Below are positions 1 to 64,000 of a stretch of DNA of 64,000 bases, piece after piece (the first letter of the stretch is position 1; each line of letters begins with the position of its first letter). The position numbers were made by a program, and so were the translations under genes. The notes beneath the pieces were generated by a model. That model was not told the DNA's origin. It searched no databases and was given only the letters and a program-made list of their open reading frames with translations. The stretch comes from Owenia fusiformis (lineage: Eukaryota > Annelida > Polychaeta > Sabellida > Oweniidae): assembly GCA_903813345.2 (NCBI GenBank), contig CAIIXF020000010.1, forward strand, positions 8,309,669 through 8,373,668, given 5' to 3'.

Positions 1-1720
1 AATTTAAAAATTGCCTCTGATTCAATTTGTTCAATCAAATCTAAAATGGTAATACCTTTTTACTGCTTCGAACTTCCTTATATTTTATACCATTGGGGTA
101 GGATGTTTGTCTCTTTCAATTAATGCTTTCACCAGAAACATGGATATCGCTAATTTTGATTCATATTTAAAATGGTGTGCATAAATAGACCTGTGTATTT
201 TATACCAAATAGAGACACTTCCCTGGAGAGTTCTAAATCTCTATATGTTAACAGCCTAGTTCCCACATCCCTTGTTGACTTTGCTTCCATATTTCCTGTG
301 AAGCCGTGGAACAGTTCTCTTGTTCTTCACAATTTTCCATTTTAATGTAACTCAATGAATAAGGCCAATTCATATCACTGGCTTCCCTAGGTCATTTGAA
401 TTCCTTGCAATTTTTAAATCAGCAATAAAGAATAATGGGTTAAATTATCAAATAATGAAAAAGTTGCAAATTATGAGATTTGTTATATAGCTTCGAAATC
501 TTGCTGAAGTGTACTTTAACTATAGGTTAACAGGCTAAATTCTCATTGAGATAATTTTAAAGAATCTTAAACATTGACTTATTGTTTCAGTGGTCCTATT
601 AAAGTTCATGTGTACACAATCTGAACAACATCCAGTTTCAAACACATCTGATTATCAGCAAGTTTCAAACACAATCTGAACATCATCAAATTCAATGCAA
701 ATGCCGTTTTACTTTAATCCAACAGAACGAATATGGTAAATCAATAGACTAAGTGACACATGTCAAGTCAATGGTAAATACTTGTATCTAGCCCAACTAG
801 CACAAGTGCTGCCATCTACCGACTAGTATCAATCCATCTATCCATATACATAGCACCTAATGAGGTCACGACTTCAAGTCAAGCTTTTTCCCTTGTCTAT
901 GGTAAAAAATAAGTTAAACAGAAAAGTTAGTTTGACACCATTGGTGATGCCCACCTTGTATGGTATAGGGAAAAAAGGAAAGTTCATGATAACACTTACA
1001 TAAAATAATTTAAGTATCTAATAATGATAATGAACATATTACAATATTACACAATGTTAGTAAATGATAATTAAATGTCAATTATTGTTAGTGTAATATG
1101 TATTTTTTGCTTAATGCTGCAACATTTTCACAAGTTCCAAAAAGTGCCACGCCCACTTTTCCCTAAAAGTAGTTGTGTGTGACTATATTTGACAGATATT
1201 ATTGATTTATTGGAGCATTATATCAACGTTTTAGTGCTTTAGTGTGAATATATACATATTTATACAACCTTTGACAAAGTTGCAGCCACAAAATCCAAAC
1301 AAAGTTGCAAATATTTCACTTTGAGGGCTAAGGGACATATTTTGAAGGAGGTCAAATTGAGAAGATTTTGAGATATAAATACTGTTTCCATGGTAACCAT
1401 ATAAGTTAGAGATTGGACATTTCTGGCACTGACTAACCATGGTATGCTCTGCCTACTATAAAACTATGAATATATGACATGCATTAGTATTATTTTTATC
1501 AGGTGGTATTAAAGTACCCCCAAGGTTTTCTTAGGGTGGGGGTATGAATTGGCCTGAGGGCCGTCTGCCACCCCTACATGAAGTCCAACTACCCAGAAAG
1601 TGCCTAGCATAATCATACAGACTGTTTGAAATATGTTGGAATGTGTGACCTTCCATGAAAAATGGAAGTTGCAATTATCAGAGTAGTCCACAGTCTAGTA
1701 AATAAATACCTAAATAATAC
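1..1720. other. No gene seen; left flank or intron of the EGF gene
   Basis: I see no EGF exon, splice-flanked domain or transposon ends here. A short partly repeated stretch around 590-690 (CAAACACAATCTGAAC-like) is the only local structure. The EGF gene on the minus strand must end or continue in this direction, so this may be an intron or the 3' region. I found no convincing terminal exon or stop that follows the last EGF exon in phase. Confidence 0.4.
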
Positions 1721-4700
1721 CTGTTTCACAATCAGTTCCATTGTATCCCGGTTCACATGTACAGTTGTAGCCATTCACAAAATCAGAACAGTTACCTCCA
1801 TTCTGGCAAGGGGAGCTTTCACATTCGTTTATATCTACAAAAATGTGGATGCAATGATTGATCATAATGCCCGATGTATTATATCTTTCAAACGGCATTA
1901 TCTTATTAATGATAAAGTAGTTACCCGTTTCACAATTAGTTCCAATGAATCCTGGTTCGAATGTACAGTTATAGCCATTCACAAAATCAGTACAGTTGCC
2001 TGCATTCTAGCAGGGGGAGCTTTCACATTCATTTATATATATTATGATAAAATTGTTATTTGATCGTCGTCCCTGTCATACGTATATGAGTATCCTTAAA
2101 TTAGCATATTTGAAACAGTATATTTAATTACCTGTTTCACAATCAGCTCCAGTGAATCCTGGTTCGCATGTACAGTTGTAGCCATTCACCAAATCAGTAC
2201 AGTTACCTCCATTCTGGCAAGGGGAGCTTTCACATTCGTTTATATCTACAAAAATGTGGATGCAATGATTGATCATATCTTATTAATGATATAGTAGTTA
2301 CCCGTTTCACAATTAGTTCCAATGAATCCTGGTTCAAATGTACAGTTATAGCCATTCACAAAATCAGTACAGTTGCCTGCATTCTAGCAGGGGGAGCTTT
2401 CACATTCATTTATATATATTATGATAAAATTGTAATTTGATCGTCGTCCCTGTCATATGTATATGAGTATCCTTAAATTAGCATATTTGAAACAGTATAT
2501 TTAATTACCTGTTTCACAATCAGCTCCAGTGAATCCTGGTTCGCATGTACAGTTGTAGCCATTCACCAAATCAGTACAGTTACCTCCATTCTGGCAAGGG
2601 GAGCTTTCACATTCGTTTATATCTACAAAAATGTGGATGCAATGATTGATCATAATGCCCGATGTATTATATCTTTCAAACGGCATTATCTTATTAATGA
2701 TATAGTAGTTACCCGTTTCACAATTAGTTCCAATGAATCCTGGTTCAAATGTACAGTTATAGCCATTCACAAAATCAGTACAGTTGCCTGCATTCTAGCA
2801 GGGGGAGCTTTCACATTCATTTATATATATTATGGTAAAATTGTTATTTGATCGTCGTCCCTGTCATATGTATATGAGTATCCTTAAATTAGCATATTTG
2901 AAACAGTATATATAATTACCTGTTTCACAATCAGCTCCAGTGAATCCTGGTTCGCATGTACAGTTGTAGCCATTCACCAAATCAGTACAGTTACCTCCAT
3001 TCTGGCAGGGGGAGCTTTCACATTCGTTTATATCTATAATGACAAAATTGTCATTAGATCGTCGTCCCTGTCATACTATATGAGTATCCTTGCATTAACA
3101 TGTTTAAACCAGTAATTACCTGTTTCACAATCAGTCCCGGTGAATCCTGGTTCGCAAGTGCAGTTGTAGCCATTCACTAAATCAGTACAGTTGCCTCCAT
3201 TCTGACAGGGGGAGCTTTCACATTCGTTTATATCTATAATGATAAAATTTTAATTTGATCGTCGTCCCTGTCATATTATATGAGTATCCTTGCATTAACA
3301 TGTTTACGCCAGTAATTACCTGTTTCACAATCAGTCCCAGTGAATCCTGGTTGGCATGTACAGTTATAGGCATTCACCAAATCAGTACAGTTGCCTCCAT
3401 TCTGGCAAGGAGAGCTTTCACATTCATTTATATCTATAATATAAAAAGTGTCAATTGATCGTCATAGTCGAACTTAACATATTGTATGAGTATCCTTACA
3501 TTAGAATATTTAAAAGAGTAATTACCTGTTTCACAATCAGCTCCAGTGAATCCTGGTTCGCATGTACAGTTGTAGCCATTCACCAAATCAGAACAGTTTC
3601 CTCCATTTTGGCAGGGAGAGCTTTCACATTCGTTTATATCTATAATGATAAAATTGTCATTTGATCGTCGTCCCTGTCATATTATATGTGTAACCTTGCA
3701 TTAACATGTTTTCGCCAGTAATTTATTACCTGTTTCACAATCAGCTCCAGTGAATCCTGGTTCGCATGTACAGTTGTAGCCATTCACCAAATCAGAACAG
3801 TTTCCTCCATTTTGGCAGGGGGAGCTTTCACATTCGTTTATATCTATAATGATAAAATTGTCATTTGATCGTCGTCCCTGTCATATTATATGTGTAACCT
3901 TGCATTAACATGTTTTCGCCAGTAATTTATTACCTGTTTCACAATCAGTCCCAGTGAATCCTGATTCGCATGTACAGTTGTAGCCATTCACCAAATCAGA
4001 ACAGTTTCCTCCATTCTGGCAAGGAGAGCTTTCACATTCATTTATATCTATAATATAAAAAGTGTCAATTGATCGTCAAAGTCGAACTTAACATATTGTA
4101 TGAGTATCCTTACATTAGAATATTTAAAATATTAATTACCTGTTTCACAATCAGCTCCAGTGAATCCTGGTTCGCATGTACAGTTATAGCCATTCACCAA
4201 ATCAGAACAGTTTCCTCCATTTTGGCAGGGGGAGCTTTCACATTCGTTTATATCTATAATGATAAAATTGTTATTTGATCGTCATCCCTGTCGTATTATA
4301 TGAGTATCCTTTCCATAACATGTTTACGCCAGTAGTTACCTGTTTCACAATCAGTCCCATTGAATCCTGGTTCGCATGTACAGTTATAGCCATTCACCAA
4401 ATCAGTACAGCTACCTCCATTCTGGCAGGGGGAGCTTTCACATTCGTTTATATCTAAAATAATTTGGATGCAATAATTGTTCATAATGCCCGATATGTTG
4501 TGATGGTATCTTTAAAACAGCATATTTTAATAATTAAATCGTAATTACTTGTTTTACAATCAGTTCCAGTGAATCCTGGTTCGCATGTACAGTTGTAGCT
4601 ATTCACAAAATCAGTACAGTTGCCTCCATTCTGGCAGGGGGAACTTTCACATTCGTCTATATCTACAATAATATGGATGCAATAATTGTTCATAATGCCC

Positions 4701-7700
4701 GATATTTTGTAACTGTATCTTTAAAACAGCATATTTTAATAATTAAATGGTAATTACCTGTTTCACAATCAGTTCCAGTGAATCCTGGTTCGCATGTACA
4801 GTTGTAGCCATTCACAAAATCAGTACAGTTCCCTCCATTCTGGCAAGGGGAGCTTTCACATTCGTCTATATCTACAATAATATGGATGTTATAATTGATC
4901 TTATTCCATAATACTACTGTTTTCCCAGGGAAATATGAAGGAATAAAAATCGTATTGAATCGTGTTACATGAAAAATCGTATTGTTCCTGGGGAAAAAAT
5001 CGTATTGGATTGTATTACATCGTTTATATCTATAATATAAAAAATGTTAATTGACAATCTTGCCTGTCATATTATACGAATTTACTTGCGGGAACATATC
5101 TGTAACAGTTATAATTACCTGTTTCACAATCAGTTCCAGTGAATCCTGGTTCGCATGTACAGTTGTAGGCATTCACCAAATCAGTACAGTTGCCTCCATT
5201 CTGACAAGGGGAGCTTTCACATTCGTTTATATCTACAATAATATGGATGCAATAATTGTTCATAATGCCTGATATGTTGTAACGGTTTCTTTAGAACAGC
5301 ATGTTTTAATAATTAAATTGTAATAACCTGTTTCACAATCAGTTCCAGTGAATCCTGCTTCGCATGTACAGTTGTAGGCATTCACCAAATCGGTACAGTT
5401 ACCTCCATTCTGACAGGGGGAGCTTTCACATTCGTTTATATCTACAATAATATGGATGCAATAATTGTTCATAATGCCCAATATGTTGTGACGGTTATGA
5501 ATCTTTAAAACAGCATATTTTAATAATCAAATTGTAATTACCTGTTTCACAATCAGTTCCAGTGAATCCTGGTTCGCATGTACAGTTGTAGCCATTCACC
5601 AAATCGGTACAGTTGCCTCCATTCTGACAGGGGGAACTATCACATTCGTTTATATCTATAATATAGAAAAGTGTCAATTGATCATCTTGTCCGTCATATA
5701 CAGGGTGACCGGAAAAAAAGGAGACCATTGAAGTAATCAATTTCTCCTAAACTAGACAAGTGCCATCAATGAAATTTTGCATACACTGGAACAGTTATAT
5801 GGAAATTTGTTACTGAAGGTTTCAATACAAGCATTCAACTGGTTCAGGAGCTATGATCATTTACATAACATGCTCCAAATAGGCACAATTGAGACCAACG
5901 CAGAGTTGGATTCATATGGCAAACTACCCTTACATGTTCTGCCCTCTATGGCATTATTATGGCATTACATATAGCAGTGATTGCCTTCTTTAGGTCAACA
6001 ATAGTCTGAGGATTGTTTTGGTATAGATTGTCTTTCAAATATCCATACAAAAAGAAATCAGCAGGATTCAAGTCTAGGCTGTAATGGCAATGAAGGGTTA
6101 TCTGACATGTGGTTCATCATCCTGTTGCCAAAGTGCTGATTTACCCAATCTTAAGAGTCACTTTAGGTATTGGGCATAGTGCCATGTTACTAAAACCACT
6201 ATATGGCACAATTAAATCCAATATGGAAACCAAGGGCTGCCCAAAACCTCCTTAGGATGATACTGTAACTGAGTGGGACCACTGAGTCAGAAGCCATAGG
6301 TCAGATAAGCTTCGTCTCCATACACCTCAAATTTGAATCCACCTGATTTCTTTTTGTGGGGCAATTTGAAAGACAATGTGTACCAAAACAATCCTGAGAC
6401 AATTGCTGACCTAAAGGTGGCAATAAATGCTAAATGTAATGCCATAACAAGGTCGGAATATGTAAGGGTATTTGCCAAATGTATCCAGCTCTGCGTTGGT
6501 CTCAATTGCGCCTATTTGGAGCATGTTATTTAAATGATCATAGCTCCTGAACCAGTTGACTGCTTGTATTGACACTTTCAGGAACAAATTTCCATAGAAC
6601 TGTCCTGATGTATGCAAAATTTCATTGATGTCACTAGTCTATTTTAGGAGATATTGCCTATTTCAATGGTCTCCTTTTTTTCCGGTCACCCTGTATTATA
6701 TGAGTATACTTACATACTTATGGAGAACATATTTATAACAGTAATTACCTGTTTCACAATCAGTTCCAGTGAATCCTGGTTCGCATGTACAGTTGTAGGC
6801 ATTCACCAAATCAGTACAGTTACCTCCATTTTGGCAGGGGGAGCTTTCACATTCATTTATATCTATAATGATAAAATTGTCATTTGATCATCGTCGCTGT
6901 CATATTATATGAGTATTCTTGCATTAACATGTTTACGCCAGTAATTACCTGTTTCACAATCAGTCCTGGTGAATCCTGGTTCGCATGTACAGTTGTAGCC
7001 ATTCACAAAATCAGTACAGTTACCTCCATTCTGGCAAGGGGAGCTTTCACATTCGTTTATATCTACAATTATATGGATGCAATAATTGTTCATAATGCCC
7101 AATATGTTGTGACGGTTATGAATCTTTAAAACAGCATATTTTAATAATCAAATTGTAATTTCCTGTTTCACAATCAGTTCCAGTGAATCCTGGTTCGCAT
7201 GTACAGTTGTAGCCATTCACCAAATCGGTACAGTTGCCTCCATTCTGACAGGGGGAACTATCACATTCGTTTATATCTATAATATAGAAAAGTGTCAATT
7301 GATCATCTTGTCCGTCATATACAGGGTGACCGGAAAAAAGGAGACCATTGAAGTAATCAATTTCTCCTAAACTAGACAAGTGCCATCAATGAAATTTTGC
7401 ATACACTGGAACAGTTATATGGAAATTTGTTACTGAAGGTTTCAATACAAGCATTCAACTGGTTCAGGAGCTATGATCATTTACATAACATGCTCCAAAT
7501 AGGCACAATTGAGACCAACGCAGAGTTGGATTCATATGGCAAACTACCCTTACATGTTCTGCCCTCTATGGCATTATTATGGCATTACATATAGCAGTGA
7601 TTGCCTTCTTTAGGTCAACAATAGTCTGAGGATTGTTTTGGTATAGATTGTCTTTCAAATATCCATACAAAAAGAAATCAGCAGGATTCAAGTCTAGGCT

Positions 7701-10700
7701 GTAATGGCAATGAAGGGTTATCTGACATGTGGTTCATCATCCTGTTGCCAAAGTGCTGATTTACCCAATCTTAAGAGTCACTTTAGGTATTGGGCATAGT
7801 GCCATGTTACTAAAACCACTATATGGCACAATTAAATCCAATATGGAAACCAAGGGCTGCCCAAAACCTCCTTAGGATGATACTGTAACTGAGTGGGACC
7901 ACTGAGTCAGAAGCCATAGGTCAGATAAGCTTCGTCTCCATACACCTCAAATTTGAATCCACCTGATTTCTTTTTGTGGGGCAATTTGAAAGACAATGTG
8001 TACCAAAACAATCCTGAGACAATTGCTGACCTAAAGGTGGCAATAAATGCTAAATGTAATGCCATAACAAGGTCGGAATATGTAAGGGTATTTGCCAAAT
8101 GTATCCAGCTCTGCGTTGGTCTCAATTGCGCCTATTTGGAGCATGTTATTTAAATGATCATAGCTCCTGAACCAGTTGACTGCTTGTATTGACACTTTCA
8201 GGAACAAATTTCCATAGAACTGTCCTGATGTATGCAAAATTTCATTGATGTCACTAGTCTATTTTAGGAGATATTGCCTATTTCAATGGTCTCCTTTTTT
8301 TCCGGTCACCCTGTATTATATGAGTATACTTACATACTTATGGAGAACATATTTATAACAGTAATTACCTGTTTCACAATCAGTTCCAGTGAATCCTGGT
8401 TCGCATGTACAGTTGTAGGCATTCACCAAATCAGTACAGTTGCCTGCATTCTGGCAAGGGGAACTTTCACATTCGTTTATATCTATAATGATAAAATTGT
8501 CATTTGATCGTCATCCCTGTCATATTATATGAGTATTCTTGCATTAACATGTTTACGCCAGTAATAATTATCCGTTTCACAATCAGTCCCGGTGAATCCT
8601 GGTTCGCATGAACAGTTGTAGCCATTCACAAAATCAGTACAGTTACCTCCATTCTAGCAAGGAGAGCTTTCACATTCGTTTATTTCGTCAATGATACGGA
8701 TGCAATGATTGTTCATAATGTCCGATATGTTGTAATGGTATCTTTAAAACAGCATATTTTAATAATTAAATCGTAATTACCTGTTTCACAATCAGTTCCA
8801 GTGAATCCGGCTTCGCATGTACAGTTGTAGCTATTCACAAAATCAATACAGTTGCCTCCATTCTGGCATGGGGAACTTTCACATTCGTCTATATCTACAA
8901 TAATATGGATGCAATAGTTGTTCATAATGGCCGATATGTTGTACAATATCTTTAGAACAGCATGTTTTAATAATCAAATCGTAATTACCTGTTTCACAAT
9001 CAGTTCCAGTGAATCCTGGTTCGCATGTACAGTTGTAGCCATTCACAAAATCAGTACAGTTGCCTGCATTCTGGCAAGGGGAACTTTCACATTCGTCTAT
9101 ATCTTCAATAATATGGATGTAATAATTGATCTTATTCCATAATACTACTGTTTTCCCAGGGAAATACCATGGGCTTAAGCCCATGGAAATACGAAGGAAT
9201 AAAAATCGTATTGAATCGTATTACATGAAAAAATCGTATCGTTCCCTGGGATAAATTGTATTGGATCATATTACATCGTTTAAATCTATGATATAAAAAA
9301 TGTAATTTGACAATCTTGCCCGTCATATTATACGAGTTTACTTGTGGGAACATATCTATAACAGTTATAATTACCTGTTTCACAATCAGTTCCAGTGAAT
9401 CCTGGTTCGCATGTACAGTTGTAGGCATTCACCAAATCAGTACAGTTACCTCCATTTTGGCAGGGGGAGCTTTCACATTCATTTATATCTATAATGATAA
9501 AATTGTCATTTCATCGTCGTCGCTGTCATATTATATGAGTATTCTTGCATTAACATGTTTACGCCAGTAATAATTACCTGTTTCACAATCAGTCCCAGTG
9601 AATCCTGGTTCGCATGTACAGTTGTAGCCATTCACAAAATCAGTACAGTTACCTCCATTCTGGCAAGGGGAGCTTTCACATTCGTTTATATCGTCAATGA
9701 TATGGATGCAATAATTGTTCATAATGTCCTATATGTTGTAATGGTATCTTTATACAGCATATTTTAATAATTAAATCGTAATTACCTGTTTCACAATCAG
9801 TTCCAGTGAATCCTGCTTCGCATGTGCAGTTGTAGCTATTCACAAAATCAGTACAGTTGCCTCCATTCTGGCAGGGGGAACTTTCACATTCGTCTATATC
9901 TACAATAATATGGATGCAATAATTGTTCATAATGCCCGATATGTTGTACAATATCTTTAGAACAGCATGTTTTAATAATTAAATCGAAATTACCTGTTTC
10001 ACAATCAGTTCCAGTGAATCCTGGTTCGCATTTACAGTTGTAGCCATTCACAAAATCAGTACAGTTGCCTGCATTCTGGCAAGGGGAGCTTTCACATTCG
10101 TCTATATCTACAATAATACGGATGTAATAATTGATCTTATGCCATAATACTACTGTTTTCCCAGGGAAATATGAAGGAATTAAAATCGTATTGAATCGTA
10201 TTACATGAAAAAATTGTATCGTTCCCCGGGAAAAAATCGTATTAGATCGTATTACATCGTTTATATCTATGATGTAAAAAATATTAATTGACAATCTTGC
10301 CTGACATATTATACGAGTTTAATATGAAATTACCTGTTTCACAATCAGTTCCTGTGTATCCCTGTGCACATGTACAGTTGTAGGCATTCACCAAATCAGT
10401 ACAGCTGCCTCCATTCTGGCAAGGAGAGCTTTCACATTCATTTATATCTATAATGTAAAAAGTGTCAATTGATCGTTATAGTCGTACTTAACATATTGTA
10501 TGAGTATCCTTACATTAGACTATTTAAAAGAGTAATTACCTGTTTCACAATCAGCTCCAGTGAATCCTGGTCTGCATGTACAGTTGTAGCCATTCACAAA
10601 ATCTATACAATTACCTTCATTCTGGTAGGGGGAGCTTTCACAATTGATCATCTTGCCCGTCATATAATACGAGTTTACTTACATGAACATATTGTAGAGA

Positions 10701-13700
10701 ACACGTGTCTCTGTGTTCTCTGCTGTCAATCATTATTATACTCATGTGAAAGTCAGTTCAGGAGCTATGTTTAACTTTAGGGTTACTTTGTTCAAATTGG
10801 AGGTACTTCCTTGTCCAGTGATGTGATTGGTTTATCCATTGAACTGATTCACTAAACTGAACTTCATATACTGGGACAAAGAAGTAAAACTTCAATGTGT
10901 TTTCTAGCAGTTTTGGGGAGGGTTGTTTTCACATTCTAAATTTGGGTGGGCTTTTTGGCTTCAATTCACATAACTCACTATACTGGCTCGCTATACTGTA
11001 CATTAGGCTAGCTTGCTAGTCAGTCCAGCGAGTCCCCCTCCTGCTCCCCAAGATTCTTCACAATATTTATAACAGTAATTACCTGTTTCACAATTAGTTC
11101 CAGTGAATCCTGGTACGCATGTACAGTTGTAGGCATTCACCAAATCGGTGCAGTTACCTCCATTCTGACAGGGGGAGCTTTCACATGTATTTATATCTAT
11201 AATACAAAAAGTGTAAATTGATCATCTTGCCCGACATATTAAGATTATCCTTACATTACATATCTATAACAGTAATTACCCGTTTCACAATCAATTCCAG
11301 TGAATCCTAGTTCACATGTACAGTTGTAGGCATTTACCAGATCAGTACAGTTACCTCCATTCTGACAGGGGAAGCTTTCACATTCATTTATATCTATAAT
11401 ATAAAACAATTATCATATTTATGCAGGAAATATCACGACCAGTCAATAGAGCAGTTTATTCCCTCGTTGCCATTTGTAGCCGCGTATATATTGATAAAAT
11501 GTACCGTTTAGCACGTTATGTTTCTTAACACGACAACTCGTTGATTTTGGACTAGGTATGGGTTGTGGTCGCAACTTTATTTGTAAATACTAGCCTTTTT
11601 GTACACATGACAAGCTATTCAGCAAAAGTTGTGGCTGAGACACGTTGTAGTACAGTTCGGATGCTACATTGAAATTCTTGTCCGATTGATATCAAGGTGG
11701 TTTGTCACCATTAAAACCAAAGACACTACTTGACTGAAGTCAATGCCCTTTGGAAAGGAATGTAACCACCTCTCAAACTATCGGTTCCAGTCACAACCCC
11801 ATTTGATGGCAACACTGACTTTTTACAATTTTGTTAAAAATTGGAGTTGAGTGCTCGGCGACCAAGCCCAGCGTGATTCCTAAAGTCCTTAAATTCACAA
11901 AACGCCGATCACACAAAAAAATTCCGCTCAACTCGAACAGCACGCTAAGTCTTTTTATTATGAACATGCCTCTCGTCACTTCCCAGCAAACATAAAGATT
12001 TCTATAAAGATATTTATATTCTTAAATTGCTTCGCTCAAACGAATGTGATTAAAATTCTTATTTATTTTGTTCAATCATGAAGTTTTATGTTGACGATGG
12101 TTTGATATAATGTTGAAGACATCTGTGCTGTATGTACCGAGATATTCTGAAATAAAAATAGTAATCATCAATTCTGTTTACTTGTCATGGTTCTTTAACA
12201 CTTATTGATGGTGTACGTTACATCCTAAAATTAATGTTGTTGCCCCCCCCCCTCCAGTGCAGAAAGCAGATCGCTTATTTTTCAATTACCATATTCTAAA
12301 AACATGGCTTGACAAAAAATCACCTCTCGTTTTGCACCTAATGAAAGATGAAAAGCTTCATCTTCAATTATCATCTTCAGATGGAGAGAGCATTCAGATG
12401 GCAAAATATCACCACTTATATGCAAACTGAATAGTCATCTAAAGATGTAGTTGGTACATACCTAATCCATGGTTTGAAATTCCTAGGACGCCTAATGAAG
12501 GAGCTGATAATACAATATAGTGCAGCGATATTTGACCTTATATTTACATACCCATACTACATAAATGTCCAGTATTGTTTTTTTATAGCTGTTCAACATT
12601 CTTCAGGCTTTTAGAATGAATTATGCATGTCACTAGCAGGGGTCAAAAATATTAGTAAAAACGAAATCCCTCTTTTTACAATTTGGAGTACATGATGCCA
12701 CAGAAAATTATATGAAATAGACTTTAGTGTATGTTTAGGTTTCTCAACTATAGATTTGACGTATTTCACTCAGAAATACAAATAAATAACGTAATCAGCA
12801 TATCAAAATATTGAATTGTTTCTTCAATATTGGTAATGTAAAGTATATGAATGAAATATGCTAAAATTATAGTAGTTTTCTAAATAGTCGGTCTGAATAC
12901 GTTTTGAGATATTAATCATTTAAGTAATTACACTAATTAACCACTGGGAATTGCATTGAAATTAAAATTAATTTTGACATAATGATAATCCAATTTATTG
13001 TAAATATGGTTAAATTAACGTCTTGGGTCTTAAAATGTTCAATGATACTGCACTATCTTTTGTTACGGTTTCTTCATGTTCCGGAGTCATAACAGGGCCT
13101 TACAGCAAGCACGGTCTTACAAGGCATATACACATGTCACCACTTGTTGCACCAATTGTGAGGTGAGATAGCTATATGTTAGATTCCATCCACAGATGCA
13201 GATAGTGCAGCAAAAGGGCTTTACAAGACATTATAACGACAAAATATCACCGCCTGTTTGGAAAACGGAAGATATATATCTACGATTCATATTCATGAAG
13301 TTGGTACTTCTGGCAAACAAAACGACACCACCTGTTTGCACACATAAATAGAACAGACTGAAAAATCGATCCTAGTGTGAGTCCTTTAAATCGTTTTCAA
13401 GATAACCAAAATTGACTTAACTCTGTAACGAGTAGGTTATCACCAGATCTATTTTAATTCAATCAAATCACAATTCCAGGTTACGTTGTATTGTATTTTG
13501 TTTACCACCAATGAAGGTGAGCAATACCTCTTGGGTATGTCCCGTATATATACGGTCGTAATTTACGTAATTAACATGGAAGATAGACCCAGAAACCCCT
13601 CCTTGAAGGAGCCCTGTGTTCTTTTATGTGCACTTATACATAGACATATAAGTACACACCACAGCCTTTTTGTACGAGTTGCAGACCACTCAGTCAAACA

Positions 13701-16387
13701 CCCTGAAGTACTTCACGCAAACAAGCAAATTTAGTCTTGCCTGAACCGGGGATCGAATCCGGGACCTATTGCGTAAGAGGTACCTGCGTTACCGCTGAGC
13801 TACACGGGTGGACGTTAAATATTAACAGTGCTTCAAATGCTAACGCGTAAGCTTGCTGCGTAGAATTGCAAAAATATAAAGGAATCATGCTCAATAAGAG
13901 AGGTAGAAAAAGAGCAACAACTTTTGTGTCGTTTAATTACAATTAGATCACTTCACGAATTGACTGCTTACCCGTTTCACATAAGGTCCCTGTATAACCT
14001 GGTGGACACTGACAGGTATTCTTTGGATCATCACCATCACTGGATCTGCTACTGCTTCCACTGCCTCTACTGCTTCTGCTGCTGCCTGTGTCCCCTCCAC
14101 TGCTTTTGTCCCCTCTGCTTTTATTCCATCCTCTGCCTCTGTTCCCCTTATTACCTCTATTTATGTTGCCTCTATTCCATCCGTTGCCCCTATTCCTTCT
14201 ACCCCAGCGGGAAAGGGTGGCCCGATCATGCCTCGTTCTAACACATGTACCGCCGTTCTGACACGGCTCACCCCTTATGCAGGGATCCTCCTCTAGTAAA
14301 CGAGCAACGTTAAGTTTAGCGTTGGTTCTAAGAATAATCTGTACATAATGTTTCTTGCAATTTACTCATCAAATCACACACGAAAGAAAATAATAAAATC
14401 TGTTTCAAGTGATCCTATCAAATAATGGGTATAACCAGACGACTTCACGTTTTGGTAATTGGAATATTGATAAGTAAATCGTAAAAAATCATGATTTGCT
14501 GTCAGATAGTGGTCTATTATTTATGTCATCGGGTTTTTTGTTATAAAGACGTAGCTTCGTTATTACCAGGCGGGGAACATTGAATCGAGTGCATGTAGCC
14601 CTGGCACAGTCCCTATATTTGGTTTTGTTTAATGTGTATATTATATGAGGGTTTTGATATCGGTTATTACGATAATGGATGCATGTCTTGATTGTATTGC
14701 CTTTTAGTAAGAGAATTAAGAAATCTACATACCACTTGATGAGTCGTCAGAGGAAGAATGGGTATTATCAGAGCTAGAGCTACTAGTATCTGAAACAATA
14801 CAATAGGTCTATTTAAAATAATGTATATACTTGATAACTTGGTGTTATTTTGGGCACAATTTTTTATTGCTCAGAATCCAATGCTATGATATTTTTTGTT
14901 TTCTAGTGGATGTTTAAATAAATATAACAAATATTTTGAAGACATGACACAATTCTGATAACTCCTAAAGGCAAGATATGACATGTATACGACATAATGA
15001 AGTCAGGATCCAAAATAGGCAAGGGGTCAAGTGGATATTATCCTGCTATTTAATTAACAAGCAGGTCTTGTTCAAAGCGTCGTCCTTACACAAAGCTTTT
15101 ATTTCAAAACAACATTTTCGAAGAAACGATAAAAATTTTACCTCATGGACATGGATTCATGTTTTGTATTCAAATCTGCGAGGTGCATTATGGTTTCATA
15201 ATGAGCTGAACAATATGATTTTATAAAGAAGTGATAATATTATTGAACTACAATAAAGAATCCCGTATCATTCTTTATATTGGAATTTAAAGCAATACTA
15301 AGTACTAACCCATTCTGGTAATGTACTCGGGCTCCGCCCTCGTTCATGATGTGTACTTGTTACTACAGGATTCTTATTCCTTAGATAATGATTTTGAAGA
15401 CATGACTTTTTAAAAGTACAGCGTTAATTTAAAAAATGACATTATTTTGAAGATATTGACGCGACATTACTTTCAAGACGTGACAATGTTGCAATATTTT
15501 GTAAACATTTACATCATTTTGAATTTATAGCAGTGATGACAAAAAAGACAAGCTGACAACTGATTACCCGAAGAATCTGAAGGATCAGTTGGGCACACGT
15601 CACGTTGACAAGTACGCTGCTGCCGTGATATCCCTTCACATTGATCACCACCGCCACTTGGACGAGGATTGTTACACTGTCTCGTTCTTTTCTGAATACC
15701 TCTACCACACGTTACCGAACAGCTTTCCCATGTCTCCCAGTCCGACCAACCTCCATTCACAACGTGTCGTTCCTCGCTTGAGCTGTCAGATTCACTACTT
15801 GACCTGCCCCAACTTCTCCGGGCTGAAAAGCAAGATCAGATTTTTGAGATGTTTTCAAGAGACATTCCATGATCATATCAAATAATTCCCTTTCTTAGAT
15901 TACAGCTTGATGTGACGACTTCGATATAATTTTTCTTGGGAAATGCTTTTAGCTGTTGTGTCTTTAATGTTTGTTTAATGTTTGAGACTGCGCCTCAATC
16001 ATCACTTAGAAAGAAAAATCGCTGTCAATATATGAAATGTGATTTTCGAAAATGAAAAATTATGACCGAAGAATGATAAACACGAAAGACTACTCACCTC
16101 AACACATAAATGTATCGGAGCATAGAAATAAGATTGTGAGCAATTCAATACGAAAGCCAGTGATGTTAGCATTTATTACAGATTGTAAAACAATTAGGTA
16201 AATAAATGAAACTCTAACATGTCTAACGATAAAAAGCAATTCAAAAAGTGTGTTACTAGTATTCACCTCTATTCCCACGTCTATCTACCCTCTGTTGTCG
16301 ACCCGAACTACGCCCAAAGCAGTAAACATCATTAATCAGCTCCAAACTTATGAAAACTAAGAACACATATCTGAAGAGTTGTCTCAT
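1721..16387 (-). CDS. Secreted/surface multi-EGF protein with N-terminal TSP1 domain (3' end not found)
   Basis: The model joins exons in consistent phase 1. Exon 1 (16267-16387) encodes a signal peptide; 15568-15822 a TSP1 domain; 14733-14789 a Ser-rich linker; 13972-14292 an EGF with a large insertion; then 34 exons of 114 bp, each one cbEGF domain of about 38 residues, between 11393 and 1721. Typical repeat order is [18 protein letters not shown](L/F)[17 protein letters not shown] with six cysteines. Intact exon starts (low coordinate): 1721, 2132, 2509, 2920, 3120, 3320, 3526, 3730, 3934, 4140, 4340, 4549, 4758, 5119, 5328, 5542, 6749, 6949, 8369, 8781, 8989, 9375, 9786, 9994, 10334, 11083, 11280. 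Such EGF strings occur in Notch-like, fibropellin-like and matrix proteins; TSP1 followed by EGFs fits a secreted or matrix protein. No transmembrane segment was found. Because every array exon is phase 1-1, skipping any of them keeps frame. The exact orthologue is unknown. Confidence 0.82.
1925..2038 (-). pseudogene. Dead EGF exon (type A, copy 1)
   Basis: The copy has the exon length and most of the EGF sequence, but the CAG after Cys2 is a TAG stop, Cys5 is Phe, and the AG of the acceptor is AT. The donor (GTAACTAC) still looks usable. It cannot be spliced in as a normal EGF domain. It belongs to a live-dead pair that was duplicated three times between 1925 and 2826. Confidence 0.8.
2302..2415 (-). 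pseudogene. Dead EGF exon (type A, copy 2)
   Basis: Same three defects as the copy at 1925: TAG after Cys2, Cys5 to Phe, and no AG at the acceptor. The intron beside it is about 35 bp shorter than in the other two pairs (the ATGCCCGATG segment is missing near 2277), which marks it as a separate duplicate. Confidence 0.8.
2713..2826 (-). pseudogene. Dead EGF exon (type A, copy 3)
   Basis: Third copy of the same dead exon, with the TAG after Cys2, Phe for Cys5, and an AT instead of AG at the acceptor. The defects are shared, so they arose before the duplications. Confidence 0.8.
5701..6693. mobile_element. Fold-back Tc1/mariner derivative, copy 1
   Basis: Ends are inverted repeats beginning CAGGGTGACCGGAAAAAAAG, flanked by TA on both sides (5699-5700, 6694-6695), the Tc1/mariner target duplication. 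The left and right arms of about 350 bp are imperfect inverted copies of each other. Both arms carry the C-terminal part of a mariner transposase: plus strand at 6333 reads [20 protein letters not shown], and the minus strand near 6060 reads [29 protein letters not shown]-like remnant of the second catalytic Asp region lies near 6130. It cannot make transposase itself. Confidence 0.88.
7163..7276 (-). pseudogene. EGF exon with broken donor site
   Basis: The domain is intact with all six cysteines, but the donor reads GAAATT instead of GTAATT. Its twin at 5542-5655 in the duplicated block has a normal GTAATT donor, so the change followed the duplication. The exon is probably skipped, which would not shift the frame. 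Confidence 0.6.
7322..8313. mobile_element. Fold-back Tc1/mariner derivative, copy 2
   Basis: Nearly identical to the element at 5701, with one fewer A in the left terminal A-run. It was copied as part of the 1.62-kb tandem duplication, not by transposition, because the flanking EGF exons and introns match too. Same TA flanks and same two transposase C-terminal remnants in opposite orientation. Confidence 0.88.
8572..8685 (-). pseudogene. Dead EGF exon (type B)
   Basis: The exon has a TAG at the same CAG codon after Cys2, its donor starts AT instead of GT, and its acceptor ends CG rather than AG. Unlike type A copies it keeps Cys5. It resembles the neighbour at 9578, with which it shares the GTCAATGATA intron end. 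Confidence 0.75.
9167..9186. other. Perfect 20-bp palindrome in an EGF intron
   Basis: CCATGGGCTTAAGCCCATGG is self-complementary over its full length. The related introns near 4925 and 10160 read straight from CCCAGGGAAATA into TGAAGGAAT, without it. It is therefore a local insertion of about 26 bp in one intron copy. Confidence 0.75.
9578..9691 (-). pseudogene. EGF exon with broken acceptor
   Basis: All six cysteines and an open frame are present and the donor is normal, but the acceptor reads TTGACG rather than TTGTAG. No other AG close by would keep the frame and Cys1. It is likely skipped. The same CG acceptor occurs in the dead exon at 8572. Confidence 0.55.
10540..10641 (-). pseudogene. 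Degenerate, 5'-truncated EGF exon
   Basis: This copy keeps the donor and Cys3 to Cys6 but Cys2 has become Tyr, and the start of the exon with Cys1 and the acceptor is replaced by unrelated sequence (AATTGATCATC). It is a relic that cannot make an EGF fold. Confidence 0.75.
11394..13485. other. Intron of the EGF gene, no coding signal
   Basis: This AT-rich stretch separates the EGF exon array from the insertion-bearing EGF exon. The phases on both sides agree, so no exon needs to be missing. I saw no domain, tRNA or transposon ends apart from a C-run at 12242-12251. Confidence 0.5.
13486..13815 (-). mobile_element. Possible tRNA-derived SINE
   Basis: On the minus strand 13815-13742 resembles a tRNA: GTAGCTCAGCGGTAAC fits the A box and GGATTCGATCC fits the B box of RNA polymerase III promoters. 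The cloverleaf is imperfect (weak D and anticodon stems, one T-stem mismatch), so it is unlikely to be a working tRNA. About 250 bp follow in the same direction and end in an AAACAAAATACAATACAA tail, as expected of a SINE. No target duplication was confirmed. A lone tRNA pseudogene is the alternative. Confidence 0.45.
13972..14292 (-). CDS. Exon 4 of the TSP1/EGF gene: EGF domain with a 75-residue RGN/RGS insertion and RGD
   Basis: The exon begins [17 protein letters not shown] and ends [16 protein letters not shown], which are the two halves of one EGF domain with six Cys. Between Cys3 and Cys4 there are 75 residues instead of the 8 found in the array domains. The insertion is basic and low in complexity: repeated RGN and WNRG units, then KSRGDKSSG, then Ser/Arg-Gly runs ending in SSDGDD. 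The reading frame stays open for all 321 bp with good splice sites (TTTACTAG acceptor, GTAAGC donor). The bases are GGN/AGN-rich unlike the neighbouring EGF exons, so the insert probably grew by repeat expansion. The RGD tripeptide is a known integrin-binding motif but is not proven to act as one here. Confidence 0.75.
14733..14789 (-). CDS. Exon 3 of the TSP1/EGF gene: short Ser/Asp-rich linker
   Basis: A 57-bp exon, 19 residues, nearly all Ser, Asp, Asn and Thr, between a TTTCAG acceptor and a GTATGT donor. It joins the TSP1 exon and the insertion-bearing EGF exon in phase 1 without a stop. It has no domain of its own and probably acts as a flexible linker. Confidence 0.65.
15568..15822 (-). 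CDS. Exon 2 of the TSP1/EGF gene: thrombospondin type 1 repeat
   Basis: This exon is flanked by a good TTTTCAG acceptor and a GTAATC donor and reads in phase 1 on both sides. It encodes an Arg/Ser-rich lead then a full TSP1 repeat: [28 protein letters not shown] and DVC supply the three stacked Trp and six Cys. WxxWxxW is the known C-mannosylation pattern and CSVTCG the known TSR O-fucosylation pattern. The repeat is followed by PTDPSDSS, leading into the Ser-rich exon at 14733-14789 (DTSSSSSDN...). Confidence 0.88.
16267..16387 (-). CDS. Exon 1 of the TSP1/EGF gene: signal peptide
   Basis: The ATG at 16387-16385 opens a reading frame starting [20 protein letters not shown], a basic start followed by a hydrophobic core, then VYCFG and an Arg/Ser/Gly-rich tail. 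This is a typical secretory signal peptide. The exon ends in phase 1 at a GGTGAA donor, which matches the phase 1 acceptor of the TSP1 exon at 15822. It is the first exon of the model because no upstream coding exon is needed. Confidence 0.75.
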
Positions 16388-16425
16388 TTCTGTGTTTCTG
16401 AATCTTCTTATTTTAAGTTAAAATG

Positions 16426-16456
16426 CATGCAATGTTAAACTTTTTAACATTGCATG
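16426..16456. other. Perfect 14-bp hairpin just upstream of the EGF gene start
   Basis: CATGCAATGTTAAA and its exact reverse complement flank a 3-nt loop. It lies about 40 bp upstream of the start codon at 16387, so in the promoter or 5' UTR. A functional role is not shown. Confidence 0.6.
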
Positions 16457-18121
16457 TTCCCTTAATGAATTCACTTTGAAAAGTGATGTAGTCAGTAATG
16501 TATGAAGTACTGCAGAGATTAAAAATTGTTTTTAAAACAAGTATTTATTCTTATTAATTCTATTGTTTTAAAACCAGCAATGTCGATCAAGCGTGTTGAA
16601 TGTTTAAACTTTGAAGTAGCATATGGCATGTAATACTTTGAGGTGTCATAGGATTGTTTTTGATAGATAAGCCATTTATTTGTACAGACACGATAGCATT
16701 AATGACACTAAGATGATTTTCATTCCTGTCTTTTTAATTATTTCTATAGACTGGTATTCTATATAGCGGGGAATGTTTTTAATCATTTATAAAAATGCGG
16801 TTTTCCGGTCAAAGCGTTACAGTTTGAACGTTGAGTGTTTATAAAAGAACACCAATTGATTATCTCATTCAATTGTAATGAAATAATTAGAACAGTTTTC
16901 AACACGTTTTGTAACGACTTCTTGTGGTCTTGGATTATGATGCCGATTCCTTAATTGTTTGTGGGGGTGATAGGGGGTTAAATCATAATTAGAGATGTTG
17001 GGGTTTGTTTCTGACTGTTTAGTTTGTCGATGTCAGCTCTTCTCTCTTTGTTTTGTTGCTACTAAGTTTACAGAGAATGTTGTTTCACCATATTTTCAGT
17101 TCTTTTTACATTCAATTAACTAGAATTCTAGGTCTTATACCCGCTATACAAATAAAGATAATAGTAAATGAATAACTGAATGCCCCCTTTGCATTATTTT
17201 GAAAGGTAGATCTAGTAAATGATCGGGTGGCGACGTAGAGAAATGAAAAGGAGGAACCGATTATTGTACTCTTCAATATATGAAGGGATAAAAGGTACAA
17301 TACAATACAATACAATTTACAATACAACACTTGAAAAAAGGAAGTGCCACAAAAAGGAAAACTGGAAACGTTTGCAGATGAAGCTCCAATATTCCTAAGA
17401 ACAGGAGAGATTTCATACAAAATGGAAGATGTTACCAATCCGTTGTGATATAAAGTTACTCAATCTACACAACTTGATACAGTTTAACACAAAGACTTGT
17501 GCATTATACCGACAACTTTATTTCAAAGGGCAGCATATAGTGGTATTCGGCCCTTTGGCCAAGATTTCACTATGTTGCCCGCTGAAATGTGTTGATAAAG
17601 GAAGATTGAGGGTGAAGTGTTTTTGTTTTTTCATTGTATCTATTTTTGTTGAAATATTTCCATTTTATATCAAACAAGATAATAAAACATTTTTATGTCT
17701 ACTATCGGCAATTCCAAGTTCATTGAACATCACGAAGCCCTTCTTGGGATGTGTGTTCGAGTGTTGATTCAAAGGTTTCACCTTGGGACATGATGAGAAT
17801 ATACGTGGTTTATCTTATTACGTGACACATAGATTGCTCCTAAACATACATAGTCAAAAAGGAATCTTCGATATTGACATCCTTTCTTTGTCAAACTCTG
17901 AGTGACTGTAAAGTGAAATACGTTGTGTAAACATTATACTTTAATCAATATTTACCAGTGGTTTAAAGAAATACCAATTTACCAAAATAAGTTGAACAAC
18001 ATCTACAAGTACAACTAAATATTTAGAAATTAATGACAGGCTAACCGAAATGTTATATGGAATATCTGGAATGACATTTCTACAGCGTTGATTGACCGTT
18101 CCATAACGTACTGACTTGGTG
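16457..18121. other. Divergent intergenic region
   Basis: The TSP1/EGF gene (minus) and the CUB/LDLa gene (plus) start on either side of this 1.7-kb interval, so it should hold both promoters. I saw a short ATACA repeat run near 17297-17325 and no coding exon. The 17.1-17.8 kb open frames lack domain features or splice support. Confidence 0.5.
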
Positions 18122-21100
18122 ATGGAATATAAAAATGTTTTAGCTGCGTTCGTTGTGTTCTCGATCATCTCCGACATACAAGGTAATTAACATCCTAAGG
18201 TACCTGGGTAAATCGTGTGATATAACCCATTTGCGTATCATATGTTGCATTTAATGATCAGCAGTAGCGGACACATGAAATACATTGTGTACAAATTGAA
18301 TTCATTCCGATATGCTTTATTTTCACGGTGTATATTCTTCAGTTTCAAATTGACATTTTGTTTCTTTACACCTACCACGTCGTCTTACAGGTTCTAAATG
18401 TGGTGGGTTTATTACCTTACAAGACAGAGGGACGAAGCTAATAACGTCTCCAGGGTACCCCATTGGCTACTCTAACAACATGAAGTGTATTTGGTTGATT
18501 CAGGCCCCTGTCCACAAGAGAGTCAAGGTGGATATAACCGACGTTGACCTTGAAGAGCACGGCGAATTCGCATGCGTCGATCATCTTGAGGTAAATTATA
18601 TTAGATCACAACCACCCTCTTCAGTATGATTTTACCGAAGATAGATACACACATCAAATGTGTGAATGAAGTTAAGCTTTGAAAAAGGTGTTTTTTATTT
18701 TCTCTATGGCCCGTCACTCATGCATGGCACTGTAATCCTTGGGTGCCTTATTAAGCCTATAGAACATAAGGCAATATCTTATATCAACTGTTTTGTATAT
18801 CGACCCTAGCTTCGCGAGGGGAACAGCTCTAGTGCTATAATAGGGCGTATTTGTAAAGAAACCGTTCATCTGTATGGTGTGTCCGAGACACGTTGGTTGT
18901 GGATGATGTTCACCAGTGACAGCAGTCTCACCGCCAGGGGGTTTAGTAGCACTGTTTCTGTTGTAGATGGAAGTGAGTATACGTCGTGTGAACACAATAG
19001 GGAGTTTAAGCTTGCATAGGATCGAAACGCCAATCGCTCATACAAGGAATCGCTTAAATAACCTCCATTCACGTTTAGGTAGTGAAAAAAACATTGCATG
19101 CTTAAACTCCTATTTTATGTAATGATAGAATCTATTTTTTAGTCTGTAATCATGTGCCTTAATGATATACAACGTGTAAAGCCATTCTGGTTTTACGTCA
19201 ATCGTTTTGGACATGGTGTTGAAACAATTTCAATAGTTATAAAAACAAAGAATCAATCTATTAAATGAGCACACTGATGTAAACTATTACATGTCAACAC
19301 CTATTTTTGAATCGAATGGGAATGACTTCATGGGTGCGATCAACATTCAATTTAACACGTATAAATCTATTTCAACATCGCAAACAAAAGTAGGTTGAAT
19401 TGACCACTTTACTTACATTCAAGCTATTATTATATGAACGTACAGAGTAGACCTACGTAAACACTCCAAAATAAAGAAATGCGTATTAAGGAAGTGTTTT
19501 GATTTCAGATATAACAGATTCAAATGCAGTGCCATATCAAGGTCAGTCCATTTTATGAGTTGAGAATAATTCCAAAATAAAATCATACCTAGTTATTATT
19601 TAACGTCAATTTTCACAATTGATTGATTGACAATTGATTGACGGCGACAAAATTGTAACTTGTGACAAGCATTCTGGTAAACTTAATGCCTGTCAATGGA
19701 TAGTCGTCTAGTTTAATGTTTAAGTTTAAATTTATCTTCGTCCAATCTACATTTCGGCAAAGATCTGTGTGTTACTTTCATTACAGAGGATTGCGAGTAC
19801 ATGGGAAATTTCCAGTGCAGCAACTATGAGTGTGTACCTCAAAGTTCTAAGTGCGACAAATCTAACGACTGTGGTGACTACTCTGACGAGGACGAGTGTA
19901 AGTCGCTATTTACATTACCACGAACCGATTCACATATCGTACATGAACAACATCACATCGGGACACCCTGATGACGATAACATCAGATTCCGTTGTCACA
20001 AATGGCGGACGGAAGTTTGTCGAAAATAGCAATATTATAACTTCATATTTACAGTACAGTAAAACCTGTATATCTGAACACCTGGCTAATCCGAACACCT
20101 CCCAATCTGAATACATTTTTTAATCTGAATTCTTCTCATAAAATATCACATATTGCATCTAAAATGGCGAAAATTTGAATGTTAGATACTGATTTGTAAT
20201 GAATTCAAAACTTGAAATAAAAAAAACCTTGAATGGGCTCAATCATAATGGGGCTTTCCAGCATGACTCAATTCATTTGAATTGAATTTTCAGATTACTG
20301 GAATGTCATTAAGCTAGTGGTCAAAGGAACCATAAATATTTATTGAAAATGTGTGATTTCTTCAAAACACATAATATCGCAAATGCAAAAACATCGAAAT
20401 GTGAACACATTCTAATCCGAACGCTTTTAGCCAGTCCCAGTGGTGTTCGGATTAGACAGGTTTTACTGGAGTTACAAAATAACCAATCAATGTTTCTGTT
20501 AATTTCTCTTACACTCATGGGCAATTTCATCTGTGTGACTACTGTAGAGGTGGGAGGAACGTTTGTAGTACTGAAATTGGCATATACGTCAACGTTAAAG
20601 TTTATGTTTACGTTCAGATAATTTTTTAAATCAATAGAATAACTTATTTATCTAGATAGATATCAGTCATCATCATCTATTATTAGCTTTGAAAACGTTA
20701 CGATGAAAACGTATAGTAAGTTAGGTTCTTTCTTCTCAAGCATTTAAGATTTTTTAATTTTCTCATTATTTTATAGGTCCTAGTTCTGCTAGTTCTGCTA
20801 ACATTGCAGCAATAATAGGTGTCGCAGTGGCTTGTATCGTGATCTTCATCGTCTTGATTATAGTGGTGATATTTATATGCAAGTTGAAAAAGGCCCAGAG
20901 TGGAAGGAATGCACATGTATCACCTGGGAACACAAACAACCGAGGGACACCGAGCTCACCTTATGTCATCGATCAAAGCAATGTAAGCAAGCACCCTTGT
21001 CTCTAAAGACATTTTCTTCACAACTTCACAATGGATCATATTCACCCTGAGAATATTATGCGATCTTAATATATGATAGCAGGTAAGCCGTATCAAAGGC

Positions 21101-21535
21101 ATCAAATCCAATAGGTGGCACCATTTACTGAAATAATCAATTCATTATTTTTAGTCTTGCCTCGACACTATGTAACCCACAGACTTCACCTTCCAAATTA
21201 GCGCCGATAGTGTCTCATGTTATGTTTGGAATTAGGTGAAGTACACACATATTCAATACTACATTATTTTATTCATTGACGTATTTTAGAATACTTCATT
21301 GGCACATGGACACTCGGAGCAACATGGAATGGTGATTCTAGGCTACTCAAGCCCACCACATGGATCCCATGGACACAATCACAATGGAAGTTTTACCCCT
21401 GCACCACCCTACAGCGCTGTCCAAAGTGTGCCTCAAACGGGACATATAGCAGATGAACCCCCTCCATATAACGCAATTGGCACAACCGCTCAGGCGCCTC
21501 CTTTACCAAATAAAGAATTTGAAAAAACAAAGTAG
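18122..21535 (+). CDS. Single-pass membrane protein: signal peptide, CUB, LDLa, TM, PPxY tail
   Basis: Seven exons join in phase: 18122-18182, 18391-18590, 18810-18972, 19509-19541, 19787-19897, 20777-20982, 21290-21535, giving 339 residues. Exon 1 is a signal peptide (MEYKNVLAAFVVFSIISD). Exons 2-3 form one CUB domain with four Cys (SKCGG, MKCIW, FACVD, RICKE) and the DHLE-LREGNSSS turn typical of CUB. Exon 5 is an LDL-receptor class A module, six Cys, with the acidic Ca box DCGDYSDEDEC split by an intron. Exon 6 holds a TM helix (AIIGVAVACIVIFIVLIIVV) followed by KLKK. The cytoplasmic tail has two proline-tyrosine motifs, APPY and PPPY, known ligands of WW domains such as those of Nedd4-type ligases. 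The layout recalls NETO or LDLRAD proteins, but one CUB plus one LDLa does not fix the orthologue. The start codon sits in GTGATGG. Confidence 0.88.
20057..20468. mobile_element. Pogo-like MITE in the intron before the TM exon
   Basis: Inverted ends CAGTAAAACCTGTATATCTG and, on the other strand, CAGTAAAACCTGTCTAATCC bound a 412-bp non-coding element. A TA precedes the left end. These ends resemble pogo/Tigger transposon termini (CAGTARAACCTCT-type). Confidence 0.7.
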
Positions 21536-21756
21536 ACTTAAGTTCGCTGGTCGAACTCTGATCTAGTTTTGTATTCAGACAATACAATTATGATTGTGCT
21601 TATTGTTTAAAACTCTTTGTCAGATGTAGTACATTGAATTTGAACCCGTTGGAAAGGGTACGTATTGGTTCATTGGTCAGCGAAACAGTAGAAATTGCGC
21701 TATACTTGAGAAGCACAAACTTCTAAAAAAATTATATTTATACAGAAAAAGTATGC

Positions 21757-21762
21757 AATAAA
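21757..21762 (+). terminator. Poly(A) signal of the CUB/LDLa gene
   Basis: AATAAA about 220 bp after the stop codon at 21535 and upstream of the convergent GRL gene's stop at 21854. It is the likely cleavage signal for the plus-strand gene. Confidence 0.55.
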
Positions 21763-21804
21763 TCTGAATCGAAGTAAATAAATGAAAAATGTATATTCTA
21801 TGTC

Positions 21805-21820
21805 TGCAACCCGGGTTGCA
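21805..21820. other. Perfect 16-bp palindrome between convergent genes
   Basis: TGCAACCCGGGTTGCA lies in the roughly 320-bp interval between the stop codons of two genes that face each other. It could be a protein-binding site or chance; nothing else in the interval stands out. Confidence 0.5.
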
Positions 21821-21853
21821 ACTTTTACTATTCTATCAACATCGGCTGTATTT

Positions 21854-24739
21854 CTATAATGATGAATGTCCTAGAAAATGAGATGTGGCTACGGTGGAAA
21901 CATCTATCGTTTCATTTGTAACATTATGCCAAGGAGGTAGGCATGGACATTGACAGTTTGGGGCGCCTACTGGGTTGAATGCCAGTTCCATTATTGTCAC
22001 GTGGAGAAAATAGGCAACCACAGCGACCAATACCTGAAACATCAACCACGAAAAGCAATTACAGATCAGGGCAAAACAACAATTCTAATGAACAGGAACA
22101 GGATGGGAAAATAGAGGCTGTCTCACCACGGTGTAAAAATACGGCTATACAATGCAGAAATATAATTTAGGTTTAAGTATCTTTGAGGATTTTACAAGTA
22201 AGCTTTGTATTTTGGCACTATGTGACGTGGTCGGGATTTGCAGAGGGGATCGAATTGTTGGCATTTGTTGCACACTTACAGATATAAATGTTTCCCTCGT
22301 TATGGTAAAAAGCTTCCATCCGGTAAATCCAATACCTCCGTTTAACTTCTCAACAAACACACCAATCTAAAATGAAAAATAAAAAGGTGAATTATTTCTT
22401 CCTTGTTTTCCTTCATTCGTTGCCAAGGAACAAGAAACAACATCAGTAAGAGTGCACATCGCCATGGTGCGACCTGGACGAACTGCGAATGAGATAACAT
22501 ATTGGGGACTGCTTATGGACGACTAGTAGTTTAACCCGTTTCACTACTTTTGGTTTGATAGGTGAAATTACGAATTATTATACAGAGGGCAAAATGATGT
22601 AGAATAACTTGCAATAATTCGCTTTTTAATCTAGCGATTAAGTCGTTATTATATCTTGAAATAGTAGTCTATAGTAATTATTGAGCACGTCTGTAATGTT
22701 TTTCCCGGGCGTTTTCATGCTTTCTGATTGTTTCCTGATTGCATTCCAAGGATCGGCATTTTTATCTAAGGTTGCATGGTAATAGAGGTCTGTACGAAAA
22801 CCAACATACTTGCGCCATCTTGTTGAAAGACACTTGGTCCTCGTGAATCGTTAATTCATGAAGATAATTTAGTGGTTCTCCGCCCTAGAAATAATTATTT
22901 TGGCATATTGTAAATGGTTTTAAATTTTAGCAACAATCCTGTAAGATTGCAATTGGTGTACATGTGAATTAATATAGACAGAGGTCGGAGTTCATTTTGG
23001 TCTTCTGTTTATTTGTATTTATCTGTTGCAATTTGTATTTCTTATGAATAAATAATTGAGAGATATCTATAGTTTGCACGCACCGCTTCATTCAACATGG
23101 ATGCGCACCATGTGACAACGAGGAAGCGGCCTAACGTAGCGACCAACCACGCCCCTTCCATGATGGGATAGATAGGATCCTTCCACCGATGTAGCTCAGC
23201 TAGCAGATTGTACATGACAAAGATCATGACAACAGCATCGGTTGTGTAGACGATGACGGTGTTGAAGTTAAACAAACTGTCGGCACGATTCACCAACCCA
23301 CATATCTTGTTATGGGCACGACGAAACTGTTCCATATCACCTAAAGTATTCAAAATTGTTAACCATTCTTAAAATTGGTGGAAGGTGAAATAGACAATCA
23401 AGAGTAAATGTGACCTGGTACATGTGATTTGAAGTGAATATCGCAGCTCTATAAATGATATTAGCTATCTTAACATAAATGATGACTTGTAGTTATGTCA
23501 AACTTAAAAGAAAATGTAAATGGCAGACTGACATTTGTTAACAAGAATTACGATTGATAAAACTACAAAACGTGTGTATAAACTGGTATCAACATGATAA
23601 AAGATAAGACATATAAACAAACCGTCGAACGTTCCATCTTCACTCGTAGCAAGCTTGAACTTCTTAGTGAACCGTGCGAACTCCTCTTTCAACGTTATAC
23701 AAAACAAAATAAATAAACAGGTGGAGAACGCCCAAGCAAGAGTACAGCTGACCGTAATTACAGAATGGAAAACGCGAATGAACGCAGGAAACGTGTCATT
23801 TCTACCATAAAATGGTAAGAATTCGAATTCGGAGTTTTGACCGTTGGTATTTATCCAAAAACCAACGAGAACTGTGTGTCCAATTGTAACAAGAACAGCA
23901 ACTATGACATAAATCTTAGACCATACTGTCAAGTGTGTGCGATAAGATAAATCGTCCCTATTGGACATATGGTGATAACACTCCTTGAAAAATTCTGGGA
24001 TGTGCATGGCCGTATAGTAACATGTAGTGGCCCCCAACGCAGCCTGAAGAAAGAATATATGACGACAGATCCTAAAGAAAAGCCCGGGTCCATACCAGCT
24101 ATGTGAGGTATATACAGCGAAATAACGCACGAAGTTGGCCCATAGAAGTATAATGATAATCACTGAATAAACCTTTGAAATTGTGATATGCCTGGCTTTG
24201 CCTCCTCTCTCGCCACTGTGGAAAAGACCGAACGCTCGCATGGTTGTAAGGAGAGGTCGCAAGGCATTGTATAACGATGTAGGACTATTCTTATAATTCG
24301 ATCCCATTGCAACTTTAGTTTCCTTAGAAAACAATTCATTCATATACAGTGACTCGGCATCATTATATTGCAATCCAACTTTCTTTTCTTTTTGACTGCC
24401 TTTAATTTCAGTCGACCTTCTCTTTACGGTATCGTCTTGACAATCAAATGATCCCAGCGGGGATTCAATGACAACGGAATTCGGTCGAGATTTTCGGAAT
24501 ATTGCTTTAGCATCTTTACGTTGGACGAAACTGTCCTGGTCCTGGATTTGTAACAGGTCTATATCATTATCAGTACGGTCATTGTTATTGAGGTAATGCT
24601 TTTTATGACGCAGTACTCCCTCCGGCGTGTCCAGTGCCGTAACGTCAACAACCACTCTTGCTTTCGGAATGTATACATTTTCCTTCCATTTCATCTGGGA
24701 CATTGCAGTAACATTTGTATCTTCCTCTGCCGTTGACAT
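21854..24739 (-). CDS. Gustatory-receptor-like seven-TM protein, copy A
   Basis: Five exons: 23623-24739, 23084-23340, 22810-22884, 22280-22366, 21854-22033, total 571 residues. Intron 1 is phase 1 and the last three introns are phase 0; phase-0 introns near the C-terminus are a known mark of the insect Gr/Or superfamily. About 190 hydrophilic residues lead into hydrophobic helices (YSVIIIILLWANFVRYFAVY, IYVIVAVLVTIGHTVLVGFW, LAWAFSTCLFILFCITL, then two in exon 2 and one in exon 5). Family-like segments include LKEEFARFTKKF and MEQFRRAHNKICGLVNRADS before TM5-6, and GFTGWKLFTITRE before the last helix. The tail after the last helix has CQCPC and NVT/NET sequons, which implies an extracellular C-terminus as in insect Gr topology. 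The insect TYxxxxxQF motif is not present as such. Ligand unknown. Confidence 0.82.
22450..22565. mobile_element. Fragment of a MITE related to 41229-41818
   Basis: This intronic stretch shares GGTGCGACCTG, ACGAACTGCGAA and TTTGGTTTGATAGG blocks with the element at 41.2-41.8 kb. It looks like a partial, diverged copy. Confidence 0.4.
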
Positions 24740-26162
24740 GTCTGTAACCTAATGTATCTTTTTTGTCTACACTTTGTAGACTGTTCTAATATTTCATAAC
24801 ATTGACAGTATGTCCCGGTTTTTCATAAGTGGTGTAACACTAATGTTGTCAACCTGACTGCGAAAATACATTCAAACCATGCTCATATACTTTTTGCTTG
24901 TCTTTATTTATAAATTGTATCAATAAATATACTTCATATACAATATTTAAAACTTGTAAGTACAGTACTTATCTATAAGTACATACAAATTACAAATTGT
25001 TAAAGATCACTTAGTTAAAATAACACTGCTTAATTTAGAGATAAACATACAGTTCTCTTCGTAAGTTTCGTAACGATAACTTTAAAAATTTAAAACGGCC
25101 TGTCTATTTCACCAAACCTGAAAGACATCTAAAAGCCGTTTACGTTTTTGTAGAAAATAACTGACCCTGCACTACACTTGCCACACCTTAAATTAGTAAT
25201 GGAGGTCTTTACCAAAACCAACCATCTTGGTATCGTTAATTCATGAAGATGATTTAGTGATATGGCGCGCCCTGGAAATAATTGTTTTGGTTTATATGGT
25301 GAACCATATAAACACGTACTTTGATGAGGAAAGTCGGCTTTTTTATTTAACTTATGGAGGTGTCGATACGTTTACGAGATAAGAATATGATATGATTACA
25401 CTCTCAATGTAATTTATAAACATTGTTAAATACATAATTATGATCGTACGTTGGACTTGATAGTTGCCTATCTATCAATAATATGAAGGTTAAGTTACAT
25501 GTTTTTAAGAGAAGCAATACGAGGGCGTGTAATATTTCGACCCCCGGGGATTACTGTCCCGCTCTCAATTCACTTTTCCAGGAACCTCTAAATACAATTA
25601 TTTCCTTGCGCTTTATACTAAATCGGCCAAGTTAACATAACAAATGGGATAACTAATCCAGACTACACGTTCACGTACAGGTTATAAAAAACTTGGATCT
25701 TAACCTCCATAATTTCTCACGAACCCACATGTACGTACAGTGAAGTTCAACAATTTGTCACCTCAACGGAGACTGATAAGATCTGAATGCCACTCTTTAT
25801 AATGTATTTTGAAGAACATCGTTTACAAAGTCAATGTTATTCAACAAAATAATAACTAACAGCCATGAAAATACACATAAAATAATAGACGTTTTTTTTA
25901 TCAATAGATACAGGGTATCCTGTACGTGTAACTGTAAACGTGTAAAACTGATCTGACAGAGAATTCAACAATCATAAAACTGAAATTTTCATCAGTTAAC
26001 TATGTTTAGTTATAGAGGAAAGCTCGACTCGGACATTGACATTGATGTCGTGTTTACATTTTGTAACACACACAGTGCATACAGCATTGTGATTGTATTT
26101 TTCCTAGAGGTAGTGGTAGCTTGCTATTGTGCGACGACAGTGATAGAGTTATTGTCACCATT
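24740..26162. other. Intergenic region between GRL copies A and B
   Basis: Holds the promoter of copy A, the 3' flank of copy B and one relic GRL exon (25199-25290). No other coding exon is visible. Confidence 0.5.
25199..25290 (-). pseudogene. Relic of a GRL exon 3
   Basis: On the minus strand, after a TTTCCAG acceptor, the sequence reads GGCGCGCCATATCACTAAAT and CATCTTCATGAATTAACGAT, matching the start of exon 3 of copy A (CTAAATTATCTTCATGAATT at 22875). The second half of the exon is missing: it jumps to CCAAGATGG and then to intron sequence (TTGGTTTT, AAGACC) matching that after exon 3 of A. The frame has a TAA at once. It is the trace of a third tandem gene or an aberrant partial duplicate. 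Confidence 0.7.
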
Positions 26163-29100
26163 CTAGTACAATGATGCCTTGGTTGTAACATCTAAAGTGG
26201 CGTTTGTTGTATTGTGCCAGGGGGGTAGGCATGGACACTTGCAGTTCGGTGCAGCTACAGGGTTGAATGCTAGTTCCATGATTGTAACGTGTAGGAAGTA
26301 TGCAATTGTAGCCACGCATACCTGAAAAATGTTATTTATCATTATACTCGATAAGTATTATACATAAGTGAAACCTGTGTATTCGAATCTCTCGCTGTGA
26401 ACACTTTTTCGCCTCATTTTTTTACTTACATGTTAAAAATCGCAATGTGAACATTTGGTAATTTGAACACTATTTGTCGGTACCAATGGTGTTGGATAAG
26501 AGGTTTTACCGAACACACTCCAAATCATTGCGATTCGATTATCAGCAGGTTGAACAAGGAGTTGCTATCCTATACTCTGCAGAAACCGAAGGTATACATA
26601 ACAAATAAACGTCATATTTGACGTTATTTGACGTATGTACCGAAATTGATATATGAAAACATACGATATAAAATCTTTGAGATTGAGAAATGATAAACAT
26701 ACTGAGACAATGGTTTCCCTTGTTATGGTGTAAAGTTTCCACCCAGTGAAGCCAATGCCTCCATTCAACTTCTCTACGAAAACGCCAATCTGAAAATAAC
26801 AACAATACACAATTAAACTAATAGTATAATTAAATATAATGTAATTTGTAATATCCACACACAATGGCTCATTGGCGGAGCCATCGTTACCACTGTCGCT
26901 TGGCCCCGGATTCGATTTACGGTAAAGACAAAAAAAAGTTACATGCATTATGTAATGCTATGTGTTTGGCTAAGTGGTCCAAAAGTCGATTACCAGGTCA
27001 AACTCATGATATTCATATAATCTTTCAAAAACCTTATCAAGAATATTCATTCAGTGAATACAACAACGAGGATGGAATATTTGTTTTTTTTATTCAGTTT
27101 ATTCTATTGCAAATTATCATTTCAAAATACAAATAAAAGTAGAGGCTGTACTTTACAGTATTAATAGCCACGTTGAAAATATGAGTTTATGGAATCAGAG
27201 ATGAAAATGTTGCTTTTTAATTATTTTTTCATAATTATTCATCCGACTTTTTACATTATTTACAGCATCATAGCCGTAGCCAGCGGGGGTTCGGTGGGTT
27301 CGAACGAACCCCCGGTCAGGATTTCCCAAAATATAATTTTGCGGGAAAATGCATATAACCAGAATCATTAAATTACTGTGCTATTTGAAAACTACATATA
27401 TGAGCAGTAAATGAATTGATATTTGTTATGGTGAACACGATAGCATTATTTTCTTAAAAACACTGGCCCGTAGCCAGAATTTTCCAAGGGGGGGTTTGTT
27501 TTTCTAAAAAATTCTAGGGGGGGGGGGGGGGGTTCACTTTGGCAAATATGGCCAAAAATCACTCAAAAATTAGTCAGAATGGTGAAAAACTGCATGATTT
27601 TCAAAGAAATTTTGGCCCCCCCCTTGGCTACGGGCCTGAAACATGTCATAGTGAAGTTACACTTCCCTCAGAACGTTTGGCATGCTTCATCTCGGACAAA
27701 ATAACCCATCTTGGGCAATGGCTAAATCAGTCCTTTATAGGAATTTTGTTTTAAGCCAGTTCTGGTCCAATACGAAGTTATTGAAAGTTATTGAAAACAA
27801 TGCAGACGTCCCATACTCCGAATGATTATTACAACATTGGCGATAAATATCTGGAATAGTCGTAATATTGATAAAACACATGTTCTTTCAAATGTGTACA
27901 TCTCTGTTTTGTTTTATTTCGATTAAAATTTAAAATATTTCTTGGGGCGTCCCTGGGGCTGGCAAGTCCCCGAAACCAATTAGTAATTAAAAACGTTGTG
28001 AAATGAATTATTTAAAAGCGTATATCATTTATAAACACAAGCATTTGTTCAAATTCATTCATTCTTTCATTTGTTCAGTATTAATTTACCCATCACTTTC
28101 CAAATTTTTTTCAGATACACTCCAATCATCTAAGAGATTGTATAGAATTCAAATTGTTATCGTTCCAGTTTACTTGCTCTCCATTTTCATGTTAATGTCA
28201 TGATATGTTTAGCGAATAAATAATATAATAAAAAAAAACATTGAAAAATTATATGGTATTAATCTTCAAATGATGAAGGCCTAATTTGTTATCAAGCCGT
28301 CTGAACTTAACAAAATAACAGTCCTTGTATTTATATATAATTTTATCCACTAAAACGTTTTTATTATCAATTGCGGTTGATCTGCTCTGGGGGACTTACC
28401 ACTGAGCTCCGATGACGTCCAAAGAAATATTTTTAACTTTTTAAAACAAAGCATAACCGAGACCCACTTATTTGAATAATAGATATTTTCATCAGTAATA
28501 CGACTATCCCAGATAGTTTATAAAGCCTTCGTGTAAACGTTGTGAAAAGTTATCAAAAAAGAACGATCTTTCGGAGTATAAGGTGTTTGCGTCAATTTCA
28601 ATAACCAAGTGCATTTGATCCGAACTGGCTTCCAACAAATTTCCTGAAAAATAATGATAAGCCATTGCATGAGGTGATTTATTTTGTCCTAGATGAAGTA
28701 GCTTAAGTTAAAGAATAAATTGTGCGAAATAGTTGATATTCCTTGGAAACAAATCATGCTCCAGGGTCTTCCAGAAATCAGTCGAAATAATGGTGGATTC
28801 GGGGCAAATCAGATTTCAGGATATGTATTCAGTAAAAGATTCACCGAAGTATATTTTGATGCAGAACATTAATTATAAGTTGTCTGACTTTTTTGCACGT
28901 TGCCTGTTTATTTTACTTTGTGAACATTAAAGTTGCAAAGCTACAAGGTCATTTTTGAAAATCATTTTTACGTCCAGACTTTTCTCATGTCATTCCTTGT
29001 CATGTCTATTTTCTAAAAATCACAACAGTGCATACTTTATTCCAGGAAAACTAAAGATTTTTACAAAAATGTATTATTTTTCTATAAGAATGGTTACCAT

Positions 29101-31764
29101 TCTTATTATTTGGGAGAATTTAAACATTTTTCACTCATTTTTGCACTTTGAATCATTCATAACTTCACCAATTTATAACATGTTGTGAATCTTTGGGGAG
29201 ATATTGTATTTGATATTGTAAGGAATAGATTGGTAGGTCAATTATACATGTTGCTTGTAATTTTATCACCCCCTATAGATCAGATTCTGCCTTTAATGAA
29301 GGTATTGAAATGAATTCTATTTCTCCTCCCAAAATAGTTTCTTTAAAAATTATGCAAATAAGAATTCAAACTTAAAGATGCTTTAATACATAATCCAATG
29401 GGGTAGTAAGGATTGCCAAACTTTTGGGGGGAGTGTAATTGTACAAATTGCATTATTTGAGAAACCTTAATGAAGGGGGGGGGGGGATTTGTGAATAACA
29501 TAAAAATAGAACCCCCGGTCACCAAATCCTGGCTACGCCACTGAGCATCTACGCCTTAACAGTGTTTTATCTAATCTAAAGTTGCTAGCTAGTTCCGAAG
29601 GAAAAAGGAAAGGATAAACTTGTATAGCAAAGGTTTTTCGAGAAAATGAGGCTGTAACAATTCACATCTAGGTATATCTATACGTCACCTGTGATATTGT
29701 CAAATGATTTAAGAAATGTGATGACAATTTTGTACACACCTGTGCCATCTTACTGAAACTTATTTGCTGTTCGTCAATCTTCAACTCATGCAAATGAGTC
29801 AGTGGTCCTCGACCTCCCTTAAACAAAACAAATATACAACAAAAATACAAAACAAATCATATTATCATATGCTAAGTGATAACAGTTATATGTTAATGAT
29901 ATTAGAATTTAGAAAAGTCGATCGCAATTTGTTAAGGATAGTGACCAGATACATTACACGTGCATTTTGTTAAATAGTGAGTTATCAATATTTTGTATAT
30001 ATACAAGAACAATTTCAATCTATATTAGTATTCCCGTAGTCATTGGCAGCAACAAAAGATTCAAATAGTGTATACATGTCATTGAGTTTAGCCAATGAAT
30101 ATCATTTTTTAATAATATTCGTTAATGTATTCATATGATGGCGTTTATAAAAAAATTCATGATAGAACTTACCGCCTCGTTCAGCATTGCAGCGCACCAA
30201 GTTACGAGAAGGAATCGAATGACGTTGACGAGCAACCACAGTGCTTGCATGATGGGGAAAATGGGATCCTTCCAACGATGGACTTCCGCTAGCATGTTGT
30301 ACATGAGAAAGATGTTGATAAGTAGATCGGTAGGGTAGACGATCATGGTGTTGAAGTTAAACAGGCTGTCTGCGTGGTTCACAAGGCCACATATTTTGTT
30401 GTGTTCCTTACGATAAACTTCCATATCACCTGAAACAAAGTATACTTGGGCTAACTGAAAAATGGTAGAAGCTTTTTGCAATTGTCTACTGTATATCTTC
30501 TTTTTAGAGAGAGGACTACTGGCATCTTTTCGTAGACCTAGTGTCAGTATGTAAAGAATCAGGAGTCGATTGACTGCGGCTGCACGTTTATACAATTTAC
30601 ACACAATGAAATTGACATCTTACCTTCAAACGAGCCTCCAGCTGTAGTGGCTAACTGGAACTTCTTAGTAAAACGTTCAAATTCTTCCTTTAACGTGATG
30701 CAAAACAACACGAAAAGGCATGTTGAGAATACCCAAGCAAGAGTGGATACCACTGTCAAAACGGAATGAAATACTCTGATGAACACGGGGAATGAGGCGT
30801 TTCGATCATAAAAGGGCAGGAATTCGAATTCGGAATTCTGACTTCTTGTATTGATCCAGAATCCGGCCAAAACAGCGTTTGATATCGTCAACAATACAGC
30901 TGCGATGACGTAGATTCTTGACCAAGTGACCACGTGTTTTCTATATGATAGATCGCTTCTCTTTGCCATGTAGTTATGGCATGCTTTGAAAAATTCTGGT
31001 ATTTTCATAGCTGTGTAGTAGCAGGTGGTGGCACCAACTGCACCTTGTAAGAACCATAAATGGCGACATATTCGAAAGAAAAGCGCTGGTCCATACCAAC
31101 TGTCAGAAGTATACACCCAGAAATAACGCACGCAATTTGCCCAAAGAAATAAAATGACTATCATAGAATATACTTTGGAAATTGTTACTCGTTGTGATTC
31201 GCCTTTCTTTCCTTCAGAATGGAACAGTCCAGAGGCTCGCATACTCGTCAAAAGAGGCTTCATTGCGTTGTATAGAGATGTTGGACTGTTCTTATAGTTT
31301 GTCCCCATCGCTACTTTGGTCTCTTTGGAGAAAAGTTCTTCCATGTACATAGACTCAACATCACTGTACTGAAGTGACCCTCGTTTTTCACGTTGCTTGT
31401 ATTGTTGCGATCCAGTTCTTTCACGTTGACCATGCTGGATTTGAGATGATCTCTTCCTCACCGATTCATCATCGCATTCAAATGAACCAAGAGGGGATTC
31501 GATCGTGATAGAACTTCGCCGGGATGTCGGTGCTGATCCAGTACCATCTGGACTTAAAAGGTTCGGTCCAGATCCATTACTCCAGCGGTTTACTCTTAGC
31601 GAAACGTCAACTGATGTTTTCCAAGGATGTATAACAAGTTCGTCAGGATGATGAACTATTGCGATTTTTCTGTTATTACGCAATTTTACCTGTTCACTTG
31701 GGGCCTCTAAAGCTGTTACATCGCACGTTATTCCTTTGGTATCGTGGTTCCCCTTATTATCCAT
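26163..31764 (-). CDS. Gustatory-receptor-like seven-TM protein, copy B
   Basis: Five exons in the same places and phases as copy A: 30624-31764, 30173-30429, 29740-29817, 26703-26789, 26163-26321, total 573 residues. The TM part is very alike (e.g. SWYGPALFFRICRH, KIPEFFKACHNYMAKRSDLS, EFEFLPFYDRNASFPVFIR), while the N-terminal region is diverged except for ESPLGSF and YMEELFSKETKVAMGTNYKN. The tail again has CKCPC and two sequons (NTT, NAT). The intron between exons 3 and 4 is about 2.95 kb because a 2.3-kb transposon sits in it. Copies A and B are a head-to-tail tandem pair on the same strand, likely from local duplication. They may heteromerise as insect Gr proteins do, but that is a guess. 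Confidence 0.82.
26365..26512. mobile_element. Pogo-like MITE in the last intron of GRL copy B
   Basis: GTGAAACCTGTGTATTCGAA at the left and GGTGTTGGATAAGAGGTTTT at the right are imperfect inverted repeats of the pogo-like type seen at 20057. About 148 bp, non-coding, degraded ends. Confidence 0.5.
27463..27638. mobile_element. 176-bp MITE nested in the 2.3-kb element
   Basis: Ends CTGGCCCGTAGCCAG and, inverted, CAGGCCCGTAGCCAAGG, each followed by a G-run inside. AAACA is repeated exactly on both sides (27458-27462, 27639-27643). The ends share GTAGCC with the host element, so both belong to one broad family. Confidence 0.75.
29345..29440. mobile_element. Diverged arm of the palindromic element at 40540-41185
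   Basis: TTCAAACTTAAAGATGCTTT, ATTGCCAAACTTTTGG and GGGGAGTGT match, with changes, the right arm at 41116-41185. Only one arm is present. Confidence 0.55.
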
Positions 31765-32529
31765 TATTGTTCCTACTTGTTTATCATGTGAATCACATGT
31801 ACGTTGCAGCAGTTGTTATGACAACGTCGTTCATACCAGTAGCAAACAGGTAACTAAGTCAACAGTTACAATGAATGAACACTTTTGGAGTTCAATATCA
31901 ATTTTAAACAAGCTCCTAACCAGAACAATCATCTACGCTAGTATTGTTTTCCAAAATGATCATTACTGAGCCACTGCGTCACACAATTATGTGAACTTCA
32001 ATGCACGTAGCTCAGCTAGTTAACTAAATAAAATAATGATTTAAATAACACGGATTCACGAATAGAAACTATTTCAAATGCGAGACAAAAACAGCATATT
32101 ATTAATCAATTAATATATATTTCTCAAGTAGTCACTCCTTTCATATTATCTTATACCAGAAATAGACGCACTGTATAGATAGCACACATTTTGACTGTTT
32201 AGATACAATGAAATGCAAGTAAATTGATTTCAAATACATTGTATTGTAGTCATTAACCTAAATGTTTACACCATTTATTTATATTGTCTTGATATAAATT
32301 AATTGTGCTGTTATCATAAGAATTGTATAAATAAACAACTGAAGAATTAAGAACAAATCATTTTGTAACTTATCCCGACACCATTATTCGGTTAAATAAA
32401 AATGAAGAGATTTAACAAGATGCCTAACTAAGATATCTAACTATGCCCATGATCTTGAGATTTACCGTGTGCTCTAACTGTATAAACTAATTATAGTTGG
32501 TATGTGAACATATTTGAAATACATATATA
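31765..32529. other. Upstream region of GRL copy B
   Basis: AT-rich, no coding exon seen. Should contain the promoter of copy B; no motif is clear enough to mark. Confidence 0.4.
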
Positions 32530-33891
32530 CAGGGTGGGCCAAAAAAAACTTTTGCCTAAAGAACAATTGCCTATTTCTACCTAATTTTAGTAAATTACAA
32601 CATTGTCATGAGTCTTTCATAATTGGATATTATATATTGTTTTCATACAGTTTTTGAACCTTGCATGTTCAATATACATGTGTATCCTTATAAAACTAAT
32701 TCATTTCTTCTTCAGTCTGTCCAAAAATAGCTCAATAGACCCACACCCCCCCCGGACCCATCCTCTGATTGGATTATTCGCTTAAGACACGGAAGCCATT
32801 GGTTGATGGCATAATTGATGGATGTATGCGGAAGTACCTTTCAACTACTAGTTATTCTTTTTTTTAGTTCCTCTACATCCCTGATAGGCTGGGTATATTT
32901 AAATACCAACTGTTCTAGATGCCCCCAGGTATGGTAATCAACATTATTGGCAACTGGACTGCCAGTAAGCCATTTTTCTGGGCTAGAGATGGTGACATTT
33001 CGAATCTCCAAAAACTCCATGGTAGCATTGGACCTGTGTGATGGAGCACTGTTCTATCAGAAAATGAAATTTCTTTCACATGTTTTTTATATTCTTGAGG
33101 AGTCCTTTTTACCACCTCATGTCATTAACATTCAGAGTATATTTTTGCTCCTGGTTCAAAAACAGGGCCTGTATGGTCTTTCCTTTTTGGGAAACACCGA
33201 GTGGACACCACCTACCTTTCAGAAAAATGTCATCTCGATTTGAGTAGCCTTTTATCGCAAAAGTCACTATTCTTGCTTACTGATATAGAGTATATAGCCT
33301 TTTGATTACATGTATAGTACTTGGGGCATTTAGAACAGTTGGCCTATGGATATCCCTAGACCATCAGGGGTGTAGACAAACAGAAAAAAGGAATAATTAG
33401 GTGTTGGATGGTACTTCTGCAGAGGTCCATCAATTATACCAATGGCTTTAGCGTTTTAAGCGAGAAATCAAATCAGAAGTTAGGTCTGGGGGTGAGTCTA
33501 TTGAGCCATATTTGGACAGACTGAGGAAGAAATGAATTAGTTTTATAAGCATACACATGTATATTAAGCATGAAAGGTTCAAAAACTGAATGAAAACAAT
33601 ATATAATATCCAACTATGAAAAACTCATGACAATGTTGTAATTTATTAAAATTTGGTAGAAATAGGCAATTGTTCGCAAAATCGACGGAAATTGAAAAGG
33701 TGTTTTTTGACCCCCATGTCACACAAATGATTATATCTCAAGCCAGAGTTGTTGAAAATTGTTCTATTATATATCATTTTGTTGCAAATTAAATTATCTT
33801 TAAAATGATATATCATTGTTGGTGTGCATGTTAAAAATTGAATATTTATCAGAAATATTGGCTAGGGGGGTGGTTTTTTTGGCCCACCCTG
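32530..33891. mobile_element. Fold-back Tc1/mariner derivative, 1.36 kb
   Basis: Ends are CAGGGTGGGCCAAAAAAA inverted repeats flanked by TA (32528-32529, 33892-33893). Arms of about 350 bp, ending near 32880 and starting near 33390, are inverted copies of each other (for example CATTGTCATGAG at 32604 and CTCATGACAATG at 33625). Between them on the minus strand is a mariner transposase C-terminus, broken by frameshift: around 32900-32990 it reads VDYHTWGHLEQLVFKYTQPI then REL-type KKRI. Different family from the 5701 element but the same build. Confidence 0.85.
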
Positions 33892-33946
33892 TAGATCTGT
33901 TGGTATGATGTTAGGGTAAGTTTTGAATAATAAAATAAATGTCGAG

Positions 33947-36900
33947 TTAACTTGGTTTCGTTGCCATAATACGACATCCTCCTAAATTTTGCCCATTGAA
34001 AAGTTTGTTCATTGTATCAAAGAAATATTTCTGTTCTTGATATATTTGCTCATTATGCACAGAAACATGTCTTTCTTTCTGCTTCACGTAGTTGTCGTAT
34101 CTTTGGCTGCAATATACAGCCCAGTCGTTGGTCAGTTCCGTCATCTGGAAAAGGAAAAATATTCTGTCAAGAATAACATCCATGATAATATTCATATTAA
34201 AAATATCAAACGCTGGTCAAAATTCATCATGATTCAACATTAAAATGGAACATTTGGATTGCAGGTGATATTAGATTTTATAATCTTACCATGTTACAAA
34301 AAAGCTAGGATGAAGAATTCTTATCCTAGCAAAAAGGTTCACATGAATCTAGAATAAGAATAATATACAGTAAGATACTGTATATCGTTTCTTTTTACAT
34401 ACTCTGATTTCATAAAATCCTGCTTGAGTGCAGACATTGAGATATTCGCTGTAGGAAGGCAGATTTTCACAGAACACCCCGCATTTTAAATCATCCAGCT
34501 CAGATTTGCTAAAGTGTCCCTTCGCATAGAGATCTTCTATATATCTGAAATGGGAGTTTTTTATTGTTATTAATATGTATACGTACAATGATTAATATGG
34601 AACATCTCAAATCGTCAGGAAAATTATAGGAGAAAAAACAGTATAAGAGAATGATTGTACCTTCTGTCAGACCTAACTTACATTTTACCCCCTGGTTTGA
34701 GATGGTCGTAGCACTGTTGTAATAGCCGCCTCTTGTCGGGTATATGTAGAAAGACCAACCAGCTCACAATCACATCGAATTTGTCCTCTAAGTGCAAAAT
34801 GATAATGGTTTAAAGATGTACATTAAACAGTTACGTGTTTTGCTCGACTTCGACTGATAGTCCCGGGCTGATAGTCTAGTAAAACAGATTATGAATACAC
34901 CAATGACGACATGCTTCAGATACATTTTTAAAGGACAAACGATGATTTTGTATTGGTTTTATCCTTACCGCCTGGTTCCATTGACATGAAATCGCCAACG
35001 ACATGATGAACTTTGTCGCCAAGGCCACATCTTTCAGTCAGGTCTTTGGCAGTTCTGTTCACATCATCTTGTAGCTCTACAGCTGTAACTTCACAGTTAT
35101 AATGTTGTGCAATATACCGTGCAGGGCCCCCTAATCCAGACCCTACGTCTAGTACACGACTTTCTGACCTGTAAAAATATATGGATTATGAAATGCAGTG
35201 TCGCCCGTCACTGCATCACACAATGACATTAATCTACTAATTGCACTAATCTAATATCATAATCATTAATCTAAAATTACACAAACATAATCCAATTGCA
35301 CTTACCCAATATCCAGTAATTGTGCTGCAGTATCTACAGCCTGAACCCCGTGGTAATGGTAGTTGTCAAATTTATTAAGAACATTAACCTTCAGTGCATC
35401 ATCCTCCTTATATCCTGCCTGTAAAGTATTGACAATGCATTCATAGGCTGTCGAGTTCTACAAGATATATATCGGTATTTTACAGAACGCCAGCATGCAC
35501 ATATACCTTAGTTTACATTATTCACCATTCTCAAAATCCGCCCGTGTAAATCATACAATCAGGGGTAATTATACAATAAAAGTGCTCCATCTGTGGTAGG
35601 AAATTTTTTCGGAGGATTTCAGAAATCTTTGATTGAAATGTATTCTACCTTAACATCCGCTAACTAGATATCATAGTGAATCTAAAACAGTTATACTTAC
35701 ATTCTTTAATTCGTTGTAAATCCTGTCCACGTTTGAATCTGAAAAATGTTCAATACGTCTTAATTTAAGATGTAAATGAGAAAAATCATGACTTTCATAA
35801 GACAGCATGCTGTCTTTATGCATATTAATTTAAGAAATGTAAAAAGGAATTAGAAAAAACCCTAAATGATACAATGTTAATATCAGGTTTAAAGTCCACT
35901 TAGATCGTTAGTTTTATCTGAGACTAAAATTTTATGATGGTCTCAGGTTTTATCAAAGTATTATCGTGAAATGTCCTCATTACAAGCAACTCTAGATCTT
36001 TGTTTGAGTTGAACGTCCTGAAAATTCAAAATTGAATGTGTAACTTGTTAATCAAAAGGGAGATATTAAACAGATACCAAAACTAGGGAAACAACTCGAT
36101 AACAGCAATGTCAAGGCGTAACGAGTCCTATCGAACAGTCATGGCTGCCATTTTAGCCAAATGGTCATTTACAGTGTAATATTCTCCTTAGAAGTATTCA
36201 AATATAAAAGGATCCGTCATACTAAGTATATAAAAAATGCCCCCGGCTCAATCATAACCATTATGACAGATAATATGGTATTTAGTTACGGCATAGTGTT
36301 CAGGTGCATCCTATAGTGTTATTGAGGTCATAGTGACCTTGTTAACAGTGCATATCTGAAAATTAAAGATTCCCGTGTGCAAAATTATCATTAACATTTA
36401 AAGATTTTTAAAGATTTAAATCTAAAATGTAAAAATATGATAAAGAATGTTGTTAATGTCAGGGTGCATGATGGGAAATTTTAATTTTAGTCTTAATTAT
36501 GAAGATTTGGATTCATTTATTGTGCTACTTAAAGTGAACGGGAATTATTTTTCTACCGCTTGAGAGAGTTTGAGACACGAAACTTAGAATTTAGCTCATT
36601 GTGACAACTTTTGATGGTTTAGGTTTATTAATGTCTTCGACTTTACTTAATTTCGTACCAGAAAAAACATCTGCAGGTATAGCATTTTTTACCAAAATGT
36701 TATTTTCCAGCTGTACCTTGATAATTTTCTGTAATGTATAAAAAATCAGTGGCCTGCGAACAATCATGGAGGTCACTGAATTCTTTGCTTTGATATATCT
36801 CTTATAATAACAACTTTCAAACACACCGCACAAACAAGAAAGATGTAGAGCATTTCTGGAATGACTTATGTCTATTTTAAAATAACATAACATAGGCGTT

Positions 36901-37752
36901 ATTTTCACAAAGCTAGGTAAGGTGTGTTCGATTCCAGCCAATCCGAACACAGTATTTCATATAATTACACAATCCATCCAATGTCATTCGTTGGATGGTT
37001 ACCAAGGTGATAACTTGACTCTACTGATTGAAATTGATACTTTGCCAACTTGATCCTTGCAAAAAGTCGAATCGGATACTTCTTTCAGTAATGGTTTCGT
37101 AGCTTTAAGGTCAGTGATCTCGAAGAAACCAATGCGTGAAAATAGTTTAAGCCCAAGACTCGGTGCATTGTGCCTGATTCATTCCACATATCTCTTAGCA
37201 CTCTAGGCTGCGAAACAACATATTTAGATGAATGATCAGTACATAATGCACTGAATCCAGAGCTTAAGGCCAGGGTGCATATTCAGAATTTTTCTGCATT
37301 CACCAATTGAGTCACATGTCATTTTTTCCGGGCATTTTTTCGCACATGAATCAATCCTTCCACACATGCATTCAGACATTGTCTTCCAGTTTTGCAGAAT
37401 CTTTTCACTGAATTTTCTTGTTTTTTATACATTTTATCAAAACATTCTTCTTTGCATTATTTTCTAGGTACATTAGTGCACTCATTGTGCAACAGTGAGA
37501 GATGTTGACATCGTGGGGAAGGAGTGATTCAAATTTGAAAATTACATGTGACCGGCCTATTGAGGGTTGCAGCAAAATTCCGAAAATGCACCCTGACCTT
37601 AAATCCTTAAATTATAAAGCACATTGATTCTAGGCAGTCAATCCTAATAAGCACATGTGCTGTACACATACATAGGCCTACTGTACACATGTGTATAAGA
37701 TACGATGTCACTTACAAAGTTTCATGGTCTTGATGTCATCTTTGTTGGCCAT
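33947..37752 (-). CDS. Small-molecule SAM-dependent methyltransferase
   Basis: Seven exons in phase: 37716-37752, 35701-35738, 35306-35418, 34969-35168, 34682-34787, 34403-34544, 33947-34144, total 277 residues. The Rossmann-fold SAM site is clear: RVLDVGSGLGGPARYIA (motif I), an acidic residue after strand 2 (EVTAVEL), HHVVGDF, then FDVIVSWLVFLHIPD and HLKPGGKM (post-motif). The C-terminal part (YRDN-like RYDNYVKQKERH, GGCRIMATKPS) is outside the core fold and should shape the substrate pocket. Length and motif spacing fit soluble class I methyltransferases such as those acting on amines or lipids; the substrate cannot be told. Exon 3 could start 30 bp or more upstream at another AG, but the chosen start gives the smoother join YNELKN-AGYKEDD. 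No signal peptide, so cytosolic. Start MANKDDIK lies in a short first exon 2 kb upstream. Confidence 0.82.
37268..37598. mobile_element. TTAA-flanked MITE in intron 1 of the methyltransferase gene
   Basis: The ends GGCCAGGGTGCATATTCAGA and, inverted, GGTCAGGGTGCATTTTCGGA are near-perfect inverted repeats, flanked on both sides by TTAA (37264-37267, 37599-37602). TTAA duplication is typical of piggyBac and Kolobok; the GG start is more like Kolobok. 331 bp, no coding capacity. Confidence 0.82.
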
Positions 37753-38358
37753 GCATGTTATCCCTATATCCGCTCCCTGATACATCTCAGTCCTTATCTC
37801 ATATCAAAAGCCCTATCAGTCTCCAAGTACCAAAGTGGGTAGTTAAAATACGATGACTGCATACAGTGTTTAGTATGGACTAATATGGAGCTACGCCAAC
37901 AAGGGTGTTTACTGTTGAGTATTGACCATGTCCTACATCTGTTACAGTACTACACGAACAAGATGAATTGCTATAAAGTTACCATTTCAGATAATCCGAT
38001 TAGTTGCATGAACCTATGTATTGGCGCTAGGGAGCTTTCAAGGTCAAGCAACAGTTAAAAAGGCAATAATTCACTGTTATTTTAAGTGTATGAGAATAAT
38101 AGCTGCGTTAATAAATATAATGTTTACTTCAGAGGAGTCCATTTAAAAAGGGCCACAGCGTACAATCCATCCTCCGAACGCAGGGCTCTAGACAGCATCC
38201 ACTACGGAGGTAGTTCTGGAGGCCTGTATTAGGAGAATACGCATTTAATCAGGTTTAAAAATAATTCTTAAGAGCAAGATTTATTTGGAAATTAAACGAA
38301 ACTTTTGGAAAAAAACAGAGAAGTTTGATTGTAATTATACCGACTTACAATACATCAA

Positions 38359-38619
38359 CAGGGGCGGATCTGGGAACCAACAAGGTGGGGGGGGGGGCAA
38401 ATTTCAGGTCAGAGAAAAATGTTGGGCCCCTAAAACCCATTCAAATTTTGGCCTGAAATTAAAAAATAAGGCCTTAAAAGGCCCAGTAATGACCAAAAAG
38501 GCCCACTTTTTGGGGCTTTAAGGCCTTTTTTGGCCCAAATTTTTTTCTGGGCCCAATTTTTTTCCTGTGCCCACCCAAGGGGGCCGGGCCCACACCCCCC
38601 CCCCCCAGATCCGCCAGTG
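38359..38619. mobile_element. MITE with GGCGGATCTGG ends
   Basis: Left CAGGGGCGGATCTGGG and inverted right CACTGGCGGATCTGGG, each with a long G-run inside. ATCAA flanks both ends. About 261 bp, rich in GGCCC and AAGGCC. Same 5-bp duplication and G-run design as the elements at 27269 and 27463. Confidence 0.75.
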
Positions 38620-38803
38620 ATCAATAAGGTTAAGTTACATATTTCACATTTCCTGAGGCTTTTATACATATTGCGGTATTCTTTCAGAAATTTCAGTGAG
38701 TGGTCAAAGATATTGTACAGTGCAGCATACGATACCGGCCACCAATCGGCCCACCGAAAATGCCAACATTTCAAATGAATAACAAGAACACAAATGTGTA
38801 CAA

Positions 38804-39961
38804 TATGTCCCCACCTATGGGTGATCCCGTCAAATGGTTACCCTAAAAATGAGTAGACAAGACTTTACCGACACAATTTGAGGACGGAGAATCCAAAATG
38901 GCCACCTTAAAATTTACCAAGAATGCCAAAAAATTAGTCAGTTCTAGATTTTCATACTAAGAACCACCCCTGAAAATTTGAAATTGATCTACTAAACAGT
39001 TCACCTGGAAATGTGTAGACAAGACTTTACAGACGAGATTTTAGGACAGAAAATCCAAAATGGCTGCCTTGACATTTACCCAGAATGCCCAAAAACTAAT
39101 CAGTTCTAGATTTTCATACTAAGAATCATCCCTGAAAATTTGAAATTGATCTACAAAACGGTTCACCTAAAAACGCGTAGACAAGACTTTACGGGCAAGA
39201 TTTTAAGACAGAAAATCCAAAATGGCTGCCTTGACATTTATCCAGAGTGCCAAAAAACTAATCAGATCTAGATTTTCATACTGAGAATCATCCCTGAAAA
39301 TTTGAAATTGATCTACCAAACGGTTCACCTGAAAATGCGTAGACAAGACTTTACAGACAAGATTTTAGGACGGAAAATCCAAAATGGCCGACAATAAAAA
39401 AGTGATTAGGAGTTTTTGCTGAAATCTTTTTACAAAATTATCACATATAACTACTGTTAACAATAACATAGGCTTTTACAACAAAGTACACCTGAAATTA
39501 TTTATAAAGCTACTAAAAAGTTAAAGTATGAAAACTGAAAAACACCATTCAATATGATACAAAGTATTATCGTGCGCTAACTTTTCTTAAAACATTCAAA
39601 ATGGCTGACATGACTGAGCTAACAGGTCCAAAACCTAAACAGATCTAGAATGAAGTGAGCTGAACAAGATGTTAAAGTTTTAAAAGCAACTGTGAAGCCG
39701 TTTTTCTTAAAGTTTGCAGACAAGGATTTTAGCATTTGACTTCAAAATGGCCGACAGGAAGTAGGTATCGAGTTAATTTTTTTTCATCCACATCTGTATG
39801 CACTCATAAGTTATCCCTGAAAATTTGAAGGTGATATCTGTAGCGGTTTTGGAGAAAACTGCCGGACGTACGGACAGACGGACAGACAGACAGACAGACA
39901 GACGGACAGACGGACGCGCCTAGGCCGACAATATGGCCCCACACTATGTGGTGGGGACATA
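38804..39961. mobile_element. 1.16-kb DNA element with TATGTCCCCACC ends and internal tandem repeats
   Basis: The sequence starts TATGTCCCCACC and ends in its inverse GGTGGGGACATA. Inside are four tandem units of about 160 bp, each with GTAGACAAGACTTTA, a CAAAATGGC block and TCTAGATTTTCATACT (units start near 38852, 39015, 39178, 39339). A GACA/GACG simple repeat lies at 39864-39917 near the right end. No coding frame. The superfamily is not clear. Confidence 0.7.
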
Positions 39962-40084
39962 ATAAAGGATTTCCTAAGTGACCATTGATATTACACCACT
40001 CTTTCAACCGCCTATATGGGTGTGATCATGAAAACTTTGGAGGTTACACCTGTTCTGAATTAATAATGCTACTCGGCTGTAATT

Positions 40085-40290
40085 TATGGCTGGCCATCTG
40101 GACCAATGTCCAAAAAAATATTTTTGACGCCGTTCAAAATGAATTTTAACGCCGTACATAATTATTTTTGACGCCGTAAAAACGATTGTATGCGCCGTAT
40201 ATAATTACTTTTAACGCCGTTAAAAACGATTTTGTACACCGTCAAAACTGTTTTTTTACGCCGTTAAAAATTATTTTGAACGGCGTAAAA
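40085..40290. repeat. Array of ACGCCGT motifs, first block
   Basis: After a leader TATGGCTGGCCATCTGGACC, the 7-mer ACGCCGT (some changed, e.g. GCGCCGT, ACACCGT) recurs about every 23-26 bp within AT-rich spacers such as TTTTTG...TCAAAAT. Around eight units. The last unit is in the opposite orientation (ACGGCGT). Confidence 0.75.
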
Positions 40291-40539
40291 AATGACATCT
40301 CATGTAGACCCAGCTGGATGACATCAAGTACGTTGTTAACCATTGCCCCATTTTCAGTAATTTCACTATCAGCCATTTTTCATTTTACCCCTTCGAACTT
40401 GCGAACGTACATTGTTAATCATTTGCGTTAAAACGAACAATGAAAACTCGATGTATATCAAATTCCCGGGACAGTTGTAGTCTTCCATACAAGCAAATGC
40501 ATCTGGCAAATAAAAATGCCAAAATAAATGATAAACATA

Positions 40540-41185
40540 CACTCCCCTCCATAAGTTTGGCAACCTTAGCTCCCCCATTGAACTACGTGTTAAGGCCTCT
40601 TTACCTTTGAATTTTTATTTACTTAACCTGCGATGATAATACCTATACTATTGATGGAAACGTTATTTGACTTTATTTCCAATACCTCCAATTTTTTCAA
40701 TTTTTTTTCCTCCATTACAATTATAGGTCGAAAATTGATGATAAATAACACAGGAGTCGAAAAATGATTTTCAAAAATGACTTTGAAGCTCTGTAACTTT
40801 AGAATTCGTCAAGTAAACTAAACAAACAGTTAGCGCACAAAAAAGTTAGACAATTCAATTTTCTATATAAAAATATTTTTTGCTGAATCTTTTACGGAAT
40901 AGATATCCCGATTTCTGATTTGTCCCGAACCCACCATTTACCATTGGTTTACATGGGAATGACGATTTTCAAAAATCATCAAATTTATCATCAATTTTCG
41001 AACTATGTATTTGAGGAAAAAAATTGAGAACATTTGGAGATATTGGAAATAAAGTCAAGTTACGTTTCCATCAATATTATAAGTTATTTCATTGCAGGTT
41101 AAGTAAATAAAAATTCAAACGTAAAGAGGCTTTAACACGTAATTCAATGGGAGAGCTAAGGTTGCCAAACTTATGGAGGGGAGTG
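40540..41185. mobile_element. Palindromic 646-bp element
   Basis: The ends CACTCCCCTCCATAAGTTTG are inverted repeats and the similarity continues for roughly 200 bp into each arm (GGCAACCTTAGCTCCCCCAT, GTTAAGGCCTCTTTAC, ATAACAGGAGTC-type core). The two arms leave a short core, so the element is close to a full fold-back. TA precedes the left end. Tc1/mariner affinity is likely but not proven. A lone arm of the same family lies at 29345-29440. Confidence 0.72.
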
Positions 41186-41228
41186 CATTAACAGAAAAAC
41201 AGGATTTTGGATTTATATCAATCAGTCG

Positions 41229-41818
41229 GTAACCCTACTATCACACCAAACTAGTTCTCAGTCACTACGTTCTCGAAAACGGGCTTAAACTGTGCACGAA
41301 CGGATTTGACGTACTACGAACCCACTAAGAACCGTTTGGGATCTGTTTACAAACTTCATGAAACTACTAGAACGAGTAGGTCCTCCAGCACTTAGAGCAT
41401 GCTCAACATTTTCTGGTTATCATCAAAACGTTGCCGAATCGGTTTTAAACTGTGTGCGAACTGAATGAACGTAGCTACAACGTTCTACGGTCTGTTTACG
41501 AACTTCATGGACTTTCCCGGACGGGGTATGTGATTTAGAATTTTGAATCGATTCAAAATTCGATGGCGACCATACCGTTCTGTAATCAGGTCATGATGAT
41601 CTTCTAGACTAAGGGACGGTTTATACTACGTTGCACACCGACGTGGTGCGACCTGAACGAACTGCGAACATGATGGACGTATTGAAGACTGTTTATGAAC
41701 GAAGTAGCTAATTATTTTAGACATATATCCCGACCGCAGCCAGATCGAGCCAGTTTTACGACATTTTCGTAGGACTGGCAAGAACGGGTAAGAACTAGTT
41801 TGGTGTGATAGGGGGGTA
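41229..41818. mobile_element. MITE with CTATCACACCAAACTAGTTC ends
   Basis: CTATCACACCAAACTAGTTC at the left recurs inverted at the right near 41791-41812. About 590 bp of non-coding DNA in between, with a direct and inverted mix of CGAACTG and TTCATG blocks. A related fragment is at 22450-22565. No clear target duplication. Confidence 0.65.
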
Positions 41819-41873
41819 AGTCGAAAATACACGTTCGTTTGTTCCATGAATACATGAATATGAATCGCACCAT

Positions 41874-42297
41874 CTATGGCTGGCCGTCTGGACCAATATA
41901 TCGTCATACCTTTAACGCCGTAAAATCTACTTTTAACGCCGTAAAATCTATACTTTTAACGCCGTAATAAATACTTTTAACGTTTAACGCAAAAAACGGT
42001 ATGCTTTTTTACGCATGGTTAAAACTTAAAAGTAAGGACGTATAAAATCGTTTTTGACGCCGTTCAAAATGAATTTTTGACGGCGTTAAAAGTTATTTTT
42101 AACGGCGTATAAAATCGTTTTTGACGCCGTTCAAAATGAATTTTTGACGGCGTTAAAAGTAATTTTAACGGCGTATAAAATCTTTTATGACAGCGCTAAC
42201 AGTAATTTTTAACGGCGTATGAAATCGTTTTTGACGGCGTTTAAAGTAATTTTAACGGCGTATGAAATCGTTTTTGACGGCGTATAAAATCGTTTTT
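41874..42297. repeat. Array of ACGCCGT motifs, second block, with orientation switch
   Basis: It starts with the same leader (TATGGCTGGCCGTCTGGACC) as the block at 40085. About four units in the ACGCCGT orientation are followed by about ten alternating ACGGCGT and ACGCCGT units with AAAATCGTTTTTGACG spacers. The switch makes the block partly self-complementary. Confidence 0.75.
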
Positions 42298-42744
42298 TGC
42301 TCATATGTTTCATATATTCTGAAAATTCTTAAGTACGATCCAGAGATAAATATGTTCTATAGGAAATAACATAGTCACTATACTGTCTCCAGTGAATCTA
42401 CAGTACTATGATTCTACAGTACTATATACATAGCTAAACTATATCACATACTCAATATTATGGACTCTGTGGATCAACTTGAACTTAAAGGGGTTTCATA
42501 AGCGGTTTTCACAAAATCAGTTGTTTCACAAAATCTGTTGTTTTTAGAGACTTTTCAACTTTATGTTTTTATGATTTCCATTAATTTTGCCTGTTGTTTT
42601 CATTTATTTATTTATTTTGTTTTCATGTCATCTGCAAGTCCATGCTGCTTAAACTATTACAGATTAATCCATTATAATTATTGATTTCTATCATAAGCAG
42701 TACATTGCAGTATCACAATCCGTATTGTCTTAGATCGTAATTGT
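42298..42744. other. 3' flank of NFRKB, no gene
   Basis: AT-rich, no coding exon. It should carry the 3' UTR and poly(A) site of the minus-strand NFRKB gene, whose stop is at 42745. Confidence 0.5.
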
Positions 42745-45700
42745 TTAATCTGAGCTATCTTGGCTGGCAGGTGATGACTCTATTTGAGTTCCTGTTTGTC
42801 CTTGGGTCACACACACCCCTAGGGTTGTTGTCCCATGGCCAGGCCTCACCCCAGTGAATTTCATCCCTGGGGGCGGTGTAATTATTCTAGCATACGCTGG
42901 TTCTACTTTCTTCTTTGTGGATGGATCAGCGACTTGTTGTTGTCTTTTTGGAGATGAGAGTCCTGGCTGGAAAACAGATCAATGACATGTTATTGATATA
43001 GTACATGAAGGTACTGGAATCAGCCAAAATTGTTTAAATAGGCAGATATTTACATTTTAAGTTTTTTTTTACTTGAAAGTCATATGGCAGATTGAAAAAG
43101 ACATTAACATCCAAAATGTCACCATCTACCATTTGTTACAGACGCCGACCGCAGAATTCAAAACGAATTGAAAAGTGATCAAAATCTCAGAAATAGACAT
43201 TAATAATTACCTGACCAGCAGATGTTACTACAGGTGATCTTTGTGGTGAGGAATATGTCGGCTGCGTCAAGACAATAGTTTGAGAGGGCTTACCACCTGG
43301 CTGGGTCAAAACACGCTTCACAAACTGAACATTCTGACCTGGCTTGCCACCAATCTGGATAGGCTTGCCTCCAATCTGAATAGGCTTGCCACCAATCTGA
43401 ATGGGCTTGCCTCCAAGTTGAATAGGTTTGCCACCAATCTGGATAGGCTTTCCACCAATCTGGATAGGCTTTCCTCCAATTTGAATGGGCTTTCCTCCTA
43501 ATTGGATTGGTTTACCACTTATTTGCACGGGGTTTCCACCTCCTAAAAGAACAACATTATATGGCTAAAAAAAAATTCATATTGTGAAGTGCTGCAAAAA
43601 TAGGTTAAAGACCAACATTTTAACAGTTTGAAAATGAAACACTTAAATGTGCAACCAGTTATGAGAAAACAAACCACCTTCCCAAAATACACTGTACATG
43701 CAGTACCTGCGATAAACTGCTGGGGCGTCATGACTCTAGTGGTTCCCCCTTGAGTTCCAGTTCCACTCTGTACAAAGTATTGGGTTGGGCCCCCAGATTG
43801 AGCGGTGTTCCCTGAAACAGTTGAAAATATACAATTTAAACTTTTTCCAGCTTTATGTTTTCATTTATTTCAATGCAAAGGCCTGTATTAAGACTGTTTA
43901 AAACTGTAAACTGTAACACTATTGGCTTAAAAAATAAAAGTGTGATATCATTTATGATTCAAATTGAATAAATTGGCTGGCACCATATGACTTGACTGTA
44001 CATGTATTTAAATGCATGTTCAGTATATAACACGTCTAGCTTAGACTCTTGTGTCTACAATTGGAGTGTTCTCATAAAAGGCTCTGATAATATTGGAATA
44101 AAATAAAACAGTAAGCTGTTCATATTTTGAGATGTTTAATTTAGATAGATGTTTACATATACAGGTTTAATTGTAGTTATCTATTTCACCTCATAAAGGG
44201 TGGGGTGTACAAGGATCTATTTCATCAGATAAATCTTGAGGATCATCCATACCTGTGCTCTTTAGAGTGACATTTCCTTGGCCTGGTATTTGCGTCACCA
44301 CAACCTTTCCTTGTGATGTCTGCAATACCTGGCCTGGTCCAATGACCTTTCCTTGTGATGTCTGTATCACTTGGCCAGGTACCTTGCCTTGTGATGCTTG
44401 GGGGTTTGTCGATGGTGATGATTTGGTTGTTGCACTTTGCTGGGATAATGTCGCCTGTTGCAAGATTTGACTCACCACACTGCTTGAAATGGTCAAACCT
44501 GAAAATAAAAAAAAAATATGCTGACAACTCCTTCATTTATAATTTTTTAGGGAAATCAAACTAGACAACAGCATCACCAAAGCTTAGCAAATACCATCGA
44601 ACAGCCATGGCTGGCATTTTTACGAACAAAGTATATAGCAAAAATGGCAGCCATTTTTCAAAATGCTACAAGTGCCATCAGACAGTGTGCCATGCTTATA
44701 GTATTCACATATTACCAAATATGAACAGAATCACTCCACTTCTTTTCGAGTTATAGTAAAATAGGATAAAATTGAGGCCATTTTGAAAAATGGCCACCTT
44801 CTACCAAAAGTGTCTTAAGACAGTGTGCCATGCTTATAGTATGCATATACCAAATATGAATAAAATCGCTCCGCTACTTTCGAGTTATAGTAGAACATGT
44901 TTAAATATATTTCTACCAAAAGTGTCATTAGACAGTGTGCCATGCTTATAATATCTACATACCGAATATGAACAAAATCATGCCACTACTTTTCGAGTTA
45001 TAATAAAATACATTAAAATGGCAGCCATTTTGAAAAATGGCCGCTTTCTTCTGAAAGTGTCATCAGACAGTGTGCCATGCTTATAGTATTCACATACAAA
45101 ATATGAACAAAATAGCTCCTCCTTTTTTTTGAGTTACGGCAAAAATCTTAAAATAGCGAGTAAAGGCTACCATTATTCAAGATGGCTGCCAAGTACTTTT
45201 TTAAGATCTACATTTCTAGCTTTATTAATGTCCTATGTAATTATTTTTACATTTAACACAAATTGCCATTACAGTTTTATATATTGTACCTAAATTATTG
45301 TAAAATCGGCACTAAAATGGCCACCATTTTTTAATATGCGGCCAACTTGAAAATCAGCTTTTGAACAGAACTTCTACCCCCATAAAGTGTATGTTTACAT
45401 AATATGAAGATAATAAATGACAGGATAGGTTTATGAAATATTCCTGCCTTCATATTATCTGCATTTTAAATTAATGTTAATGCTGTTATTTTCTAAATGC
45501 AAATTCGAGAGACAGAGTGGAGTCATCAAGGAATATAGAACACACGAAAGCAGTTTAAATGAATTTTATTCTGAGAGAAAATATGTTATATATGTATGTC
45601 AAAGAAGATCATATTTATTAAGGGTGATAGCTATATATTCCATCACTAACCCATTCATTCCATAGTTCTGATACATGATTTTAGCTGATATGGGACCAGA

Positions 45701-48700
45701 TACTGGATTTTTTGAATATCAATTCTATTTCCTGTATATTTCCAAGTGAAACAGGTTATTCTGGAAAATGCAACTTTATCTCATAGCTTCATCTTTAAAA
45801 GTCTCTTCCATCATTTAAAGTTTTGAGAAAAGCTTGGAGGAAAGGTGTAGAAAAGCAAAACAGTAAAACTTGTCTAAGTGGAACACATTTGGTAATTTTA
45901 AAAAGTCCCAGGTGTTCATCTATCTCTAAGTCAGTTGGTCTTGAGACACTGAAAAGTGTCTGGTTGGATAAAGGGAAGACAGGCGGGTAGCCACTAACAT
46001 ACAGTAAAACCTGTCTAAGTGGAACCCCCCTTTACCTCTGTCCCACTTGGGAGGTGTTCCACTTATAGAGGTTCATTCAATATTAGGTTAGTTAGTCTTG
46101 GGACTCTGAAGTGTTCCACCAACTGAGAGGTTCCACTTTACAGGTTCCACTGTATGTTTCAACTTAAAAGTACATGTAGGTTGTTTAGGTTTCAGAAATA
46201 AAGTATATTATCAAGGTCACAGTGACACTTTATAATCAATCATCATGATATATGATACCTTACTTTTTAAGTGCATATTGAGATAAGTTAACGTACAGTA
46301 AAGTATGGTTTGTAAAGTAACACCCGTGCATAAGAAGTAAAAAGATCCTCATATTAATCTAACATGTCAAATATGTACACTTTTCCCGTTTTATTTTTAC
46401 ATTTATCCCATTGACTCCCATGTTGTGAGAATGTCTAAATAAGAACACTTGTAAATAAGAAGACTTATTGTGAGGGAGGTTTTAATGTGCATGTGTTTTA
46501 TTTTTCAAAGCATACTATGCAGCGTTTTACATATACCGATGAATAATGCTGTATTCCACACAGTCAGGAATATAGAGGGGTATCATACAAGAATAGCTTA
46601 CTTATAATACAAGAATAGTTGCTGTTCTAAACTAAGGTTTGTTTGAGAGTGACAAAGAATAAGTTAAAGTGATATTGACACAAAATACTACAATAGTTGG
46701 ACATGGAAGATCCTCCATATTATTTAGATGAAATAGATCCGAATATTCCAGTTGAGGTGAGACTGAAACATAACCTCAGATGTAGTGCCTATAAAGGTAA
46801 ATCTTATGTAATTTTTTGAGGCAATGCAATGTAATAACATGAAGCAATTCAATGAAATTTCATGAAGCAATGCAATTTCATAGGGCAATGCAATTTAATT
46901 TCATGAAGCAATGCAATGTTATTTCATGAGGCAATACAATTTCATTCCATTAAGCAATGCAATGTAGTTTCATAAGGCAATACAATTTTATTTCATAATG
47001 CAATGCAATATAATTTCATGAAGGAATATAACTTAATTTCATAAAGCAATACAATGCAATGTCATGAGGCAATTCAATTTACTTTCATGAAGCAATGCAA
47101 TGTTATTTCATGAGGCAATAGTTTAATTTCATGAAGCAATGCAATGTAATGTCATGAGGAATACAGTTTAATTTCATTAAGCAAGGCAATCTAAAAATAT
47201 GAGGCAATACAATTTAATTTTATAAAGCAATGCAATGTAATTTCATGAAGCAATACAATTTAATTTCATGAAGCAAGGCAAAATAATTAATTACATTCTG
47301 ATTGGGTAGCTGGACTTGGATGGACCTATTTTTTTTGGAAATGGCTAAATGAGAGGATCATCTCTTTTCAAAGAGTGTAAATGAGCCTAAATTACTTTAA
47401 AGATGTACTACAATTAATTGCTTTAATTTGGTTGCTGCTTAATTTGGTGGAATGACCATCATAAATTGTATTTCTCACTAACATCTCTTCACTGATAGCA
47501 AAATTTCATCTTTCCTTGTATTAGATTGCATTGTCTGAATCAGCAGGGACTATGTAGATCTTCAGGTTTAGTTTAAAATTGACATTTATCGATGTATTTC
47601 CAGATTTTCATTTCCAAGTTTTATCATGGAAGGTACCAAATGGAAAAGGCACTGGATGAAAACCCAAGGGAATTTTTGAGGCAAATTAACACCCTAAAGA
47701 TTGTTTGTCTTTTAGGTGAACTGTACCCGCTTTTCTGGCCAAGAACGTACTGGAAGATTGGTGATACAAAGGATAAAATCACATGGGCTGATTGGTTCAA
47801 ACAATGGGAAACATTTGAGTTTCTTCCCGATGACATAATTCTGTCCTCATATCCTAAAGCAGGTACCTTTCAATCCTGATTACTTTAAAAACCTTAGATA
47901 AGATAAAATAATTTTAAGACAAATACTCAACATCACATTGTTCTTTAAAACTTACATAATATATTCATACAAGCTCTCATATGGTGATAACACATGTCTA
48001 TGCATATTTGACCCGATACTCATACTATAGCAAAGTTGAAACTCGATCATAAATTATACTTTTCTAGAAAAAATGCAGTTCTGATAGCATTAAAGAAGAT
48101 TATCAAATTACCAATTGATAATGGAATGGTTACTATTTTTCCAATCATTAGATTACAAATTGATAATGGAATGTATTTTTGCCATTATCAGATTACCAAT
48201 TGATAATAGAATGGTCACTATTTTTCCCATTATCAGATTACCAATTGATAATGGAATGGTTACTATTTTTCACATTCATATGTGGATATCGACACTTTAC
48301 TGAAGAGAGCAATACAAAATCAAAATAGTTCTATTGAATGGTATGACATGCCCTCAATTTTCTTTCAACATTTTTGTAAAGGTGTTAACTACATTTAAAA
48401 TATTTTACAACTGCATTTAAAATTGTTTAGTCTAGGTCAAATGTCATATCATGTATGCGCATACTATAGAAATAAGTAAGTGTATCAGGGGTTTCATTAG
48501 AAATTCATACAATAGGCAAAATAAATGAAAACAACAGGCAAAACCCCTGGAAATAGTTGCAAAAATGAATCCCCTATAAAAAAAACATTTAGTTTTCAAA
48601 AAGATATCTTAAGTCATGTGCATAAGAAATAGCTTTACAGTCTGCTGTAAAATGTAATCTCCAAAGAGATAATAAACATTTTGCGATGGATTGCAGTGAT

Positions 48701-51700
48701 TAAAACTTCGTACGTCAATATCTTTTTAGGACACCATTGGATGTTTGAAGCTTTGCACATGATTGTTAGTGGTGAAATTAAGAGTCAAAACTGTTCAAAA
48801 AGTCGAAATTTCATAGATGAACGGGAAATGGAGGAATTAAAAAGCCTACCTTCACCCAGAATCTTGTTGACTCACTTAAAGTACAAGGATATTCCAAAGG
48901 TATTGTAAAAGTATAATTCAATAAAAACATACATGTAGCTTGCAGTAAGTCTTGATTCTTTTTATGGACTTTTTATGTATCTTCCACAAAAAACATGATT
49001 TCTATAAATCTCAGTCCCTGATGCAAAATATATAAGCATTCCAATATTTCACATACTGGTCACTCTTCTCTACACAAGCAAATTCAAGAAGACTCCTCTA
49101 CTTTTAAGAACCCACTGCTCATGTTGTTATATTTTCAGAGTTTATTTCAAACAGGCTGTAAAGTTCTCTACCTGTACAGAAACCCTAAGGATTCAGCTGT
49201 ATCCTACATGCATCATATAAAGAATTTGGAAAATGCCTACAAATTCAAAGGAACCTGGGATGACTACTTTGAAATATTAATGGCTAATAAATGTAACTCA
49301 AGACTATGTATCCCGGGGGGGGGGGGGGGCAGGGGGGCAGGGGTTCGCAGGGTCTCAAGCAAGAATTAAGGCAAACTTTACATATTATCAAATAACAAAG
49401 CTTTAAGAGTTGCTTCAATGAATTACTTCCATGAGGTTTGGTAGTGTTCAAAAAGATTTGATTCTAGAATCAGAAATAGAGGGTGACATGACTAAATTGT
49501 AATACAATTTTTTAACTAATGTGTCTTCAATATCATTTCTAATGTAAGATCTGAAATAAGATCATAATAAAGTATCAAGTGGTAAATTTTATGACAGAAT
49601 ACTGTATTTTAATGTAACATTCTCTGATATGCCGAAACATTATTTGTATGATGCACAAAAATTAAAAATCTCTGAATTTTCTTCAATATGGTATGAACAT
49701 TTTAGAAAGTAGCTATGGCAATTATGATGAGGGATACAAAGCTGTTAAATAAGACACAATTTGGGAAAAGTTGCTCTCTTCTTATTCTTGATAACATTTT
49801 ACAAAGTCAAAGCTGTGATGAAGTTTATTTCATTCCATTTTGTAAGATTAAAATAAATTGTCTAGTTAATACCAATCGGTATAAGACTGTACTACATTTA
49901 TTGCAAATAGCATAATACATGTACATGTATTTATGATACATGTACTTATGAAAACATATTATTTCAGTTGAATATGGCAGTTGGTTGGAAAATGTACCAC
50001 AATGGTGGGAGAAAGAAAAGGACAATGAAAATGTTCTTTTCATGAGATATGAACAACTGAAAAAGGTAAACATTATATAATTGATAGTAAAGAAGTGTAA
50101 CTGTTTATGGTGGTTTTCAGTTGTCAGCTCCCTGAAAGAAAATGTATTTTTGCTTCAAATACATATTAGGCATTTAATTGATTTATTTGTAAAAAGCCAG
50201 GTGACCAGGTAGTCTAAGGCAATAAAATTGTAAAATTGCATGTCAAAAACAAAAATGGTAAAAAAACAGTATGAAAAAAGTTTTACCAGGGTTATCATTA
50301 TATGACTTAAGACAAGCACTTTTAAAACCGCATGAAATTTGTAAGGTTCTAATTCATAACCATGTGACTGGTTACAGAACTTCAAAGAAAACAGCAAACG
50401 CATAGCAGAGTTCCTAGGCAAGCAATATAAAGATGATTTCTACAATGAATTGGCAGTAGCTTGTGACTTCAGCACTATGCAAAACAACCCTAAGCTTGAC
50501 ATGGCAAACTTTAAGTCTAAAGATGTTAAACATGTATTCTTTAGAAAAGGTACACACTAATTAGCTTCTTGTCGATAGAGTAACACCTATGGAGCCACAA
50601 AAATGTGTTCACTGTAAAAATACAATTCTAAACAGAACGGGAGTATGTGCTAAAAAATGTTCACTGGACACATGTATTTACTAAAGAGAGGTGTTCACTA
50701 AGACAGGTGTTACTGTACTCTATTCTATAAACTCCATTAAGTCTCTAAAAAGAACTCTTCTCAGATGTTTCTCAATTCAACTAATATTTTCTGAGTGATT
50801 TATTTCATCTGTTATGATTCCCAAGAATTCAATGCGGTCAATGTATCCAATTTTAAAGATTTTCTGAATTGTAACTACAGCATATGCAAATGTATGCTAA
50901 CTGGATTTAAGGTAAATGATTATTTAATAAATCATCAACTGCTTAGCACTCAGCTGCCTTGAAGCTGGTAACACCACCAAATGAAGACATAACTAATTTT
51001 AAACAACATACCATTGCCTGGGCTTTCAGAGAAAAACAATATTAGTTCAAAAGAAATCCTGCTTGAGGTAAATAGATGATGCCTAGCTAGGTGCATATAC
51101 TAATCATCCTTCAATCAACATTACGATCTTGTATTTTCAGGACAAGTCGGAGACTGGAAGAATTACTTCACAGTTGCTCAAAGTGAGCAATTCGATGCCC
51201 TGTATAACAGTGTTATGAACAAACATAAAGACTTAATCGTGGAATTTGAATAACAAACAATGTTGCTTAAAATCTGTAAAGACAGTACGAAATTAACCTG
51301 GAAAAACATGAGAAACTTAAATGTTGCCCTTTGGAGCTGACATGCCTATTTCAACCTTTATAGCTTACCCTTACCCACTTGATATTGCAAACAAGAGAAC
51401 TGTTGACAAAGATTGGAACTATAGCGCCTACCTTGGGTACTTGCTGTTGGCTGTGGCTGACCCTGGGCTAAAGCAGCTGCTAACAACTGAGACTGTTGAC
51501 TGACAGGTGTACTGGGGCTAGCTCTTTGTGGGCTGCTGCTACTTTGCTGACTCTAAAAAACATTATGATTCAAAATATAAAAATTTGAATGGAATATGAA
51601 AAGGCGAACAATATTCATGTACATAAATATTTCAATAAAACCATATATCTGAATAAATTTCATCAAAACATCCCCTCCATTTAAAGATACTGCATTTTAA

Positions 51701-54700
51701 TTCCAAATAATGTAAACAATATTGAATTTAGGGGCCCTTGCTATCCAACTGACAATTTTAACTTCATTACTAATTTACTACTACACACCTGTAGGATACT
51801 CATCGGTTTCCCAGTCAGTTGAATAGGTTTCCCTCCACTTATCAACACAGGTTTTCCTCCAATCATCGCCAATGGTTTCCCACCAATCATTGCCGGTTTC
51901 CCATTGATTAACACTGGTGTGCCCGGCTGATCACCTGTCTGGGTAACTATAGCAACAGGTTGACCTCCGAGCTGTATTTTCTGGGATCCAGCAGAAACTG
52001 GTTTTCCACCGCTTAAAATCGTCAGAGGCTGACCTTGGAATTTTCCCTGCTTTCCAACAGTTTTTTTCACCATGCTAGCTGGTTTTCCGCCTGACTGTAA
52101 GATCTGGGTGAGAGCTGTGGAAGTCAAGGGGGAGGAGAGACTCGTAACCTTGTCAACAGTGCCTGTTGTAACTGTGACAGACTTCTGCAGGGGCTGCATC
52201 ATACCCCCTTGAATTTTGATTGTTGTTGTTCCTTGTTTCTGGGCTCCAGATATTGTGCTAGCCAGTACACTGCCCATAGAGAGAACCTGCTGTATGAAAA
52301 CAAGGCATTAATGTCACCACCTGCTATTTGTTACAGACACCAAATGACAGAAATCAACCAATGGAACAGCAACTATGTCACCCCAAGAAAAAAAGTCACA
52401 TCAATTCATCTTTCTAAAACAAAATACAACAAAAATACAGGAGTCATAAAAGACTCATGTCATGTCAGAGTGATCTGCACTAACATATGCCAGAATACAG
52501 CACATTTTTGCAAATAAGCACTGATTTATGAGTACATATTTTTAAAATATGAGTTTAACTCTGCTTGTTTACTTTACCTGTTGCTGTGGATTGGACATTT
52601 GTTGTACCAGCTTTGATGCAGTGGGCTTCGTTGCAGGTGTGACGTGTCTCAGATTTTGGGGTGCAGGACTTGATGATGGTGATTGGCTGGTCAACTGAGT
52701 CTTCATTTGGCTAAGCTGCAACATGACATAAAACATAAATTACTAATCTTATAACACGGCTATATATTTTACACAATTTTTAAGTTCAAATGAGTCATTA
52801 ACTGTAATGCAATTAACCAAAAGGATTTGCTTTTCCTTGATTAAGACATAAACTAAGTGGGATGCATGAATATTTCCCCCAATTCATTGACCTATATTTT
52901 TCCTAGACTAAGTATCCAGGAACACTGGGTCTGTAAGAGACGTTCTTAATTTTTTCTTAATTCATGTACATGAAATAAAGTAGGCTGGTAGCGAAATGAA
53001 TGATGTACAAAAGTGTAAAATATCAGGGAGTTATTTTTTAAAATGACAAAGATATGAGGAAAATGGTATTAGGGTTTCCATTTTTTGACCACCCTGTAAT
53101 TGGAATATTTGCTTGAGCAGGATTGAGATAATGTACATAATGCTACTCATCACAATGGCACAACTTTTGGGATAATTTTTGTTTATGGCATATTCCCTCA
53201 GAAAATATGTTGCACTATTTTCTTCAATGGCAGTCACTGTTTGCATACTACTGACCTGCTGAGGGCTAGATTTCCCAGGCTGCTGAAACTGCTGTTTTTT
53301 GACTGCCTCCAACATTTCAGATACTTTCCTTGCTGGTTGTGAATGAACCAGATTAAATGTAACTGGTTGTGAACCAGTTAGTCCTGGCTGTGGACTAGGG
53401 ATAGATTTGCCACCAGTTGTGCCCTGGGGCTGTACAAATGTGACAGCCATGCCTTTTGGTGTGGACTGGTTCATTAATGTAAGAAGGGCACTGGCTTGAG
53501 TGGTGCTTGGTACAACTGGTCTCGGACTGCTTTGTGGGGATCCAACACCTATAATGTTATAGTAACATTGTACAGTTGTTATGGCAACTATAGAAATTAT
53601 TGATAATAAAGTAAGTTGGGACCATCAGGACTGTGACTGATTTTAGGTAACCATAGTTACTTATTGCATTTGTTGTTCAAACAACCCAAAGACATGAGTA
53701 AAGACTGAGATTTGAAAAAAAACATAATATGGGTCCCATGATGGCTTGGGCAATAGGCAACATAAATAGCCTATATTGCAGATACTAGTATTGCCAACTA
53801 GGAGAATACAACATAGGAAATACAGCATATATTACCTGTTTGAGTCAAGAGTTGGCTTGGACTTAGCACTGGGCTGGTCAGACTGGATACAGATCTAGGA
53901 CTCGGATGGTTCTGGCCTTTGGGACTTGCTTGTGACCCTCTTGGGCTCATCTGGAGGATCTGGAAAATGGGGGGACTCATTTAGATGTACATATACATAT
54001 ATACATGACTGGATACAGATCTAGGACTTGGATGGTTCTGGCCTTTGGGACTTGCTTGTGACCCTCTTGGGCTCATCTGGAGGATCTGGAAAATGAGGGA
54101 ATTCATTTAGATGTACATATACATATATACATGACTGGATACAGATCTAGGACTTGGATGGTTCTGGCCTTTGGGACTTGCTTGTGACCCTCTTGGGCTC
54201 ATCTGGAGGATCTGGAAAATGGGGGAATTCATTTAGATGTACATATACATACATGTACTGTGCAATAAATATTTAATGATCAATTTATAATTACTTTTCA
54301 TGAGATTGAATTCTTGCTTTAAAGTGTCAACTTGTACAGAATATATGTATTTGTGTTTAATTCATTGGGCATAAAATCTTTATGTCAGATTTGAGCACAT
54401 TCTTTAAACAGTATGACCCTCACAAACTTTAGCACTATGGAATGATATAATGGGACAGTATACGAGGGGTGATCCAAAAGTCTTGGACGCCCTGCTCTAA
54501 TTTTGTTGGTTTTTGACAAAATTACTTTAAACTTTCCAATAATAAAGACCAACAACCTAATTACTTTGTGTATTAGTTTCATGGTGAAATGATATATTTT
54601 ATGTAGTTTTCTAGATAGTTATCAATATAGGGACCCTGCCACCCGGAACAGTATTCACATATGGCAACTTTCAGCCTTAAATGTTGCTGCTATTTGACTT

Positions 54701-57700
54701 GTTTTGCAAGTCTTGACCACTATCTTTCCTTAAATTTTGAATGTCAAACCATGTTAGTTTACTTCCTTTGTTACTAGGCAACCAATTATTTGTGTTTTAA
54801 TTTCAATGTCACATATGACAATGGCCGTATATGTCAAGTACTAAGAAAATGACATCAGTCAATCAACCCTCATTCTGGTATCATTTTCGCTCCAAGGTGG
54901 CTGCTGAAATGCAGAAAATGAAAGAAATCAAAGTGGAACAAAGAATTCTACAATATATTGTCACTATTATTGACCTTGAGCAGCTACCATATGCACGATA
55001 CAGTCTAGATATGGCTCTGTGTGATTTTCTTCCTTTTCTCCAAGTCTAAAGGAGGGTTGAAAGAAAATGTTTTTTGACTCATCGGATGAGAATAGAGTGG
55101 CACTCGAGCAGCATTTGTATCACATAAGCAATGGCGCTTTCATAAATGTCTTTCATTCATTGGTAAAGCGGTGTGAAAAATGTGTTCGATTTCGTGAAAA
55201 ATATGTTGAAAAGTAGGTCTTAATATGTGAAGATGATAATGGCAGATGACTCTCAGACTGAAAATCGGAAATTTTCTCATATCATGACTGGTGTTAGGTT
55301 TTGCACCTGCACCTAAAGTATTTGCCATATTATAACACTTGTGACGTGATTTGCTATATTTAAATACCGTTCCGGGTGGCAGGGACCCGGTATTAAAAAG
55401 TATTCAGAAAAGTAGCTAAATTTTATTATTTTCTGTTGACACTTATACACAAAGTTGTTAAGATGTTGATCATTATTATCTGAAAGTTTCATGTAATTAT
55501 ATTAGAAAATAGCAAAGTTAAAGCGGGGCGTCCAAGACTTTTGGATCACCCCTCGTATATTATTGGCAAGCAACAAATATATAGAACATTATATGCCAAC
55601 GATTTGCTGAATACTTTCATGTATCCATACCTTCGCACTCTGACCCAGCATCATGGACTTTGGGCTTTGGGCAGTTCTGACTGGACTCCCAACATCCATT
55701 ATATTGATACTGTCATTACTTGCGCTACTGAGGGCAGATTCAGGCCTTGGAGTCTGAGTGATGGTCAGTGATCCAGGGGGTACTGGGCTTTCCTTGGCAG
55801 CTTTCTGCAAGTTGAACAAATTCAAATAATCCGACTATATCATAATTCAAATGTTTACACTGCCTGTATGTTTACTTGTAAAATGCAAAATAAGCATTTT
55901 AAAAAAAATCCAAAAGATCAAAACATATAATAGTAAAGCTTCAAGCATTGAATTCACTCGACTTGTGGGCAAACTGCATTTCATGAAGAACTAATGTACA
56001 TATATTAACATTTCCAAAGTTGAGAGATAAAAAAATATATTAACAATTAGAATAATTTCAAACCTGCTTGGGTAATTTTGGTTTCTGAAGAGATTTCTTG
56101 GCTTTGGCAAATGCTCCATGTGCTTGGTGAATACGCTCTGCAATAAATCAGCTATAATATCATAATGATCAGGTGCAAATATAGAAAAAATAAACAATGC
56201 CCAGTAAACAATATAAACCCAAAGAATCAATTAACAAAGATACCTTTTATTCTTTTATTTTTAGCTAATGTGTTCAAACTTCGTAAATTCAGATGATTTT
56301 AGAGAAGTTCATATTAATATTTTCCCATCATTTTAATTAAGTTCTGGACTCATTTAGAGTCGAAGCCTCATTTTGTCCTAACAAGTGAGAAGTGAAGTAG
56401 TTTAGGGATGGGATCCTAATGACACTTGTCATGGAATAATGAAGTTAATTTTGTTAGATGGGAGGGGATTTTATCCCTGATTGAAGAATATTGATTATTT
56501 CAAAATTGTCAGTTTGTTATTTGGGGAGTGGGGGGAGGAGGTTAACCATAATTAAATTAACTTATTTTATCCACAACTGCCAACAATTGAAAACACTCTC
56601 TCACCAAATTCATCCTCAGATCTGTTCCTATGGAGATATATCCAGACTTTTCTATTGACATCATACTTCACGCAAGGGTCTTTCTCATAATGTAATCTAT
56701 CTAGGGCCCCACTAACAACTGTATTTATCTGAAACAATAATCATTATGGAATTAGGTATGATATGGAACGTTGTGAGCAAAACTTTACAAAATTGTGACA
56801 ATTTTTGGGAAAATTACTTTCAGGTCTCCTCAAATCAATGTTGCACCTATAAGTCACTAGAAGAGAAGTCTTTTGGTTTTACTTGGGAAAACAGAAACTG
56901 CTCATAATCCTTGCAGTATGGATAAATGGCAATATCATTTATTCCAATCAATAAGGTCAATACTAAAGTAGAGCTCCTAGTAAGAACTACCTGGGAATCG
57001 GTCACAATGGAGGACAGGAACTTGGAGTCTTTAAGAAGTTCACAAATATCAGCCCTAGTACCTTCACCATTAGGGAGCCTAGCTGCTGCATCCCGAACTA
57101 AAATCAATCACATTTATATTTAACTCATTTTAATCATATTAATCCACTGATTTACCAAATATCATTTTTTTCTCAATTCATCATAATAAAACGTTATTAC
57201 GATGGTAGAGGACTCCCCTGTGGGTGTACCATTTTCCCTATAAATTATTCTTTCATATATACAGATATATCATTAAAGCTGTTGGTAACAAATTTTATAA
57301 AATATCACCACCTGGCTGTACAAAGTATTACAAGACTGATACCAGATGTTGCAAAATTAGAAAAGTGTAACATTTTGTAACAATATATTACCACTTCTTG
57401 GTTTTAACGCAATAAACCAATGAAACACAAAAGTGTAACAATAAACTTCTTGGCGGTGACACAGAATCTATAAAACATGAGATTAAATACCTAGGGTAAG
57501 TATGGTGACATATGCAGGTCTATCCTTGACTAACAATGCATGTTCCCTGGCCTTTGTCATGCTACTCTCCTTTGCATATACTCCTGGAATACACATAAAA
57601 CATGAATTTTAAAATACAAGCCTTAAACATCCTTTCTCAGATTCTTTTGAAAGGAAGAAGAAGGGACAGGGACAAGTTGAGAATAAGGTTTAAAAAAAAT

Positions 57701-60700
57701 TGTAATAACTCAAGAATATCTTACGCTCACATTATTTCACGTGATGCCTATTTTCTAACAAGGCACATAAAAGACATTAGCTCCAAAGAGTATACTAACC
57801 TTTAACTGGTCCAACTACACAGTCATAACCATGTACCCGGTAGGTAAATGCTCTGTGGGGAGTGTCGAACCTTTTAACTTCTTGGGCTTGAAAAATGAGT
57901 TTATCCTCTCTGGATGATGGTTGGACAGTGTACGATGTCTTACTAAAAACAGAAGAATTCTTAGCTAGGAACTTGCATGGAGAATTCACAAAATTGACAA
58001 TATATTAAATTTTGCTTGTTATCATCTTAAATCAAGAATTGAATTCCGATAAAGTGAAAATTGTTAATATATTCAAAGCTTTAAATAATTGTAAAGCTAA
58101 TACTGAGGTGCCCAATGACATTGACCTTTTTATGCCGTCACAAAGAAATGCTGACATATTGTTAAAGACAACATGCTTTTGACTGGCATTCAACGTTTGA
58201 TATTTTGCATCATTGTCTGTAACTAACTGCTACACTTTTTGATCATAACCCCCAAAAACAATGGTAAAACTAATGTACGCAAATATGGTTTCCCTGTTTG
58301 TAGCGTGTTATCTTCTAGATTGCTTTGACTATTTCAAATTGTACAAAGTTGTTAACATGTGTTATACCTTCTTGCAGGAGGTACTGCAGTCACACTGTTA
58401 TCTGCTTCATCTTGGCCTGCTTCAGGATTGGTCTCTAACCAACGATGGAAATACTGGTCCATATCATCATCATGGTCGCGACCTTGACCTATCCACTTCC
58501 ACTGCTGCGCTCTTTCCTTGTAGTCTATGAACGGGATGAAATTCTCGATGCTTGTGCCTAAAACGTTTATAATGAAACATGATTTTCCACAAAACACATG
58601 ATGCTGGATAACTTTTTTGTCTGCATGATATCTGAATTGTTCTTTAGCACTTTAAAACTACGCTCCATGGGGCAGCTCCACAAGAAGTTTCAGATGACTA
58701 GCCCAACAAGATGCACTTTTATAAGAAAATACAAGACTTGCTCTAAATGATCGAAAGACATGCAATCTTGTAAAACCCGATTATATAAATTGGTAACCTT
58801 TATTGAAGCAATATTCAACTTAACACACTCTGAGACAAATGGCCACTTTAATGGTATCTCATATTCTTAGTTTACACTAATATGAGGCCAATGTCAGCAA
58901 AAAATGTAAAAATGTTCCCCTATGTATATAATTATGCTAGTGTTCATCCACTCAGGTACTAATTTGGTCCTTGTTATACTGTTAATAAAATGTTGCTTAC
59001 CTAAGACATCCCCAGAGAGAAACTTTAATGCAGGTTGTACAAGTTCAGTCCAGTTGTCATGGAGACTATACCAGTCATTAGCAACGCTAGCAGGGTTGTC
59101 TTGCCACTCTCTAACACTCTCCTCAACCTAAAACACAATTATGCAGGTTGTCACAAGACATTTCTTCAAGACATTTTATTCCCTCAACAACTTATCCCTA
59201 AACACTTAGTAGGTTATAATAATTACACCAATAGCATCAAAGATATTACAGAATACATTTATTATACCGAAAGAATCAAAGGTATTGAAGAATTTTATGT
59301 TTTTTGATTTCATCATTTATCATATCTTAAGAAACAGGCCTCAGTTGATCCAATCCTTAAATAGGTCTCTGAATATCAACCTACCTTGATGGTGGTGACC
59401 TTTGCCTCTGGGAACCCACATATTGTGTCACGTAGCAGGGTAAAGAAACTGCTCTTCTCATTAGACAAGCCTTCTCCCATAGATGTATGTCTGCAATATT
59501 TTATTAAAAAATTGTTTGGCATATTTCATCATTACAGCCTCTTAATACCACTCATTCTTCAAGTGATTTATATGAGTGACATCAAAAAGATGTCCCCTAC
59601 CAAAACAAAAGTTACCATATTTTGCACTTAATACGTGGATATAAAATATTAATTTGGGTTACTATTTCATATCTGTGAAAATTTCAAACAAAATGGCAAA
59701 CCCTTAATATAAGAAGCTATTGATCGACTTGGAACATCATCCCAAGAATACTTAGTCAAAGTCCTTTCAAGACTGCAATTTGAAAATCATCAATTCCACT
59801 TGGTCACCATCCATTTCAAATCAGGAATAACTCTTATAGCAAAACAAAACTCTGAGCATGGGCTACAACTGTAAGAAGATTGTTGAATTAAAGACCAATT
59901 TTTATCCTACAGGCCTAATGACTACCATTTACTTCTATCAGGGAGTCATTATAGCAAATAGCATGTTTACTCAAATGAAAGAATTGATAGGATAACTTAC
60001 GTTGCAAATTCACTTCCTACATCCAATGTTTCTTCCTTAATATCCATAGGGATGTTTTCGTTGTACCATGCCTGGTTCTCATTGGTTGAAAGCAGTGATA
60101 CCATCGGTACTTCAGGCTCATCTTTGATTATTTTGATCTTCTTCTTTTTTGGTTGTTTTGTTTTTGTCTTTGATTTTGACAGGGAAGTTTCAAATAGTGA
60201 GACTAGAAACAAAAAAATAATGCAATCTTCATAAAACCAATGCCAAAAATTTCAATTTTCAAATTTTTGCGTGAATGATTTAAAAAACCTACAATGCTGA
60301 ACAAAAATGTACATCTGAATTTACTCTTCAGTGGCTCTTTAGATGTTTTAAAGTGAAGCGTTGCGTGAAGAAAGAATATATAAAATAAACAATTAAACAA
60401 TTAAACTCTCACTTTAACCACCGATAATGACGTCCACTTCGCTAGTGGACTTTTACATAGATCCAGTTAAATCAGAAAATCAAACTTCTTTGTCTACAAA
60501 TCAAACTTCTTTGTCAACTATTACATATACGCCATCTATCTGACCAAAACAATGACTGCTATCTACTTATCCATCTATATAGCAGTCAAAAACTATGCAT
60601 TCTAAATCTCACTCACCAGAGGCAGAGGGTTTAATGTTAGACTTCTTAGCTGGCTGAATACGAGCAATAACATCTTCAATTGTTATACCCCTGGTTTCTA

Positions 60701-63159
60701 GGTCAGGTCCCTCCTAGGAAATACAAATTCACAAATATAATGTATAATCCCCTCCACACATTTTGTATGTTTACCAAATGTGAAAGTTACGAAATGTGAC
60801 GGAAACGAATTGGTATGGTCTTTTTAAAGCTTGTTTCCATCATTTACTGTCCCTATTCTTTGTGGCCACTTTAGTTTAATAATAACTACTTCACTAAAAG
60901 TTATATTTGAAAAATTACCTCTCCCTCTAAACGTCTTTTCCTATGGTTCCGTAACTGTTCAATCAAGTAATTGTCATCCAGAACTGGGGGAGTGTAAGCT
61001 CGATCCCTTCCTGCATCAACTAAATAAAACATTTTTAAACAATAATGCAATACTATTTCAGATTCCTTTCAAATAATAATCGATGGTGTGATTTTTGATG
61101 TAGGAAATTATCGCTAACTACAAAATGTCTTCTTGATTCACAACTTCAATGAACTCTTCAAAAAATTAATAAAAACTTGGCATCAATGGCATGCAGGGTT
61201 TCATAATGCCGCATGGTGGAATCTAGTCAGATTTAAAGTGGATAGTACGTGCTATTGGTTTTAATTAGCCAAACTGGTCACTCTACCTGACCTTCCTCAA
61301 ATTAAAGTGGCATTACTTCATGTATGTTTTCATACCTGATGATTCCCCATTGGTAAGTGGTCTGATCGCAAAGGTTGACTGGACATTTGTTGTTTGTTTT
61401 TCTGAGGGCTTAGTGTTGAGTAATGATCGCACCAGTGTTTTCCTGGATCTGTCTAAATGAGATTCTCCATCTAGAAGTAAAAATGGGCATCTGTGTTTCC
61501 CTGTTTGATAAATACATGCATATTAATAATGACTCAAGAAGATGAGTTATTGAGCCATTTCGGAAAATAAATATTGGCAGCTCAAAGTAGATTTTAAAGT
61601 CAGTTTTAAATTTTAACAAAACATAGCAATATTAAGGTGAAATCAGTAGCCAAGAGAGGCTATTTAATCAAGTTATATCAAAAAAATATCTTTAACATTA
61701 CATACATAAATTGTATAAACAGGTAATAATTGTCCTACCATCTTCATCTGAAGAGTCTTCTTGTATATTACATTCATCTTGGACCTCCCTCATCACTCTG
61801 CAAGAGAAAATATGTCAGTAGAATATGAACATATACAGTGAAACCTGTGTAGGTTGAACCCCTTTGCGACATCAAATTAATGTTCCACTCGGGAGGTGTT
61901 CCACTTTCAAAAGCTCATTTATATTGTTAAAAGGCAACTAGACTGTGAAAAGATGTAAGACCATGAAGAACAAGTAAAATAAAAGCCCTGTCTCTATGAA
62001 AAGATGGATGTTACTTTGAAAAGTATGGAGGAGTTCCGCTTTGTGCAGATTTGAATTATTTTTAGATTATTTTTAATTTTTTAATTGAAACCACAAATAA
62101 CAAAAGTTCAGTATTTTTAAACTTTGTATTAATATCTTAATAATCCATATCTCTCATTTCAAGAATGAATCCAATTAGATGTTAAACGTGATTCAATGTT
62201 ATAATATATACCTTGCAAATGTCATATCTGCCCTGTGTTGTATTGTATGTTCATGAGCAGCTGGGGTTGGTTTGAGACATGTCACCTTTATTGGAACATC
62301 TGGGGGCATTTTATACACTTGTTCAAGTATATGCTGGAAATACAACGATAAAATAATAAAAATTATAAGATCAATAAAAATCAATAAATTAATGAGGTTC
62401 AGTTAGGTATCCAGGCTAAATTATCAGTGATCAATTACTTCAGCATGCATGTATTTTTCACTAGTCATTTAAATACAGAAAAGCTTCCAAAATGTGCTAC
62501 AAAATGAGCGAAAAATATCCGTAGTGGAATATACCTTAAGCACCTCTAAATAGTATTCCACTTGGGAGGTAACTTCCTTTTTCAGAAGTTCATCTAATAT
62601 GAAATCAATGACATTGCTTTTAGAATACTTTTCACTTGTTTTTCCCTTTACTGTACATACCTGCCTATTGACAATGACCTCCTTTAAGAGATCAGAATAA
62701 TATCTCTGCTGCTGTAGTCTATAGTCTCTAATCTTGGCTTTGCGGCACATTACTGTATATTTTGCAATATCTGGAGAGTACGTCCCATCTACAATAGAAA
62801 AAATTACCATTATGAAAACACATTGACACAAGGGGAGGGTCAACTTTTAAGATATCTAAAGTGAACTGTCTATAATATTCAAAGTTAAATTTATTAAGTA
62901 TAATTGTAAACACTGTAAAAAAGGCTGTGCACATGGGTTTATATCAACAAGAGCAACATAAAATTCAACTTTTTTCAAACTTGAAGGTTTAAACCTTAAA
63001 TTACAAAAAATCCCCCAAAAATTTAATTTTAAGGATCCAATAAGCATAATCTTTCTTCAAAATATAGTGAAGTGTTTTGCTAAATAAATACCTTTAAGAT
63101 TTCCATGGAAGAGTCGGATGGGATTCCCAAACTTGAAATTCTTCCCAGTAAACAACCTC
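42745..63159 (-). CDS. NFRKB: NFRKB, INO80 chromatin-remodelling subunit (N-terminus outside window)
   Basis: Twenty-six phase-consistent exons, about 1376 residues: 63092-63159, 62661-62788, 62212-62333, 61739-61797, 61336-61470, 60919-61019, 60617-60713, 60001-60202, 59385-59490, 59001-59127, 58368-58557, 57800-57942, 57491-57583, 56991-57097, 56605-56728, 56064-56137, 55631-55804, 53836-53959, 53256-53548, 52578-52715, 51789-52289, 51432-51552, 44253-44498, 43707-43811, 43211-43542, 42745-42966. Matches to human NFRKB include NFKFGNP, RAFTYRVHGYDCVVGPVKG, VRDAAARLPNGEGTRADICE and LHYEKDPCVKYDV. The first exons end the DEUBAD part, which in human controls UCH37; exons around 59490-56605 form the winged-helix region. 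KKKKIKIIKDEPE and DIKEE give a nuclear signal and SUMO-type sites. The last third is Gln/Ser/Pro/Gly-rich with GGKP repeats. One 6.9-kb intron holds a sulfotransferase gene on the other strand. The first coding exons lie right of 64000. Confidence 0.93.
43211..43542 (-). CDS. NFRKB: NFRKB exon with heptad GGKPIQI repeats
   Basis: After GNPVQISGKPIQLGG the exon has about eight consecutive copies of a seven-residue unit GGKPIQ(I/L), ending GGKPGQNVQF. The codons vary at third positions, so the repeat is old enough to have diverged silently while the protein stayed uniform. A looser GGKP series (GGKPVSAG, GGQPVAI, GGKPLAMI, GGKPVLIS, GGKPIQL) is found in the exon at 51789-52289. I do not recall such a run in human NFRKB. 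Confidence 0.85.
44570..45330. repeat. Intronic tandem repeat with AAAATGGC blocks
   Basis: Four units of about 115-140 bp each hold AGACAGTGTGCCATGCTTAT (near 44685, 44821, 44933, 45065), AAATATGAA, TTTCGAGTTATA and an AAAATGGC or GCCATTTT block. It lies in the long NFRKB intron next to the 44253 exon. No coding potential; origin unclear, possibly part of a transposon. Confidence 0.7.
46002..46152. mobile_element. Pogo-like MITE in NFRKB intron
   Basis: CAGTAAAACCTGTCTAAGTG at the left and CAGTGGAACCTGTAAAGTGG inverted at the right, with TA on both sides (46000-46001, 46153-46154). 151 bp. A similar partial copy begins at 45868 (CAGTAAAACTTGTCTAAGTG) and overlaps nothing coding. Confidence 0.8.
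46703..51253 (+). CDS. Cytosolic sulfotransferase nested in an NFRKB intron
   Basis: Seven exons in phase: 46703-46796, 47716-47862, 48730-48899, 49139-49292, 49968-50065, 50378-50549, 51141-51253, total 315 residues, the usual SULT length. It would move sulfate from PAPS to a hydroxyl or amine. Seen motifs: SSYPKAG (5' phosphosulfate loop, with its Lys), LLTHLKY (position of the catalytic His), YRNPKDSAVSY (3' phosphate Arg and Ser), and FFRKGQVGDWKNYFT near the C-terminus (RKGxxGDWKNxFT signature). The loop continues GHHWMFEAL where vertebrate SULTs have GTTW; the two Thr are His. No signal peptide or TM segment, so cytosolic. Exon 1 starts MEDPPYYLDEID. A further open frame joins the second exon upstream to 47592, but the TTTTAG acceptor at 47715 gives the phase 1 join. 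All exons are intact, so the gene looks functional. Substrate unknown. Confidence 0.87.
46818..47285. repeat. Minisatellite in intron 1 of the sulfotransferase gene
   Basis: About 19 imperfect copies of a unit of about 23-25 bp with core GCAATGCAATGTAATTTCAT and linkers GAAGCAA or GAGGCAA. Non-coding. Confidence 0.85.
48095..48270. repeat. Short tandem repeat in intron 2 of the sulfotransferase gene
   Basis: Four copies of a unit of about 40-55 bp containing ATTACCAATTGATAATGGAA and TGGTTACTATTTTTCC. TTACCAATTGATAA is itself partly palindromic. Confidence 0.75.
49315..49343 (+). other. G-rich tract just after a splice donor
   Basis: A run of about 15 G followed by CAGGGGGGCAGGGG starts 22 nt after the donor of sulfotransferase exon 4 (49292). 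On the coding strand this could fold as a G-quadruplex. Runs of this kind are also error-prone in assemblies. Confidence 0.6.
50578..50715. mobile_element. Small pogo-like MITE
   Basis: GAGTAACACCTATGGAG at the left and CAGTAACACCTGTCTTAGTG inverted at the right, flanked by TA (50576-50577, 50716-50717). 138 bp, in the sulfotransferase intron before its last exon. Confidence 0.7.
53881..54258 (-). repeat. NFRKB: Tandem partial duplications of an NFRKB exon
   Basis: A 126-bp unit occurs three times (starting 53881, 54007, 54133 on the plus strand). Each has the acceptor and first 79 bp of the exon at 53836-53959, plus intron. Only the first copy runs on into the real exon end and donor. The upstream two have intact acceptors and open reading but lack the normal donor. 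They might act as decoy acceptors. Confidence 0.85.
54461..55557. mobile_element. Fold-back mariner derivative in an NFRKB intron
   Basis: Ends TACGAGGGGTGATCCAAAAG in inverted orientation, flanked by TA (54459-54460, 55558-55559). Arms of about 210 bp are inverted copies (GGGACCCTGCCACCCGGAAC at 54632, its inverse near 55366). The core on the plus strand is a mariner transposase C-terminus, from LPYARYSLDMALCDFLPFL (compare LPHPPYSPDLAPCDFFLFP-type sequence of mariners) through EQHLYHIS and LVKRCEKCVRFREKYVEK, with a stop and a frame change. 1.1 kb, dead. Confidence 0.87.
61836..62047. mobile_element. Degraded pogo-like MITE in NFRKB intron
   Basis: CAGTGAAACCTGTGTAGGTT at the left, preceded by TA, with internal TTCCACTCGGGAGGTGTTCC as in the MITE at 46002. 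The right end (GGAGGAGTTCCGCTTTGTGC) is poorly preserved. Confidence 0.5.
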
Positions 63160-64000
63160 CTGCAATGAAGTCATTCATCATCATTAATCGACTAGGGAAT
63201 CAAATATTCTTTTAGTGTATAACATGAAAGATTCTTCAATGATATGAGTTCCATATCCCCATTGGCTATAACCACAATACCCTCTAATTTATAGATAATT
63301 TTACATATTTTAAGCTCAAATTAGATCTTTACAATTACAAATGTAGCTTTGTGTATGTTTTCTTTCATTAACTGGAGTTTAAATGTAAAGAAATGTTAGC
63401 TTCCAATAACTGCAGTGATTCTCTGACATAATATTCTGACTGGATAAAGGCTAAATTGTCAGTAATTTGAAGAGTTAAGATATTAATCAAGCTCTTGCTA
63501 AAGGTAAGAGCACGGACGTCGAGTAAGTTTCTGGCGAAAGCTGGAGCACAGATTATAAAGAGGACTGGAAACAAGATGGCAGTCTATTTCAAATCTGCCA
63601 ACTCGTGTTGGCCTATTTATCACTATTGACTCAGTTGTTCATCTAGTTTTACTTTCCTTAGATGCTTAGTAATATATTTAAAGTATAATATTGTTTCCAA
63701 AATTATTGTCATGTGCGATAATTAGTACTAAAAGTACTTTGAACAGGTCAGCTGCCATTTGCTTGGCTGAATCGTCCAGTCCACAAAAACAGTGAAATCA
63801 TATTAAAAATACCAATAAAACTTTAAAATTGAGGCAGATGCAATACAAAGAGACTCTATTAATACAGATATACAGGTTACAGTCACCAAGATGAGCTAAT
63901 TTCAGGCGAGATTCGGGAAATAATCTATGCTCCGGCTTTCGCCAGAACCTTACTTGACGTCCGTGGGTAAGAGGTATTACAACTTACTTCAATGTTTCTT
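63160..64000. other. NFRKB intron with a spaced inverted repeat
   Basis: No coding exon is seen upstream of 63159; the DEUBAD start should lie beyond the window. Arms at about 63503-63556 and 63921-63973 (shared CACGGACGTC, TTCTGGCGAAAGC, GGAGCA) are inverted with a few mismatches and a spacer of about 365 bp. Perhaps a MITE lacking recognisable ends. Confidence 0.5.

Follow-up and report, generated by a model that had tools for sequence, protein, structure and literature searches.

The window, i.e., the whole stretch of 64,000 nucleotides of Owenia fusiformis DNA that was analyzed (contig CAIIXF020000010.1, positions 8,309,669 to 8,373,668 of the forward strand), carries on its reverse strand a long array of exons for EGF domains and, upstream of it, two further exons that probably belong to the same gene. 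Positions are counted from the first letter of the window, with negative values for sequence to its left, and individual exons are named by their lowest coordinate.

1721..11393, reverse strand: array of 34 EGF exons, 114 bp each, phase 1-1; 27 have both splice sites and coding sequence intact
13972..14292, reverse strand: 321-bp EGF exon, phase 1-1 by splice sites assigned by eye, with a long loop rich in Gly, Asn and Ser; probably an upstream part of the gene that holds the array
15568..15822, reverse strand: 255-bp exon for a thrombospondin type 1 domain, phase 1-1 by splice sites assigned by eye; probably an upstream part of the gene that holds the array

When a 114-bp consensus was run without gaps along the reverse strand of the entire window, with up to 32 substitutions tolerated, it matched at exactly 34 places, from 11393..11280 down to 1834..1721. 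The number of such good matches is far beyond what chance would give. An nhmmer search over -50000..22000 recovered the same 34 exons and added an intact exon outside the window (-16999..-17111) and a weak partial match at -29502. Each array exon encodes one EGF domain, and a query of three consensus domains scored 75.7 bits against PF00008, for which the Pfam cut-off is 21.5. Six cysteines without a stop were found in 29 of the 34 exons; exon 8572 has six cysteines but also a stop. All 34 are exactly 114 bp long and are cut after the first codon base at both ends, so any of them can be removed without a change of frame. A reading made from the sequence alone had proposed thirty-four near-identical phase 1-1 EGF exons, each skippable without a frame change, and both proposals hold.

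The same reading described the introns as near-identical, which is only partly correct. The 33 array introns can be aligned in blocks, as is typical of a tandem array of symmetric exons, but they range from 56 to 1093 bp, have several types of end sequence, and some contain inserted elements. A common inserted stretch is present in introns 4, 8 and 18 (10107-10334, 9102-9375 and 4871-5119; 226-272 bp), and it is a marker for the order of block duplications.

The upstream EGF exon has an insert rich in Gly, Asn, Ser and Arg between its third and fourth cysteine regions. Downstream of the array, from about -18900 to about -61900, lie further exons that each encode one to three EGF domains of the calcium-binding type; one of these exons was checked against Pfam. 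Judged by strand, phase and domain type, the upstream exons, the array and the downstream exons would be parts of one transcript. In the left flank, a short exon candidate near -17940 seems by eye to have a GC donor (ACAG followed by GCAAGA).

Seven of the 34 array exons are damaged. Reading them one by one for stops, cysteines and splice sites gave five exons with coding lesions and two more (9578 and 7163) in which only splicing is affected, as had been claimed:

1925..2038, reverse strand: dead exon; TAG, Cys5 to Phe, acceptor AG to AT
2302..2415, reverse strand: dead exon; TAG, Cys5 to Phe, acceptor AG to AT
2713..2826, reverse strand: dead exon; TAG, Cys5 to Phe, acceptor AG to AT
8572..8685, reverse strand: dead exon; TAG, acceptor AG to CG, donor GT to AT
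10540..10653, reverse strand: dead exon; acceptor lost (CA for AG), Cys2 to Tyr
9578..9691, reverse strand: splice-broken exon with intact coding sequence; acceptor AG to CG, as in its sister 8572
7163..7276, reverse strand: splice-broken exon with intact coding sequence; donor GT to GA, while the near-twin 5542 retains GT

The set of lesions described earlier as common to 1925, 2302 and 2713 (the TAG, the loss of Cys5 to Phe and the lost acceptor) is indeed present in all three. Since none of the dead exons has an indel, their death is recent.

An in-frame AG lies 39 nt inside all seven splice-broken exons and in-frame GTs occur near their donors, so that inclusion in a shortened form is possible in principle. 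In the dead trio this AG comes after the TAG, and the remainder of 75 nt is open. That remainder, however, is half an EGF domain with an odd number of cysteines, and the same AG is found in live exons too, so it carries no mark of selection. Shortened use of the damaged exons is thus highly improbable in our judgment, and skipping in RNA would be the likeliest fate of a splice-broken exon.

A stop or a lost cysteine was found in five of the seven splice-broken exons versus none of the 27 exons with both splice sites intact (p 7.5e-5). With the trio counted once the value is 0.002, and with both the trio and the 9578/8572 pair collapsed it is 0.0009. Because coding lesions occur solely alongside a broken splice site, the dead exons look tolerated, which supports the earlier suggestion that they cost little. 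In the 29 exons without coding lesions, pS is 0.213 and pN 0.044, giving a pN/pS of 0.21. When each dead lineage was represented by a single exon, these exons showed 22 nonsynonymous and 12 synonymous departures from the consensus; the corresponding counts for the 27 intact exons were 65 and 85, a weak contrast (Fisher 0.035, with shared ancestry left in).

These numbers also bear on the idea that the whole array, or the whole gene, is a decaying pseudogene in which lesions fall at random. Damage to seven of the 34 exons would fit it, and so would the sequence that separates the array from the next EGF exon at about -17000: between about -1200 and about -10850, to the left of the window, two identical 96-aa frames 9.35 kb apart enclose a long pol-like frame, and the stretch looks like a young LTR retroelement, a name given by eye. 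We nevertheless rejected a whole-gene pseudogene on the pN/pS of 0.21 and on the confinement of lesions to splice-broken exons; the lack of any indel in all 34 exons argues in the same direction. A decaying pseudogene is therefore very unlikely.

Alignment of larger segments identified three copies of a block of four exons, in which successive stages of exon loss can be compared:

9348..10171, reverse strand: four-exon block B1, aligned to B2 and B3
8345..9166, reverse strand: four-exon block B2, aligned to B1 and B3
4120..5084, reverse strand: four-exon block B3; its exon 4340, the counterpart of 9578 and 8572, retains the AG acceptor

B1 and B2 (9166-8345) are the closest, with 34 mismatches in 821 positions (4.1%). 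B3 differs from B1 by 60 mismatches in 950 (6.3%; 10321-9368 aligned with 5084-4133) and from B2 by 60 in 815 (7.4%; B3 segment 4935-4120). At the third position of the block, exon 4340 of B3 is intact, 9578 of B1 is damaged in its acceptor alone (CG), and 8572 of B2 combines the CG acceptor with the TAG and a lost donor. In the exon tree, 9578 and 8572 are sisters with support of 96/89. Because 9578 has the acceptor loss alone and 8572 has that loss plus the TAG and the donor loss, splice loss came first in this lineage. The simplest order is loss of the acceptor after the split from B3, then duplication, and then decay of the coding sequence and the donor in one of the copies. Exon 7163 is a second instance of splice loss with the coding sequence kept. 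In the trio all three lesions are present in every copy, hence their order cannot be read. Splice loss may have come first in lineages other than 9578/8572 as well.

The dead trio lies among live exons at the downstream end of the array:

1899..3036, reverse strand: live-dead exon pairs, identified by pairwise alignments and by the clade formed by the trio

The pair at 3036-2687 differs from that at 2625-2276 by 4 mismatches in 350 positions, and 2654-2276 differs from 2277-1899 by 4 in 379, i.e., the pairs are about 99% identical. The three dead exons form one clade with support of 100/100. Near-identity of the pairs, together with a single clade sharing its lesions, indicates that a unit of a live and a dead exon was copied after the exon had died. 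A duplication of such a pair had been suspected before; it happened twice.

A different kind of similarity connects two longer segments in the middle of the array:

7162..8441, reverse strand: tract of 1280 bp without mismatches and with one indel relative to 6821-5542; holds a copy of a 993-bp element at 7321-8313
5542..6821, reverse strand: matching tract; holds the second copy of the element at 5700-6693

When 8902-6941 is aligned with 7284-5320, 51 mismatches are found in 1959 columns, with 39 on one side of 8441-7162, 12 on the other and none within it. The first of the 12 (7161) coincides with the donor lesion of exon 7163, and the next is at 7070. Because the mismatch at 7161 borders the tract and the following one is at 7070, the donor lesion is probably later than the exchange discussed below. 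The 993-bp element has inverted ends, and its halves are about 84% alike in inverted orientation. The 40 copies that were scored, out of 338 candidates in the genome, are 99-100% identical, and on sequence the family is very young. As its scored copies are all so similar, identity of the element is by itself uninformative on the age of the tract. With the element excluded, 287 consecutive columns are still free of mismatches; when 51 mismatches were scattered at random over 966 columns 20,000 times, the longest run was 234. A recent local exchange would account for the tract more readily than a tandem duplication of 1620 bp would; the latter is disfavored because identity would then be expected across the entire period.

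The tract is also the main reason to consider that copies were created, merged or homogenized during assembly or polishing. It is free of mismatches and contains an element of which the scored copies are nearly the same, and short-read polishing of a young repeat could have homogenized it. Polishing error could in principle be the source of single-base splice lesions as well, although the CG and the AT each occur in more than one copy. Against an artifact, the remaining block copies differ by 1-7% and their differences are dispersed. A 1300-bp piece of the array, searched against the assembly, gave no second copy or haplotig: among 26 matches, the strong ones were solely the array and the exon 17 kb away, and the others were 69-81% identical over 66-146 bases. 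The paper on the published Owenia fusiformis assembly gives a PacBio read N50 of ~26-31 kb, longer than the 9.7-kb array, if it is the same assembly (PMC9977687). The 38 Forkhead matches in the assembly fall on nine large contigs and include two tandem groups, a layout that agrees with the one published for Owenia fusiformis (nine of 12 chromosomes, with foxQ2 tandem groups on two; PMC9539403), although the chromosomes are numbered differently there; the tandem genes may be foxQ2. An artifact is unlikely on this evidence.

As controls, two further arrays of this genome with a single EGF domain per exon were counted (C3:9745001-9765000 and C8:29453501-29475500). The genome-wide EGF search scored 150 of 2219 candidates and thus gives no genome rate. 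In the C3 array all 15 exons are intact, and a profile search of it to E 0.01 found no extra or dead copies. The C8 array has 15 full exons, none with a coding lesion, and besides these six truncated dead remnants. Four of the six remnants derive from one duplicated unit: they have sequence in common and lie 276-288 nt past a live exon; three of these four have the same two stops. Exon 29471318 lacks the usual AG, but six bases into it there is an in-frame ACAG; it was tallied as unbroken, with an acceptor moved six bases in frame. The partial match at 29457906 is a divergent but intact EGF domain and was excluded from the dead count. Two other loci were left outside the counts: a C9 scan gave 13 matches, four of which read with stops, at domains not arranged one per exon, and C12 gave eight profile matches, seven with the complete six-cysteine pattern. 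Re-copying of dead exons is thus seen in a second gene (C8) and is absent from a third (C3), and dead exons are not universal. We had also compared full exons among the arrays (7/34 damaged here versus 0/27 in the two others, p 0.012); the conclusion that the array studied here is unusual in its dead exons was dropped, as C8 holds the six dead remnants.

Taken together, the array is probably the EGF part of one large gene for an extracellular protein, with exon birth and death through tandem duplication, in which dead exons are skipped, then decay, and are recopied; we hold this with good confidence. Growth would proceed by unequal exchange between near-identical single-EGF exons, adding one to four exons per event, and conversion-like exchange would partly homogenize the array. 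An exon that loses a splice site would be skipped with the frame unchanged, as its 114 bp and phase 1-1 allow; its coding sequence would then be released to decay, and the decayed exon could be recopied together with live neighbors. As the earlier reading suggested, EGF domain number may differ among individuals or transcripts; the one assembly examined contains a single haplotype of the array.

Individual parts of this array resemble known systems. In the Notch receptor, the EGF repeats are followed by LNR repeats, a transmembrane segment and ankyrin repeats. The best PDB matches of the three-domain consensus query are chains of Delta-like 1 and of Notch 1/2; the gene described here differs in having a thrombospondin type 1 domain and a long-loop EGF domain upstream and multi-EGF exons thereafter, as far as it is known from these exons. 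Another parallel is the kringle IV type 2 repeat of LPA, which is likewise an exon-bearing tandem repeat of near-identical copies within one gene. Its unit is described as 5.6 kb long and present in 1 to over 40 copies per allele in people, while the present array, seen in one assembly, repeats a single 114-bp exon plus a short intron. Nonsense and splice-site variants have been found within the LPA repeat copies (PMC6314250). Domain repeats are known to expand by internal tandem duplication, with EGF junctions enriched in linkers (Bjorklund et al. 2006, PMC1553488). That work compares proteins and, in the part consulted, does not deal with dead exons. Among the papers listed by a literature search, none reported dead EGF exons re-duplicated within an array, although one may exist.

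The array is therefore a case of tandem exon duplication with exon birth and death, which is a kind already known. More distinctive is the order in which an exon was lost step by step, for which intact sisters act as controls. Such an order is rarely visible, and exons 4340, 9578 and 8572 freeze successive stages of it. The 27 intact sisters would serve as internal controls in asking if skipped exons are free to decay and if the number of repeats in a structural protein varies. If it is no more than that, the array would serve well for teaching but would not count as a new system. A wider reading would be that arrays of symmetric exons lose exons splice-first by rule, with coding decay possible only once the splicing machinery no longer recognizes the exon, re-amplify silent exons as passengers and maintain a reservoir of dead exons; EGF number in the protein described here would then vary widely among individuals. 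Re-copied dead exons were found in two independent arrays of this genome and are absent from the third, and we put the general rule forward only tentatively, as doubtful.

Other genes lie further along the window. A gene apart from that of the array, with exons for CUB and LDL-receptor class A domains, lies at 18354-20000 on the forward strand and is oriented away from the array. The reverse strand has two frames at 23504-24748 and 30559-31815 that are related to each other, are about 415 aa long and include hydrophobic stretches; a Pfam search with both gave no family above the cut-off, and they are reminiscent of gustatory-receptor-like proteins.
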